The translations under genes were made by a program, and so were the position numbers. A stretch of 64,000 nucleotides of DNA from Chitinophaga sedimenti (GTDB lineage Bacteria; Bacteroidota; Bacteroidia; Chitinophagales; Chitinophagaceae), in contig NZ_JAKUKA010000001.1 of assembly GCF_023156195.1 (NCBI RefSeq), positions 1,612,001-1,676,000 of the forward strand. The letters are read 5' to 3'. This document shows, piece by piece, positions 1 to 64,000 of the stretch; within the stretch, counting starts at the first letter, position 1; the number at the start of each line of letters is the position of its first letter. Under the pieces are notes generated by a model. It saw nothing but the letters and a program-made list of their open reading frames with translations. It had not been told where the DNA came from and did no database searches.

Positions 1-728
1 AGTGCCAACACGGCATCCTGCTCCACCGGGGAGTTCACAAAGGTTTGTGCGTAGCCAATTGCTGAACGCTGGGAGAACAGCGGCTGCAACACCACCCAGC
101 CCTGGTTCGTTGAACGAAGTGGGGTAAACCAGTTCACCATGTTTTTGTTGCTCGATTTAAAACCCTCTGCAGATACCGGCGTACTAACTGGTGGGTAGTC
201 TTTATCGAAGCCGCTGCCGGCAATATTGTCAAAGGGGCCTACAAATTGCCAGTTCTCAATGGCGCCGATATTCCTAAAATGATATTCAGCAGTATCGGGA
301 CGGTAAGCGCAAAGGTGGTGCATGGCTTTTGCGTAATTGGCGGCGGCCCGGATAGAACCGTGGTATTTTTCGCCGTTTGCCATAGCGGCCAGGTTTTCCA
401 GTTGCTTGCCTTTCTTTTTACCATAATCGCCCATAATTGCATCCGAGAACCAAAATGCGTACAGGTAGGCATCGGCTTTGGTAAACTGGGTCAGGGGCGA
501 AGCGTTTTTCCTCGCGTAATCGCCACCCCGGTACGCTTCCAGCGCCATGAGCATGGCGATTGCATTGTCTTTATTGTCGTTTGATTTAACCGCACTCCGG
601 AACAGGTCGGCGGCTTTCTGCTGTTCATTTTTGAGCAGGGCAGCCCATGCTTTATCGTAATCACCGGCTAAAGTAAGCACGGGTAAACACAGCATGGCCA
701 GCATCACAATGGTACTAATACGTTTCAT
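1..728 (-). CDS. Secreted protein, possibly DUF3857/transglutaminase-like (N-terminal part, cut by window edge)
   Basis: About 242 codons are visible; the gene runs off the left edge. It starts at ATG 728 with a signal peptide (residues 1-21, MKR, a hydrophobic core, LTLA end). A mostly helical region that resembles tetratricopeptide repeats follows. Residues 157-168 read IENWQFVGPFDN, followed by GSGFDKDYPP. That W-x-x-x-GPF-x-N...GFD-x-x-YPP signature is what I associate with large Bacteroidota exported proteins that carry DUF3857 and a transglutaminase-like domain further on. Those later domains lie outside the window, so the family call is an inference. The frame is intact over the visible part. 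The product is probably periplasmic or surface-located. Confidence 0.6.
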   Translation of the reverse strand, partial: MKRISTIVMLAMLCLPVLTLAGDYDKAWAALLKNEQQKAADLFRSAVKSNDNKDNAIAMLMALEAYRGGDYARKNASPLTQFTKADAYLYAFWFSDAIMGDYGKKKGKQLENLAAMANGEKYHGSIRAAANYAKAMHHLCAYRPDTAEYHFRNIGAIENWQFVGPFDNIAGSGFDKDYPPVSTPVSAEGFKSSNKNMVNWFTPLRSTNQGWVVLQPLFSQRSAIGYAQTFVNSPVEQDAVLA

Positions 729-832
729 AGCTACAGGGAAAGTTATTGAAAGTTAAACGGATGCAAGTTAGTATCGATTATTTAAAATTCAATCACATAA
801 AATCGGGATATTTACATCAACAGCCGGAAACA

Positions 833-862
833 AAGATGCCGCCCCGAACGGGACGGCATCTT
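833..862. terminator. Bidirectional hairpin terminator
   Basis: Arms 833-846 and 849-862 pair over 14 positions with one mismatch around a 2-base AA centre. It lies 20 bases downstream of the DUF2911 gene (minus strand), where the minus strand continues into a T-rich stretch. Confidence 0.6.
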
Positions 863-882
863 ATCTTCCTGGGAAAAACGTC

Positions 883-1728
883 TTATAAAGTCTTGATCAG
901 CTTCTCGTTCAGCGCTACGTAATCAGCGTTGTTCGCAGCTTTAGCCAGTTCGATAGAGCGCTGTGCAGTTGCTTTCGCAGCGGCTTTGTCGCCCATTTTT
1001 GCCTGGATTTTCGCTTTCAGGTGTACCATGTAGAAAGGCTCTTTTGCCTCTTTGATGGCCTCATCAACCCAGGCCAACGCCTGTTTCAGGTCGCGGTTGT
1101 TGTCGAAGTAGTAGCTGGCGGCGGTCCAGTAGGGCTTTTTGTCGCCTTTCATCGCTTCAGCTATCTGCGCCATGATGGTAGCGTCCATAGTCGGTGCGGT
1201 AAAACGAACCGGCACGGCCACTTTGTCCCACATGATCACCATTTCCATGCTGGAAGCAGCTATTTTGTCGAAAGCGATCATGAATGACTCCACTTTAAAA
1301 GGCAAAGCCTGTGGTTTTACTTTTACGCGCACCACGTCGTCTTCCTGTTTATAGCCATTGTCGCCCCAGTTTTTAACGCCTTTGTTCAGCACAATTTCCC
1401 ACTCATTTTTGTTGGGAATGGTGTACAGGGCATACTCACCGGCAGGCACTTTCACGCCTTCGATAGCCAATTCTTCGCCCAGCGTTACTTTCGTCGCGTT
1501 ATTCGCACCGGTACGCCATACTTTACCATAAGGCACCAGATCGCCAAAAATAACGCGGTCTTTCGTCGCGGGACGGGAATACGCTACTTCTACAGAAGAC
1601 AGCGCAAAATTTTGTTTAATCACTTGCGTAGGGCTGGCAGCCGGTGTTTTCACACCCTGAGCCAGGGCTGTAGCAGAGATGGCAACGCCAAATGCGGTTG
1701 CGCATACATAGGTGGACAGTTTGTTCAT
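883..1728 (-). CDS. DUF2911 family exported protein
   Basis: 281 residues from ATG 1728. I chose this start over an in-frame ATG at 1770 because it begins a clean signal peptide (MNKLSTYVCATAFG, ALAQ cleavage end) and because a -7 box (1767-1775) would otherwise lie inside the gene. After the signal peptide the DUF2911 core is clear: SRPATKDRVIFG, then VPYGKVWRTGANNAT, and later VPAGEYALYTIP and an EWEIVLNK strand. The last 90 residues are helical and resemble a tetratricopeptide-like tail (residues from about 195). DUF2911 proteins are common in Bacteroidota and have no established biochemical role. The frame is intact. It is transcribed away from the regulator gene upstream and appears to have its own promoter. 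Confidence 0.85.
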   Translation of the reverse strand: MNKLSTYVCATAFGVAISATALAQGVKTPAASPTQVIKQNFALSSVEVAYSRPATKDRVIFGDLVPYGKVWRTGANNATKVTLGEELAIEGVKVPAGEYALYTIPNKNEWEIVLNKGVKNWGDNGYKQEDDVVRVKVKPQALPFKVESFMIAFDKIAASSMEMVIMWDKVAVPVRFTAPTMDATIMAQIAEAMKGDKKPYWTAASYYFDNNRDLKQALAWVDEAIKEAKEPFYMVHLKAKIQAKMGDKAAAKATAQRSIELAKAANNADYVALNEKLIKTL

Positions 1729-1766
1729 ATAAGCAGGATTGATGTACGTATTCAGTGAAATACGCC

Positions 1767-1775
1767 GCAAATATA
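1767..1775 (-). promoter_or_regulatory. Bacteroidota -7 box for the DUF2911 gene
   Basis: The minus strand reads TATATTTGC, a full match to TAnnTTTGc, 38 bases upstream of the chosen ATG. No TTTG is seen at the -33 spacing. Confidence 0.45.
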
Positions 1776-1788
1776 CACGGATCCGGCG

Positions 1789-2448
1789 TTATTCGATCAA
1801 CCCGTTGCGGAAGGCGTATAAAACCAGTCCCACGGTGTTCTTGACATTGATCTTTTCCAGGAGTTTCTGGCGGATGCCTTCCACCGTACGCGGGCTCAGG
1901 AAGATCTTTTCAGAGATTTCCTGCGTGGTCAGCTCACTGCAGATCATTTTTAGGACCTCCAGCTCGCGGTCGCCCAGCTGTATTTCGTTCTTAAAAGTAG
2001 GTTTGAACTGTTGTTTGTTCTTGTGCAATACCTTTTTGAGCAGGGCGAGGTTTACATTCTCATTAAAGTAAAACCCTTTCTCAAACGTGGTGCAGATGGC
2101 CTCGTATATTTCTTCTGGTTCGCTGTTCTTCAACAGGTAAGCATTAGCGCCGTTTTCCACGAGGTGTACAATGAAGTTATCGTCTTCATACATGGTGAGG
2201 ATGATGACCTTTACTTCCGGGTATTTTTCTTTCACCTGTACCGTGGCCTGGATACCATCCAGCTTCGGCATTTTCAGGTCCATAAGTATTACATCTGGCA
2301 ATTGCGTGGTCATAATATCGAGGAGGTGCTCCCCGTCTTCCGCTTCAAATACGACGTTTATGTTTTCGTATGGGGTGAGTGTGTTGATCACGCCACTACG
2401 GAAAATCTTATGATCATCGGCAATAGCTACTTTGATGGGTGGTAGCAT
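1789..2448 (-). CDS. LuxR/NarL-type response regulator
   Basis: 219 residues. Residues 5-120 form a receiver domain: acidic pair D11-D12, phospho-acceptor D57 in VILMDLKMPKLDG, T/S and K switch residues at LTMYED and YLLKNSE. Residues about 155-215 form a GerE-type helix-turn-helix (LGDRELEVLKMICSELTTQEISEKIFLSPRTVEGIRQ). It is a DNA-binding transcription regulator activated by phosphorylation. It is last in a minus-strand cluster after a histidine kinase (gap of 74 bases from the kinase stop, or 14 from its likely original end), so that kinase is the obvious partner. The frame is intact. The twin palindromes at 4480-4526 upstream of the cluster are candidate binding sites. Confidence 0.93.
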   Translation of the reverse strand: MLPPIKVAIADDHKIFRSGVINTLTPYENINVVFEAEDGEHLLDIMTTQLPDVILMDLKMPKLDGIQATVQVKEKYPEVKVIILTMYEDDNFIVHLVENGANAYLLKNSEPEEIYEAICTTFEKGFYFNENVNLALLKKVLHKNKQQFKPTFKNEIQLGDRELEVLKMICSELTTQEISEKIFLSPRTVEGIRQKLLEKINVKNTVGLVLYAFRNGLIE

Positions 2449-2522
2449 ATTGTGCGCTGTTTTTATAGAACCGGTTGAAAATTTTCCACCCTCACTTCCG
2501 CAACAGTGCCGGAGGGGCTTTT

Positions 2523-3254
2523 TTACAAAGTTGATATTTCCCCGATAATATTCAAGCGGCTTTCTATATTTTTTAATCCCAGACTGCCGGTTTTTTTACG
2601 CGATTCCTGTAAACTGTCTGTCAGCCTGCCGTTACCGTCATCCTCCACGGTTACCGTCAGCATACTGTTGGTGCTCTGGTAACTGATCAGGATGTTTTTG
2701 GCTTCGGCGTGTTTGATGATGTTGTTGATCAGCTCCTGTACGACGCGGTATATATTCAGCGCCTTTTCCCGGTCTACCGGAAACTCGCTGTTATCCCGCT
2801 GGAACCTTACGCTGATCGTTTTATTTTTGTTCATCAGGCTGGAAAAAGAGTCCAGTGCGTGGGCAAGTCCGAGGTTGTCGAGCGTTTGGGGGTGCAGGCT
2901 CTGGGAGATGAAACGCAACTGTTGAATAATGCCGTCTGTAAACTCTTTGGATTCCTTAATCAGCTCTACCTGGCCGTTCTGCGACTGTTGCTGCAGGTGG
3001 TTCAGGTTCAGTTTCAGGACAGATAATTGGGCGCCTACCTCATCGTGGAGGTCTTCCGCAATGCGTTTGCGCTCTGTTTCCTGGCCCTGGATCACGGCCA
3101 CCAGGCGCTCTTTCTGCAACAGGAGGTCCTTATCCTTCAGGCTCAGCTTATACTGGATTACCTGTTTTTGCTGCATCACCACCATCACTACCACTACAAT
3201 GCCGAGCGTAAGCATCACAACGGTGCCAATTAATATCAGTTCCGGGACGTTCAT
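2523..3254 (-). CDS. Sensor histidine kinase of the HisKA_3/NarX class, C-terminus cut by an in-frame TAA
   Basis: 243 residues. One membrane segment (about 6-27) is followed by a coiled-coil linker (36-60), a HisKA_3 dimerisation helix with H70 in RIAEDLHDEVGAQ, and a HATPase domain (N box VVQELINNIIKHAEA, G1 VEDDGNGR, G2 GSLGLKNIESRL). There is no extracytoplasmic sensor domain. The frame stops at TAA 2523-2525 inside the last HATPase strands. Reading past that stop in the same frame gives KSPSGTVAEVRVENFQPVL and ends at 2463, which looks like the natural C-terminus. The ATG overlaps the stop of the upstream membrane protein (ATGA), so translation is coupled. A sequence error is likely in view of the window's error load, but a real nonsense change is possible. 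Confidence 0.9.
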   Translation of the reverse strand: MNVPELILIGTVVMLTLGIVVVVMVVMQQKQVIQYKLSLKDKDLLLQKERLVAVIQGQETERKRIAEDLHDEVGAQLSVLKLNLNHLQQQSQNGQVELIKESKEFTDGIIQQLRFISQSLHPQTLDNLGLAHALDSFSSLMNKNKTISVRFQRDNSEFPVDREKALNIYRVVQELINNIIKHAEAKNILISYQSTNSMLTVTVEDDGNGRLTDSLQESRKKTGSLGLKNIESRLNIIGEISTL

Positions 3255-3925
3255 TTATTAGGGCGTTTAATCTTTAGAAAGCCAATATAAAAGAAAATAA
3301 TCTCAATTACGCCGCCGGCATAGTTCAGGCTCATAGTCAGCGTTTTGGCCATGGTGCGCACTGCGGGGTCATCGGTGCGCTGGAGCAGGTTGTAGCTGAG
3401 CGTGAGAATGAACGAACAGCATAAATACACAAACAGGCCGGCGTTAAACCAGAAATTTGGGACGGTGTTAATAAACACGGCATTCTCTATCAGTTCTTCA
3501 TCTTTCTGCAACTGCAGGAAAAAGATAACGCCATACACCAGGAGTACCAGGGTGCGGATAGAAGTGAAAATGGAGTTAAATGCTTTATGTCCCTCAACAA
3601 ACATGATATCCGCCACAAATACGATACTGATGATGAGGGTCAGCATACGAACTACCTTCCGGATATTTAGCCCCTTGATCACGGTTGCGTAAAACATCGA
3701 AAGGATGTAGAACTGCAACAGGGTCATGGTATTCACAAAAATCATGTTATTGCCCCACACCTTACTCCATATTAATGATCCGCCGGCGAAGATGAAGCTG
3801 ACCAGCAGGTAGTAGTAAATCCATTTTTCGTTACGGGCAAGGGATTTGAAGCGAAGAGTGAAGGGGATCAGAACCAGAAATTCGATCCCCAGCATAATGT
3901 AAAAAATAATAAAAGGAATGCTCAC
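3251..3925 (-). CDS. Seven-segment membrane protein coupled to a two-component system
   Basis: 224 residues, GTG start at 3925 that overlaps the upstream stop (TAGTG); its own stop overlaps the kinase start (ATGA). I count about seven hydrophobic segments (near residues 3-22, 35-55, 60-84, 92-111, 118-141, 160-186, 195-220) joined by short loops. I do not recognise the family. Tight coupling on both sides says it is made together with the kinase, which has one membrane segment and no sensor domain, so this protein may sense the signal for it. That role is an inference from context only. Confidence 0.75.
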   Translation of the reverse strand: MSIPFIIFYIMLGIEFLVLIPFTLRFKSLARNEKWIYYYLLVSFIFAGGSLIWSKVWGNNMIFVNTMTLLQFYILSMFYATVIKGLNIRKVVRMLTLIISIVFVADIMFVEGHKAFNSIFTSIRTLVLLVYGVIFFLQLQKDEELIENAVFINTVPNFWFNAGLFVYLCCSFILTLSYNLLQRTDDPAVRTMAKTLTMSLNYAGGVIEIIFFYIGFLKIKRPNK

Positions 3926-4316
3926 TAGTTGTCTGAGTTTAACGCGTTGTTAATTGCACAGTCGAGTGGGCAATACATACCTCCGTCAAGAATTTCGTCG
4001 GGCGCATCGCCTTTTTCGAAGCCCGCCTGGCTGGATGGAATAAGATCATTTCCGTGCTCGTCTACTGCTACAATAACGAATTTGTTGTCTGCTTTACCGT
4101 CACCGTCTACATCCAGGCCATAATAAATGCGCAGGCCAATTGCCTTTGGGTTGGACAGTAGTTTTTCCAGTTTGTTGGTACCAAAGAAAGCCGCGATGGA
4201 ACTGCCTTCTTGTTTCTTCATGGCACGCTGCTCGTAGCGGAATGCCGCAGTGAATTTAGCACCTTTCTCAGGCTGATAAACTCGCCTGCATCTTTTGTGT
4301 ACTTACTTTTACTCAT
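3925..4316 (-). CDS. Small protein with a calcium-type DxDxDG loop (frameshifted)
   Basis: About 130 residues after repair. ATG 4316 begins MSKSKYTKDAGEFIS; the frame then breaks near 4272 (one base, probably a C in CCC, missing) and continues PEKGAKFTAAFRYEQRAMKK to the stop at 3925. The middle carries GLDVDGDGKADNKFVI, a D-x-D-x-D-G-x-x-D loop as in calcium-binding EF-hand or dockerin-like motifs. The C-terminus has a CPLDC pair. There is no signal peptide, so it is probably cytoplasmic. It is the first gene of the coupled cluster with the membrane protein, kinase and regulator. Family unknown; calcium binding is inferred from the loop alone. Confidence 0.65.
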
Positions 4317-4352
4317 GATAGTGTTGTTTAGAGTGGTTAGTTATAATGTCCG

Positions 4353-4383
4353 GTAAAATTATTATAAAATGTCATTTGTCAAA
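4353..4383 (-). promoter_or_regulatory. Probable promoter of the kinase/regulator cluster
   Basis: The minus strand reads TTTG, 18 bases, TAATTTTAC: the -33 box fits and the -7 box differs by one base from TAnnTTTG. It lies 37 bases upstream of ATG 4316. Confidence 0.45.
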
Positions 4384-4479
4384 GCCCCGTTGGCCTTTCA
4401 GTATATATCTCCAACCTGCGGTTTATCGCAGTTATATAGTACTGTATTGGTTTTCATTGTATTAGAAGAATAATCAGAT

Positions 4480-4526
4480 TGCGTATAAATACGCATATAT
4501 CGTTCTAAAATGCGTATAACTACGTA
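4480..4526. promoter_or_regulatory. Twin operator-like palindromes
   Basis: 4480-4495 reads TGCGTATAAATACGCA, a perfect palindrome with 7-base arms. 4511-4526 reads TGCGTATAACTACGTA, a degenerate copy. Their starts are 31 bases apart, close to three helical turns, so both would face the same side of the DNA. They lie between two divergent genes and upstream of the promoter of a LuxR-type regulator cluster. Confidence 0.5.
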
Positions 4527-4783
4527 TTATGAAATATCGGTGGCTTAACGCTTGTTTCCGCTTCCGGAGTTTGCCACCTTTGTGTTACTGACGAAGATAG
4601 TAGGTTAATCAACCGGACTGGTATCGATCAATTGAAAGAAGGAATTTCCTTGCCTTTCTACCATGTTTGTTTCGCTGGTATCCTTATGCAGAGAAACGCT
4701 GTCCTACAGCGGGCAGCAATAGAAGTAAACGTTAATAAGGTCTGAAGTTGACCCCCATTTGTTGTTTCAAAATTTTTTTGACT

Positions 4784-5632
4784 ATGAGTTACCTGTTAAT
4801 CGGAAACGTCTCTGCCCTGATTTGCGATGAGTGCATCGAGCCATTGGCCTATGCCCGCCTCAGGATGTATCTACCCGTTACCCCAAGCCCCGCACACGAG
4901 TTGCAGGCGGCTCAGTTCCGTGGCCCCCGCGAGGTGTCCGAGGCTGAATTTATCCAGAAAGAAGAGCGCCTGCTCGCCACTACGGTGCTCGACGAGCGCG
5001 GTAATTTCTCCCTCAGCTGGGACGAAGTTCATCTAATTACCGAATCGCTGGAATTGGATATTGAGTTAGGCCGGGTGCCCGGACAACGCAATCCTGCCGG
5101 CTCGGTGAGGCGTTATCAGTTAAGCATACAAACGCACGCCTGGAAACGAGGTATCGACAAGCATGTTGCTGCCTTTGCATACGTGGTGCCCTCGCGCAGC
5201 TGGGCAGAAATGCGGGCGGATTTTGGCGCAGGTGTTATCACCGGCGCTGTAAGGCATCATGAAACATATGCTGCTATGGGCGGATTACGGGTGGAGGCTT
5301 ACAATGCCCTTACCGACCGCATCGTAGGTTGGGGTAATACCAACGATCATGGCCGCTACAAGTTGTTCTTCCATATCGGCGGCCAACAGGCGCAAGCACC
5401 CGAAATTTATTTTAAGTTATATAGCAATGACCAACTCGTTTGGAGCGAAGATAAGGATGCGGCTTTCCAGCCCGAAAGGCAATGCATGGCTCCGTGTTCC
5501 CGCATGAATCTTTTTGTTAAACCCGCCAGCGAAAGCCGCAAGGCTCCCCGCTATATCAGTGGCTGGTTCAATGACCTGATGCATACTACGAAAACAAAGA
5601 AGCTTTACCAGGACCTGCACCTTATTGGTTGA
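4784..5632 (+). CDS. Uncharacterised protein, no signal peptide
   Basis: 282 residues from ATG 4784 (MSYLLIGNVSAL). An in-frame ATG-less extension upstream starts at a weaker codon and is not needed. The sequence is mostly beta-strand with an early C-x-x-C (LICDECIEP) and two similar-looking stretches (LRMYLPV...LLATTVLDERGNFSLSW and LRVEAYNALTDRIVGWGNTNDHGRYKLFFH). The pattern of a strand, then D-x-x-G-x-F/Y, resembles tandem carboxypeptidase-regulatory-like beta-sandwich domains, but I do not recognise the family. It is monocistronic, divergent from the kinase cluster, and ends before a shared terminator. Confidence 0.65.
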   Translation: MSYLLIGNVSALICDECIEPLAYARLRMYLPVTPSPAHELQAAQFRGPREVSEAEFIQKEERLLATTVLDERGNFSLSWDEVHLITESLELDIELGRVPGQRNPAGSVRRYQLSIQTHAWKRGIDKHVAAFAYVVPSRSWAEMRADFGAGVITGAVRHHETYAAMGGLRVEAYNALTDRIVGWGNTNDHGRYKLFFHIGGQQAQAPEIYFKLYSNDQLVWSEDKDAAFQPERQCMAPCSRMNLFVKPASESRKAPRYISGWFNDLMHTTKTKKLYQDLHLIG

Positions 5633-5669
5633 GGTCCCGCCCATCGTTGGAAAGCCCCTGAATATCCAG

Positions 5670-5701
5670 AAAACAGCTACTCCCTCAGGTAGCTGTTTTT
5701 T
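5670..5701. terminator. Bidirectional terminator between convergent genes
   Basis: An 11-bp perfect stem (5670-5680 with 5689-5699) around an 8-base loop, with T runs on both strands. It serves the gene ending at 5632 (plus) and the symporter gene (minus). Confidence 0.8.
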
Positions 5702-7377
5702 ATGTTGAAATAGTTGGAAGATAAATGCGAGTATGATGACGAGCAAACAGCCGATTACGTTCAGCCAGAGAAACGATACCACGTCCCACCTGTATACGGC
5801 AATAACAATTACTTCGGCCATCAGTGCGGCAAAGAAGGTCGCATCACCCTTCACATGTTTGAGCCAGAAGGCTACGAGGAAGATACCGAGGATGGTGCCG
5901 TAAAACAGCGACCCGAGGATATTCACCGCTTCGATCAGACTGCCCAGCCCCGTGGCAAACTGTGCCACCAGGATGCTGAACACGCCCCATATGAGCGTCC
6001 ACATGCGCGATACTTTCAAATATTGAGCTTCGGTGCCGTTCGGGTTGATCATGCGCTGGTATACATCGATTACCGTAGTAGATGCCAGTGAGTTCAGCGC
6101 CGCCGCAATACTGCCCCAGGATGCGAGGAAGATGATCGCGATCAGCAGGCCCACCAGGCCTTTCGGCAAACTGTTCACCACAAAGTGAAGGAATACATAG
6201 TTTGTATCGTTGGTATCGGCCGCTGGATCTGCCTCCTTCACCAGTTCAAGCGTTTGTTTCCGCACTTTTTCGGCCTGGGTTTCCGTTTGCTGCAAGGCCT
6301 GTTGTGCCGTAGTAATAGCCGTCTCCTCTCCTGTTTTTAAAGCCTCCGACAATACCCGCACCTGTTTTGTTTTAACGTCGCCTAAAACGGCGTATTGCTG
6401 CTCGAGCTGTTGAATTGCCGGTCCCTGTTCCGTCTTGCGGACTTTGGCCAATTGTGCTTCGTTAAAGAACACCGGTGCTTTGAAGTATAAGTAAAACACG
6501 AATACCAGTGCGCCTATCAGCAGGATCAAAAACTGCATCGGCACTTTTACAAGGCCGTTCATCAGCAGTCCCAGCTTGCTTTCTGATTCGGTGCGCGCCG
6601 TCAGGTAGCGGCCTACCTGCGACTGGTCCGTACCGAAATACGATAGCGCCAGGAAGAAGCCCCCAATCAGGCCGCTCCATATGTTGTAACGGTCCTTAAA
6701 GTTAAATTCGGTGACGATCACGTTCAGCTTACCCATTTTACCGGAAACCTTCAGTGCATCGGTAAAGGCAATGCCGGCCGGCAGCAGGTGTATCACCATG
6801 GCGCCTGCCAGGAACATGCCGCCGAAGATGATTGCCAGTTGCAATGTTTGTGTATAGGAAACTGCCTTCGTGCCGCCAAACATCGTATAGATGATCAGCA
6901 GGCCGCCCATAAACAGGTTGGTCCAATAGATATTCCATCCCAACAAAGATGAAAGAATGATGGACGGTGCACAGATGCTGATGCCGGTCGATAAGCCGCG
7001 CTGGATCAGGAATAACACCGAGGTAATGGTACGGGTTTTCAGGTCGAAGCGCTGTTCCGGTATTCATATGCCGTGTATACGTTCAGTTTACGGAATATCG
7101 GCACAAACACCACACAAATCACGACCATGGCCAGTGGCAGTCCAAAGTAGTACTGCACAAAGCGCATCCCGTCCATATAGGCCTGTCCGGGTGCGGAAAT
7201 AAACGTGACCGCGCTGGCCTGGGTACCCATGATCGATAGCAACACAATGTACCAGGGCATGCTGCGGCTGCCCATAAAATAATCGTCCATGTTCTGCTGG
7301 CCGCGGCTTTTCCATACGCCATACAGAATAATGATCACTAACGTGGCGGATAATACGATCCAGTCCGTAATGCTCAT
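5685..7377 (-). CDS. Sodium:solute symporter family protein (frameshifted)
   Basis: About 564 residues after repair. ATG 7377 starts MSITDWIVLSATLVIIILYG. The early part carries the family's FMGSRSMPWYIVLLSIMGTQASAV and FISAPGQAY signatures. At about 7057 TACCGGAA should read TACCTGGAA, giving the usual AYEYLEQRFDLKTRT. The later half holds further membrane segments, including SWGSIAAALNSLAST. Between two of them is a charged stretch of about 90 residues predicted to form coiled coil. The literal frame runs on to 5417, through the terminator and into the opposite gene; one more A in the A6 run at 5696-5701 would end it at 5685. It imports an unknown solute with Na+. It is last in the PIG-L group. 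Confidence 0.88.
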
Positions 7378-7496
7378 GCAAATGTTTTGGTGAAGAAATA
7401 AAATAGGATAACCTGGGTAATCAGCCAGGCGATTACCAATATATACCAATAACGCCACCGTTTAAAAAGCGGCGGCTTTTCGTTTTGCGTATTCAT
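7374..7496 (-). CDS. Tiny single-segment membrane protein
   Basis: 40 residues: MNTQNEKPPLFKRWRYWY, then a hydrophobic segment (about 19-36) and a short tail. Its TGA overlaps the ATG of the symporter (ATGA). A basic-aromatic cytoplasmic head before one transmembrane helix, coupled to a transporter, suggests an accessory subunit. No family is recognised and the role is inferred from coupling. Confidence 0.65.
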   Translation of the reverse strand: MNTQNEKPPLFKRWRYWYILVIAWLITQVILFYFFTKTFA

Positions 7497-7510
7497 CGTG
7501 GTGTAAAAAG

Positions 7511-7681
7511 TTAGCTGCGTCGCTTAGAAATCAATCCCCCGCTGAGCAGGCCCAATGCCAGTCCGATCATTAAACCGATATGCACCCGTTTAATGCCAAA
7601 CCCGATAACAAGACCGAGAATGATACAGACACCGGCCATAATGGAGAGCCTGGACCGTGGAACCTCTTGCTTCTGCGCCAT
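7511..7681 (-). CDS. Small two-segment membrane protein
   Basis: 56 residues: MAQKQEVPRSRLS, then two hydrophobic segments (about 14-31 and 34-50) with a short KRVH turn, and a basic KRRS tail. Its ATG overlaps the stop of the PIG-L gene by one base (TAATG), so translation is coupled. Unknown family; it probably sits in the inner membrane with the symporter encoded just downstream. Confidence 0.65.
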   Translation of the reverse strand: MAQKQEVPRSRLSIMAGVCIILGLVIGFGIKRVHIGLMIGLALGLLSGGLISKRRS

Positions 7682-10154
7682 TACTTAGTTTTATGTTGAT
7701 TTGATATCAGGTTTACGAACAGCCTGTACGCGCCCGGTACGCCTGCCGGCAGTTCCCGGAAGAAAGCCAGGCTGGTATACACATACCGTCCTTTTCCGTA
7801 TTCGGCCACGATCGTGGAGCCATCCAAAGGTTGCTCGCGCGGATCGGCCATGCGGAACAGTTTTTGTAACGATCATCTGCGTTGCTCGTGAAGTACAAAC
7901 CGCGCTCCTGTACCCAGCCTTCAAAATCGGCCTTGCCGATCTTGTTCGGGAACTGCAGCAAAGGACTCGCCGGGTCTACAAAGCTCACCTCCGCATGTTC
8001 GTCCGTTACGCGGTCGCGCGACAGGCTGAAGGGATACGGGCCGAGGTTCGGCGTTACCAGTTGTCCGTTAGTGTTATACTGTACCAGCAGCGTACCGCCG
8101 TTCTTCACGTAGTTCATCAGGTTGTCCTGCCAGTAACGCAGGCGCTCCTGTGTATTGTAAGCGCGCACGCCGGTAATGATCGCGTCGTATTGCGATAACT
8201 GACCGCTCATGATTTCTTTTTCACCAAGGATGGTTACATCATAGCCCACCTGGCGTAACGATTCCGCCACCTTATCACCCCGCCCCGGGATGTATCCCAG
8301 TTTGCGGCCGTTGTACTTAAGGTTTACCGAAACCAGTCTTGCCTGCGCCTGTGGGAACAGGGTGATGGCTGGTATGTGGTCATACTGTATTTCGAGCATG
8401 CTTTGCGTGTATACTTTGCCATTGTAGTCCACCGCTACTTCCAGCGTGTCTGCCACATCGTGCCCGTTCATCTTTACCGGCGATACGCTGAACATCACTT
8501 CTGTTTCATCTCCCGCATTCTTCAGGCTGAAAGGCCTTGTTGCCGGTTCTGCGCGGAAACCAGCAGGCAGCGTAAGGCGTACGTTTCCGCTTACACCCGC
8601 TTTCATGCTTTTTACTTTCACCGGTATTTGCTGTGCTTCCGCTTTAGTATAGATATATACCTGGCTGGCCAGGGTAGCGATGATCGGCGGTGCGATCACC
8701 AGCGGCTGAAACACTTCGCCCTTAACAGGATCGGTATATTTGTAGATAAACGGCCTGTTCACCGTAATTTCCTGTCCGCCAACATTCAGTTTTACCACGG
8801 CGCTCAGCGGGTTAGGGTTGCCCGGATTGCCCACCAGCTGCTGCGTGGCAATGTTGTACATCCCGATCGGATGCGGCTTTTCCAGCCAGTATGGCTGTGT
8901 GATTGCGGTGGTATCCGCTAACGTGACTTCTTTGGTACGGGTCACCAGGTCGTTGTATTTTAATGCCTGGTTAATGTTGTCAGTTTCACCATTGTAGCCA
9001 ATGCTCACCAGGTTTACCGGTGTATTGCTGCGTACAATTACCTGCACGTTGCTTTTGAAGGGTTGTCCCGGTGTAGTGATCGGGTTGGCGCTGTAAGCCT
9101 CCAGCCAGATGCCTGCGCACGCGAGGATCACCTGGTCGGTTTCTTTGAGCTTCTGCGTTTTCCAATACCCGTCCGGCAGGGCGAGTATCGCTTTTCTTAC
9201 GCCAAGTAATCCGTTCACAGAGGCTGCCGGATTGGTGAGGTCATATGCTTTGATCACCGCGTTCAGCTGTGTGCCTACTGTTTCGCCGCCTTGAACACGC
9301 GACCAGGTGGTGTTGATGCCATCGAGCATGCTTTCTTTCGGTGTGTCGCCCTTGATGGTGGTAAAACTCTCGTTGGAACTGCCACGGGTAGCGGCTACAC
9401 CAAAGCCCCTGGCTTTTATGCTGCGAGCGGCTTTCAGCGGCAATTTCGCCGTAACCCCGGCCCAGCAGGTAGCTGTAGTTGCCAATATCCAGGCGGTAAT
9501 TATCGTCGCCCATGCCCATGAAACCGTTCCAGAGAACGCGTTTCACCTGCCAGGGTTTTACGTATTTAAGCTGTTCGGGAAATTGTTTGGGATCTGCCGC
9601 GGCTTCGTACGCTTCTGCGGCAATCATGGCGGAAGCGGTGTGGTGGCCATGTCCGGCGCGACTATCTGCCGGAAAACGGCATACGATCACATCGGGCTGA
9701 AAGTTGCGGATCACCCAAACGGCGTCGCCGAGGATCTTTTGCGGTCCCAGATGGTGAAGGTTTCCTCGGGGTTCTTGGAGAAGCCGAAGTCGTTGGCGCG
9801 GGTAAAGAATTGTTCGCCCCCGTCTATGCGGCGTGCCGCCAGCAGTTCCTGGGTGCGGATGAGGCCCAGCAATTCGGCCTGTTCGTTCCCTATAAGGTTT
9901 TGGCCACCATCGCCGCGGGTGAGCGACAGGTAACCGGTACGGTATAATTTCTCTTTGGCCAGCCAGGCGATCAGGCGGGTATTTTCATCGTCCGGGTGGG
10001 CTGCAAAATACAGCACGCTGCCCAGTGTATTGAGTTTAGCCAGCTGGAGGCGAATATCCGCCGCGTTCACCGGTACGGAAGATTGCGCTTTCACGGATAG
10101 GCGTCCTGCACATAGGAACAGGAGCAGTAATGGTAAGTATCTTTTTGAAACCAT
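7681..10154 (-). CDS. PIG-L family (LmbE-like) deacetylase, long exported form (frameshifted)
   Basis: About 824 residues after repair. There is a signal peptide (MVSKRYLPLLLLFLCAGRLSVKAQ). The deacetylase domain (about 40-280) has the zinc motif AHPDDE and the later GHGHHTAS. The family signature SRSQHKSQGFG is restored by removing one G at about 9408, where CCAGGGG occurs. A long beta-rich C-terminal part follows, ending with a ThuA/glutamine-amidotransferase-like stretch (YDAIITGVRAYNT, VQYNT). The other two breaks are missing A residues at about 9735 and 7862. PIG-L enzymes remove N-acetyl groups from sugars; the substrate here is unknown. The gene is coupled to two small membrane proteins and a symporter, which suggests use of an imported acetylated compound. 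Confidence 0.85.
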
Positions 10155-10231
10155 GTAATGAAGCTCTGCGTTTTACAAGGTTTCAAAAATAGGCATTATA
10201 TCGACTTGCCTGCTACCATTTATCGAAAAAG

Positions 10232-11334
10232 CTACAGGCCGTACATAAAGCGCATCATTTCCGCCCCGATATTGGCTTGCTGGGAGCGGTTACACAGCAC
10301 CGTTACGCCAAAACGTTCTACGGGATCAAACGCTACATAAGTAGCAAAGCCTCCTGTAGCCCCGGTATGCGTGTAATACTCGTGCCCAACGGGCCGGGCA
10401 ATCAGCCAGCCCATGCCCACCGTCATGGTGCCATCGGTAAAGGTCTGCTCCCGGCAAAGCGCCATCGCTTTTGCCAGTTTAGCCGGCGCCGCCCCGATGT
10501 TCGCATCCACATACTTTACCATATCCGTGGCGGTAGAACGGATGCCGCCCATGCCCGCTATTTCTGGAAGTCCCAGGGCTGCGTGGGATAGCCCTCCACA
10601 TTGTATCCCGCCGCAAAGCGCGATAACATGCCGGGTTTTAGTTCCACCGAAGTGCTGGTCATCTTCAATGGTTTGCAGATCTGTTTCCAGAGCAGTTGCT
10701 CGTACGTCTGGTCCTGGTGCAATCCAAGAATGGTACTCATCAGTCCCACCGCCAGGTTCGAATATTCATACTTCGCGCCCACCGCCCTCTCCGGCTTAAA
10801 GTGCTTCAGGAAAGTAAACAGCATATCGGTGGTATACAGCTCGTACGGATTGGCTGGATCGGCCATGATCAGCAGGTTACCCGGCAGCCGTGGCAGGCCC
10901 GAGCTGTGGTTGGTCAGGCTCAGCATCGTAATCGCCGTATCCCTGTACTTCAGCGGCGGAATGCTGTCCGGCAGGTACAGGTTCACCGGGTCTTCCCGGC
11001 GCATTTTCCTGGCGTTTACCTGTAAAGCAAATAAGGTGGCCGTAAAGGTTTTAGAGAGGGAGCCTATTTCGTACACGGTGTTACTGTCAGGCAGCTGGCC
11101 ATTCTTTAACCTCGTTTCCCCATAATTGTAAAAATAGTGCCTGCCATGCCGCACTACACCGATCGATACACCGCCTACTACGTTCTTCTGGGCAAAGTAA
11201 GCGCGGGCCAGACTGTCCACCTTCAGGTCCTGCGGGGACTGCATGGGATTATCGGTCTTCAGTGTACTCTCCTGCGCCATAGCTGGCAAAGTTGCCAGCA
11301 GGAATAAGCCGGCGCAGTATCGAAAAAGGTGCAT
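10232..11334 (-). CDS. Serine hydrolase of the beta-lactamase/penicillin-binding-protein fold (frameshifted)
   Basis: About 367 residues after repair. Signal peptide with AMAQ end. SxxK is SLSK in IGSLSKTFTATL, the YxN triad member is YSN in YEYSNLAVGL, and the KTG-like motif is HTGATGGF. The frame breaks at about 10563: the minus strand reads TTCCAGAAATAG, and TTCCAGGAAATAG restores FQEIAGMGGIRSTATDM. These class C-like hydrolases act on D-amino-acid peptides or esters in the periplasm; the substrate is unknown. The upstream DUF486 gene ends 9 bases away, so the two may be co-transcribed. Confidence 0.85.
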
Positions 11335-11343
11335 GGTGTCGTA

Positions 11344-11672
11344 CTATTTTTTAAACATAAAGTAAACGGCGCCGAGCAACAGCCCAAAAGCGATCAGGTA
11401 ATTCCAGCGCAGTGATTCTTTGAGGTAAAGTACGGCAAAAAAACAGAAAACAGTGAGCGTGATCACTTCCTGGATCATTTTCAGCTGGAAGCCGTTAATG
11501 CCCTCCTGGTAACCCAAACGGTTGGCTGGTACCGGAAACAGTATTCGAAAAAGGCAATGGCCCAACTCACGATGATAGCCTTCCATAAAGGGCTGTTGGC
11601 GTGTTTCAGGTGGCCGTACCAGGCAAAGGTCATAAAGATGTTGGATACGACTAAAAGCAAGATGGTGCGCAT
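11344..11672 (-). CDS. DUF486 family small multidrug-transporter-like membrane protein (frameshifted)
   Basis: About 109 residues after repair and four transmembrane segments. It begins MRTILLLVVSNIFMTFAWYGHLK and ends LLLGAVYFMFKK. At about 11533 the minus strand reads TTCCGGTACC; TTCCAGGTACC gives the family-typical FEYCFQVPANRLGY. DUF486 proteins belong to the drug/metabolite transporter superfamily and look like single-repeat transporters; no substrate is established. It is first in a minus-strand run with the serine hydrolase. Confidence 0.85.
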
Positions 11673-11794
11673 AAAAATAGCTGGTATTAGATGTAATGTC
11701 TGTCATCAAATGCAGTGCCGGACACCCCGGCTAAGTAGTACTACCTACTCATTAATATACGGATTCTACTAAAATATATGTTGATGACTGCCGC

Positions 11795-11802
11795 TACTTT
11801 TG
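11795..11802 (+). promoter_or_regulatory. -7 box before the lipoprotein gene
   Basis: TACTTTTG matches TAnnTTTG and lies 21 bases before ATG 11824. No clear -33 TTTG is seen. Confidence 0.35.
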
Positions 11803-11823
11803 TATCCAGGAAACCTCATCATC

Positions 11824-12608
11824 ATGCATAAGAATATATTGTTTGGCAGCCTTACATTGCTGTTCCTCATCGCTATGGCCTGCACCAGGGTCGTTTGTCC
11901 GGAGCCGGATGAGCGCCCCTCCTGCCAGCTGGAATCTTCCCGCTTTTACTTTTTGACGGTACTTACTACACCGAAACTTATGCGTACAACGCGGCGGGCT
12001 ACATTACCGGCATTACGGATACCCGGCAGGACGGCGGGTTGATGAGTCGCCAGGAATTTATTTATGAAGGCAACCGCCTGCTCGAACAACGCCTGTATGA
12101 TAACGCTAACAAACACGTGGCCGGGTTTCATTTCTTCTACAATGCCGGTAAACTGCTGACGGAGTCTTATTATGAATTGAAGCCCGATACGGTACGGGTG
12201 ATCGAAAGGACGTACGAGTACCATAACGGCAAGGTGTTACGCATCAATGAAAAGAACCTGAATGTGAACACTGCGAGTTATAACGTGTTCCAGCATTACG
12301 GCGACAATATCTCCCGGATAAAAACTTACAATGCCGCCAATGACGTGCTGACCGACGACGTAGAAATGCTGTACGATAATAAACCCAATCCTTTTTATAA
12401 CGCTTACCCCGACCTGCCGGGACTGGTAAAGTCATCTTCCCCCAATAACGTGACAAAACTGATCGAGCACGTGCGGAACGGCCAGCCTGCCGGTACTGCG
12501 TTTATATCTACTTATAAATATAACGGCAACGGTTACCCTACAGAGCAACATACCGAATACGGAAGTAAGACGATTCATGAACAGTCTTTCACTTATAAAT
12601 GCCGTTGA
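11824..12608 (+). CDS. Lipoprotein with YD-repeat-like strands (frameshifted)
   Basis: About 261 residues after repair. The start at 11824 is chosen because it gives a lipoprotein signal (MHKNILFGSLTLLFLIAMAC, Cys at residue 20). One T is missing in the T5 run at about 11954; with it the text reads FYFFDGTYYTETYAYNAAGY. The rest consists of repeated Y-x-Y-N-x-x-G and Y-E-Y-x-N-G-K elements (TYEYHNGKV, YKYNGNGYPTEQ), the style of RHS/YD-like repeat lipoproteins of Bacteroidota. Function unknown; probably anchored in the outer membrane. Confidence 0.7.
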
Positions 12609-12955
12609 TAGTCAGCCGAAAGTTAAATTTTCTTGATAACTTGATTAGCTGGCGTTTTTTGGAGATAATTATTATTTTTGTCCGCGTGCGGATTAATGGT
12701 AAGGTTGCCCCGCATGGCAGCCTTCTTTTTGTTTAACGTATTACGAGTAAATCCTATAGCGGCTAAGGCCCGTTCAACCATTAGATCACACTATTCATCC
12801 CGTTTGTGCCTGCTACTTTTTATTCACTGTATGCAAAGCTTACTCCGGAGATTTTTAATTCCACCGCAAATGGTTTGTGACCGATAAGTCCGTGTGCTGT
12901 TGTAGCCCGTTGCCATTGTTATCAATACCGGAAAAAAGACACTTATTTTAACTAT
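12609..12955 (+). other. Intergenic region before susC (347 bp)
   Basis: Contains one TATTTTTG (12673-12680), a possible -7 box 276 bases before the SusC start, without a matching -33. I see no terminator, RNA gene or convincing ORF. No extracytoplasmic sigma or anti-sigma gene lies next to this SusCD pair. Confidence 0.4.
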
Positions 12956-15900
12956 ATGGACAGGACTTCTACACAATGGGTCAAAACATTTATTTCATGT
13001 ACTATCCCGTTAAGTCTGCTGGCGCCCTGCGCGTTGGTAAAGGCGGCTACGGTGGTGCCGGTACATATTGTGTTTTATGAAGACCTGGTAAAGGGAAAGG
13101 TAACCGACGAAAAGGGGCAGCCGCTGCCCGGTGTAACGGTAAGGCTGAAGTACAGCACCAAAGCCGTTCAGACCGACGCGGATGGTTACTTTGCGATCGC
13201 TGCCGAACCCGGGAAAAACACCCTGGTATTTTCTTTTATTGGTTTAAAGACACGGGAATTAACCATCACAGACGAACAGCTGAACAATGTAGTCTTAACC
13301 GCCGATCCTGCTAACCTGAGCGATGCGGTGGTGTTTGCCTATTATTCTCAGGAAAAAAGGAATGTTACCCAGGCCGTGGCTAAAATGACTGCGGACCAGC
13401 TGCGTACGCCCGCCAACAACTTCGACCAGCTCATGAGCGGCCGTATGGCGGGGTTGAATGTAACGAACAGCTCCGGGCTCGTGGGCGAAGCGCCTGTGGT
13501 GCGGGTAAGGGGCGCATCCTCTATTTCAGCCACTTCTTCCAGTTATCCTTTGGTGGTGATTGATGGGGTGCCTGTTATTACCGGCAACAGCGCGGGTTTG
13601 TTCACCTACAATCCGCTGAACGCGCTTTCTGCCATCAATCCGGCCGACATCGAAAGCATCCAGTTGTTGAAAGATGCGGCATCGGCAGCTATTTACGGTT
13701 CCCGCGCGGCAGCCGGTGTATTGCTGGTGACCACGAAAAGAGGTGTAAAGGGAGGCCAAATCAACTACGGCGCCGATCTCGGCATGGTGCAGCCCGGTAA
13801 TGAGCTGACCGTACTCAATGCAGAACAATACAATACCACTATCAATAAGATGCGCGCCAATGCCGGTCAGGCTCCCCTGGCGGCTTACGGTACTAACGGC
13901 GACGGTAGTACACGCATCGTTGATACCGACTGGCAGGACGAATTGTACCACAAGGGTGTGGTTCAACAACACCAGCTGAGTTTCAGCGGGGGCTCCGATA
14001 CCTACAATTATTACGGATCGGGCTCGGTATATCATTACGACAACTATCTCCGCAACAATGGCATGGACCGCGCCAGCGGACGCCTCAACGCATCTTCTAA
14101 AGTGAAAGAATGGCTTACGGCCGGCATCAATATGCAATTCTCCCGCAGCATGGTCAACGGCATCAGCCGTGTGGGTGGTACGCAGGTGAACTCGATTCCG
14201 CGTTCGTTTTTCACTTATTTCCCGAACGTGTGGACGCATAATGACGACGGTTCCTATTACCATGGCCGTGGTGGCAACAGTGCGCCTATAACGGCCGGCA
14301 ACTTTCCCAACCCGCTGTCGGCGCTGGAAATGAACTATGAAAAGCTGGAAGTGCGAAAGTTCCTCGGCAGCATGTTCCTGGAAGCCAACCCTATGGCGGG
14401 CTTAACGCTTCGGACGCAATTCAATACCGATCTCACGAATAATACCGAGAACCACTATTGGCACCCGAAAACGAATGATGGCGTGCCTTTCAATGGTATC
14501 AGCAGTAATGCCTTCGGCAATTCGAATATCTGGTCGTGGTACAGTACCGCGCGTTACGAAACGTATATTGGCGAACATCACCTGAACGCGCTTGCCGGTG
14601 TGGAGTACACCCGCCGCAAGAACCGTTCGCTCCGGCCGTTTGCCTATGGTCAAAAAGAAGGTGCGTTTGACTATTTCTCGCCGGAGAACTTCACCACTTT
14701 CGGTGCCGGCGTGGCCTTGTTTGATTATAACGACGGACTGGCCTCTTACTTTGCCGGGCTGCAATACGACTTCCGGGGAAATACTTTGCAACGGCGAACT
14801 TCCGTGCAGATTATAACTCGGCGTTCATTGGCCGAAACAAACGCGGCCTCTTCCCCGCCCTTTCCGGCGGCTGGCGTTTGAGCCAGGAAGATTTCCTGAA
14901 AAGCAGCAAAGTGCTGAACGACCTGAAACTGCGCGCCAGTTATGGTTTAACGGGTAATGCCAACGTGGGTTACTTCCCTGCTTCGGCCACTTATCAATAT
15001 TTATCTTATGCCGACTCCTCCGCCCTCAACATCAGCACGCCCGGTAATGCGGACCTGCGTTGGGAAAAGAGCCGTCAACTGAATATAGGCGCGGACGCGA
15101 GCTTGTGGAACGGTCTGCTGAACGTTACCACGGACTGGTTCGTAAAAAACAGTAAAGACCTGATTCTAACCAACCCGATCCTCAGCACTGTGGGCCTGCC
15201 GGGCAATAACATCCTGCAAAACATGGGACAGCTGCGTACGCAGGGCGTGGAGCTTACCGTACAGGCAACACCGGTAAAAAGTGGTAAATGGCGCTGGCAG
15301 TCGGACTGGAACATCAGTTATGTGAAAAACAAAGTGATCGCCACCAACGGAAAAGGTGATCAGATCAACGAGGGATATGGCCTGGCCAAACCCGGTGAAG
15401 AACTGGGCACTTATTACCTCCTGCGTTTTGCGGGTGTGGATGATGCCACCGGCCGCGCCATCTACCTGAATAAAGATGGCCAGCAGCGCATGTATAATCC
15501 CGCTGCAGGGGGCTCCTGGACCGATCCCGCGACTGGTCAGGCTGCAACGGGGGTGAGTGGTGCGGATAAAGTAGCCCTGTCCGGTAAAACACCTTATCCC
15601 AAACTGTATGGCGGCTTTTACAATACCGTTAGCTATGGCGGAATAGACCTGACGCTCGGTCTTCAATACGCATTCGATTTTTACGTGTACAACCAGACAC
15701 TGGCGACATTGATGGATAATACGAACGCTTACAACAAATCGGCCGAAGTGCTGAAAAGCTGGAAGCAGGCAGGCCAACAGGCGGTGTATCCCGCTATGTA
15801 CTGGGGCGATGCGGCCTCCTGGCAGGAATCGACGCAGTGGCTGGAGAAAGGCAACTTCGTACGCGTGCGCGAAATTACGCTCGGCTACAAACTGCCGGCA

Positions 15901-16095
15901 CATGTATTACAACACGTAAAACTGGATCGGGTGAGGATTTACGCACAGGCGCAGAACCCTTTCCTGTTCACGAAGTACAAAGGCATGGACCCGGAAGCCA
16001 ACGCCAACGGTAATGTGAATATCGGTATGGGCATCGACAGCTTCCGTCCGTTTATTGCAAAAACATTCATGGCAGGTATCCAAATCAGTTTATAA
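12956..16095 (+). CDS. SusC/RagA family TonB-dependent outer-membrane transporter (frameshifted)
   Basis: About 1,046 residues after repair. Signal region at 1-30, a carboxypeptidase-regulatory-like domain (VKGKVTDEKGQPLPGVTVRL), a variant of the usual linker (AYYSQEKRNVTQAV), then the plug (GRMAGLNVTNSSG, VRVRGASSIS, LVVIDGVP, IESIQLLKDAASAAIYGSRAAAGVLLVTTK) and a 22-strand-type barrel. The frame breaks at about 14775, where TTCCGGGGAAATAC is one base short; TTCCAGGGGAAATAC (CCAGG) gives FQGKYFATANFRADYNS. It is the channel of a SusCD importer; the substrate cannot be read from the sequence. SusD follows after 17 bases. Confidence 0.94.
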
Positions 16096-16112
16096 GAAAA
16101 GAGAAAAGACAC

Positions 16113-17555
16113 ATGAGAAAGATATGTTACTGGTTACCGGTGTTGTGTGTGCTGATGGCATCGTGCCATGATATGGTCACCGACATCGACCCGGAAAACC
16201 GCATTAATACCAACCAGGTGTTTTCGACCGCCGCCAACATGAACACCGCTGTGGTGGGCTGTTATAACTCCCTCCAGGCCGGCGATATGTTGCAGGCCCG
16301 CGCATTGGTGCTGGCCGATGTAATGGGAGAAGACCTGGTGAACCGAACCAACAACTTCGGCGATATTGCGCGCTACAATGCATTGTCTTCTAACACCATG
16401 GCCGCAAGAACCTGGCAGGCCGGTTACAAAGCGATCGCAGATGCCAACCGCGTGATAGACGGCATCAGTAAAAATGTGGACAAAACTACGCCCGAACAGG
16501 CGCAACGCTGGATGGCAGAGTGTAAGTTCGTACGCGCTATAGCCCACTTTTACCTCGTAAACCTATATGCGCAGTCGTATGGTTTTACTGCAGATGCCTC
16601 CCACCCTGGCATCCCGGTGATGACACAGGCATTTTACAGCAATGATCCCGCTGCCAATAAACCACGCAGCAGCGTGAAGCAGGTATACGACCAGATCATC
16701 ACCGACCTGAAAGATGCGCTGGACACACTGCCATTGAGCAATAACACTCCTTACCAGAGTAAAACCCGCGCCACCAAAGCCGCAGCGGCCGCGATGTTAT
16801 CGAGGGTGTATCTTTATAAAGATGATGTGGAGAACGCGAAGAACTATGCATGGGCAGTGATCAACAAACAGTATGGTGATTTTGGCCTGAATACCGAGCC
16901 TTCGCAATGCTACGGCGCGGGTAATTATCTTACTAAAGAATCGATCTTTTCAATACCCAGTAAAGCAGGCGACTTCGAGGTCGGTTACACGCTGACGGCT
17001 AACTACACCACGAATGTAGACCTGGGTGTGAGCCCCGATTTCCTGAATGTACTCACTAATCCCTGGCTGGCCGCTGATGATAAACGCCGCACACAGCTGA
17101 TTGCGCTGCACCCGGTACAGCAGGTAATGGTATCCCTGAAATACCGCGACGTGGCGGACTGGGCGCCGGTCATCCGCTATGCGGAGGTGTTGCTTAACTA
17201 CGCCGAAGCCGCTGCCAAAGCGCCGGGGACTGCCCCGCAGGAAGTACTTATCCGCCTGAACGAAGTCCGTAACCGCTCCCGCGTAAGCGCCCTGCCGTAC
17301 ACCAATATGCTGCTGGCCGATAAAACACAGTTGCTGAACGCCATTCTCGCCGAAAGGCGTATTGAACTCGCGTTCGAAGGGCACCGCATCTTCGACCTGA
17401 ATCGTAATAAGCTGCGCATCACCGGTAAACGTGACTTCGATTATAATACCTTCCTGCCCGCACAGGATTATGGCGCAGATAAACGTATATTGCCTATACC
17501 GCTCGTCGAAATGGAAAGAAGCGGCGGTGTGCTTGAAAAAAATCCCGGTTATTAA
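16113..17555 (+). CDS. SusD/RagB family surface lipoprotein
   Basis: 480 residues, intact. Lipoprotein signal MRKICYWLPVLCVLMASC with Cys at residue 18. Typical SusD features follow: FSTAANMNTAVVGCYNSLQ near the N-terminus, AECKFVRAIAHFYLVNLY, TKAAAAAMLSRVYLY, then VIRYAEVLLNYAEAAAK, LNEVRNRSRV and ERRIELAFEGHRIFDLNR near the C-terminus. It is the substrate-binding lid of the SusCD pair. Its stop is one base before the start of the TlpA-like gene, so the three form an operon. No glycan-degrading enzyme lies nearby. Confidence 0.95.
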   Translation: MRKICYWLPVLCVLMASCHDMVTDIDPENRINTNQVFSTAANMNTAVVGCYNSLQAGDMLQARALVLADVMGEDLVNRTNNFGDIARYNALSSNTMAARTWQAGYKAIADANRVIDGISKNVDKTTPEQAQRWMAECKFVRAIAHFYLVNLYAQSYGFTADASHPGIPVMTQAFYSNDPAANKPRSSVKQVYDQIITDLKDALDTLPLSNNTPYQSKTRATKAAAAAMLSRVYLYKDDVENAKNYAWAVINKQYGDFGLNTEPSQCYGAGNYLTKESIFSIPSKAGDFEVGYTLTANYTTNVDLGVSPDFLNVLTNPWLAADDKRRTQLIALHPVQQVMVSLKYRDVADWAPVIRYAEVLLNYAEAAAKAPGTAPQEVLIRLNEVRNRSRVSALPYTNMLLADKTQLLNAILAERRIELAFEGHRIFDLNRNKLRITGKRDFDYNTFLPAQDYGADKRILPIPLVEMERSGGVLEKNPGY

Positions 17556-17556
17556 T

Positions 17557-18652
17557 ATGAACAAATATTGGCTTTTACTGCTGATCCTCGGTGCACTGGG
17601 CTGCCAGCCCTTTAACCAGCGTGGCGCTAACCAGATGGTGAGCATCCGGGGAACCCTGGACGGTTTTGACACCGGCACTATGGTGCTGCTCAATCCCATG
17701 GACCGCAACGATGCCGGCGATGTGATCATTGTGGAAGGCGGCAAATTCAGCTGGACCGGTTACGCAGATAAAGCCAAACCCGTGTACCTCGTGATCCGCG
17801 ATACGCCTTACGACAATGGTGTATACGTAATCCACGGAGCCCGGCGACATCCGCATCAAAGGTGCGCGTTCGGCAGACGGCATGGTAGAAATATCCGGTA
17901 CGCGCAGTAATGACGAACTGAATGAACTGAATCATTATTTGCAGTCATACGCTAAACCGCTGGCCGGTTATGCCAACAAATACGCCCGTGCGCTGCAGGA
18001 TAACAATCTCGATGAAATAGAACGCCTCACCAGTCTGCACCGGCAGGTGACGGCCACGCAGCAGGCCGCGCTGAACGAGTATATCGACAAGCACGGTAGC
18101 TCCCAGGCCACGCTGCTCGCCATGTTTAATCTCTATCGCCATAATCCTGACGGCGCCCTGCTCGAAAAGGTCTTCGCGAAACTATCGCCGGGGCTGCTGA
18201 AAGAACCGATGGGTGTAATGCTCCAGGGTGCGTTGAACGCTGCACAGCGTACTGCCGTTGGCTGCCACCTGCCCGACTTTCAGTTGAAAGATATAGCTGG
18301 AAAACCAGTAGCGATTTCGTCCCTCCGGGGCAAATACGTGCTGCTCGATTTCTGGGCCAGCTGGAGCCAACCTTGTCGAGCCGACCACAAGCGCCTCGCG
18401 CAAACATACGCGGCGTATAAAAACAAGGGACTCGAAATCCTGAGCGTTTCTGCAGATAAAGATCAAGACGCCTGGCAGCAGGCGATTTATAGCGAAGGTG
18501 CTGACTGGCTGCATGCTAACAACCGTGAAATCTATCGTTCGTATGCGATTTCCTCGCTTCCCATGAACTTCCTGATCGACAGGGAGGGCAAGATCGTTGC
18601 CCGTGGCATTCATGGAAAGGAGTTAGATCAATTCCTGGCGCAAACACTTTAA
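17557..18652 (+). CDS. DUF4369/TlpA-like protein with SxxC in place of CxxC (frameshifted)
   Basis: About 364 residues after repair. The start is a lipoprotein-like signal (MNKYWLLLLILGALGC). A DUF4369-type beta domain (VSIRGTLDGFDTGTMVLL to about residue 115) and a helical middle lead to a thioredoxin-fold domain (about 240-364) with FQLKDIAGKPVAISSLRGKYVLLDFWASW and the cis-proline loop SSLPMNFLIDREGKI. The active site reads WSQPC: codons AGC CAA CCT TGT, so the first catalytic Cys is Ser. The frame break at about 17834 is repaired by removing one C (VITEPGDIRIKGARS). It follows SusD by one base. Such proteins are usually periplasmic thiol-disulfide reductases; this one cannot cycle a CxxC disulfide. 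Confidence 0.87.
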
Positions 18653-18668
18653 TACTTCAGTAGTTTTC

Positions 18669-18699
18669 AGCGGCTGGCCGGGTATTCCGGTCAGCCGCT
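18669..18699 (+). terminator. Terminator of the susC-susD-tlpA operon
   Basis: A 13-bp stem (18669-18681 with 18687-18699, one G-T pair), 5-base loop, then TTCGTTTTT. It lies 17 bases after the TlpA-like stop. Confidence 0.85.
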
Positions 18700-18861
18700 T
18701 TCGTTTTTGCGGCCGGCTTTTGTTCCGCTCCTCAGCCGCGGCGCACCGTCTATATGTTGACACTTATCTATTCGGTATTTATATGCATGTCGCAACACTT
18801 ATTAACATCTGTCCGACCCATTTTTACGTATATTATAGGTTCATTAAAACATATAAAACAC

Positions 18862-19608
18862 ATGGCTATATTGACCTCTATCATAAAGTTTACCGGTGCT
18901 TTAGACAACCTCATCGGATACCAGGTTAACGGCAAAACAAGGGTACGTAGTCGTCCCCAGCAGGTGCGCCAAACCCTGAATACAAAGCGCGCCGCCAAAG
19001 ATTTCGGCTCCGCCAGTCGCACAGCCGCCGTGCTGCGCCATGGCATCATCAAAGACATTACCGTTCGCGAGGACAATGAATTCGTGAATCGCCTTAATAA
19101 GGCCATGGTAGGCGTCATAAAAACCGACCTTGCCCGCCCGGCTGGCCGTCGCCGTGTTACCACCGGCAGCCTGCGTGCCCCGGAGGGCTTCCGCGTTAAC
19201 AAGTATATGGATATCAATTGCGGGTATGCCGTACAACGTGTACACGATGGCAGTCTGCAGGTAACTATTACCCAGCCGCTCGCACAGTTCCGGGACAAAG
19301 TACAGCACATGCAATTCCGCGCCATCGCCGTTTACCCCGATTTCGAGCGCGGCAAAACCCTTCAAACCACCAGTGAAATCGTTGTCCTCAGCAAAGTACA
19401 GGCAAGCGACATCCGGGCTTTCTGTCTCACCATCCCTGCACCGCACCCGGGCGAAGCCATTGTACTGCTGGAAGCCATTGCCTGCACTATGGAAAAAGGA
19501 CAGCCTGTCCATATGGGGTACCGTAATTACAACGCTGCCAATATCATTGCTATCGTGCCTGCCGCTAAAAAGAACGTCCCCGGCGTTTCGGCCTCCGGCT
19601 TCTTCTGA
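18862..19608 (+). CDS. Uncharacterised protein, basic N-terminal half
   Basis: 248 residues, intact. ATG 18862 is chosen over upstream in-frame ATGs because MAILTSIIKFTGALDNLIGYQVNGKTRVRSRP looks like a real beginning. The N-terminal part is rich in Arg and Lys (RAAKDFGSASRTAAVLRHG, ARPAGRRRVTT); the C-terminal half alternates strands (GSLQVTITQP, EIVVLSKVQA, EAIVLLEAIACT). No signal peptide and no membrane segment. I recall similar unannotated proteins from Chitinophaga-like genomes but cannot name a family. The start GALDNLIGYQ-x-NGK-x-RVRS loosely resembles DUF6266-type starts (GG..GK.G.VVG..W...R). It is a single gene between terminated neighbours. Confidence 0.65.
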   Translation: MAILTSIIKFTGALDNLIGYQVNGKTRVRSRPQQVRQTLNTKRAAKDFGSASRTAAVLRHGIIKDITVREDNEFVNRLNKAMVGVIKTDLARPAGRRRVTTGSLRAPEGFRVNKYMDINCGYAVQRVHDGSLQVTITQPLAQFRDKVQHMQFRAIAVYPDFERGKTLQTTSEIVVLSKVQASDIRAFCLTIPAPHPGEAIVLLEAIACTMEKGQPVHMGYRNYNAANIIAIVPAAKKNVPGVSASGFF

Positions 19609-19914
19609 ATCCCTGCGTTCCGTTGCGGCGCTTACGTCCGTTAAAGGCGCCAATCCCGGCTAAATTACGCGCTTAGTTCATAGGCTGTCTGAACCCTTCA
19701 GGCCGCCCGCCCCCGCATGCCTATACGGCCCCAAATGCCCGTTTCTCTTCTATTGGCCATCAAAATTGATGTTGGCGCGCACCTTTTACGGAGGTTGTCG
19801 CGCTTTTTTATGGATTTTGAGTGCGTCCGGGTTATATAGGGATTAAGTCCGCCTTAAGTCCGGGTCAACTCTGGTTACGGAGGCTTTATAGTGGCGCTAT
19901 GGAGGCACCCCGTC

Positions 19915-20132
19915 CGTCATCATATGTTTGTAAGCGTTTGTTGACGAGACTCCCGAAGGCCGTCATCGTATGTTTGCAAACGTAGGCAGACGATATGCCC
20001 GAAGGTCGTCATTGCGACGCGCCAGCGAAGCAAACTTCCGCACCAGTCTTCGCTTTAGTGATTTGAGGCAACCAGAAATTACTGGTGCGAAGACTATACA
20101 CCAGGGTTGCTTCGCTGGCGCGTCGCAATGAC
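19915..20132. repeat. REP-like element: two 46-bp direct repeats plus a 26-bp perfect inverted repeat
   Basis: 19915-19960 and 19961-20006 are imperfect tandem copies (both begin CGTCATC and contain TATGTTTG and CCCGAAGG). A third CGTCAT at 20007 opens the left arm 20008-20033; its exact reverse complement is 20107-20132. The arms begin GTCATTGCGACG and contain GCGAAGCAA. Such GTCATTGCGA..GAAGCAA palindromes occur scattered in Bacteroidota genomes. Within the 73-bp centre a shorter inverted pair (AGTCTTCGC and GCGAAGACT) could form a second stem. Confidence 0.75.
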
Positions 20133-20180
20133 GGCTTTTTTATTGCTCGCATTATACATGAACTCCCCAACGCCAACAAA

Positions 20181-20210
20181 AAAGGCGACCAGGTTTCCCC
20201 GGCCGCCTTT
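20181..20210 (-). terminator. Terminator of the DUF6600 gene
   Basis: Arms 20181-20190 and 20201-20210 pair with one mismatch around a 10-base loop; the minus strand continues into a T run. It is 22 bases beyond the stop. Confidence 0.7.
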
Positions 20211-20232
20211 CTATATTCAAGATCAAACAAAA

Positions 20233-21731
20233 TTAGCTTTCACGTGTACCTCTCCGGCCACCACGATCACCAGAAGGTTGCGAGCGTTGCTGCGGTGCAG
20301 ACCGTTCGAAGCTACGCTGTGGCGTAGACTGCCTGGGCGCCTCCATGGAGCGGGAACGTTCCTGCATCTGGCGCTGCTGTGGAGCCGGACGGCTTTCGCC
20401 ACGGTCCATGCTGCGGCCATTCGGACGAGGGCTTTCGGTATTACCACGGTTCACGTTGCGGTCGGGAATGTTGCTGTTCCTTTCCGGGCGGGGACTTTCC
20501 GTACGGTTCCAGTTGCGTTCAGGACGGTTATTTTCCGTACGTGGCGTTTCTACGTTGCTGCGATCAGGCGTACGGTTCCAATTGCGTTCAGGACGGCTAT
20601 TTTCCGTACGTGGCATTTCTGTACGATCCCAGTTGCGCTCCGGGCGACCGGGAAGGTTATTGCCATTCTCCGTACGTGGCGTTTCTGTGCGATTCCAGTT
20701 GCGATCCGGTCGAACGGGCAGGTTATTACCATTTCCAGTATTATTGCGATCGGGTGTACGGTCAAAACTCCTGTCGGGCACATTGCTATTCCTTTCGGGG
20801 AGATTGTTGCCATTACGTCCGGGCGTCCGCTCCGCTACACCATTCTCCCGCCCGTTGTTATTCCACTGGTTCTCAAAACTGCGCTGCGGCTGGCCATTCC
20901 TATTATCCGGCCGCGCACCATCCGCCCTGCTGAACACCCTCGTAGGTGCAGGCGCCGGTCTGGTGTTATTACCGCCAGCGTTGGAGTACTGCCTTACTTC
21001 CGGGCGGTACATCCTCACTTCGTTGCGGGCAATGCGGTCCTGGCCGGGACGCGCCTCGCTGCGGATAGGCGCAGGGGAAAGACTGCGGCCCGTGCTCCGG
21101 CGATACCAGCCCGCATCGGGACCATTAATATAGGTGCGGTTATTATAAACATAAGTATTGCGCACGATCACGGTATTGTTGTAATACACGTTGTTCTGGC
21201 GGAAAGGCATGCAATGGGAATAGTAAGATCGGTGTCCCAGCCACCTGGTCTCCGGGAACACCCAGTGACTCACTGGTATCACGGCATTAAACGATACGTT
21301 AATGCTTACACCAGGGGCCATCGGCGCCCATCCGGCCATACCGGCGTTGTTACGCCAGCTCACCCAGGCTGGTCCCCATTCGTAACCGGGTACCCATACC
21401 CAGCCATAAAACGGGTCCATGCGCCAGCGTCCATAGTGGAACGGCGCCCAACCCCAACGGTAATTAGATACCCAGGTCCAGCCATACGTGGTGTACGACC
21501 AGTTACCATTTGAGTAGTAGGGCCGGAAATCATCTCCGGCATTCGGTTGCCATACGTATCCATATTCCGGATCATCGATCCAGCGACCGTAAGGACTTAA
21601 TTCATCATAAAATGTCTGGTAAGAGACCGGGCCGTCATCATAATAATCCTGCAATGGACTAGCGGTGGCTAAAGTGGGCATGGCAGCTATGAATATTCCC
21701 GCGAACAATGCGACTGCGAATACTTTTTCAT
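20233..21731 (-). CDS. DUF6600-type exported protein with an Asn/Arg/Pro repeat tail (frameshifted at the start)
   Basis: About 499 residues after repair. The start is probably ATG 21731 followed by one more A than shown (A5 to A6), giving MKKVFAVALFAGIFIAAMPTL, a signal peptide; the literal frame offers only a TTG at about 21708. The N-terminal 170 residues are rich in Trp, Tyr and Gly (SPYGRWIDDPEYGYVWQP, WGWAPFHYGRWRMDP, WVWVPGYEWGPAWVSWR), the DUF6600 pattern. From about residue 240 the protein is low-complexity, with repeated PERNWNRTE and TPRTEN blocks of about 20 residues. Probably periplasmic or envelope-bound. Function unknown. Confidence 0.8.
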
Positions 21732-21969
21732 AACTTTTGATTTAATCTCCCATAACCAGGAGTGCTGTTGTTTCCGTCTGTAATGCAAAACTGTTGCCAG
21801 ATTTTAAAATGCAAGAACTTTGACCTTTTTAAACGCGGAATCCGTACTTTTATTGGGTGATTTAGCTGAATTACAGGTCGTTGTATTTTTTTAGCGAACG
21901 CAGCGCAAAATATCGCTGGTATGTTATAAATTTATTCTACCGAGTACGTGCTGACTTAAAAACTCAATT

Positions 21970-23064
21970 ATGAACGTTGTTTGGTTTACCGCTATAGTGT
22001 TGATGCTGGCCATCCCTTCGTTGATCATGCTCTCTGCCTATGCCGGTTCATATATTGCGCCTTACTACCGTTTAAGGAACAAAGGATACACGCCGCCTGA
22101 AAGTTTCACCATTAACGTGGCGGGCTTTATGATTGGTTTGTTTTTCTCCGGTGTTTGCTTTGCTTTTGGCAAACATCATCTCTTTATCGGCGAAGATTTG
22201 CTTTTTCATATTTGTTTATGGCTGGTCGTTTTGCCCGTCATCAACTTCCTGTTTAGCTCGCTGTTTCCCGCGGGACGGAAAGGTTTTTCCATCCGCTGGC
22301 TGGCAGGGTTGCTGGTGGCTGTTATTGTCGCCATCGTCATGTTATATGTATACGTGTTCACGGAGCACGGGCTCAGCCGCGAAGCCATCGTTAAAGGCGC
22401 TATTGATATCAGCATCGGTGTGGCGGCGGTAGTGTATGCCTATTTTTCTGTACGCGCCCGCTTCCGCGAACGGCAGCGCCTCGAAAACGAGGTAAAGGTG
22501 CAGCCCGGTAATAAATATATCTTACTGATCCGTCCTTTTGCGATAGACCGGGACCCCTTTTTCCTGGGAAATATTTATAAGAATAAGGTATACAAACAGC
22601 TCGCCGGCGACGCCACTTATTTTATGCAGGATGGCGCTATCCGCGTGGTCGACTTCAAACAATTCTTTTCTAAAGCATTCAATAATTACATCTGCGCGGT
22701 AATGCCCGAACATACGCTTACACAGGCGGAAGTCGTGATCTGCTCCCCCGCCAAAACACCGCAGCAGATAGAAGACTTTAAAATACTGGCCGGCGGCGCC
22801 GCCTGTATTATCGCCATTCCAGGTAATATCGGCAAGTTGTCGCTCGAGTTGCAGATGATCCGTGAAAACGGCTGGCAGGAGAAGTTCTTCATCTTCACGA
22901 AACCCATCTACCAGAAACTGTACGCGCAGATCCTGCTGCCTTTGTTCCAATGGGTACTGGATGTAAAACCCGTACAGTGGGACCAGTTTGCCGCCAGGAT
23001 GAAGCAATCCGGATACATGGTGCAGGAAATGGCGCCGGAACCCGGTACCATCCACGGGCTTTGA
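21970..23064 (+). CDS. Membrane protein with a cytosolic C-terminal domain, unknown family
   Basis: 364 residues, intact. About five membrane segments in the first 165 residues (near 5-27, 45-65, 78-95, 108-130, 140-162), then a basic linker (VRARFRERQRLENE) and a C-terminal domain of about 190 residues with alternating strands and helices (NKYILLIRPFAIDRDPF, EVVICSPAKTPQQIEDF, ACIIAIPGNIGKLSLELQMI). The second half looks like a Rossmann-like nucleotide-fold or TIR-like layout, but I see no diagnostic motif and do not name a function. Monocistronic, upstream of a LytS/LytTR pair. Confidence 0.65.
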   Translation: MNVVWFTAIVLMLAIPSLIMLSAYAGSYIAPYYRLRNKGYTPPESFTINVAGFMIGLFFSGVCFAFGKHHLFIGEDLLFHICLWLVVLPVINFLFSSLFPAGRKGFSIRWLAGLLVAVIVAIVMLYVYVFTEHGLSREAIVKGAIDISIGVAAVVYAYFSVRARFRERQRLENEVKVQPGNKYILLIRPFAIDRDPFFLGNIYKNKVYKQLAGDATYFMQDGAIRVVDFKQFFSKAFNNYICAVMPEHTLTQAEVVICSPAKTPQQIEDFKILAGGAACIIAIPGNIGKLSLELQMIRENGWQEKFFIFTKPIYQKLYAQILLPLFQWVLDVKPVQWDQFAARMKQSGYMVQEMAPEPGTIHGL

Positions 23065-23232
23065 CCGGCATATGCAGCAGCAGGTACTGGTATCTGGCGC
23101 CCGTAATCCCATGGGGTATGTAATGCCCGTGCTCGGTCGGCTCGGCCGCCACTGATCTGATTTCGTCGCATAAATACCGGATAACGCAGCTTTCCCCGTA
23201 CAAACTGGGTGGTTCTTTATTAATTTTGGCGG

Positions 23233-24270
23233 ATGAAACAACCCTGGTATTCGAAGCGATGGGCTAATATTTTATTGCACTGCCTGGCATGGGTGGTGCT
23301 CTTTTCCCTTCCTTACTTTCTGAAACCTTCCATGGACAAGCACCCGGAGCGGGAGCCCAACCGTGTGATCTGGGAAGTCTATTACATTCTCAATAACGTG
23401 GTGCTGATCGGCATTTTCTACTTTCACGCTTATGTATTGATCCCTTTTTTTATCTACAAAAAGAAATTCCCTCTATATGGCTTGATCATCGCCAGCACTC
23501 TTACCGGCCTGGTCGCCTTCCGCTGGCTGTTTCAAACCCAGGTGATCCGTAACGAGGACTTTGAACTGAACCCGACAGTGCTATTCAGCATTTTTATGTT
23601 GCTGTTCATCCTCGCTGCCAGCACGGCTTATATCATGATTAAAGAGAAGATGCGCGACGACCGGATCAAAAGCCAGACAGAAAATGAGACACTCAAAACA
23701 GAGCTGTCGTTTTTACGCTCGCAGGCCAGTCCGCACTTCATGTTCAATGTACTGAATAACATGGTGGCGCTGGCCCGTAAAAAGTCCGACCAGCTGGAAC
23801 CTTCGTTGATCAAACTGTCGTCGCTCATGCGCTACATGTTATATGAAACGGACGAGGACCAGGTGCCGTTGGAGAAAGAAGCGGAGTACCTGCAAAGCTA
23901 TATAGACCTGCAACGACAACGCTTCGGCCCGAATGTGAAGATCGATGTGAATCTGGATATTGAAGACGGCGCGTACGAAATAGAGCCGATGCTGCTGATC
24001 CCGTTTGTGGAGAATGCCTTCAAACATGGTACCGGCATGATCACGGAGGCGCATATCGAAATAAAGATGACATTGAAAAAGAATGTGCTGCATTTCCTGG
24101 TGGTGAACCGCTATGATCCCCGTTCGGTGGAGCTCAAAGATAAAACGTCGGGGATCGGGCTGACCAACGTAAAACGACGCCTGAACCTGCTGTACGCCAA
24201 AGATCACACCTTAACTATCGACCGGCAGAATGAACGTTTTGCTGTATCTTTAAATATAAACCTGCACTGA
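23233..24270 (+). CDS. LytS/YehU-type sensor histidine kinase
   Basis: 345 residues, intact. Four membrane segments in the first 135 residues (near 10-28, 48-70, 80-97, 112-136), a short coiled linker, then the His_kinase domain: FLRSQASPHFMFNVLNNMVAL, whose H is the phospho-acceptor, and LSSLMRYMLYET. An atypical HATPase follows (LLIPFVENAFKHG, then SGIGLTNVKRRLNLLYA). No periplasmic sensor domain. The stop overlaps the start of the LytTR regulator (TGATG), so the two are co-translated. It autophosphorylates and passes phosphate to that regulator. Confidence 0.93.
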   Translation: MKQPWYSKRWANILLHCLAWVVLFSLPYFLKPSMDKHPEREPNRVIWEVYYILNNVVLIGIFYFHAYVLIPFFIYKKKFPLYGLIIASTLTGLVAFRWLFQTQVIRNEDFELNPTVLFSIFMLLFILAASTAYIMIKEKMRDDRIKSQTENETLKTELSFLRSQASPHFMFNVLNNMVALARKKSDQLEPSLIKLSSLMRYMLYETDEDQVPLEKEAEYLQSYIDLQRQRFGPNVKIDVNLDIEDGAYEIEPMLLIPFVENAFKHGTGMITEAHIEIKMTLKKNVLHFLVVNRYDPRSVELKDKTSGIGLTNVKRRLNLLYAKDHTLTIDRQNERFAVSLNINLH

Positions 24271-24967
24271 TGTTACGTTGTATAGCTGTAGATGATGAAC
24301 CGCTGGCCCTGGATCTCCGGAAGATAATATCAGCAAAGTACCTTACCTGAAACTGGTGGCGCGCTGCAATAACGCTTTTGAGGCGATGGAAGTAATTAAA
24401 AAGGAAACGGTGGACCTCGTATTGCTGGATATACAGATGCCCGGCTTAACCGGCCTGCAGTTTATCCAGAGCATGCCGGAGAAGCCGATGATCGTACTCA
24501 TCACCGCTTATGAAAAGTATGCCCTGGAAGGTTTTAACCTGGATGTAACGGATTATCTCGTAAAACCCGTATCCCTGGAGCGCTTCGTAAAAGCCTGCAA
24601 CAAGGCGTATGAATTGCATCTACTTAAAAAGAAAGATAAACACCCCGCCTCTCCCGATTTTTTCTTCGTGAATGCGGATTACAGCCTGTTAAAGGTAAAC
24701 GTGGCAGATATCGTTTGGATCGAGGGCATGAGGGACTATATCAAAATACACTTGAAAAGCAGCAACAAGCCCATTGTAACACGCATGGGCATGAAGCATA
24801 TCGAAGATCAGCTGTCGCCTGATAAGTTTATCCGGATTCACAAGTCGTATATCGTGTCCGTGTCGAGCATTACCGCCGTACGCAAAAACAGCGTGTTCAT
24901 CGATACCCTGGAACTGCCTGTAAGCGATGCCTACAAGAGTGCCATTGACGACCTCACAGGGAAATAA
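24270..24967 (+). CDS. LytTR-type response regulator (frameshifted)
   Basis: About 232 residues after repair. ATG 24270 overlaps the kinase stop. It starts MLRCIAVDDEPLALDL; at about 24318 CTCCGGAAG should read CTCCTGGAAG (CCTGG), giving LLEDNISKVPYLKLVARC. The receiver has the phospho-acceptor D in LVLLDIQMPGLTG and K in DYLVKPVSLERF. The C-terminal LytTR DNA-binding domain (about 130-232) shows the family's VWIEGMRDYIKIHL and FIRIHKSYIVSVSSI. It regulates unknown genes; the outer-membrane protein gene 100 bases downstream is a natural candidate. Confidence 0.92.
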
Positions 24968-24980
24968 AACCTTATTTCCC
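24959..24980 (+). terminator. Hairpin at the end of the LytTR gene
   Basis: A perfect 9-bp stem GGGAAATAA / TTATTTCCC with a 4-base loop overlaps the stop codon; TTTCG follows. Short and AT-rich, so termination may be partial. Confidence 0.45.
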
Positions 24981-25067
24981 TTTCGTCGCATCATTTTTCC
25001 AGCCTGCCTCAATTCCCCCTTCACGCGCGAAACCCCGGCGTACTTTTGAGGTCTGAAATACAGACCA

Positions 25068-27649
25068 ATGAAAAAATTACCGCCTTCTTAGCACTCCTTA
25101 TTGCCCCTTACGCGCTTATGGCGCAGATGCCAGGCGGCGCAGGAAAGCAGGCCATGGCCAATATGGGCCATATTTACGGCAAACTCGTTGATAAAGATAA
25201 TAAACCCGTTCCCTACGCTTCTGTCATGGTGATGCAAAGTCGTTTCGACACCGCTACTAAAAAGCAAAAGGACGTGCTTGTAAAAGGAATGGTAACCGAA
25301 ATGAACGGCGACTTCAATTTTGAAGAACTGCCCATCATGGGCATTAAGGTGAAAGTATCGGCCTCCGGCTATAAAGCGTATGAGCAGGCTGTGACTTTCA
25401 TCAACAGGCAGGCTGGCGCCCCTAAACCAGGCAGCATGCCTTCGTTCGACAAAGACCTCGGCAACATTAAACTGGAAGGCAGCGTAAGCCAGCTGAAAGG
25501 CGTGGAGGTAACCGCCAGCAAACCGATAATGACCCTGGATATAGATAAGAAGGTATTTAACGTGGAAAAGAACATCGTAAGTGCCGGTGGTACCGCGGTA
25601 GATGTAATGAAGAACGTGCCTTCCGTAAACGTGGATATCGACGGGAATGTATCGCTCCGCAACAGCGCTCCGCAGCTTTATGTGGATGGGCGTCCCACCA
25701 CGCTTACGCTGGACCAGATCCCGGCCGATGCGATCGAAAGCGTGGAGGTAATCACGAATCCTTCTGCTAAATACGATGCTTCCGGTGGCGGTGCAGGCAT
25801 TTTAAACATTGTACTGAAGAAGAATAAAAAGACCGGCTATAATGGTAACCTGCGTGCGGGTATCGATAAGCGTGGTGCGGTGAACGGCGGTGCAGACGTG
25901 AATCTCCGCCAGGATAAATTCAACTTCTCCGCCAGCTTTAATGCAAACCAGAATAAGAGCCGCACCACGGGATATACCGACCGTAATAACTTCAGCACCG
26001 AACCGGCTATCAACCTGCTGCAGAACAACTATAACCGCCAGAACGGCGCCTTCATGTTCGGCCGCGTAGGTGTCGATTACTTCCTTTCCAACCGCAGTAC
26101 GATTTCGCTTTCCGGTGTAAAGGTGCATGGCGAGTTTAAACCCGACGACGAGAATGAAATTACGACCGACAGCCTGTTCGGCACCGGCACCCTGTCATCT
26201 TTCAGCCGCCGCTCCACAGAAGGCAAACGCGAATTCAACGCAAACGGCCTGGTGTTGGGCTTCAAGCAACTGTTTCCCCGCGAAGGTGAAGAGCTGACGG
26301 CCGATTTCAACTACTTCGGCGGTAAAAACGAAAACCGTTCTTTCTATAATACGGATTACTTCAACGGCGGTGCGAAAAGTGCCTACGAACTGCAACGCAT
26401 CTTAGGCGACGGCAAAATGAGTAACATTACGATCCAGACTGACTACGTTCGCCCGATCGCCAAAACAGGTAAGCTGGAAACCGGTCTCCGGCGCAGCTAC
26501 GTACAACCGAAAACAATAACTACAACTACATTTTTGACCAGAATGCCGATGAATACACGCTCATCCCCAGCACGAGCAGCAACTATAAGAACAACGACAA
26601 TGTATATGCGGCTTACGTGAGCTTTTCTAATTCTATTGGCAAGTTCGGTTATAAAGTAGGACTGCGCGGCGAAAGTTCTGAATATAAAGGTGAACTGACG
26701 CAAACCGGTGAAAAGTTCAGCAACAGCTACCCGGTAAGCCTCTTCCCTTCCCTGTTCCTGAGCCAGAAACTAAATAAGGACCGGGAGCTGCAGTTGAGCT
26801 ATACCCGCCGTGTAAACCGTCCGAACTTCTTCCAGCTGATCCCGTTTGCGGATTCTACCGACAGGTTGAATATCACCCGCGGTAATCCGAACCTGGTGCC
26901 GGAGTTTACTCAGTCGCTCGAAGCGTCTTACGCCAAAACATTTAACGCGAATCACAGCCTGTTGGGTTCTGTCTACTTTAAACACACGGACGATCTCATC
27001 ACCAGTTACCTGGAAAAAGTAACCGATGATGCCACCGGTTCAGAAGCGCTGATCAACACCTTTACCAACGCGAATTCTTCTTATTCCTACGGTACGGAGT
27101 TAACGCTGATCAACAAGCTGACCAAGTGGTGGGATATCAGCACCAGCGTGAATCTCTACAACTCGAAAATCAATACAGATAATGTAAGCGGCTCTTCGCA
27201 GGATGCGATGTGGAGCATGTTCGGCAAGTTTAACAGCAACTTTAAACTGCCCGCTTCCTTCGATGTGCAGCTGTCGGCCACCTTCCAGTCGAAAACCAAC
27301 CTGCCGATCAACAACAACCCGCGCGGGTTTGGCGGTCCCGGTATGAGCCAGGCGCAGACTGCTGCCCAGGGGTACATTAAAGCCTTTGGTGGCGTAGACC
27401 TGGCCGTGAAAAAGAGCTTCCTGAAAAACAATGCGCTATCCGCCACCTTAGCGGTAAGCGATATTTTCAGAACGATGAAAACGATCCAGTATTCCGAAAG
27501 TGAGTACTTCACACAGTACTACTCGCGCCTGCGCGATCCGCAGATGCTGCGCCTGACATTGGCTTACCGTTTTGGCAAAGTAGATATGTCGCTCTTTAAA
27601 CGTAAGAGCCCAGGGCACCGGAAACAGTGGTATGGAAGGGATGCAGTAA
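25068..27649 (+). CDS. TonB-dependent-receptor-like outer-membrane beta-barrel protein (frameshifted)
   Basis: About 860 residues after repair. The likely start is ATG 25068 with one more A in the following A6 run, giving MKKITAFLALLIAPYALMAQ, a signal peptide. Next come a carboxypeptidase-regulatory-like domain (IYGKLVDKDNKPVPYASV), a plug-like region (KVFNVEKNIVSAGGTAVDVMKNVPSVNVD, QLYVDGRPTTLTLDQIPADAIESVEVITNPSAKYDA) and an outer-membrane barrel of the PF14905 type. Other breaks: about 26510 (one base short, then TENNNYNYIFDQNADEY) and about 27609, where GCCCAGGG has one C too many (CCAGG), after which the frame ends GNSGMEGMQ at 27649. Substrate unknown. Confidence 0.88.
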
Positions 27650-27741
27650 ACCGATTCAACATGACCAGTTTATAGATTGATATAAAGCGCCGCCCCGGAT
27701 TGCCGGGGTGGCTTCCTTCAACAATGCTAAAGGATGATTGA

Positions 27742-27767
27742 AAAAGCCACCCCGGAAGGTGGCTTTT
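27742..27767. terminator. Bidirectional terminator between convergent genes
   Basis: A 10-bp perfect stem (27742-27751 with 27758-27767), loop CCGGAA, flanked by A and T runs on each side. Confidence 0.85.
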
Positions 27768-27775
27768 CTCGTTCG

Positions 27776-28259
27776 TTATGGCATCGGGAAAGAGCCGGAG
27801 TTGATGGTCGGCTGGTAAGCGCTGTTGATCGTAGTGGAACCGACGATTGCGCCGGAACTGGTTACTCTTTTTACAATCACCCGTGGTGCCGCTGTAATTC
27901 ATGTAGATAGCGCCGCCGGTACCGGTTGAATAACTGGTCGTTGTGGGCGTGTAAGTGTAAGTAGTGGTATACGGACCATCTACCCAGGCGTACGTGCCGG
28001 CAAAGTGTGTTTGTGTTGCGCCCGTTACCACGTTGGTAGTGCCATAGTTTTCGTACGTAAACGTAGCGCTGACGCCGAGCGGGTAAAAGCCCCAAATGCC
28101 GTTACCGATCATTACGGTATTGGACCAGTAATAGCTCAGCGCAAACAGTTTTGCCTGCGGAGCGGCTACGGTGGATGGGATCGTCATGCTTTTTGCTTCA
28201 TTCTTCAGGGATGTCATCATCAGGAGCGCTGCCGTCAGCAGCATCGGGATTCGTTTCAT
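27776..28259 (-). CDS. Small exported protein rich in Thr and Tyr (frameshifted)
   Basis: About 161 residues after repair. Signal-like N-terminus MKRIPMLLTAALLMMTSL. The body is beta-rich, with YYWSNTVMIGNGIWGFYPLG and a Thr/Tyr-rich stretch (YTTTYTYTPTTTSYSTGTGG). One base is missing near 27880; with it the C-terminus reads IVKRVTSSGAIVGSTTINSAYQ and ends at 27776 next to the shared terminator. The literal frame instead runs far into the opposite gene, which supports the correction. No family recognised. Probably secreted or surface-exposed. Confidence 0.6.
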
Positions 28260-28369
28260 TGAGGGAAATTTCGGGTTAAAAGAAAATAACTATCCTTATA
28301 AAGATGGCGATAATACCGCAGTGACGCTTCGCCGATTTTGCCCGATTGTACCCGGTAATTGGCGAAATA

Positions 28370-28395
28370 AAAGGGCTGCACACCGGCAGCCCTTT
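28370..28395. terminator. Terminator after the dienelactone hydrolase gene
   Basis: A 10-bp perfect stem (28370-28379 with 28386-28395), 6-base loop, and a T run on the plus side. It lies 20 bases beyond the stop of the minus-strand gene at 28416. Confidence 0.75.
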
Positions 28396-28415
28396 TTATA
28401 AATGATGTTCCATGT

Positions 28416-29261
28416 TTAGAAAATACGACCGAAGAAGGTCTTCATATCTTTCCAGGAAGCCGTATCCGCCGCTGCATTGTAAGCAATGGGGATATTGAAC
28501 TGCTGGCCTTTTTCGGTGGAGCCGGGATTGGTAAAGGCGTGCACAGCACCAGGGTACGCGATGAACTGGTAGTCGGCGCCGATAGAATCCAGGCCTTTCC
28601 TGAAGGCGGCAATCTCTTCCGGCGATACGAATTTATCGTCTGCGCCATGGCATACGAGGATTTTCGCTTTCAGTAGGTCTTTGTTGGCGGGAGCGCCGGC
28701 CAGGTTGCCGTGGAAGCTGACCACACCTTTAAGCGGAGCACCCAGTTTGGCTACGTTCAGTACTACCGCGCCACCGAAGCAATAGCCGATAGCTGCAATG
28801 CGGCTGGTGTCTGTTTGTTTGAATGACTTGATCACGGTCAGCGCCGCCTCAATGCGCGACTTCATCAGCGCTGGATTGGTGTAGAACTTACCGGCTTCGG
28901 CGCCAGCTTCTTTCGGCGTCGGCGCAATCAGTCCATTCCCGTACATGTCTACCGCGATAGCGATATACCCCAGTTCCGCCAGCTGACGCGCGCGGGTTTT
29001 GGGGTACTCGTTGAGCCCCCACCACTCGGGCACCACCAGTACGGCAGGGCGCGGAGTGGTAACGTTTTCGTTGTACACGACGTAGCCGACCAGTGTCGTT
29101 GTGTCGTCTTTGTAAGTCACCGTTTCTTCCTTCAATTTCACTTCTACGGGCGCTGTGGTGGCCGTAGTATCCTCACCGGTTTTGGCAGGCTGGTTGTTGC
29201 AGGCGGAGGCGCCCAACACCACGGCCGCCAGAGCAGTAAAAAGCAGGCGTTGTTTCTTCAT
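28416..29261 (-). CDS. Dienelactone hydrolase family lipoprotein
   Basis: 281 residues, intact. Lipoprotein signal (MKKQRLLFTALAAVVLGASAC, Cys at 21), a Thr/Glu-rich linker to about residue 45, then an alpha/beta-hydrolase fold. The catalytic triad of the family is visible: Cys in GYCFGG, Asp in HGADDKFV and His in GAVHAFTNP. VLVVPEWWGLNEYPKTRARQLA is the usual N-terminal dienelactone-hydrolase signature. Characterised relatives cleave dienelactones, but exported lipoprotein forms like this are uncharacterised carboxyl-ester hydrolases. Monocistronic. Confidence 0.9.
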   Translation of the reverse strand: MKKQRLLFTALAAVVLGASACNNQPAKTGEDTTATTAPVEVKLKEETVTYKDDTTTLVGYVVYNENVTTPRPAVLVVPEWWGLNEYPKTRARQLAELGYIAIAVDMYGNGLIAPTPKEAGAEAGKFYTNPALMKSRIEAALTVIKSFKQTDTSRIAAIGYCFGGAVVLNVAKLGAPLKGVVSFHGNLAGAPANKDLLKAKILVCHGADDKFVSPEEIAAFRKGLDSIGADYQFIAYPGAVHAFTNPGSTEKGQQFNIPIAYNAAADTASWKDMKTFFGRIF

Positions 29262-29321
29262 GAATTTATAGGTTTATCGTTTTTACGTAAAATTCGGTGT
29301 TAGGGTTGGCACATCAGTGTT

Positions 29322-30196
29322 CTACTTCCTTTTTGTGATGGATAAAATCTCGGTCGTGATTGCGCGCTTCATCCGCCGCTCCATTTCTTTATCGTGCCGC
29401 GGAATCAGGAACTGCACTTTAAACCGGCACAGGTCTTTTTTGATCTCCAGCGTTTTTAAGGAAAAGCTGTTCGCCGTAATGTTGCTCGTAAACGGTTGCA
29501 GCGCATCTTTCAGTTGACTTTCCAGCTCTGAGGGAGTGGCGAAAAATTTCAGGTCCATCTCAAACTCGATCGTCATCTTCTTGATATTCTGTTTGCTCTG
29601 GTTAACGATCAGGGTATTAAAGATCATCGTATTGGGTACGATCACGATATCGTCATCATCGTTTTGCAAGACGACATTCACCAGCGTGATGTCCAGTATC
29701 TTTCCTGGAACTCCCCTACCTTGATCTGATCGCCCAGCGACAACTGATCGGAGAACATGATGATCAAACCATTGATGATATTGGTTATATACTCTTTAGA
29801 TAATAAGGCGATGGCCGCCGCAACGATGGTAATGTTGGTGACGGTTACTCCAACACCTACCGCTACCCCTGCCAGTACAAATCCCCCGTTTAACACCGAC
29901 GATACACGCTTTACGCCCAGCAGGAAGTTGTCGCGCTGTATGTTGGTGATATTATGCCTGCGGATGTACCAGGATCGGATAATGATTTGCATGAGGGAAA
30001 TCACAATGTTACCGCCGAGAAAAACATACAGGCCGTGCATGAATCTTTCCACCACACGCAGTCTGTCCGCGAAATACTCCGGATAGTTTATGTTCGTATA
30101 AATCAGCGCGGCAAACATTAATACCTTTGCGATAAAAATAAGGCGCGCCCGCCGCTCCCGGAAAGCGTTTTCATTGGAGGATGGTCCGTTTACCAT
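29322..30196 (-). CDS. MscS family mechanosensitive ion channel (frameshifted)
   Basis: About 291 residues after repair. Three to four membrane segments (near 20-38, 55-80, 98-140); the last is the Gly/Ala-rich pore helix (AGVAVGVGVTVTNITIVAAAIALLSKEYITNIINGL). It is followed by the beta domain (IMFSDQLSLGDQIKVGEF). At about 29706 CCAGGAAAG should be CCAGGGAAAG, giving VGEFQGKILDITLVNVVL. The C-terminal domain ends LSITKRK. Such channels release solutes on hypo-osmotic shock. Confidence 0.88.
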
Positions 30197-30230
30197 AATC
30201 TTTGGTCAACTACATTTAGTTAGATATACA

Positions 30231-30239
30231 GCAAAAATA
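30231..30239 (-). promoter_or_regulatory. -7 box of the MscS gene
   Basis: The minus strand reads TATTTTTGC (TAnnTTTGc), 35 bases before ATG 30196. No -33 TTTG at the expected distance. Confidence 0.4.
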
Positions 30240-30345
30240 GCCATTATAGCGACCATAGCCGCAATTTTCGTGCAGGAAAAAACAATACGCTAAGAAATGC
30301 TGCTTTTTTTTCTTTTAGGAAGATGGAATAACTTTGCCTGTTGAT

Positions 30346-31445
30346 ATGAAAACGAGTGTCCGCCAGATTTTGCTGCATGAAATGAAGTCCCTCTTTGAAC
30401 TGAAGAAAACGGAACGCCTGTGGCATATTCCGGTGCTGGCTTCGCTGTGTGTGGGTATTCCTTTACTCGCGGGGTGGTACTTCGACCGGTTAGATTACGG
30501 CCTGCTGGCCTGTATGGGCGGACTCGTCATCCTTTATCTCAATAACGGCACGCTGGCGGAGCGTATGATTACACTGGTGGCCTGTTCTTTCGGTTTTATG
30601 GCATCTTACGCCATTGGCGTCAGTTTCAGCTTTAACTCCCTGCTGTCGGCTTTATTTATTGGTGTATTCGCTATGGGGGTACACTGGGTAACCAGTTATT
30701 TCCGGCTGCCGCCGCCCAATAGCTTTTTCTTTATCATGCTGGCGGCCATCGGCAGTTGTGCGCCGTTTCACCTGCATACCATCCCTACCCGGGTCGGGCT
30801 GATCGGCATGGGCACCATGTTCGCCTGTACGCTCGCGCTGTTTTACAGCATGTATATCACAAAGAAACTTCCCCCAAAAAGCCCGCACCACAATTACGGA
30901 AAGCACCTTACTCCGATACCGTGAAATCGCTCATCGTCGGGGCCTTCGCCGGCATATCGATACTGGTGCCGCACCTCATGGGGCTCGATAATCCTTATTG
31001 GGTGCCTATCTCGAGCATGGCAGTAATGCAGGGTGTGGACGTCCGCCATGTATGGCAGCGTACTTTTCAGCGGATATTAGGCACTTTCGCGGGCATGGGG
31101 CTCACCTGGCTGTTGCTGTTGCTACACCTGAACTCATTGGGGATCTGCCTGGCCATTCTCGTGCTGCAGTTCCTCGTGGAAATGCTGATCGTTCGCCACT
31201 ACGCGCTCACCGTCTTCTTTATAACACCTATGACGGTATTTCTCGCCGAGGCCGGCAGCGCCATGACGCAGGATCCGCAAATGCTGATAGAGCTGCGTGT
31301 ACTTGACATCGTTATCGGGAGCCTTATCGGCGCTGTGGGTGGCTGGTTTTTGCATCACCGGGAAATTCAGGAGCAAACGAGAAGAAGAATACGGATTACA
31401 CGGTATGTGCTGTTGAATTTACGCGGGAAGATGCGATTGCATTAA
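30346..31445 (+). CDS. FUSC family membrane protein (frameshifted)
   Basis: About 366 residues after repair, from ATG 30346. Two blocks of hydrophobic segments are separated by a short basic loop: block one about residues 30-170, block two about 195-335, with the typical YWVPISSMAVMQGVDVRHVWQRTFQRILGTFAGMGL of the second block. One base, probably a C in the C5 run at 30871, is missing; with it the loop reads KKPAPQLRKAPYSDTVKSLIVGAFAGI. FUSC-type proteins are aromatic-acid or drug efflux-like; no substrate can be given here. Confidence 0.85.
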
Positions 31446-31460
31446 GACCCTATCGAAATA

Positions 31461-31490
31461 AAAAAGGATGGTAGCGATACCATCCTTCTC
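31461..31490. terminator. Terminator between the FUSC gene and tRNA-Arg copy 1
   Basis: An 8-bp perfect stem (31466-31473 with 31478-31485), loop GCGA, A run before and T-rich stretch after, so it can act on both strands. Confidence 0.8.
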
Positions 31491-31495
31491 TTTTG

Positions 31496-31569
31496 TGACT
31501 CTGTCAGGATTCAAACCTGAAACCTTCTGATCCGTAGTCAGATGCTCTATTCAATTGAGCTACAAAGCC
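31496..31569 (-). tRNA. tRNA-Arg (anticodon ACG), copy 1
   Basis: 74 nt on the minus strand. Acceptor GGCTTTG pairs with CAGAGTC, D arm GCTC/GAGC with a 9-base loop, anticodon stem TCTGA/TCAGA with loop CTACGGA (anticodon ACG), T arm TCAGG/CCTGA with loop TTTGAAT, discriminator A. CCA is not encoded. Confidence 0.97.
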
Positions 31570-31592
31570 ATTCGTTATTTGTTTAACGGGAT

Positions 31593-31601
31593 GCAAATGT
31601 A
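31593..31601 (-). promoter_or_regulatory. -7 box of tRNA-Arg copy 1
   Basis: TACATTTGC on the minus strand, 23 bases before the tRNA; a TTTG lies 21 bases further upstream. Confidence 0.7.
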
Positions 31602-31651
31602 CGTTTCTTTACACGTGAATTCCAAATATTTTTATCGATCTCTTCCAAATG

Positions 31652-31682
31652 AAAAAGGATGGCATTACTACCATCCTTTTTC
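31652..31682 (-). terminator. Terminator of tRNA-Arg copy 2
   Basis: A 6-bp stem GGATGG/CCATCC (31657-31662 with 31671-31676), 8-base loop, with an A run at 31652 that is a T run on the minus strand. Related in sequence to the hairpin after copy 1. Confidence 0.65.
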
Positions 31683-31691
31683 TTTTTTCCG

Positions 31692-31765
31692 TGACTCTGT
31701 CAGGATTCAAACCTGAAACCTTCTGATCCGTAGTCAGATGCTCTATTCAATTGAGCTACAAAGCC
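31692..31765 (-). tRNA. tRNA-Arg (anticodon ACG), copy 2
   Basis: Identical over all 74 nt to copy 1, 196 bases away. The flanks on both sides are also clearly related, so this is a tandem duplication of tRNA plus promoter and terminator. Confidence 0.97.
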
Positions 31766-31788
31766 ATTCGTTAATTATTTAACGGAAT

Positions 31789-31797
31789 GCAAATGTA
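31789..31797 (-). promoter_or_regulatory. -7 box of tRNA-Arg copy 2
   Basis: TACATTTGC on the minus strand at the same distance (23 bases) as in copy 1. Confidence 0.7.
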
Positions 31798-31919
31798 CGC
31801 TTCTTTCGCTATGACTTCCAAGTATTTTAAGCAATCATTTATTCAGACTGCTCCATCTTTTTAATAATCAATCACTTAGAATGGATCATGTGGATAAGTC
31901 TGTTCGGCTTAACCATAAA

Positions 31920-31943
31920 AAAGGGCGCCCAAAAGCGCCCTTT
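31920..31943 (-). terminator. Terminator of the Bax-inhibitor-like gene
   Basis: A 9-bp perfect stem (31920-31928 with 31935-31943), 6-base loop, followed on the minus strand by a T run. It is 19 bases beyond the stop. Confidence 0.85.
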
Positions 31944-31962
31944 CCTGTATGAAATAATCTTA

Positions 31963-32715
31963 CTAATCTCTTCTGCCTCCAAACAAACGGAGCAGGTGAA
32001 TGAAGATGTTGATGAAATCAAGATACAAGCTTAAAGCGCCCATTACTGCCAGTTTACGCGTTTCATTAGCAGGTGTGCCTTCGTATTCCACACCTTCGCC
32101 GATGCGTTTGAGTTTCTGTACGTCGTACGCGGTCAGACCGGTAAATACCAGTACAGCGATCACGCTGATTACATAACCCATAGTATCGCTTTTCATGAAC
32201 AGGTTGATGAGCATCGCCACCAGGATGCCGATCAGCGCCATCATCAGCAAACGGCCGAAGCTGGTGAGGTCTTTAGTGGTCGTGTATCCCATTACGGCCA
32301 TTACACCAAACATAGCGGCGGCAGACAGGAAACAACCTATTACAGAGTTGGCGGTATAAGCGAGTAAGATAAAGCTGAAACTGATACCATTAATAGCGGC
32401 ATACACTAGGAACAGGGTCGTAATGGCGGAAGCAGATAAGCGCTGGAAGCCAAAAGACATTAACATCACGAAACCGAGAGGTGCGAACATTACGATCCAG
32501 CCAAGCGGATTCATTTTGCCGGTGATGGTGTTAAACAGGTAAGCCAGTAAGTGCGTGTTGTTTGCGAACAGGATGGCGAATAATGACGAAACACCCAGGG
32601 CGACAAACATCCATGTAAATACATTAGCCATAAAGTTCTTTGCCAGGGAACCTGATCCGGCCGTGGCACTGTTCTGAATGGGATAAGTACGGGATTGCTG
32701 ATTGTAGTTTTCCAT
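31963..32715 (-). CDS. Bax inhibitor-1/YccA family membrane protein
   Basis: 250 residues, intact. A polar N-terminus (MENYNQQSRTYPIQNSATAG) precedes seven membrane segments. Family marks are FMANVFTWMFVALGVSSLFA, FLVYAAINGISFSFILLAY, and near the end FTGLTAYDVQKLKRI and LGALSLYLDFINIFIHLLRL (here GALSLYLDFINIF). Bacterial relatives form pH-sensitive calcium-leak channels or interact with FtsH; the role in Bacteroidota is unknown. Single gene with its own terminator. Confidence 0.93.
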   Translation of the reverse strand: MENYNQQSRTYPIQNSATAGSGSLAKNFMANVFTWMFVALGVSSLFAILFANNTHLLAYLFNTITGKMNPLGWIVMFAPLGFVMLMSFGFQRLSASAITTLFLVYAAINGISFSFILLAYTANSVIGCFLSAAAMFGVMAVMGYTTTKDLTSFGRLLMMALIGILVAMLINLFMKSDTMGYVISVIAVLVFTGLTAYDVQKLKRIGEGVEYEGTPANETRKLAVMGALSLYLDFINIFIHLLRLFGGRRD

Positions 32716-32738
32716 AGTTTTTAAGACTTTGCTATAAT

Positions 32739-32771
32739 GTAAATGTAAGTAAAGATGTGATTGCCAGCAAA
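32739..32771 (-). promoter_or_regulatory. Promoter of the Bax-inhibitor-like gene
   Basis: The minus strand reads TTTG (complement of 32768-32771), 20 bases, TACATTTAC (32739-32747): one base off the -7 consensus. It lies 24 bases before the ATG. Confidence 0.5.
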
Positions 32772-32811
32772 CGCCGCCGCTAATTCAGGTCGTTAAAAAA
32801 GATATAAAAAA

Positions 32812-32835
32812 GCCGGGCAGACGACACTGTCCGGC
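32812..32835 (-). terminator. Second terminator downstream of tRNA-Arg copy 3
   Basis: A 9-bp stem (32812-32820 with 32827-32835, one G-T pair) and 6-base loop; the minus strand continues into six T. Confidence 0.65.
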
Positions 32836-32960
32836 GTATACATGTGATCTGATGTAATTTTACACCATTTCCAATTTCGGTATTTGTGGTGATTTTTTGC
32901 ATGCGGACGTGATTGAAATACAATCATTAACGGCCGCTTAACGGATTCTGCCGGAAAGAA

Positions 32961-32993
32961 AAAGGGACTGATTCATGAAGAACCAGTCCCTTT
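32961..32993 (-). terminator. Terminator of tRNA-Arg copy 3
   Basis: A 10-bp perfect stem (32961-32970 with 32984-32993) and 13-base loop, 3 bases beyond the tRNA. Confidence 0.8.
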
Positions 32994-32996
32994 TTG

Positions 32997-33070
32997 TGAC
33001 CCTGTCAGGATTCAAACCTGAAACCTTCTGATCCGTAGTCAGATGCTCTATTCAATTGAGCTACAAGGCC
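32997..33070 (-). tRNA. tRNA-Arg (anticodon ACG), copy 3
   Basis: 74 nt on the minus strand, same body as copies 1 and 2. The acceptor is GGCCTTG with CAGGGTC: two changes (one on each arm) that keep all seven pairs, counting G-T. Confidence 0.97.
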
Positions 33071-33090
33071 ATTTTTGTGTCGAACGGGAT

Positions 33091-33121
33091 GCAAATGTAT
33101 GTAGATTTTTATTTCTGCAAA
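33091..33121 (-). promoter_or_regulatory. Promoter of tRNA-Arg copy 3
   Basis: The minus strand reads TTTG, 18 bases, TACATTTGC: both boxes match the Bacteroidota consensus. The -7 box is 20 bases before the tRNA. Confidence 0.8.
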
Positions 33122-33195
33122 TCTTTCGGGCAAAATTATTTCGGCTTCTTTTTAAGCGCTACTTTTGATGCTTCATTAAAAAAACGGGTAAACGC

Positions 33196-33669
33196 TTGAA
33201 AATACAGCTCTGGAGCATCGGGAAAGACAACGATGCCTATATCGCGGATGGCATCAAAATTTTTCAGAAAAGGTTGCAACATTACGTGGACTTCGAGATA
33301 AAACTCATTCCCACTGTGAAACAGGCAGCCAGTCTTGCTATTCCTGAACTGAAAAAGCAGGAAGGTAAAATGTTGCTCGATATGTTGCAACCCTCCGACT
33401 ACCTGGTGGCCCTGTACGAGCGTGGCAAAACCATGACCACCCTGCAACTGTCCGACTTTTTACAGCAGCGCGCCAATGCCGGTACCCGTCAGGTGATCAT
33501 CCTCATCGGCGGTGCTTTTGGTCTCGACGAACCGGTGCTCAAACGCGCGCAATTACAATTGTCGCTCTCTGCCCTCACCTTCCCGCACCAACTGGTACGG
33601 CTCATCGTCACAGAACAACTTTATCGTGCTTACTCCGTATTAAGCAACGAAAAATACCACCACGAATAA
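33196..33669 (+). CDS. rlmH: 23S rRNA (pseudouridine1915-N3)-methyltransferase RlmH
   Basis: 157 residues, intact, beginning at TTG 33196 (MKIQLWSIGK), the family's conserved start; no ATG is available there. The SPOUT fold is clear: the middle has YLVALYERGKTMTTLQLSDFL and IILIGGAFGLDEPVL, and the C-terminus has the highly conserved LTFPHQLVRLIVTEQLYRAYSVLSNEKYHH. It methylates pseudouridine 1915 of 23S rRNA in helix 69 with S-adenosylmethionine, on assembled 70S ribosomes. Start upstream of a rhomboid gene. Confidence 0.96.
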   Translation: MKIQLWSIGKDNDAYIADGIKIFQKRLQHYVDFEIKLIPTVKQAASLAIPELKKQEGKMLLDMLQPSDYLVALYERGKTMTTLQLSDFLQQRANAGTRQVIILIGGAFGLDEPVLKRAQLQLSLSALTFPHQLVRLIVTEQLYRAYSVLSNEKYHHE

Positions 33670-33710
33670 TTCTATTTGCGTTACTTTAGCACTAACATCA
33701 GCGATTGTTT

Positions 33711-34343
33711 ATGTCCGTTACTATTTCGATCATCGTTCTGACCTGTCTTGTTTCCATTACCGCTTTCCAGCGCCAGGACCAGCTTTACAAACTGGCAATG
33801 GTGCCGTACGACGTGAAGCATCACAAACAATATTACCGCCTGTTTACGAATGGTCTCGTACACGCAGATTACATGCACCTGCTGTTTAATATGCTGTCGC
33901 TTTATTTTTTTCGTCGGTAGAGGAAGTGTATGAAATGCGTTTCGGCAGCAAATATTATTTCCTGCTGATGTATGTTGGTGCACTGGTGGTATCCAGTTTA
34001 CCCGCGCTTTTGAAGCACGGCGACAACCAGCATTACACCTCGCTGGGTGCGTCTGGTGGTGTAGCGGCGGTGATTTTTTCGGGGATCGTGTTTTTTCCTG
34101 GAGCGGCATTTCTTTCTTTTTATTGATGTTATCCGCTTTCCCGCGGTCATCTTCGGCTGCTTCTATGTTTGGCTTTCTATATACCTCGATCGCCGCGGTG
34201 GCAGCAACATTGCGCACGATGCGCATTATTGGGGCGCTATCTTCGGACTCCTCTTCCCTATTGCGGTAGAGCCGGTGATCGGCCTGGAATTTCTCAATAC
34301 AATTCGTTACGACTTCCCGGGTATCAATAAATATATTGGTTAG
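33711..34343 (+). CDS. Rhomboid family intramembrane serine protease (frameshifted)
   Basis: About 211 residues after repair, six membrane segments. Marks: TNGLVHADYMHLLFNMLSLYFF (the H-x-x-x-N part), then the catalytic Ser in YTSLGASGGVAAVIF, and the catalytic His in AHDAHYWGAIFGLLF. Three single-base losses: T7 to T8 at about 33910 (restores SSVEEVYEMRFG); a C at the CCTGG at about 34099 (restores PWSGI); and one base in the T-rich stretch near 34115 (restores FLFIDVIRFPAVIFG). It cleaves membrane protein substrates. Its stop overlaps that of tilS by 4 bases. Confidence 0.87.
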
Positions 34344-35667
34344 GCGGGTTGCCATTCCAGCCGCAACAGGCGCTGCGTTTGCGGCGTCAGTTTAAAGCGG
34401 TCGTCGATACGCATGCCCACTATCCAGACAATCTTTTTGCCGCATTCCAGCACCCATGCATTTTCCTTTTGCGGGATAGAAAGTTTCTGGTCAATGAAAA
34501 AGCGCGATACCTTTTTCTTTTTCTGCATGCCCAGCGGGTAAAAATAATCACCTTTCTTCCAGCGGCGCAGCAGCAGCGGGAACTTAATGTGTTTTGCATC
34601 CAGGCAGGCGATGGTGGCATCCGTTGGCGGTTTAACGCCCGCCGCATCGAGGTGTTGCAGGGTAATGCGGGCACCTGGCATCAATACGGTTTCCTGTTCT
34701 TCAGCAATGATAAAGTGGGTAGATAAATCCGTTTGCTGCGGCGTAATGATCAGCCATTTCCGGTCGCGGTAAATGCGGTGTGTGGCGGTGGACAGGTATT
34801 TTCCCGGGGCACTGTTCAGCAGCTGCACCACCTGTTCTGCCTGCGCGGCGCTGCAGCCGAATGGTTTCAACAGTTCGTACGTGATGGTCTGCAATGGGCT
34901 TGACTTCTGCAGTTTTAATACCGGGATAAAATATTCTTCTCCCCTTTTCTCCAGCAATTTCTTCCGGTAGATGTCCGGGCTTCCTGGTACAATGTTTCGG
35001 CCTCGCGAAAGCGTTCAATGCTGCCGCCGATATTACGAATAGCTTCCGGATAGGCCTCTTCCAACTTCGGAATCACCTGGTGACGAAAGAAATTACGTGT
35101 GTACTTGTCTGTTAGGTTAGAACTATCTTCCACAAATCCTGTTTTTTTCTCTTGTTCATATTGGTTGATCTGCTCCCGCGTAGCGAAGAGTAACGGCCTG
35201 ATAATATGACCATTTTTAGGCAAAATACCATGAAGCCCGGCGATACCCGTTCCCTTGGAAAGGTTCATCAGCACCGTTTCCACATTGTCGCCCAGGTGAT
35301 GCGCGGTGGCAATGTAATCGAGGCCGAGCTGCATCCTCAGTTCTTCCAGCCAGCGGTAACGCAATTCGCGGGCAGCCACCTGGATCGATCGCTTATACGT
35401 TTGCGCGTACGCCTCCGTATCGAAATGCTGCACATGAAACGGCGCCTGTAAACGTTCAGCCAGCGTCCGTACAAAACCTTCGTCACGTATGGACTCTGCA
35501 CCACGCAGCCCGAAGTTACAATGCGCTACACGGAACCGGAAACCGGCATCATAAAATAATTGCGCCATCACCGCGGAGTCACGGCCACCGCTAACAGCCA
35601 GTAATACCTGCTGGCCGTTGCTGAATAAATTTTCCCGGAGGATATAATCACGGAATGCTTCTTGCAT
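34340..35667 (-). CDS. tilS: tRNA(Ile)-lysidine synthetase TilS (frameshifted)
   Basis: About 442 residues after repair. The PP-loop motif SGGRDS stands in LLAVSGGRDSAVMAQL; then VAHCNFGLRGAES, ATAHHLGDNVETVLMNLSKGTG and GLHGILP, all typical of TilS, and a C-terminal domain with FPLLLRRWKKGDYFYPLGM and KKKKVSRFFID. The break near 34985 has ACCAGGAAGCCCGG: adding one G after CCAGG or one C restores DIYRKKLLEKRGEEYF. TilS converts C34 of tRNA-Ile(CAU) to lysidine so that it reads AUA; essential in most bacteria. Confidence 0.94.
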
Positions 35668-35682
35668 AGCTGAGCGTTAAGA

Positions 35683-35994
35683 TTAGTAGGCCAGGTCTTC
35701 GTAGGCCGACTGCAGTTCATTATAAGCGTGACGTTCGCCCGCGGCTTTGGCAATGGCCATCCCTTTTTCATAAATGGCCAGCGCCTGATCAGGTACGCCG
35801 GCACGTTCGAGCAACTTGCCGAGGTGGTAATAAGAACCGGTGTAGCCGGGCTCCTTATCCAGCAGTTCTTCAAATTCGCGGCGGGCCTGCCCATCGTCGG
35901 CGATTTTGATGTATTCCAGCGCCAGCGCGTGTTTCAGGAAGCTGTCGCCTGGCTCCTGCCGCAGCAAATCGGTTAATTGTTCTATTCTGCTCAT
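35683..35994 (-). CDS. Small tetratricopeptide-repeat protein
   Basis: 103 residues, intact, from ATG 35994 (MSRIEQLTDLLRQEPGDSFLKHALALEYIK). About three TPR helical hairpins (FLKHALALEYIKIADDGQARREFEELLDKEP, then YTGSYYHLGKLLERAGVPDQALAIYEKGM). No signal peptide, so cytoplasmic; probably a protein-interaction adaptor. It ends 16 bases before the tilS start on the same strand and could be co-transcribed with it. Confidence 0.85.
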   Translation of the reverse strand: MSRIEQLTDLLRQEPGDSFLKHALALEYIKIADDGQARREFEELLDKEPGYTGSYYHLGKLLERAGVPDQALAIYEKGMAIAKAAGERHAYNELQSAYEDLAY

Positions 35995-36021
35995 ATGCCT
36001 GTGATGAATGCTGAAAATCGA

Positions 36022-36029
36022 TATATTTG
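36022..36029 (+). promoter_or_regulatory. -7 box before etfB
   Basis: TATATTTG matches TAnnTTTG, 40 bases before ATG 36070. No -33 TTTG found. Confidence 0.45.
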
Positions 36030-36069
36030 TAAATACCGCATTTACCAAAACAAAACTAAGTTAAAGGTT

Positions 36070-36808
36070 ATGAAGATTTTAGTATGTATTAGTAAAACCC
36101 CGGACACTACCGCAAAAATAGCTTTCACCGACAACAACACGAAATTCAGTGAAGCTGGCGTACAGTTCATCATCAATCCCTACGATGAATGGTATGCGCT
36201 GGTGCGTGCCCGGAACTGAAAGAAGCAACGGGCGGTACAGTTCACCTGATCACAGTTGGCGGCGCAGACACCGAGCCTATTATCCGTAAGGCGCTGGCGC
36301 TTGGCGGCGATGAGGCCTTCAGGGTAAACGCGGATAGCCATGACAGTTATTTTATTGCTGCGCAGATCGCAGACCACGCTAAGAAAGAAAATTATGACCT
36401 GATCCTTACCGGTAAAGAAACCATTGACTACAATGGCTCCAGCATCGGCGGTATGGTAGCCGAACTGCTCGATCTTCCCTATGTATCGATTGCGGCAAAA
36501 CTGGATGTAAACGGCGGTACCGCTACCCTGAACCGCGAGATCGAAGGCGGCGAGGAAGTAGTGGAAGTAACATTGCCTGTGGTGGTAAGCGCACAAAAAG
36601 GTATGGCCGAAGCCCGTATTCCTAATATGAAAGGTATTATGGCGGCCCGCACCAAGCCGCTGAAAGTACTGGAACCCGCTGCGGCCGACACCCTCACCGC
36701 GGTAGTAGGCTTTGAGCTCCCCCTGCAAAAGCCGGTGTAAAACTGATCAGCCCCGACAACCCGGAGGAGCTGGTAAAACTGCTGCATGAGCAGGCCAAAG
36801 TACTCTAG
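36070..36808 (+). CDS. etfB: Electron transfer flavoprotein beta subunit (frameshifted)
   Basis: About 246 residues after repair: MKILVCISKTPDTTAKIAF, then INPYDEWYALVRA. At about 36209 GCCCGGAACTG should be GCCCTGGAACTG (CCTGG), giving ALELKEATGGTV. Further marks: LILTGKETIDYNGSSIGGMVAELL (AMP-binding part) and PNMKGIMAARTKPL. A C is missing in the C5 run at about 36720; with it the C-terminus is PAKAGVKLISPDNPEELVKLL. With EtfA it passes electrons from acyl-CoA dehydrogenases and similar enzymes to the quinone pool. etfA follows after 36 bases. Confidence 0.93.
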
Positions 36809-36844
36809 GTTCCACGTTATCTCTCATCAGAAAAAGAAATTAGC

Positions 36845-37813
36845 ATGTCTGTATTAATATTTGCGGATCAATTCGAAGGAAAAATAAAGAAGGCGGCCCT
36901 GGAGGCCGTGCAATACGGTTCAAAAGTTGCCGAACAACAGGGCACATCTGCCACCGCCGTTGTGCTGGGCGATGTGGATGCTGCCGAACTGGCAACACTG
37001 GGTAACTACGGCGCTGCAAAGGTATTACATGTGGCCGGTGCGAAATTTAATGACGCAGACGCAGGTGTAAGCGCCAAAATCGTAGCCGAGGCGGCCGCGA
37101 AAGAAGGATCCAAAGTAGTCGTATTTTCCCATAACTTCTCAGGTCGCGCCATTGCACCCCGTGTAGCGGCAAGGCTTAAAGCAGGTTTCGTTGCGGGCGC
37201 CATTGAGCTGCCCGACACCGCCTCCGGCTTTGTGGTGAAAAAGAATGTATTCTCCGGCAAGGCATTTGCGAAAGTGAATATCACCTCCGATGTAAAAGTT
37301 ATTTCGGTGTTGCCGAACAGCTTTGCAGTGGAAGCCGGCAGTAACAGCGCCACAGTAGAGGCCTTCTCTCCTGCTGTAAGCGATGGGGACTTCAAAGTGA
37401 AAGTATTGAAGACCGAAACCATCAGCGGCGAGGTGCCGTTAACGGAGGCTGAGATCGTGGTAAGCGGCGGCCGTGGCCTTAAAGGTCCCGAAAACTGGGG
37501 ACTGGTAGAGGATCTGGCTAAAGCGCTCGGTGCAGCTACCGCCTGTTCCCGCCCGGTGTCCGACTCCGATTGGCGTCCGCACCACGAGCACGTAGGACAA
37601 ACCGGCCTCACTATCCGCCCGAACCTGTATATCGCGATCGGTATTTCCGGCGCTATCCAGCACCTGGCGGGTGTAAACGGCAGTAAAGTGATCGTGGTGA
37701 TCAATAAAGATCCGGAAGCGCCGTTCTTTAAAGCGGCAGACTACGGTATCGTGGGTGATGCATTTGAAGTAGTGCCCAAGATCACCGAAGCGATCAGGAA
37801 GATAAAGGCTTGA
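36845..37813 (+). CDS. etfA: Electron transfer flavoprotein alpha subunit
   Basis: 322 residues, intact. The N-terminal domain (to about 190) resembles EtfB. The C-terminal FAD domain has IVVSGGRGLKGPENW, ATACSRPVSDSDWRPHHEHVGQTG, LYIAIGISGAIQHLAGV and VVINKDPEAPFFKAADYGIVGD, all diagnostic. It binds the electron-carrying FAD of the Etf complex. Co-transcribed with etfB; a strong terminator follows. Confidence 0.97.
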   Translation: MSVLIFADQFEGKIKKAALEAVQYGSKVAEQQGTSATAVVLGDVDAAELATLGNYGAAKVLHVAGAKFNDADAGVSAKIVAEAAAKEGSKVVVFSHNFSGRAIAPRVAARLKAGFVAGAIELPDTASGFVVKKNVFSGKAFAKVNITSDVKVISVLPNSFAVEAGSNSATVEAFSPAVSDGDFKVKVLKTETISGEVPLTEAEIVVSGGRGLKGPENWGLVEDLAKALGAATACSRPVSDSDWRPHHEHVGQTGLTIRPNLYIAIGISGAIQHLAGVNGSKVIVVINKDPEAPFFKAADYGIVGDAFEVVPKITEAIRKIKA

Positions 37814-37828
37814 TAATTGAATATAAAT

Positions 37829-37865
37829 ATTGATAGTTACAGGCTACAAGTCTGTAACTATCAAT
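37829..37865 (+). terminator. Terminator of the etfB-etfA operon
   Basis: A 14-bp perfect stem (37829-37842 with 37852-37865) and 9-base loop; a T7 run comes only 13 bases later. Confidence 0.75.
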
Positions 37866-37946
37866 TTGTCAAATGTTTTTTTAGAATATTTTTCTAACTT
37901 CACGTCTTGCGCTGATACTAACCGCAGCGCGCACGTATCTGACAGT

Positions 37947-38548
37947 ATGAGAAAGATAGAATTGGAAATAGTTGCATTATCGCAAGCATTACCCAAACGC
38001 ATTCGTACGCTGTAGTGTTGGGCGAAGTGAACGGATTGAGGCGCTTACCGATCGTGATTGGTGGTTTTGAAGCGCAGGCCATCGCTGTTGCCCTTGAAAA
38101 GATGCAGCCCAGCCGCCCTTTAACTCATGATCTCATGAAGAACTTCATGAATGCATTCTCCGTTGATTTGCATGAGGTTATTATCAGCAACCTGCAGGAA
38201 GGTATTTTCTATTCTAAATTAGTTTGCTCGAACAACGACGACACCATCGAAATTGACTCCCGCACATCCGACGCCCCGGCCCTGGCCGTACGTTTCGGTT
38301 GTCCGATTTATACTTACGAGAACATTCTTAACAGCGCCGGCATCCTGCTGGACGACCCCGCTGGTAAAAAGGCTACGAAAACTACCACCGGCCCCACTAT
38401 CTCCGAACATGAAAAAGGCGTGGAAGACGATCTGAAGGCCATGAGCCTGGAAGATCTGAACCAGTTGCTGCAGGACGTACTGGAGCAGGAAGATTACATC
38501 CGCGCCATTGCCATCCGCGACGAGATCAATACGCGCAGAAGTAAATAA
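37947..38548 (+). CDS. Bifunctional nuclease (BFN/DUF151) family protein (frameshifted)
   Basis: About 200 residues after repair. ATG 37947: MRKIELEIVALS. One base is missing at about 37985; with it the text reads SITQTHSYAVVLGEVNGLRRLPIVIGGFEAQAIAVALE, the family signature. Then FSVDLHEVIISNLQEGIFYSKLVC and IDSRTSDAPALAVRFGCPIYT complete the BFN domain. The C-terminal 40 residues (LEDLNQLLQDVLEQEDYIRAIAIRDEINTR) form a UvrB/C-like helical motif, common in the Bacteroidota members. Plant and bacterial relatives cut DNA and RNA; the role here is unproven. Confidence 0.9.
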
Positions 38549-38549
38549 T

Positions 38550-39357
38550 ATGGTCGTTTTTCCGAATTGTAAGATCAACCTGGGATTGCATATCCTGCGT
38601 AAGCGGGCGGATGGATTCCACGACACGGAGACTATCTTCTACCCCCTTTCCCTGAGCGACGCACTGGAAATTGTGCAGGCTGACACCCTGCAATTTACCT
38701 GTAGCGGTATTTCGGTGCCCGGCAATACAGCGGATAACCTTTGTTTAAAAGCCTATCATCTCCTTAAAAGGAGTTTCCGCAGCTCCCGCCTGTTCACATT
38801 CACCTGCACAAGCATATCCCTATTGGCGCCGGTCTTGGCGGCGGTTCGTCTGATGCTGCATTCACCTTATTATTATTGAATCAGAAATTCCAATTAGGGA
38901 TGGATGAGACGAAGCTGATTGGCTACGCGGCGGAACTGGGAAGCGATTGTGCATTTTTCATAAAGAATAAGGCTTGCCTGGCTACCGGCCGTGGCGAAAT
39001 CCTTGAAGAAATTGACCTGGACCTGGGCGGCTATAGCTTCCTGTTGGTGCATCCGGGGATTCACGTACACACAGGCAGGGCTTTTGGGAAGATAACACCT
39101 TGTGAGCCAACCCATCCGCTGCGTAACCTTGACCTGCATGCTGTGGACGGCTGGAAGAATGTGCTGATAAATGATTTTGAGGCGGTTGTGTTTCCCGAGC
39201 ACCCGGAAATTGCGGACATCAAAACGAAAATGTACGAGGGGGCGCGGTTTATGCTGCGATGAGTGGAAGCGGTTCCGCGGTGGTAGGGATCTTTCCGAAG
39301 CAAAAGCTGCCGGAAACAGTGTGGCCGGCTAACTATAAAATATTTGAACAACAATAG
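38550..39357 (+). CDS. ispE: 4-diphosphocytidyl-2-C-methyl-D-erythritol kinase IspE (frameshifted)
   Basis: About 269 residues after repair. ATG 38550 starts one base after the previous stop: MVVFPNCKINLGLHILRKRADGFHD, the conserved IspE N-terminus. An A is missing in A4 at about 38770 (restores EFPQLPPVHIHLHKHIPIGAGLGGGSSDAAFTLLLL, the GHMP ATP loop) and one base at about 39250 (restores AAVYAAMSGSGSAVVGIFP). It phosphorylates CDP-methylerythritol in the MEP pathway for isoprenoids. Confidence 0.94.
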
Positions 39358-39360
39358 ATA

Positions 39361-39393
39361 AAAAAATAACCGGCTCCTGTTAGAAGCCGGTTA
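39361..39393. terminator. Bidirectional terminator between ispE and rplT
   Basis: A 9-bp perfect stem (39367-39375 with 3985-equivalent arm 39385-39393), 9-base loop, with an A6 run on the left that is a T run for rplT transcripts on the minus strand. Confidence 0.8.
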
Positions 39394-39416
39394 CAAGTAT
39401 TCAGAAAGTTAAGGTA

Positions 39417-39764
39417 TTATCCTTTTACGGAAGCTACCAAAGCTTTAAAGGTTTCTGGTTCGTTCATTGCCAAGTCAGCGAGCACTTTCCTGTTCAGGTC
39501 AATATGCTTTTCTGATAATTTATGGATAAACTGAGAGTAAGTGAGACCTTCTGCACGGGAAGCGGCGTTGATACGCGCGATCCACAGCTGGCGGTATTCT
39601 CTTTTCTTCAGTTTGCGGCCTACATAGCTATATGTCAGACCTTTCTCCAGAACGTTCTTGGCGACGGTGTATACGTTCTTTCTTTTACCGTAGAAGCCTT
39701 TAGCTTGCTTTAAAATTTTCTTTCTTCTTGCTCTTGACGCTACTGCGTTAACTGAACGAGGCAT
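39417..39764 (-). CDS. rplT: 50S ribosomal protein L20
   Basis: 115 residues, intact, normal length. [30 protein letters not shown], then [38 protein letters not shown] are the standard L20 sequence. It binds 23S rRNA early in 50S assembly. It follows rpmI by 38 bases on the minus strand and ends at a terminator. Confidence 0.99.
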
Positions 39765-39802
39765 GATTACGACTTTTTAAAAAAGTGATGAATTTGAAAA
39801 GA

Positions 39803-40000
39803 TTAGCGGAGAACGAGCATGCGTTTCACCAGGTTCAGGTTAGCATCATGAACCATGCTACCTCCCCTCAGGGAACGTTTTCTCTTGTTGCTTTTTTTAG
39901 TGAGCAAATGGCTTTTATAAGCATTTGCACGCTTGATTTTTCCGCTTCCCGTAACCTTGAAGGTTTTTTTCGCACGGGAGTGAGTTTTTACTTTCGGCAT
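39803..40000 (-). CDS. rpmI: 50S ribosomal protein L35
   Basis: 65 residues, intact: [46 protein letters not shown]. Usually this gene directly follows infC. Here infC is 22.4 kb away on the same strand, and a -7 box immediately upstream suggests that rpmI-rplT has a promoter of its own. Confidence 0.99.
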
Positions 40001-40019
40001 CTTACGTCAAATTTGGTCT

Positions 40020-40028
40020 GCAAAGGTA
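40020..40028 (-). promoter_or_regulatory. -7 box of rpmI-rplT
   Basis: The minus strand reads TACCTTTGC (TAnnTTTGc), 19 bases before the rpmI ATG. The nearest upstream TTTG is 26 bases away, longer than the usual 19. Confidence 0.5.
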
Positions 40029-40248
40029 GGGAAATAATTAAGACTTTCATGACACAAAACAAAATATTTATTAACGTGCTCAACTGTGAATAATTTTTTT
40101 GTATCTTTTTAGCAGAATTAAGGAATTGGAAATCAGAGAATAGATGGTTTATAAACCTAATATTTGTAGTTTTTTGTCAGTTTGAGAGAAAAAATGCATT
40201 TTTGTATATCATATATTGTTATTAATTTTAATTTCAGATACACTGAAT

Positions 40249-40431
40249 ACCGATTCTTGATAAACCGATTACCGAACTTTGTAGGGAAAATAATTTATTA
40301 GCACCGAATACCGAACATTCTTAGATAAACCGAACAGAAAAAACCGAAGACCGAATCTGTGAGATAGATATTAAATACCGAACATCGAATATTTATATAT
40401 ATCCTAGATTACCGAACCGAATAAGACCGAA
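40249..40431 (+). repeat. Cluster of twelve ACCGAA/ACCGAT hexamers
   Basis: ACCGAA or ACCGAT begins at 40249, 40264, 40271, 40303, 40310, 40329, 40343, 40350, 40377, 40411, 40416 and 40426, all on the plus strand, in 183 bases of AT-rich DNA. Pairs spaced 7 bases recur (40264/40271, 40303/40310, 40343/40350). It ends 138 bases before the giant gene's ATG. It looks like a multi-site protein- or RNA-binding array. Confidence 0.65.
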
Positions 40432-40568
40432 GACCTATGAAAACATTCTACACGACTGAAGTGTCAGCTGACAGGGCTGAATTTTCTCACGCATACAGCG
40501 GCTATGGCCAATGGGCGCTTTGCGGTTAACCGCAGAGGGTATCATTCTATTCACCTAACTGTTAGCAC

Positions 40569-43500
40569 ATGAGAAAATTTTTACTCCTATTGACCCTGCT
40601 TGCGTGCACCTTTTTGGGAGCGTCGGCGCAAAACAACGCGAGACTTACCGCGCCGCGAGATGTGTGTAAGAAGAATTTCGTGACGATGCATGCTTATCAT
40701 AGCAACAACGCCTCGATCAATCGCGTTGAATGGTATATTACGCCTGTTGGCATGCCTACATTTACTATTACCACCAGCTCTACAGTTGGTGTAAATGGTT
40801 TACGGGCAATCCTCACCAGCGGGCGGTCCATTACCATAGATATGTTGCAGGACGTGGCTTACTATACCATTACAGCAAGAATCTTCAGGGACGCCACTAC
40901 CACAAACTATACAAATACGGACCCCGTTCGTATTAATCTGTATGATTGTGAAATCACAGAATGTAAAGGCAGTTTCCAGTCTTCGTCGAACTTCAAAGAA
41001 ACGTTCGGAACATTTACGGCTGGTGAAGGGCGACGTTGTATTGTGAACCCTCCTGCCCCGGCGCCCCAGATCATCAACTACAACTGTAACACAACATCGC
41101 CGCTCACGGATAACGACTACAACATCTACTGGAATACTAATGATGGCGGACGAACCGAATGGGCTTCCTCTACTGACCACACCGGCGATACCCGGGGTGG
41201 CATGTTGATTTGTAACTCGTCTTATGATGCCCGGCGTTTTTACCGCAAAGAAATAACAGGCTTGTGTCCCGGTGCAGTATATAACTTTACCGCCTGGTTC
41301 CAGAACCTTGATGGAAAGGGTGTATTGGAAAGCACTTGTCGTAATGATTATATTTATACTGGTGTAACATTTAATGTATACACCACTACCAACCTTACCA
41401 CACCGATCGCCACGTTTAACACGTACGCAGTATCCGCGAACCTGGAGAACGACGCCTCCAAAAAATGGGTGAAATTCGGTGGCAGTATCCGCCTGGCTCC
41501 TGGCCAGGAAAGCCTGGTACTTACCATCGATAATAACTTCCCCGGTGGTTGTGGTAACGATATCGCGATTGACGATATCTCTTTTGAGTATTGTGCACCT
41601 AAAATTTTCTCATATATTGATGGTCTGAAGAGCGACAGAGATGCAATTTGTCAGGGCGCTCCTATCCGACTCACTTCCGAGATCGATCCGATTAACTACT
41701 TCCAGGACCCGCTGTACCAATGGCAACGCCAGAATGTGGCGACCAGTGTTTGGTCTCCGGTATCCGGCCCGGGATATACCGGCGAAAACACACCTACATT
41801 AAATATTGCCGCCGGCGTGCTCACCACGGTGGGCATTGAACGTTACAGGCTGATGATATATGAACGCGGTAACGAAAACGCCGCGAACTGTTATACGCCA
41901 GGTAACCAGGTAGAGCTAACGATCCTGGAAAAGCCCGTCATATCGTTTACGGCCCCCTTTATATGTTTGGGGCAAAAAACAACGCTACAGGTAAATCCGG
42001 GTACATACGATATCTATAATTTTACAGGACCCAACCTTATTGCGTTGGGCGGCCCCAATTATAACAGGATCGACGCCCAGCCCACCACTACTTCAGATTA
42101 TATAGTGGAAGCGGTGGCTAACTATGGCAATGGTAAAACCTGTTCGTCGTACGATACGGCCACCCTGCGAGTCGATACGATGCCAAGGTTGAACCTTGGA
42201 CCGGATACGGCCATTTGTGTGGGCAATACGATTACGCTGGACATGGGCTCCAGTAATGCGGCGTTTGATATGCGCTGGACCGGGGGCTCCATCGGCACCG
42301 TATTAGGACAATACCTGACGCTTACACCCACCGTGGCAGGTAATACAACGTACACGGCGGCGGTAAAAAACAACGCTTGTAACATCACTGACAACATTGT
42401 AGTAACAGCCATGAATCCGCCTACGGCGAAAATCTCGACTGCTTCACAATCGTTATGTGGCGCTACAGAATTAGCGATCGCTGCCAATAACCCGCCGACT
42501 AACCAACGTGGCACATGGTCATTTGTAGGTGATCCTCACGGCGCTACGTTCCTCAACGCCAATTCGTACAGCACAAGAGTGCAGAATCTGCCGGTGGGCG
42601 AAACCATCACAGTGCGCTGGACGGTAGGTTATACTGCTATTAGTGGTTGTGTGTCTTACGACCAGATCACTATCCGCAATGTAGCGCCTCCGAAAGCTGC
42701 CAACGCCGGACCTTCACAAACGGTATGCGGCATTAATACTATTACCCTGGCTGGCAATGCGCCTTCACCGAATGAATATGGTACCTGGTCCTCTTCGACA
42801 GCCGGCGTGACGTTCAGCAACGTAAATGATCCGAACGCAACGATGACCTACAGCGGTTCGTTGCCAGGACGGGCATTTCTGTTACCCGGAGATTGCGCGA
42901 TACAGCCAACGTGTGTACCGCTACAACGGCAAGCGTAACGCATAATCTGCTGGCGGCTCCCAGCCTTACAGTAATTGCGGCGCGGGACACTTGTTCCACT
43001 ACAGGTTTATTCCGCCTGCAGGTATCAGTAAGCGGCGCACCCGACCGTTACTCGATCACGGCCACGGGTGCTAACCCGATGCCCGGATTCGCGGACATCG
43101 TGGACCAGGTATTGGCTAACGGCACTACGCAGCTGCTCGTACCTTTTCCAAATACAGTTGATTCCGGTACCTACACCTTCCAGATGTCTGTAAGACATTC
43201 TGCAGGTTCAAATACTTCACCTTCTGTATGTACCTCTACCCAGAACTTTACCGTTCGGATCCTGAAACCTTCGCAGCTCGATTCTATCAGCCCATCGATG
43301 ACTACGATCTGTAACGGCTCCAGTGCTACACTGATTGCCTACGGTTATAAATCACCGGGCGCAGTATGGAGATGGTACCGTTCTTCCTGTGGTGGTACGC
43401 TGGTAGCGACGGGTGACACAATTACAGTGGCGCCAACTGCTACGACTACCTATTATGTAAGAGCGGAAGCGGGTACCGCTTGTCCGGCCACTACATGTTT

Positions 43501-46500
43501 GACTGTTACAGTAAACGTGGATCCCATGCCGCTCAAGCCGTATGCTGGCGCGGACCAGGCGTTGTGTAACGCAACTGTGTTCACCACTGCAGCTACTTAT
43601 ACCAGCAGTGCGACTGCAGGTATCTGGTCACAGCCGGCTGGTGGTACTGCGGTGTTCACAAATCCGAATATTAATATTACTACAGTCACAGGCATTGCGC
43701 CGGGCACCTCTGCTACACTCATCTGGAGCGTAGTACGCGGCGCTTGTACCTCCCCTGCCGATACGGTTATCTTTACCAACCTTGCTCCAATCGCCAACAA
43801 TACGATCGGCCCGAACCAGGTAATTTGTCTTGGCTCCCCTGCTGCCGCCATTGGCATGCCTGCCGGTTCGCCAACAGGTGGCAATGGTACCTATACCTAC
43901 CAATGGTATTCTTCTCCAAATGGAGTGACCAGCTTTACCTTGATTTCGTCTGCGACCGGTGCGACCTACAATCCGGGTTCGATTACTACGACAACCTACT
44001 ACCGTCGTGTGGTAACTTCTGGTTGTACAAGCACGAGCAACGTGGTACAGATCAAAGTAGCGAGAAACGCCCCGGTTGTGGCCAGCACGCCACCTGCGGT
44101 AACCGTTAACTGTGTGACTGGTACTGACTATACGACCAATTTTGGCACGCCAACCTTTACACATGCAGATAATATTCCGGTAACTGTCACCTATAGCGAT
44201 GCTACTACCACCGCTGGTTGTAACAGCGTGATCACCCGTACCTGGAGAGCGACCGATTCCTGCGGAAGATATGTTGAAACTTCCCAGGCGGTAAATATCC
44301 AGGATACCACCAAACCTGTATTTAATGGCAGCAGACCTGCTGATGCGACCGTAGATTGTGACGCTATTCCTTTGCAGCCGGACATGACCGCTACTGATAA
44401 CTGTAGTGTGGCTACCGTTACGAAGCACGAACGGACGCAGGCAATTGCCGGATCTGCCTGCGCATCTAACTACCAGATCATCCGTACCTGGATTGCAGCA
44501 GACGCCTGCGGCAACAGGGATTCTGTAGTACAGACCATCACTGTACAGGATACTACCAGGCCGACCTTTACGACTCCTGCTCCGGCAGATACGACCGTAC
44601 AATGCAGCGCCATTCCTGCACAGCCTGACCTGACGGCAAGCGACAATTGTACACCTGCGGCCGGCATTGTGATTACTAAGAGAGAGCGGATTGAGCCTGC
44701 AACCGGCTCAACCTGCGCTAATAATTACACACTGGTGCGTACTGGATCGCACGTGACCTTTGCGGTAACGTAGATTCAGTGGTGCAGCGTCTCCATGTAA
44801 TCGATACTACCCGACCTGTGTTTACCACTGCTGCTCCGGCCAACGTCATTGTAAACTGTGACGCCATTCCAACGCAGCCTGTTCTGACCGCAACCGACAA
44901 CTGTAGCGCGCCGGCTAATATAACCGTGGTGGCTACCCAGCGCCGCGAAGAAGTAGCCGGTGGTTGTGCAAACACCTACCGCTTAGTGCGTGTGTGGACT
45001 GCAACCGACGAATGTGGTAATATTGATTCCGTTCGCCAGATCATCACTGTTCAGGATACTACCCTTCCTGTATTTACCACTGCTGCCCCAGCCGACGTTA
45101 CCCTGAACTGTGACGTTCCCCTGCCAGCACAGCCTACACTGACCGCTACCGATAACTGTAGCGCGCCTGCGAATATCACTGTTGTAGCAACACAGCGCCG
45201 CGAAGACATCGCCGGTGCCTGCGCGAACAACTACCGCATCATCCGCGTATGGACTGCGACAGACGAATGTGGCAACACCGACTCTGTACGCCAGATCATC
45301 ACCGTACAGGATACTACCCGTCCTGTGTTTACCACTGCTGCTCCTGCCGACGTTACTATGAACTGTGACGTTCCGCTGCCAGCTCAACCGACGCTGACCG
45401 CTACGGATAACTGTAGCACACCTGCCAACGTAACAGTTGTAGCAACGCAGCGTCGCGAAGACATCGCCGGTGCATGCGCTAACAACTACCGCATCATCCG
45501 TGTATGGACTGCGACCGACGAATGTGGCAACACCGACTCCGTACGCCAGATCATCACCGTACAGGATACTACCCGTCCGGTGTTCACTACCGCTGCTCCG
45601 GCTAACATCACTGTTGATTGTGATGCTGTTCTGCCCACTCAGCCGACGCTGACCGCTACTGACAATTGTAGCGTGCCTGCAAACGTGACTGTTGTTGCAA
45701 CACAGCGTCGTGAAGATATCGTCGGTGCATGCGCTAATAACTATCGCATCATCCGCACCTGGATCGCGACCGACGAATGTGGCAACACTGACTCCGTACG
45801 CCAGATCATCACCGTGCAGGATACTACCCGTCCGGTGTTTACGACAGCCGCTCCGGCTAACGTTACCATGAACTGTGACGTTCCGCTGCCAGCTCAACCA
45901 ACACTGACCGCTACCGATAACTGTAGCGCACCAGCCAACTTAACCGTGGTAGCAACACAGCGTCGTGAAGACATCGCTGGTGCTTGCGTAAACAACTACC
46001 GTATCATCCGCACCTGGATCGCGACCGACGAATGTGGCAACACCGACTCTGTACGCCAGATCATCACCGTGCAGGATACTACCCGTCCTACCTTTACCAC
46101 CGCTGCTCCCGCAAACATCACTGTCAATTGTGATGCCGTGCTGCCTGCTCAGCCGACGTTGACCGCTACAGATAACTGTAGTGCACCTGCCAACGTAACG
46201 GTTGTAGCCACACAGCGTCGCGAGGACATTGCTGGTGCATGTGCCAATAACTACCTGATCATCCGCACCTGGATCGCCACCGACGAATGTGGTAATATGG
46301 ACTCCGTGAGCCAGATCATCACCGTGCAGGATACTACCCGCCCTGTGTTTACCACTGCTGCTCCGGCTGACGTTACTATGAATTGTGACGTTCCCCTGCC
46401 AGCTCAACCAACGTTGACCGCTACCGACAATTGTAGCGCGCCTGCTAACGTAACAGTTGTAGCAACACAGCGCCGCGAAGACATCGCCGGTGCCTGCGCG

Positions 46501-49500
46501 AACAACTACCGTATCATCCGCGTATGGACTGCGACCGACGAATGTGGCAACATTGACTCTGTGCGGCAGATCATCACCGTACAGGACACTACCCGTCCGG
46601 TATTCACTACCGCTGCTCCGGCCAACGTTACTATGAACTGTGACGTTCCGCTGCCAGCGCAACCGACGCTGACCGCTACCGACAACTGCAGTGCACCTGC
46701 CAACGTAACAGTTGTAGCAACGCAGCGTCGCGAAGACATCGCCGGTGCCTGCGCTAACAACTACCGCATCATTCGTGTATGGACTGCGACCGACGAATGT
46801 GGCAACACCGACTCAGTACGCCAGATCATCACCGTGCAGGATACTACCCGTCCGGTGTTCACGACTGCTGCTCCGGTTAACATCACTGTCGATTGTGATG
46901 CTGTTCTGCCCACTCAGCCGACGCTGACCGCTACTGACAATTGTAGCGTGCCTGCAAACGTGACTGTTGTAGCCACACAGCGTCGTGAAGATATCGCCGG
47001 TGCATGCGCTAATAACTATCGCATCATCCGCACTTGGATCGCCACTGACGAATGTGGCAACACTGACTCCGTACGCCAGATCATCACTGTGCAGGATACT
47101 ACCCGTCCGGTGTTTACGATAGCTGCTCCAGCTAACGTTACCATGAACTGTGACGTTCCGCTGCCAGCGCAACCAACATTGACCGCAACGGATAACTGTA
47201 GCGCACCTGCCAACGTAACCGTGGTAGCAACACAGCGTCGTGAGGATATACACGGTGCTTGTGTAAACAATTACCTGATCATCCGTACCTGGATCGCGAC
47301 CGACGAATGTGGTAACACAGATTCTGTTCGCCAGATCATCACAGTGCAGGATACTACCCGTCCGGTGTTCACCACTACAGCCCCGGCCAACGTTACTATG
47401 AACTGTGACGTTCCGTTGCCAACACAGCCAACGCTCACCGCTACCGATAACTGTAGCGCGCCTGCCAACGTAACGGTTGTAGCTACACAACGTCGTGAGG
47501 ACATTGCTGGTGCTTGTGTAAACAACTACCTGATCATCCGCACCTGGATCGCCACCGACGAATGTGGTAATATGGACTCAGTGAGCCAGGTCATCACCGT
47601 GCAGGATACTACCCGCCCTGTGTTTACCACTGCTGCTCCGGCTGACGTTACTATGAACTGTGACGTTCCGCTGCCTGCACAACCGACGCTGACCGCTACC
47701 GACAACTGTAGCGCGCCTGCTAACGTAACAGTTTTAGCAACACAGCGCCGCGAAGACATTGCCGGTGCATGCGCGAACAACTACCGTATCATCCGCGTAT
47801 GGACTGCGACAGACGAATGTGGCAACACAGACTCTGTACGCCAGATCATCACCGTACAGGACACTACCCGTCCGGTATTCACTACCGCTGCTCCGGCCGA
47901 CGTTACTATGAACTGTGACGTTCCGCTGCCAGCGCAACCGACGCTGACCGCTACCGACAACTGCAGTGCACCTGCCAACGTAACAGTTGTAGCAACGCAG
48001 CGTCGCGAAGACATCGCCGGTGCATGCGCTAATAACTACCGCATCATCCGTGTATGGACTGCGACCGACGAATGTGGCAACACCGACTCTGTGCGCCAGA
48101 TCATCACGGTGCAGGATACTACCCGTCCGGTGTTCACGACTGCTGCTCCGGCTAACATCACTGTCGATTGTGATGCTGTTCTGCCCACTCAGCCGACGCT
48201 GACCGCTACTGACAATTGTAGCGTGCCTGCAAACGTGACTGTTGTTGCAACACAACGTCGCGAAGATATCGCCGGTGCATGCGCTAATAACTATCGCATC
48301 ATCCGCACCTGGATCGCGACCGACGAATGTGGCAACACAGACTCTGTTCGCCAGATCATCACCGTTCAGGATACTACCCGTCCGGTGTTTACGACAGCTG
48401 CTCCGGCTAACGTTACCATGAACTGTGACGTTCCGCTGCCAGCTCAACCAACACTGACCGCTACCGATAACTGTAGCGCACCTGCCAACGTAACCGTGGT
48501 AGCAACTCAGCGTCGTGAGGATATACCTGGTGCTTGCGTAAACAACTACCGTATCATCCGCACCTGGATAGCGGCCGACGAATGTGGCAACACCGACTCT
48601 GTACGCCAGATCATCACCGTGCAGGATACTACCCGTCCGACCTTTACCACTTCTGCGCCTGCAAACATCACCGTGAATTGTGACGCTGTGCTGCCAACAC
48701 AGCCAACGCTCACCGCTACAGATAACTGTAGTGCACCTGCCAACGTAACGGTTGTAGCCACACAACGTCGTGAGGACATTGCTGGTGCTTGTGTAAACAA
48801 CTACCTGATCATCCGCACCTGGATCGCCACCGACGAATGTGGTAATATGGACTCTGTGAGCCAGGTCATCACCGTGCAGGATACTACCCGCCCTGTGTTT
48901 ACCACTGCTGCTCCGGCTGACGTTACTATGAACTGTGACGTTCCGCTGCCAGCTCAACCAACACTGACCGCAACCGACAACTGTAGCGCGCCTGCCAACG
49001 TAACCGTAGTAGCAACACAGCGCCGCGAAGACATCGCCGGTGCCTGCGCAAACAACTACCGCATCATCCGCGTATGGACTGCGACAGACGAATGTGGCAA
49101 CACAGACTCTGTGCGCCAGATCATCACCGTGCAGGATACTACCGGTCCGGTGTTCACGACCGCTGCTCCGGCCGACGTTACTATGAACTGTGACGTTCCA
49201 CTGCCAGCACAACCAACATTGACCGCTACCGACAACTGCAGTGCGCCTGCCAACGTTACCGTTGTAGCAACACAACGCCGTGAAGACATCGCCGGTGCAT
49301 GCGCAAACAACTACCGCATCATCCGCGTATGGACTGCGACAGACGAATGTGGCAATACCGACTCTGTACGCCAGATTATCACGGTACAGGACACTACCCG
49401 TCCGGTGTTCACTACCGCTGCTCCAGCTAACGTTACCATGAACTGTGACGTTCCGCTGCCAGCACAGCCGACGCTGACCGCTACCGACAACTGTAGCGCA

Positions 49501-52500
49501 CCTGCTAACGTATCGGTTGTAGCAACACAACGTCGCGAAGACATCTCCGGTGCATGCGCTAATAACTACCGCATCATCCGCACCTGGATCGCCACAGATG
49601 AATGTGGTAATATGGACTCAGTGTACCAGATCATTACGGTACAGGATACTACCCGTCCGGTGTTCACTACCACCGCTCCGGCTGATATCACAGTAGATTG
49701 TGACGCAGTACTGCCGACTCAACCGACGCTGACCGCTACCGATAACTGTAGCGCACCAGCCAACGTAACCGTGGTAGCAACACAGCGTCGTGAAGACATC
49801 GCTGGTGCTTGCGTAAACAACTACCGTATCATCCGCACCTGGATCGCGACCGACGAATGTGGTAACACAGATTCTGTACGCCAGATTATCACCGTTCAGG
49901 ATACTACCCGTCCGGTGTTCACTACCACCGCTCCGGCTGATATCACTGTAGACTGTGACGCAGTACTGCCGACTCAACCGACGCTGAGCTACCGATAACT
50001 GTAGCGCGCCTGCCAACGTAACGGTTGTAGCCACACAGCGTCGCGAGGATATTGCTGGTGCATGTGCCAATAACTACCTGATCATCCGCACCTGGATCGC
50101 CACCGACGAATGTGGTAATATGGACTCTGTGAGCCAGGTCATCACCGTGCAGGATACTACCCGCCCTGTGTTTACCACTGCTGCTCCGGCTGACGTTACT
50201 ATGAATTGTGACGTTCCGCTGCCAGCTCAACCAACGCTGACCGCAACCGACAACTGTAGCGCGCCTGCTAACGTAACAGTTGTAGCAACACAGCGCCGCG
50301 AAGACATCGCCGGTGCATGCGCAAACAACTACCGCATCATCCGTGTATGGACTGCGACAGACGAATGTGGCAACACAGACTCTGTACGCCAGATCATCAC
50401 CGTACAGGACACTACCCGTCCGGTGTTCACTACCACTGCTCCGGCCGACGTTACTATGAACTGTGACGTTCCGCTGCCAGCACAACCGACGCTGACCGCT
50501 ACCGACAACTGTAGCGCACCTTCCAACGTAACAGTTGTATCAACACAACGCCGCGAAGACATCGCCGGTGCATGCGCTAATAACTACCGCATCATCCGTG
50601 TATGGACTGCGACAGACGAATGTGGCAATACCGACTCTGTACGCCAGATTATCACGGTACAGGACACTACCCGTCCGGTGTTCACTACCGCTGCTCCAGC
50701 TAACGTTACCATGAACTGTGACGTTCCGCTGCCAACACAGCCGACGCTGACCGCTACCGACAACTGTAGCGCACCTGCTAACGTATCGGTTGTAGCAACA
50801 CAACGTCGCGAAGACATCTCCGGTGCATGCGCTAATAACTACCGCATCATCCGCACCTGGATCGCCACAGATGAATGTGGTAATATGGACTCAGTGTACC
50901 AGATCATTACGGTACAGGATACTACCCGTCCGGTGTTCACTACCACCGCTCCGGCTGATATCACAGTAGACTGTGACGCAGTACTGCCAACTCAACCAAC
51001 GCTGACCGCTACCGATAACTGTAGCGTACCTGTCAACGTAACCGTGGTAGCAACACAGCGTCGTGAAGACATCGCTGGTGCTTGCGTAAACAACTACCTG
51101 ATCATCCGTACCTGGATCGCGACCGACGAATGTGGCAACACCGACTCTGTACGCCAGATCATCACCGTGCAGGATACTACCCGTCCGACCTTTACCACCG
51201 CTGCTCCCGCAAACATCACTGTCAATTGTGATGCCGTGCTGCCTGCTCAGCCGACGTTGACCGCTACAGATAACTGTAGTGCACCTGCCAACGTAACGGT
51301 TGTAGCCACACAGCGTCGCGAGGACATTGCTGGTGCATGTGCCAATAACTACCTGATCATCCGCACTGGATCGCCACCGACGAATGTGGTAATATGGACT
51401 CCGTGAGCCAGATCATCACCGTGCAGGATACTACCCGCCCTGTGTTTACCACTGCTGCTCCGGCTGACGTTACTATGAATTGTGACGTTCCCCTGCCAGC
51501 TCAACCAACGTTGACCGCTACCGACAATTGTAGCGCGCCTGCTAACGTAACAGTTGTAGCAACACAGCGCCGCGAAGACATCGCCGGTGCCTGCGCGAAC
51601 AACTACCGCATCATCCGCGTATGGACTGCGACAGACGAATGTGGCAACACCGACTCTGTGCGGCAGATCATCACCGTACAGGACACTACCCGTCCGGTAT
51701 TCACTACCGCTGCTCCGGCCAACGTTACTATGAACTGTGACGTTCCGCTGCCAGCGCAACCGACGCTGACCGCTACCGACAACTGCAGTGCACCTGCCAA
51801 CGTAACAGTTGTAGCAACGCAGCGTCGCGAAGACATCGCCGGTGCATGCGCTAACAACTACCGCATCATCCGTGTATGGACTGCGACCGACGAATGTGGC
51901 AACACCGACTCAGTACGCCAGATCATCACCGTACAGGATACTACCCGTCCGGTGTTCACTACCGCTGCTCCGGCTAACATCACTGTCGATTGTGATGCTG
52001 TTCTGCCCACTCAGCCGACGCTGACCGCTACTGACAATTGTAGCGTGCCTGCAAACGTGACTGTTGTTGCAACACAGCGTCGTGAAGACATCGCCGGTGC
52101 ATGCGCTAATAACTACCGCATCATCCGTACCTGGATCGCCACCGACGAATGTGGTAATACGGACTCAGTGAGCCAGATCATCACCGTACAAGACACTACC
52201 CGCCCGGTGTTCACAACCGCCGCTCCGGCTGATATCACCGTAGACTGTGACGCAGTACTGCCGACTCAACCGACGCTGACCGCAACGGATAACTGTAGCG
52301 CACCTGCCAACGTAACCGTGGTAGCAACACAGCGTCGTGAAGACATCGCTGGTGCTTGCGTAAACAACTACCGTATCATCCGCACCTGGATCGCGACCGA
52401 CGAATGTGGTAACACAGATTCTGTACGCCAGATCATCACCGTTCAGGATACTACCCGTCCGGTGTTCACCACTACAGCCCCGGCCAACGTTACTATGAAC

Positions 52501-55500
52501 TGTGACGTTCCGTTGCCAACACAGCCAACGCTCACCGCTACCGATAACTGTAGCGCGCCTGCCAACGTAACGGTTGTAGCCACACAGCGTCGCGAGGACA
52601 TTGCTGGCGCTTGTGTAAACAACTACCTGATCATCCGCACCTGGATCGCCACCGACCAATGTGGTAATATGGACTCAGTGAGCCAGATCATCACCGTGCA
52701 GGATACTACCCGCCCTGTGTTTACCACTGCTGCTCCGGCTGACGTTACTATGAACTGTGACGTTCCGCTGCCAGCACAACCAACGCTGACCGCTACCGAT
52801 AACTGTAGCGCGCCCGCCAACGTAACCGTAGTAGCAACACAGCGCCGTGAAGACATCGCCGGTGCCTGCGCAAACAACTACCGCATCATCCGTGTATGGA
52901 CTGCGACAGACGAATGTGGCAACACAGACTCTGTACGCCAGATCATCACCGTACAGGACACTACCCGTCCGGTGTTCACTACCGCTGCTCCGGCCGACGT
53001 TACTATGAACTGTGACGTTCCGCTGCCAGCACAACCGACGCTGACCGCTACGGATAACTGTAGCACACCTGCCAACGTTACCGTAGTAGCGACCCAACGC
53101 CGTGAGGATATTGCCGGTGCCTGCGCGAACAACTACCGCATCATCCGTGTATGGACTGCGACCGACGAATGTGGCAACACAGACTCTGTACGCCAGATCA
53201 TCACGGTACAGGATACTACCCGTCCGGTGTTCACGACTGCTGCTCCGGCTAACATCACTGTCGATTGTGATGCTGTTCTGCCCACTCAGCCGACGCTGAC
53301 CGCTACTGACAATTGTAGCGTGCCTGCAAACGTGACTGTTGTAGCCACACAGCGTCGTGAAGATATCGCCGGGGCATGCGCTAATAACTATCGCATCATC
53401 CGCACCTGGATCGCCACTGACGAATGTGGCAACACTGACTCCGTACGCCAGATCATCACTGTGCAGGATACTACCCGTCCAGTGTTCCACTGCCGCTCCG
53501 GCCGACATCACAGTTAATTGTGACGCAACGCTGCCTGTACAACCAATGCTGACTGCTACCGACAATTGTAGCGCACCGGCCAACCTGGTTGTAACAACCA
53601 GCGAACGCCGCGAAAACATAGCTGGCGCCTGCGCGAACAACTACCGTATCATCCGTATATGGACCGTAACAGACGAATGCGGCAACATGGATTCTGTACG
53701 CCAGATCATCACCGTACAGGATACCACCAGGCCAACATTCAATATGCCGGCACCGGCGAACATGACCGTGGATTGCGATAAGGTGCCTGTACAGGAAGAT
53801 CTGACCGCTACCGACAACTGCGCCGGAAACGTAGTTGTTGTGAAAGACCAGCGTATCACACCGATCCCCTGGCCGTTGCGAAAACAACTACCTGATCGTA
53901 CGCACCTGGACCGCGATCGATGAATGTAATAATACCACGACGATCACCCAGACAATTACAGTGATCGACACAACAAGACCGGTGTTTAATGTGGCCATTC
54001 CTGCCAACGTTACAGTGGATTGTAATGCAGTGCCTGCTCAGCCGACACTGACCGCAACCGACAACTGCAGCCCGGATAAGGTAACAGTTACCATGAACGA
54101 GCAGCGTGTTAATCAGCCTGGCGCTTGTGCCAACAACTACCAGCTGATCCGCACCTGGACTGCCACCGACATCTGTGGTAATGTAACAGTGGCAACGCAA
54201 ACCATTACCGTACAGGACACAACAAGGCCGGTATTTACAAGCGTCACTCCTGCCAATGTAACCGTGGAATGCGATGCTGTTCCTGCTCAGCCCGACCTGT
54301 CTGCGACAGACATCTGCAGCCCCGGTGGTGTAACGGTAACGAAAGCTGAACAACGCATCGACCAGCCTGGCGCTTGTGCGAACAACTACCAGTTGATCCG
54401 CACCTGGACCGCCACCGATGAATGTGGCAACAGCACCACCGTAACACAAACCATTACTGTTCAGGATATGACGAAACCAAGATTCACGATGGCTATTCCA
54501 AGGGATACTACTGTGAACTGTGACGCCATCCCTGTACAGCCGACGCTGACCGCTACCGACAACTGTAGCGCGCCTGCGAACTTAATAGTTACCATGAACC
54601 AGCAGCGCGTAGACATCGCCGGTGCATGTGACAACAACTACCGTTTGTTACGTACCTGGACGGCTACTGACGAATGTGGTAACTTTACTACTGCCCTGCA
54701 GATCGTAACCGTACAGGATACCACCAAACCGGTATTCACCACGCCGATACCTGCAGACGTGACAGTGAATTGCGGTGCAGTACCAACACAGCCTGACCTG
54801 GCAGCTTCCGACAACTGTTCGCCGCTCAACCGCGTAACGGTAGTGAAAACGAACAGCGCGAAGAAATCAGCAACGCTGTATGCGCTGGCACTTACCGCCT
54901 GATCCGTACATGGACCGCCCTCGACCAGTGTGGTAACATGACCGTCGCGAAACAGATCGTAACCGTACAGGATACAACAAGGCCGGTGTTTACTTCTCCG
55001 ATTATGAGGGATACTACGGTGAACTGTAACGAAGTGCCAACATGGCCTGTAGTTACCGCCACCGATAACTGTAACCCGAATGGCGTAACGATCACCACCA
55101 GCCAGACCAAACAGTTCCTCAGTGCTACCTGCAGCAACAACTACAGGTTGATCCGCAGGTGGACCGCAAAAGACGAATGTGGTAACACCGCTATCATGCA
55201 ACAGATTATTACTGTTCAGGATACGACAAGGCCAACATTCTCGATCGCTGCACCAAGAGATACCATGGTGAACTGTGAGGCAGTTCCTGCCCTCCCGGTT
55301 GTAACTGCTACCGACAACTGCAGCGTAAACAGTAAAGTGAAACTGACGCAGACACAGGTAAGGGAAAATATTCCGAACTCGTGCAACTACCGGTTGATCC
55401 GCACCTGGACCGCTACGGACGAATGCGGCAACTACAGTACCATGCGCCAGGTAATCACAATACAGGATACAACAAGGCCAGTAATCGCAGCAGCTCCGGC

Positions 55501-57316
55501 TAATGTCACCGTGACCTGCCAGCAACCGATACCGGCAGCACAGGTACTGCGCGCCACCGACAACTGTGACGCCAGCTTCCCGAAAAACGCGATCATGACA
55601 ACCGATCCGTTCGTAGCGGATATCTGTAACGGTTACACCATCACCAGAAGGTGGAATGTGACAGACGCCTGCGGTAACAGAGCCGAAGAGCGCGTACAGG
55701 TAATCACGATCATGCCGTGTCCGAAACCACAGCTGAAACCGAGCCTGCCACGCAACTGTTCGAACGATCCGTTCTTCAACATTGAAACAGTAAGTCCTGT
55801 GACCAACCCGACTTACATCCTGGTAGGTGTTACTCCTTCCAACGCCGTAAGAACACCGTTGTCGCAGACCAGCAACCGCTTCAACCTGAACGGCGCAACA
55901 TCTGCATCCTTCATAGTAAGAGACGGTGTGACAGGTTGTGCTTCCGACACCATGACTTACCAGCTGAATTACATCCAGACACCGGTTGTAAACCTCGGCA
56001 AAGACACCAGCATCTGCGGTGGCAACGGTATAGTCCTCGATGCGGGCGCCAACAACTATAACAACATGATCCTCTGGAGCACAGGCGCGACCACTCAGCG
56101 TATCAGTGTTCAACAGGCAGGTACTTACTGGGTGCAGGTGACCAACGGCAGCTGCGTAGCCAGGGATACGATCAAAGTGGCCCTGATTCCGATGCCGCTC
56201 ATTAATCTGCCGGATACGACTATCTGTCGCGGCCAGTCTGTAAGACTGAATGCCACTGTAACCGGAGCCACTTATCTCTGGAGCACAGGCGCTACCACAC
56301 CATCCATCAATGTAAGTACACAGGAGCGCTTCTGGGTACGTGTGATGAAAAACGGTTGCATCACCATTGATACGGTGAACGTAACGGTCAATCCTCCGCC
56401 AGACATCACCCTCCGATCAGATACCACTATCTGCCCGGGTCAGTCAGTGGTACTGTCTGTAAGCTCTAATGCAAGCCGCATCCAATGGGTTACCGGTGAA
56501 ACAGGCAACTCCATTGTAGTGAGCAAAGCCGGTAACTACTGGGTAGCTGTAACCAGGGACCAATGCGTGGTAAGAGATACCGTGATGGTGAAAATGAGGC
56601 AGCCGGTTAAATTCGAACTTGGACCAGACAGGATCATCTGCCCTGACGGTCGCTTCACGATCGACGCCCGTACAGCCGATGCCGCCACTTATCTCTGGAA
56701 CGATGGTGACCGCAGCCCGATCAAGTCGATCGACAGAGCCGGAACCTACATCCTGAGCATTATGGACAAGTACTGTTACGATGTGAAATCAGACAGCATC
56801 AAGGTAAGAGTAGCCGGTGCACCGAAAGTAAGCCTGGGTAACGACACCATGATCTGCCGTGGCCTGACTTACACCATCAAGCCGAAATTGCTCGAAGATG
56901 CCACACACATACGCTGGAGCAATGGCCAGACAGGTCCAAGCATCAATGTAACCGAACCAGGTACCTACACGGTAACGGCTTACAACGATTGCGGCAGCAC
57001 CACTGATGAAATCGTGGTTGACTTCATGGAATGTGAAAGCAAACCTGATATTCCAAATGCCTTCTCTCCGAACGGCGACGGACGAAATGACATCTTCCGC
57101 CCGGTAGTGAGAGGCCCGATGTACGACTACGAATTGCGCATCTTCAACCGTTGGGGTCAGATCGTGTTCATGTCGAAAGACCTCCACAAGGGATGGGATG
57201 GCACCTTTAAAGGCAAACCAGTAGACAACTCCACTTTTGTTTGGTGGATGAGTTATAAAAAGGTTCAGAACGGACCAGTATTTATACTGAAAGGCGAAGT
57301 AACCGTGATTCGCTAA
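40569..57316 (+). CDS. Giant T9SS-secreted repeat protein with hyalin-like (HYR) domains (frameshifted)
   Basis: About 5,584 residues after repair. Order: signal peptide (MRKFLLLLTLLACTFLGASAQ); a beta-sandwich, lectin-like region (about 120-340); Ig/PKD-like domains to about residue 1,150; HYR-like units, of which 35 consecutive ones (44803-53719) follow two diverged ones and precede about seven more to 55700; five Ig-like repeats of the LG-x-D-x-x-IC...LWSTGATT type (55980-57010); a T9SS type B sorting domain (IPNAFSPNGDGRNDIFRP, YELRIFNRWGQIVF, YKKVQNGPVFILKGEV). Each unit has four Cys, so two disulfides are likely. Breaks: about 42866, 44742, 49987, 51366, 53487, 53870 and 54848; four are at CCWGG. 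Probably a surface adhesin, matrix or gliding protein. Confidence 0.92.
44803..53719 (+). repeat. 35 tandem 255-bp units with a five-unit higher-order period
   Basis: Unit starts (GATACTACC) lie at 44803, 45055, then every 255 bases from 45310, apart from small local losses. Units 2-34 are near-identical. Each encodes 85 residues from DTTRPVF through DNCSAPANVTVVATQRRE and DECGNTDSVRQ to IITVQ. Sub-types recur every fifth unit: RVWTATDE pairs at units 2-3, 7-8, 12-13, 17-18, 22-23, 27-28 and 32-33; CGNMDSVSQ at units 6, 11, 16, 21, 26 and 31; SVPANVT at 4, 9, 14, 29 and 34. The period is thus 1,275 bp, about 6.6 copies. Confidence 0.95.
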
Positions 57317-57356
57317 CCTGGTAAACAAAAACAAAATCTTCAACGGTTCTTTCACG

Positions 57357-57388
57357 GAGAGGTCGCCAACAAGGCGGCCTCTCTTTTT
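57357..57388. terminator. Terminator of the giant gene
   Basis: An 11-bp stem (57357-57367 with 57373-57383, one G-T pair), loop AACAA, then T5. It sits between the giant gene and the convergent transposase gene. Confidence 0.9.
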
Positions 57389-57408
57389 ATCCGCTCCGCT
57401 CCTATGTA

Positions 57409-57921
57409 TTACTTCACCCAATCGCGGTAGTGGCTGAGCATCGTGAATTGATCTCTGCCGCTTTGGTAATAAAAGCTGGAGGAATAGGCATAATCCGCGG
57501 CCGTTCTGCAAAGCCGCCAGCGTGCCGCCAAGGGATTGTTGTGCATCAGCTGCAGGTATTGTAACATTTCGGGCATGCTGTTTACTTGCGTGGTCCTTGC
57601 CGGTAATTCCCATATGCATCCATCCTCATTTTCTAATGGCACCACCTCATCCAGCAATAGCGGTTGCTCGCATCGCAACAAGGCATACAGGGCCCGCCCC
57701 GCGGATGCCAGTAAGCTATCCAATGCCGGACCGGGCTTCAGTTGTTCTATTAAAAGATGGAAGTGATCGGGCATTATGACATACCCGTAAATACGCAGCT
57801 GCTTGCGATCGTATAAAGATTGCATGTACCGGATTAACACGTGCTTGTTCTGATCGGCTGCAAAGATGGGCTGCCCGTTACGGACAGCTACCGTACAATA
57901 GTAGATTTTTCTCGTTTTCAT
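57409..57921 (-). CDS. REP-associated tyrosine transposase (RAYT)-like Y1 transposase
   Basis: 170 residues, intact. MKTRKIYYCTVAVRNGQPIF is the usual first strand. The metal-binding H-x-H motif stands in YGYVIMPDHFHLLIE, the Y1 transposase signature. The C-terminal part has LQYLQLMHNNPLAARW and YAYSSSFYY, matching the Y-x-x-x-NP and YxxSS blocks of this single-domain class. These enzymes are related to IS200/IS605 transposases but are usually immobile, single-copy and associated with REP palindromes. No flanking IS ends are seen; an 11-bp direct repeat (57984-57994, 58006-58016) lies just upstream. Confidence 0.88.
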   Translation of the reverse strand: MKTRKIYYCTVAVRNGQPIFAADQNKHVLIRYMQSLYDRKQLRIYGYVIMPDHFHLLIEQLKPGPALDSLLASAGRALYALLRCEQPLLLDEVVPLENEDGCIWELPARTTQVNSMPEMLQYLQLMHNNPLAARWRLCRTAADYAYSSSFYYQSGRDQFTMLSHYRDWVK

Positions 57922-58032
57922 GTGGTTAACAAACGTTTCTCAAATTTATTCATTCTACTCCGGACTTCCTCCCATGAAATAGTCAGTTTCGCTATAACTC
58001 TCTTCCAGTTTCGCTACAAGTATAACGACAAA

Positions 58033-58053
58033 AGGAGCGCCCATGGCACTCCT
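58033..58053 (-). terminator. Terminator of serA
   Basis: Arms 58033-58041 and 58045-58053 pair with one C-A mismatch around CAT; the minus strand continues TTTTG. It lies 30 bases beyond the serA stop. Confidence 0.6.
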
Positions 58054-58082
58054 CCCGTCATCTTATTATTTTAAAAAAAAGT

Positions 58083-59320
58083 CTAGTACAGCAACCGCGT
58101 TTTAATGGTATGCGGCACTTCCTTCAGCAGTGCAAACGCTTCCTGCGACAGTTCCGAATCTACGTCCAAAACAACGTAACCAATAGCTTCGTTCGTTTTC
58201 AGGTACTGGCCAAGGATATTGATTTTGTTCTGGGACAAAGCAGTGTTTATGGCGGACAGTACACCCGGTACGTTCGCATGCACATGAAGGATACGATGCG
58301 TATTTTCTACTGCCGGAATGCTGATGGCCGGGATGGTATGTGAACCAAAGCTTGCGCCTTTTTCCAGGTAGTTCAGCATTTTTGCGCTCACGTCCAACCC
58401 GATATTAAACTGCGCCTCTTCTGTGCTGCCACCAATGTGCGGGGTGAGGATAACGTTAGGCAGTTTCTGCAGCGGCGTGCTGAATGCTGCACCGTTTTTC
58501 TCAGGCTCAACCGGGAATACGTCGATCGCGGCGCCGGATAGTTGTCCGCTCACCAGTGCATCTTTCAGGTCTTCCAGGTTCACCACTTCGCCGCGGGCGT
58601 AGTTGATGAAGATCGCGCCCTTTTGGCATATTGCAGGATCTCTTTATCGATCATGTTTTCGGTGCGCTGTGTAGACGGCACGTGCAGGGTAATAATATCT
58701 GACTTACCGAAGAGTTCCTTCAGCTGACGTTCCTGTACAGCGTTACCCAGCGGTAGCTTGGTCTCTACATCATAATAGATCACGTTCATGCCCATCCCTT
58801 CGGCGAGCACGCTTACCTGGCTGCCGATGTTGCCATAGCCCACGATTCCCAGGGTTTTACCACGCAGCTCGAAGCTTCCGGTGGCTTCTTTCTTCCAGAT
58901 ACCTTCGTGAGCGGCAGCATTTTTGTCCGGGATGCGGCGGATCAACATAATAGAAAGGCCGATCACCAGTTCGGCAACGGATCTTGTATTGGAGTAAGGT
59001 GCGTTGAATACCGCGACCCCCGACTTGGTGGCAGTTTTCAGGTCTACCTGGTTGGTACCGATGCAGAAACAACCAATGCCCTGTAATTTGTTAGCCGCTG
59101 CAAGTACAGCCGGCGTTACCTGCGTTTTCGAGCGGATGCCCAGCAGGTGTACGTCCTTGATCTCGCGCACCAGTTCTTCCTCACTCAGCGCGCCTGTCAA
59201 TCTTTTTACGTTTGCATAGCCGGCATCCTTAAACTCGTTGGCTGCTGCCTCGCTAATGTTCTCCAGGAGTAAAATGTTAATCTTTTCCTTCGGATAACTG
59301 GTTATTTTACGTTCACTCAT
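58083..59320 (-). CDS. serA: D-3-phosphoglycerate dehydrogenase (frameshifted)
   Basis: About 412 residues after repair, from ATG 59320 (MSERKITSYPKEKINILLLE). The first catalytic/NAD domain has LLGIRSKTQVT and GCFCIGTNQVDL; the NAD loop is GIVGYGNIGSQVSVLAEGMG. An A is missing at about 58622 (A4 to A5), after which AIFINYARGEVVNLEDL, VILTPHIGGSTEEAQ and the C-terminal ACT domain (HVHANVPGVLSAINTALSQNKINI) follow. It oxidises 3-phosphoglycerate, the first step of serine synthesis; the ACT domain suggests feedback by serine. Confidence 0.94.
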
Positions 59321-59356
59321 ATTGAAAGGGTATCTTAATTTCAAAACGTCCAAAGC

Positions 59357-59388
59357 GCAAACCTACCAGAGTTTGCCGACAAATCAAA
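59357..59388 (-). promoter_or_regulatory. serA promoter
   Basis: The minus strand reads TTTG (complement of 59385-59388), exactly 19 bases, then TAGGTTTGC (59357-59365). Both boxes and the spacing match the Bacteroidota consensus. The -7 box ends 36 bases before the ATG. Confidence 0.85.
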
Positions 59389-59580
59389 TACCGGCCGCCG
59401 CAAATTCGATTTTCTCAAAAAAACGGGGCGACTTGGCTCATTTTTTGAATAAAATTTAGGATTCATATCTTAAAAATCCCTTAAAAAGCGGCTTACGATA
59501 GAATTTTATTTGGCAAAAGCAACGTCAGCTACTATTTTTAAGGATTTTATAACTAAACTGACCTACAGTATTTTATTCTG

Positions 59581-60798
59581 ATGAAGCGCAAGCATGCAGC
59601 AATTGTAGTTTTAGCCATGTCTTTACCTGCATTCGTCCTGTTCACAGGATGCAGTAACAGTGTGGCACACAGGAAAGAGGCAAACAGTGCAAGTAATACA
59701 CACGAAAATATTTATACACTTGGACTTTCTGAAGCAGCGAAGGATTCCATCCGCAACCTGCCCGCCAACAAGCGGATCAGTCGCGACATGGCAGTTGTGT
59801 ATGCCGATAAGTTGAAGCGAAGCGGGTTTAATGGCGCTATTCTCCTTGCCCGCAAAGGTGTGGTGCTGTATGAACAATATAACGGCTTTGAAGATCTCAA
59901 ATCCCGTTCGCCACTGACCGACAGCTCCACTTTCCAGCTGGCGTCCGTGTCCAAAACGTTTACGGGCATGGCGGTGATGCACCTGGTAGAAAAGGGGCAA
60001 CTTTCGCTGGAAGACAGCCTCCAACATTTCTTTCCCGACTTACCATATAAAGGTATTACGGTACGCATGCTGCTCAACCACCGCAGCGGCCTGCCCAACT
60101 ATCTCTATTTCTGTGACAGCCTCTGGCCCGATCGCAATAAACTCATGACAAATGGCGATGTGATCGGCCTGATGGTAAAGCATCGTCCGCGTATTCAGCA
60201 TTTGCCAAATACACATTTCCAGTACTGTAACACGAATTACCTGCTACTCGCCTCTATCGTAGAAAAGGTGACCAGCGAGCGTTTCCCGGAGTTCATGCAG
60301 AAAACGTTTTTCCAGCCGCTGGAGATGTATGATACTTATGTGAATGACGGTACCGGTCCCAAACGCATGCACCAGACGGTTAGCCACGACTTCCGCGGTC
60401 GTCCCGAGCCCGATGTGAACTTCGACGGTGTGGTGGGTGATAAAGGTGTATACAGCACCGTACGTGATATGCTGAAATGGGACCAGGGTTTGTATTCCGG
60501 TAAACTGTTCAGTGATGCCACTTTGCAGGAGGCCTTCCGTCCCTACAGCAATGAAAAGCCCGGCATACGCAATTATGGCTTAGGCTGGCGCCTGATGGTA
60601 TATCCGGATAGCACGCATAAAATTATTTACCATAATGGCTGGTGGCATGGCAACAACACGGTATTCTATCGTTTTGTGCAGGATTCGACGACGCTGGTGA
60701 TTCTTGGAAATCGTTACAACCGTAATATCTATCACGCCGTAAAACCGATCCGCGACTTGCTCGGGCATGGCGATGGAGAAGAAGCCGGCGCTGAATAA
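59581..60798 (+). CDS. Serine hydrolase lipoprotein of the beta-lactamase fold
   Basis: 405 residues, intact. Lipoprotein signal with Cys in LFTGC (residue 24). Catalytic SxxK is SVSK in FQLASVSKTFTGMAVMHLVE; YxN is YCN in FQYCNTNYLLLA; the third motif is HNGWWHGNNTVFYR. LNHRSGLPNYLYF is the usual lid loop. Class C beta-lactamase/esterase-type family acting on D-Ala peptides or esters in the periplasm; real substrate unknown. A second family member lies at 10232-11334. It ends directly against the convergent cation-efflux gene with no gap. Confidence 0.92.
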   Translation: MKRKHAAIVVLAMSLPAFVLFTGCSNSVAHRKEANSASNTHENIYTLGLSEAAKDSIRNLPANKRISRDMAVVYADKLKRSGFNGAILLARKGVVLYEQYNGFEDLKSRSPLTDSSTFQLASVSKTFTGMAVMHLVEKGQLSLEDSLQHFFPDLPYKGITVRMLLNHRSGLPNYLYFCDSLWPDRNKLMTNGDVIGLMVKHRPRIQHLPNTHFQYCNTNYLLLASIVEKVTSERFPEFMQKTFFQPLEMYDTYVNDGTGPKRMHQTVSHDFRGRPEPDVNFDGVVGDKGVYSTVRDMLKWDQGLYSGKLFSDATLQEAFRPYSNEKPGIRNYGLGWRLMVYPDSTHKIIYHNGWWHGNNTVFYRFVQDSTTLVILGNRYNRNIYHAVKPIRDLLGHGDGEEAGAE

Positions 60799-61779
60799 TT
60801 ACTCACCGTGCTTTCTATTGGGAAGGACATTACTGCGGCTCCATTCTATTTTTTCTATAAAAGGATGACTGCGTACCGGGCATTGCAATAACTGGCAACA
60901 GGGGCAGCTGGCCGGTACGCAGGGATCTGTATGAATAAAGAACTCCGTTTCCCCGTTCTTCAATTCCGCGTTAATTACCTCATCTACCACTTTCATTTCG
61001 GCGTGCGCCTGGCTGAGTTCCAGGTAATAAGGCATGGTTATATGACAATCGATATGATAGTTGCTGCCGTACTGTTGTACCCGCATGTTGTGTACGTCGA
61101 TCCACATCGGGCGGCGGTGTTCGGATAATACACCGATTACTTTATCTACCACCTTCATATCTGTTTCATCCATTAAACCAGATATCGATTTGCGTAATAA
61201 CCTGTAACCATTATAAAGGATGAAGCTGCCCATCACGGTCGATGTAGCCGGATCTATCCAGGTCCAGCCGGTGAAGTGTATCAGCAACAACGCCACGATT
61301 AACGCAACGGAACTGTATACATCTGTCATGATGTGTTGCCCGTTACCCGTAAGCGTAATCGAGCCGGCACGTTTGCCCGCGAACAACAAATATCTGCCTA
61401 AAATAAGATTGGCAATGGTAGTGCCGCCGGTGATCCAAACACCGTGGTCCACATCTTCTATAGGCACTGCTGTAAAGAAATACTGGATGGCTTTAAACAG
61501 GATAAGACAACCTGCAATAAAGATCATGGCGCCTTCGAAACCGATGGAGAAAAACTCTACCTTGCCGTGGCCATAGGGATGGTTTTCGTCGCGGGGTTTA
61601 CTCGTAAGGTAAATACTGTAACTTGCAAAAGCACCCGCCACTACATTGATGATCGACTCCAGCGCGTCGGAAAGGATCGCTACGGAATGTGTCATAAAAT
61701 AAGCGGTGAACTTCGCGATAGTCAATACGAAACTGACTACCAGCGATAACAGGATCACACGGAATTCTCTTTTAAGCAA
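60799..61779 (-). CDS. Cation diffusion facilitator (CDF) family transporter
   Basis: 326 residues, intact; starts at TTG 61779, as a stop lies just upstream and no ATG fits. Six membrane segments in the first 215 residues with the CDF metal sites: SDALESIINVVAGAF, HPYGHGKVEFFS and GQHIMTDVYSSVALIV. A cytoplasmic domain follows (IDVHNMRVQQYGSNYHIDCHI). The last 45 residues carry DPCVPASCPCCQLLQCPV, five to six Cys in 17 residues, a likely metal-binding tail. It exports Zn2+, Fe2+ or similar ions by proton exchange. Confidence 0.93.
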   Translation of the reverse strand: MLKREFRVILLSLVVSFVLTIAKFTAYFMTHSVAILSDALESIINVVAGAFASYSIYLTSKPRDENHPYGHGKVEFFSIGFEGAMIFIAGCLILFKAIQYFFTAVPIEDVDHGVWITGGTTIANLILGRYLLFAGKRAGSITLTGNGQHIMTDVYSSVALIVALLLIHFTGWTWIDPATSTVMGSFILYNGYRLLRKSISGLMDETDMKVVDKVIGVLSEHRRPMWIDVHNMRVQQYGSNYHIDCHITMPYYLELSQAHAEMKVVDEVINAELKNGETEFFIHTDPCVPASCPCCQLLQCPVRSHPFIEKIEWSRSNVLPNRKHGE

Positions 61780-61860
61780 AAGCTAACAGGTTTAGTTTGA
61801 CAAATATCCAGCAAATACGCCGATTATCGTGCCGGATTTGTGAAAATTTAATCCACAGTT

Positions 61861-62381
61861 ATGGAGTTACGCAGTGCCATACTCGAAGAACATTCTAAAG
61901 AACAAACCCTGAAGATCGCGGCCTGGATTGGCGGCGACAAAAAGCGTTTTGCATCATTGGTAGCACTTTTTCTACAGGATGAATACCGGGTGGTACAACG
62001 CGCCGCATGGTCACTCCGCCATGTAGCAGAAAAACATCCAGCGCTGCTCCTGCCGCATCTTGATGCCATTGTAGAACGGCTCGGTGACAAGGATATACCG
62101 GTGGCGGTTAAACGAAACGTTATGGCCGTACTGCAAGGGATTCCCATCCCCGAAAACCTGCACGGCCCGGTTATGAATTATTGCTTCGATTTTCTCAGGA
62201 CCCGGCAGAAACGATTGCTGTGAAATCGTTCTGCATGGCTATTCTCGGGCAGCTTGCCCAATCTTACCCTGAAATCAAGAATGAAATCATACTGGTGATA
62301 GAAGACCTGCTGGAACAAGGGGCCAGTCCGGGTATCCGCTCCCGCGCCGGCAAAACGCTGAAGGCTTTGGGAAAATTATAA
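61861..62381 (+). CDS. HEAT-repeat-like adaptor protein (frameshifted)
   Basis: About 173 residues after repair; all helical. It has repeated HEAT-type pairs: FASLVALFLQDEYRVVQRAAWSLRHVAEKHP, LLPHLDAIVERLGDKDIPVAVKRNVMAVLQ, and later FCMAILGQLAQSYPEIKNEIILVIEDLLEQ. At about 62195 TTTCTCAGGACCC should be TTTCTCCAGGACCC (CCAGG), giving FLQDPAETIAVKSF. No signal peptide; probably a cytoplasmic protein-binding adaptor. Function unknown. Confidence 0.8.
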
Positions 62382-62388
62382 AAACAGA

Positions 62389-62417
62389 AAGCCCGGAACT
62401 GAACGCTCCGGGCTTTA
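62389..62417. terminator. Bidirectional terminator between the HEAT gene and infC
   Basis: A 10-bp perfect stem (62389-62398 with 62408-62417) and 9-base loop, A-rich on one side. Transcripts of thrS-infC would end here, so infC is not read through into downstream genes. Confidence 0.8.
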
Positions 62418-62435
62418 CTAACATTATTTGACCGC

Positions 62436-63255
62436 TTAGTTGCTGCCTTCTGTGTTCGATTCTGCAGAGGGCGTTTCTGTAGCGGGTTTGTTTTTGTACT
62501 GAATGTTGATCGGCGGACGGCCGGCAGGCGTGATCTGCGTAGTACCGGGCTGCTGGGCAGACGGGGCAACTGCAGGACGCTCAGGTCTCTCGATTCTTTC
62601 CGGGCGGTCCGTTCTTTCAGGACGCTCGGGCCTTGGAGGTCTTTCGGTTTTTTCAGGCTTTTCAGCTTTTTCGCCGGATTTCTTCTTCGCGCTTTTCGGA
62701 GCGAAGATGGCGATCATCCTTTTACCTTCCATGAGCGGCATACCTTCAAGGGCACCTACTTCTGCGAGGCGCTCCGCGAATTTCAGCAGGATCAGCTCAC
62801 CACGTTCTTTAAACATGATGGCACGACCTTTAAACTGAACGTATGTCTTTACTTTATTACCTTCCTTGAGGAATTTCTCAGCATGTTTAGCTTTGAAGTC
62901 GAAGTCATGATCGTCCGTATTTGGCGTAAAGCGAATTTCTTTCACTTCGCTTTTATGCGCGTTGGCTTTCATTTCCTTTTCCTTCTTCTTCTTCTCGTAA
63001 AGGAATTTATTGTAATCGATGATTCTGCATACGGGTGGGGCCGCATTAGGGGAGATTTCCACGAGGTCTAAACCCCTGGTCATCTGCCATGCGCTGCGCA
63101 TCTTCTGTACGATATACGCCAACCTCCACGTTGTCACCTACCAATCGAACTTCAGGAACGCGGATCATCCTGTTGGTGCGATGTTCTTGTTGTTGTTCTC
63201 TTCTGAAGTTAGGGCCTTTACCCCGGTTAAAATTTGGCTTTGGTCTTTGTTGCAT
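62436..63255 (-). CDS. infC: Translation initiation factor IF-3 with a long C-terminal extension (frameshifted)
   Basis: About 272 residues after repair. ATG 63255: [14 protein letters not shown], a basic leader, then the core [17 protein letters not shown]. At about 63076 CCAGGGG has one G too many; CCAGGG restores [32 protein letters not shown]. The second domain ([30 protein letters not shown], and [11 protein letters not shown]) is standard. After [16 protein letters not shown] comes a Pro/Glu/Arg tail (repeats of RPER) of about 85 residues. IF-3 checks the initiator tRNA in the 30S subunit. It is downstream of thrS. Confidence 0.95.
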
Positions 63256-63316
63256 TAAGAATAATAAAAATTACTAAAATTAAATTTTACTGATCGATAC
63301 GTAAATTACAACTTTC

Positions 63317-64000
63317 TTATTCAAAAGGTTTACGATTTATCACCTCATCGCCGATCAAATCGATGAAATTTTTAATCTCCATGGTTCCCAGGTCACCTTT
63401 CGCCTGACGACGAACTGCCACCACATTATCGGCAGCTTCCTTCTCGCCCAGCACCAGCATGTATGGAATCTTGGCCAGCTCGGCTTCCCGGATTTTCTTA
63501 CCGATTTTTTCAGCACGGTCGTCAATCTCAGCGCGAATTTCGGATTTTTTCAGCAATTCTGCCACTTTTTCCGCATAAGCCTGACTCTTGTCACTGATTG
63601 GCAGGATCTTCACCTGCGTTGGAGCCAGCCACAGCGGGAACTTACCGGCTACGTGCTCAATCAGTACCGCGATGAAACGCTCCAGCGAACCAAATGGCGC
63701 CCTGTGAATCATTACCGGGCGGTGTTTGGCGTTATCGGCGCCAATATATTCCAGTTCAAAACGCTCCGGCAGGTTGTAATCTACCTGGATGGTACCCAGC
63801 TGCCATTTACGGCCAAGGGCATCCTTTACCATGAAATCAAGTTTCGGGCCATAGAATGCAGCTTCGCCATATTCTACCACCGTTGGCAGTCCTTTTTCCT
63901 GTGCACTTTCTATAATTGCCTGCTCAGCCAGGTTCCAGTTCTCATCGCTGCCGATGTACTTGGAACGGTCGTCCTTATCCCTGAGTGAGATCTGCGCAGT
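63317..64000 (-). CDS. thrS: Threonyl-tRNA synthetase (C-terminal part, cut by window edge)
   Basis: About 227 codons are visible, intact; the 5' part is outside the window. Seen: the end of the catalytic core with [41 protein letters not shown] and the class II motif 3 [18 protein letters not shown], followed by the anticodon-binding domain ([39 protein letters not shown]). It charges tRNA-Thr. The gene order thrS-infC on the minus strand is standard. Confidence 0.97.

Follow-up and report, generated by a model that had tools for sequence, protein, structure and literature searches.

A five-unit higher-order repeat in a giant T9SS-sorted protein gene of Chitinophaga sedimenti and its block-wise length change among related species

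Does the long domain array in a giant gene of Chitinophaga sedimenti carry an order above the single domain, and by what process might such an order be made and kept? We addressed this in a 64,000-nucleotide stretch of its genome, hereafter the window, and in homologs of the gene across the genus. The repeated units were assigned to HYR_4C (PF23237; 1.9e-39, 134.1 bits against a cut-off of 27 for window positions 44779-46353). A genome search returned 41 HYR_4C matches, 40 of them above the cut-off and all 41 within the window gene. The initial annotation had called the domain HYR, which needs correcting to HYR_4C: classical HYR (PF02494) was absent at E <= 0.001 from four pieces of the gene and was dropped, and a genome search for PF02494 gave zero matches, a weak test as its controls gave none either. 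The C-terminus carries CHU_C (PF13585, 8.2e-16) and the TIGR04131 type B sorting domain (53.5 bits, cut-off 35); T9SS type B sorted proteins are described as being exported and anchored to the surface through a PorP/SprF-like partner (PMC9143113). The one Pfam entry listed for the N-terminal piece (40569-42935) is Ig_7, marginally below its cut-off (25.8 vs 27.3). AlphaFold2 modelled five units (cycle 2 in Table 1) as an Ig-like rod with a mean pLDDT of 91.8, and Foldseek matched this model to cadherin and adhesin folds; the angles along the rod are uncertain owing to the pTM of 0.57 and Foldseek TM-scores of 0.15-0.38. Searching solved structures with the unit sequence was of no help, the single match being weak (E 1.3). 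The product is probably a T9SS-exported cell-surface protein with the array as its stalk, for which we infer the role of an adhesin.

Table 1. Features of the window gene and its repeat array (window coordinates).
Feature	Coordinates	Strand
Entire gene of the giant T9SS type B-sorted protein; frame broken seven times in this assembly	40569..57316 (approximate)	+
Three HYR_4C-like end units upstream of the array; nearest G068 units 1-3, one-to-one	44060..44802	+
Unit 1, diverged first unit, 252 bp	44803..45054	+
Cycle 1, units 2-6	45055..46329	+
Cycle 2, units 7-11; AlphaFold2 model	46330..47604	+
Cycle 3, units 12-16	47605..48879	+
Cycle 4, units 17-21; unit 21 frame-broken	48880..50152	+
Cycle 5, units 22-26; unit 26 frame-broken	50153..51426	+
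Cycle 6, units 27-31	51427..52701	+
Partial cycle 7, units 32-34	52702..53466	+
Unit 35, diverged last unit, frame-broken	53467..53721	+
Eight non-amplified HYR_4C-like units; nearest G068 units 39-46, one-to-one	53722..55711	+
C-terminal region, used as homolog probe	55736..57313	+
CHU_C / T9SS type B sorting domain (PF13585, TIGR04131)	57047..57265	+

The array (44803-53721) consists of 35 units of ~255 bp which are 72-100% identical to one another (rounded), and TRF, run with periods up to 2000, reported 255 as its sole period (44803-53728, 255 bp x 35.0). Ungapped autocorrelation fades with lag because of frame-breaking indels, and gapped alignment of the units was used instead. Mean gapped DNA identity was 0.905, 0.891, 0.878 and 0.903 at lags 5, 10, 15 and 20, as against 0.831, 0.818, 0.818 and 0.829 at lags 1 to 4 and 0.826 at lag 6, and the lag-5 value was matched by none of 100,000 permutations of unit order. 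Sub-types recurring at every fifth unit, as initially annotated, are thus borne out by the identity matrix of the 35 units (90.5% at distance 5 vs 82-83% at distances 1-4), and so are the ~6.6 cycles, as slot order is kept across units 2-34. Among these units, mean identity was 0.910 within slots (93 pairs) and 0.827 between slots (435 pairs), with overlapping ranges (lowest within-slot 0.812, highest between-slot 0.933), and the nearest unit lay at a multiple of five for 32 of the 33. Same-slot units of different cycles therefore differ by ~9% on average and those of different slots by ~17%; in alpha satellite the corresponding contrast is larger.

Exact matches follow the same register. All 24 exact repeats of at least 90 bp fall at lags of 5, 10, 15, 20 or 25 units, with tracts of up to 243 bp at lags 20-25, and exact 50-bp match positions per unit pair numbered 21.8, 15.6 and 16.6 at lags 5, 10 and 15 vs 0.0-0.2 at the remaining lags from 1 to 14 (units 1, 21, 26 and 35 were left out of the codon and tract statistics). 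Units 24 and 19 share 99.6% identity, as do units 26 and 6 when aligned bases are counted. The colinear block structure of the array exceeded all 2000 shuffles. The array is a genuine higher-order repeat: its monomers keep a fixed order, and units one block apart resemble each other more than adjacent units do. This kind of layout is most familiar from human centromere DNA. The motifs proposed as slot labels fared unevenly: RVWTATDE is present in 7/7 and 7/7 units of its two slots and elsewhere only in unit 1, while SVPANVT occurs in 5/7 units of its slot, CGNMDSVSQ in 6/7, and CVNNY in 6/7 of its own slot and 3/7 of the next.

As assembled, the reading frame shifts near 42860, 44745, 49988, 51373, 53487, 53880 and 54870, so that the array does not lie in an open reading frame as had been stated. 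These breaks are very probably assembly indels, since rpoB of the same genome is also split into seven pieces in changing frames, and the homolog in the nearest relative G068 is one unbroken frame of 5,566 aa, as in other relatives too. An error-rich genome (completeness 80.5%, many frame breaks in this gene) and the frequent ending of relatives' draft contigs within the gene would fit a regular array made by looping or collapse of long reads. Such an artefact is nonetheless very unlikely: same-slot units differing by ~9% across cycles are not copies of one read loop, G068 shows its own 5/6-unit structure on a single contig, and the same kind of order is seen in the single-contig relatives G025, G076 and G008. 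Draft assemblies of this gene are to be interpreted cautiously.

The window gene and its G068 homolog are joined in the C-terminal tree with support 95, are both structured in fives and hold 46 units each in total, with no block step visible. This is consistent with a five-unit order ancestral to the clade and homogenised within slots later, as is the frequent matching of one window slot to the same G068 unit (e.g. unit 24 or 5), possibly a weak old correspondence. The two cores gave no unit-by-unit alignment at the threshold used. Core units of the window resemble others of their own species (mostly 0.91-0.996) more than those of G068 (0.71-0.78), which indicates that slots were formed or rewritten after the split. 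The best cross-species identities, however, barely exceed the mean to the G068 core (~0.68-0.76 for core units), so that no separate slot pairing is visible. The third clade member, G015, lacks a dominant block lag, though its metagenome assembly may be collapsed. Inheritance of an ancestral order is on balance unlikely.

To place the window in the genus, the C-terminal probe was used and matched in 79/79 genus genomes, its own included. Dominant lags were measured by exact 20-mers in 51 informative homologs, the window included; of 78 loci, 20 had been set aside for showing <12 kb and a further 7 for yielding <300 exact 20-mer pairs. A dominant lag of at least 4 monomers was found in 36 of the 51 (lag 4 in 7, 5 in 10, 6 in 7, 7 in 11 and 13 in one), and a lag of 1-2 in the other 15, with none at 3 or 8-12. 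Over 49 tips of the C-terminal tree (2 of the 51 rows left out), the period changed at least 23 times. Local contrast was weak where periods 6 and 7 mix (L108 p 0.12, L129 p 0.51, L130 p 0.30, L132 p 0.21, L138 p 0.61), and a colinearity statistic was therefore added. By this statistic, which is not independent of the first look at the data, 12 of 22 expanded arrays (including that of the window) exceeded all 2000 shuffles, 8 did not and 2 were too small for the test. L104 is one of the 8, yet none of its 17 exact repeats falls outside lags 5 and 10. Local contrast peaked at lag 11 rather than 5 in L128 (p 0.042) and at lag 7 in L146 (p 0.024), was not significant in L106, L110, L105, L133, L153 and L167, and could not be computed for L156 and L158 with their few units. 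In some relatives exact tracts of at least 90 bp are found at other lags as well (e.g. L144 at lags 1-5, L128 at lags 1 and 2).

This diversity bears on whether the five-unit period is a functional module, in which five different domains would form a single structural or binding repeat and selection would maintain their order. Some amino acids do differ between slots and the order is strict throughout, as a module would have it, but homologs of the same gene have periods of 5, 6, 7 or a mixture and some have none evident. The slot differences are mainly synonymous (between-slot pS 0.509, pN 0.056), with dN/dS of 0.069-0.076 and no rise between slots; slot differentiation (Gst) was of similar strength at third codon positions (0.495) and at positions 1+2 (0.53). 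The closeness of core units to their own species rather than to G068 also argues against it, and a five-domain module is very unlikely.

Repeat number varies between sister species (one genome per species), and we compared gene lengths in 43 pairs with C-terminal identity of at least 0.88, of which 5 lacked an N-terminal anchor and 3 a block length, leaving 35 ratios. One dominant block lag is shared by 15 of these pairs and not by 20, a grouping made post hoc. In all 15 anchored lag-sharing pairs the difference in gene length comes to 0, 1 or 2 blocks, no ratio being more than 0.09 away from an integer. A contiguous run of exactly six units separates G080 from G025 and one of exactly seven separates G076 from G062, the remaining units pairing one-to-one. 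G070/G072 are nearly equal in total length yet have a six-unit gap inside the aligned part, their first array units not aligning. Among relatives that carry this gene and have a block lag in common, copy number changes by whole blocks. Among the pairs not sharing one, differences (signs omitted) were near whole blocks in G059/G002 (2.01), G002/G018 (0.02), G067/G010 (4.00), G063/G010 (2.01) and G014/G082 (3.02), and non-whole in G019/G018 (3.37), G079/G007 (0.29), G067/G096 (3.18), G063/G096 (1.19), G090/G085 (0.85), G074/G085 (1.84), G066/G085 (0.87), G080/G076 (1.50), G076/G025 (0.43), G059/G019 (1.75), G002/G019 (4.20), G002/G034 (4.32) and G019/G034 (0.10), as well as, in 267-bp monomers, G059/G018 (8.12) and G018/G034 (17.37). 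The C-termini of G018 and G019 are 99.8% identical, yet the two genes have amplified different types of domain, which suggests that entire arrays can be replaced as well.

We consider it likely (probability roughly 0.8) that the putative adhesin stalk gains and loses multi-domain blocks through homologous exchange, its register being held by long exact tracts that only same-slot units share. Misaligned copies of the same gene, on sister chromosomes or within one chromosome, would undergo exchange that adds, removes or overwrites blocks of several domains. Duplication of a five-unit block may have been the initial event, after which only same-slot units would have exact stretches long enough to recombine, and later exchanges would thus have stayed in register at multiples of five, preserving the pattern. 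RecA-type homologous recombination curbed by mismatch repair is the presumed machinery. The initial annotation had proposed growth by duplication of whole five-unit blocks; there is good support for exchange of entire multi-unit blocks, but simple serial duplication does not hold, as exchange at the longer multiples (lags 20 and 25) overlays the order and makes the array a mosaic. When a toy simulation was run with single-unit steps, 1/160 runs yielded a higher-order repeat; under homology-dependent multi-unit exchange (uniform block sizes) the count was 34, 23, 27 and 13 of 40 in four settings. The rates were assumed, and the simulated arrays were more diverged than the real one (mean identity 0.30-0.69, uniform model). 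A first simulation, saturated by mutation, had been uninformative.

A further question is why the block is of this size, as, of the 36 homologs whose dominant lag is at least 3 monomers, 35 fall at 4-7 (~1.0-1.85 kb). Uniform-block simulations spread wider, with 19/34, 10/23, 20/27 and 6/13 of the higher-order runs at 4-7, though these were scored by mean identity and the real loci by exact 20-mers. Such a narrow band would be expected if replication slippage rather than homologous recombination drove the change, with block length set by replication, e.g. by Okazaki fragment length. Slippage is nevertheless improbable, since the lineages are related (at least 23 period changes over 49 tips), other arrays in the genus have 2-unit (480 bp) blocks, and the exact tracts at lags 20-25 suggest exchange over 5-6 kb. 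We put forward, tentatively and with the odds against it, that a genus-wide stalk gene has repeatedly formed higher-order repeats with a block of ~1.0-1.85 kb (4-7 domains) irrespective of domain type, a physical length scale setting the period. Candidate scales are those of bacterial recombination or replication, such as Okazaki fragments or single-strand gaps.

If the length-scale reading is true, a prokaryotic gene would become a testable model of satellite-like higher-order repeat formation. Arguments on the origin of such repeats mostly draw on the satellites of eukaryotes, noncoding sequences that are difficult to manipulate; the same architecture is present here in one identifiable bacterial gene, genus-wide and with whole-block differences between close species. 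Culturable Chitinophaga could allow a direct measurement of whether slot divergence locks the register. The surface protein may also change length by large fixed jumps (425 residues here) and not by single domains.

Several known systems share part of this behaviour. Periscope Proteins are bacterial surface proteins of variable length with a stalk of near-identical folded domains like that of the window protein, and the change in repeat number is attributed to homologous recombination (PMC8201768, PMC9704523). Their repeat number varies between strains of one species, and the stalk carries a distal ligand-binding domain. Judged from its model, the window array likewise appears to be a tandem run of highly similar folded domains forming a rod. 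The window protein is, however, T9SS-sorted, unlike Periscope Proteins as described there, and the passages on repeat-number change name no higher-order register, whereas in the window gene a multi-domain block is the unit of change. Eukaryotic domain repeats also expand in blocks, nebulin by seven domains for instance, with several domains duplicated together, often inside the array, and an autocorrelation peak at block size (Bjorklund 2006, PMC1553488). That account is mainly eukaryotic, noting few repeat proteins in some prokaryotes and presenting in its relevant sections no bacterial higher-order period; in the window gene the period also changes between homologs. Alpha-satellite higher-order repeats and human NBPF/Olduvai triplets resemble the window array in having diverged monomers in fixed order in repeated blocks (PMC9584774, PMC11675761); the window array differs in being prokaryotic and fully coding. 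The bacterial DDxP modular RTX proteins are likewise large, with step-wise growing arrays whose length varies between isolates, and insertion of modules at target sites has been proposed for them (PMC7730722), whereas the pattern in the window points to homologous exchange of blocks.

The array consists of 35 tandem units of about 255 bp each, matching HYR_4C (PF23237), in a gene whose end carries a T9SS type B sorting domain (CHU_C, TIGR04131) and whose C-terminal part finds matches in all 79 genomes of the genus Chitinophaga, its own counted. The initial annotation had sub-types recurring every fifth unit, and the named sub-types do sit in the slots (unit positions modulo five) claimed for them. 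Units at distance five were the most alike, with a lag-5 identity of 0.905 that none of 100,000 unit shuffles matched; among units 2-34 the mean identity was 91.0% within the same slot (93 pairs) versus 82.7% between different slots (435 pairs), and for 32 of 33 units the closest unit lay at a multiple of five. The exact long repeats gave a sharper five-unit signal than these means, with all 24 exact stretches of at least 90 bp at lags of 5, 10, 15, 20 or 25 units. The 99.6% identity of units 24 and 19 and of units 26 and 6 (labelled WIN_u27/u22 and WIN_u29/u09 in the comparison with G068, the nearest relative) indicates exchange also across four cycles, and the ends of the long exact repeats are scattered over many positions within the unit, which fits recombination and not domain-boundary shuffling. 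A structure model of five units (pLDDT 91.8, pTM 0.57; inter-domain angles not reliable) is a predicted chain of Ig-like beta domains, for which Foldseek placed cadherins on top, a bacterial RTX adhesin at rank 31 and SraP at rank 50, all with the low TM-scores (0.15-0.38) expected for flexible multi-domain chains.

The array had also been placed in an open reading frame, which does not hold in this assembly, where the gene shifts frame near 42860, 44745, 49988, 51373, 53487, 53880 and 54870. These breaks are very probably assembly indels, since two neighbouring genes are also broken, rpoB was matched as seven pieces with changing frame, genome completeness is 80.5% and unit 26 carries a break despite its 99.6% identity to unit 6 elsewhere. 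The G068 homolog is unbroken at 5,566 aa, and genus matches have frames of up to 7,452 aa; G092, whose assembly is likewise incomplete (65%), has its own array split into 12 frames. Conserved genes split among several frames make the genome assembly seem indel-rich, so that pseudogene calls in this genome are unsafe. Directly downstream of the array gene lies a REP-associated tyrosine transposase-like gene (55.6 bits, under the curated cut-off of 80).

Features of the window and repeat blocks in homologous loci (L) and genomes (G); WIN is the window's own locus
Feature	Position	Strand	Description
Array gene	about 40569 to 57316	+	giant protein gene
Array	44803-53721		units 1-35
Transposase-like gene	57409-57921	-	REP-associated
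serA-type gene	58083-59353	-	frame-broken
Outer-membrane barrel gene	25046-27675	+	frame-broken
rpoB	G000:C1:6163801-6167571
WIN			colinear block lags 5, 10, 20, 25
L108			colinear block lag mainly 6
L128 (G068)			colinear block lag 5
L129			colinear block lags 7, 13
L130			colinear block lag 13
L131			colinear block lag 7
L132			colinear block lag 6
L134			colinear block lags 7, 6
L136			colinear block lag 6
L137 (G078)			colinear block lags 6, 12
L138			colinear block lag 6
L144			colinear block lag 6
L137, three levels	30-7198		~265-bp unit, 531-bp dimer, 1,593-bp hexamer
G090			amplified block 1,074 bp x 7.4; 4 domains per block (translation, by eye)
G081			amplified block 1,815 bp x 5.9; 7 domains per block (translation, by eye)
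G019			amplified block 1,329 bp x 7.2; 5 domains per block (translation, by eye)
Other HYR_4C-type arrays	L114:12917-16037; L121:10052-12455; L102:7615-12487; L094:8800-11274

Exact 50-bp match positions numbered 21.8 per unit pair at lag five versus 0.0-0.2 at lags 1-4. If homologous exchange requires long exact stretches, it would pair almost solely same-slot units, as such stretches are common only there, and the register would thereby be maintained. Codon comparison shows that mainly silent changes mark the slots (pS 0.509 and pN 0.056 between slots; dN/dS 0.076 within and 0.069 between slots), with slot separation alike at third and other codon positions, which suggests a history under purifying selection and speaks against the five domains being one functional module. 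In toy simulations a higher-order repeat arose in 1 of 160 runs with single-unit steps, and in 34, 23, 27 and 13 of 40 runs under four settings in which several units were exchanged at a time, depending on homology and with uniform block sizes, the period falling at 4-7 in 19, 10, 20 and 6 runs. Of the 36 real homologs whose lag was at least 3, 35 fell at 4-7. This narrower spread is a hint that blocks of about 1.0-1.85 kb are preferred, weakened by the relatedness of the homologs and the different test used for simulated and real loci.

The C-terminus of the G068 gene is 90% identical to the window's. One-to-one pairing holds for the end units (1-3 and 39-46), but core units are each closest to their own species, so the slots arose, or were rewritten, after the two split. 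Both total 46 units although their cores look independently rewritten, which may be either coincidence or size control.

Among 46 loci read, 24 held six HYR_4C units and 22 held 16-70; colinear blocks exceeded all 2000 shuffles in 12 of these 22 expanded arrays and did not in eight, two being too small. L137 shows dimers nested within hexamers. Homologs with six HYR_4C units instead amplify a different Ig-like repeat of this gene, which in several cases also forms long blocks. An exact 20-mer lag count started from 78 loci, of which 58 had 12 kb or more in view and 51 of those also had at least 300 pairs; these 51 gave a dominant lag of 1 monomer in 12 loci, 2 in three, 4 in seven, 5 in 10, 6 in seven, 7 in 11 and 13 in one, with none at 3 or 8-12; the strict test (dominant lag at least 1.3x any lag of 1-3) was passed by 30 of these 51 loci, which come from related lineages and are not independent. 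A tree of 49 of them requires at least 23 period changes and at least 10 changes between multi- and single-unit states. Four other HYR_4C-type arrays (p 0.003-0.04) showed a two-unit order (~480 bp) in two further genus loci, a six-unit order in a Saprospiraceae MAG and a four-unit order in a Chryseobacterium MAG.

Arrays of close species align one-to-one save six contiguous units for G080 (46 units) and G025 (52), and save seven for G076 (55) and G062 (62); G025 and G076 are single contigs, and G062 is a draft yet longer, so collapse does not explain the seven-unit gap. Across 15 pairs with a common dominant block lag, a grouping made after seeing the results, lengths differed by 0, 1 or 2 blocks within 0.09 (-0.021, -1.029, -1.013, -0.995, 0.987, 0.018, 1.929, -0.972, 0.945, 1.917, -0.002, -1.008, 0.996, 1.992 and -0.015); the pairs represent six groups of close species, four with non-zero differences, and chance would give a whole block about once in 4 to 7 per pair if all whole-monomer steps were equally likely. 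Many of the 20 pairs lacking a common block lag do not fit whole-block steps. Collapse in draft assemblies would also delete whole blocks; the G090, G074 and G030 comparisons involve single contigs throughout. Draft contigs of the genus often start or stop in or near the array gene (L168, L169, L170, L172, L175, L176, L177, L179 and others); drafts break there and may collapse. Whole arrays also seem to be replaced, judging from G019 (L147) and G018 (L149), whose gene C-termini are 99.8% identical and whose amplified arrays differ in domain type and length (5,804 and 4,303 aa).

Eukaryotic proteins expand by several domains at once, nebulin by seven (PMC1553488), alpha satellites and human NBPF genes contain higher-order repeats (PMC9584774, PMC11675761), Periscope Proteins are length-variable bacterial surface proteins (PMC8201768, PMC9704523) and DDxP arrays grow step by step (PMC7730722). 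The literature searched, partly accessible and largely outside subscription journals, yielded no description of bacterial genes with higher-order repeats.
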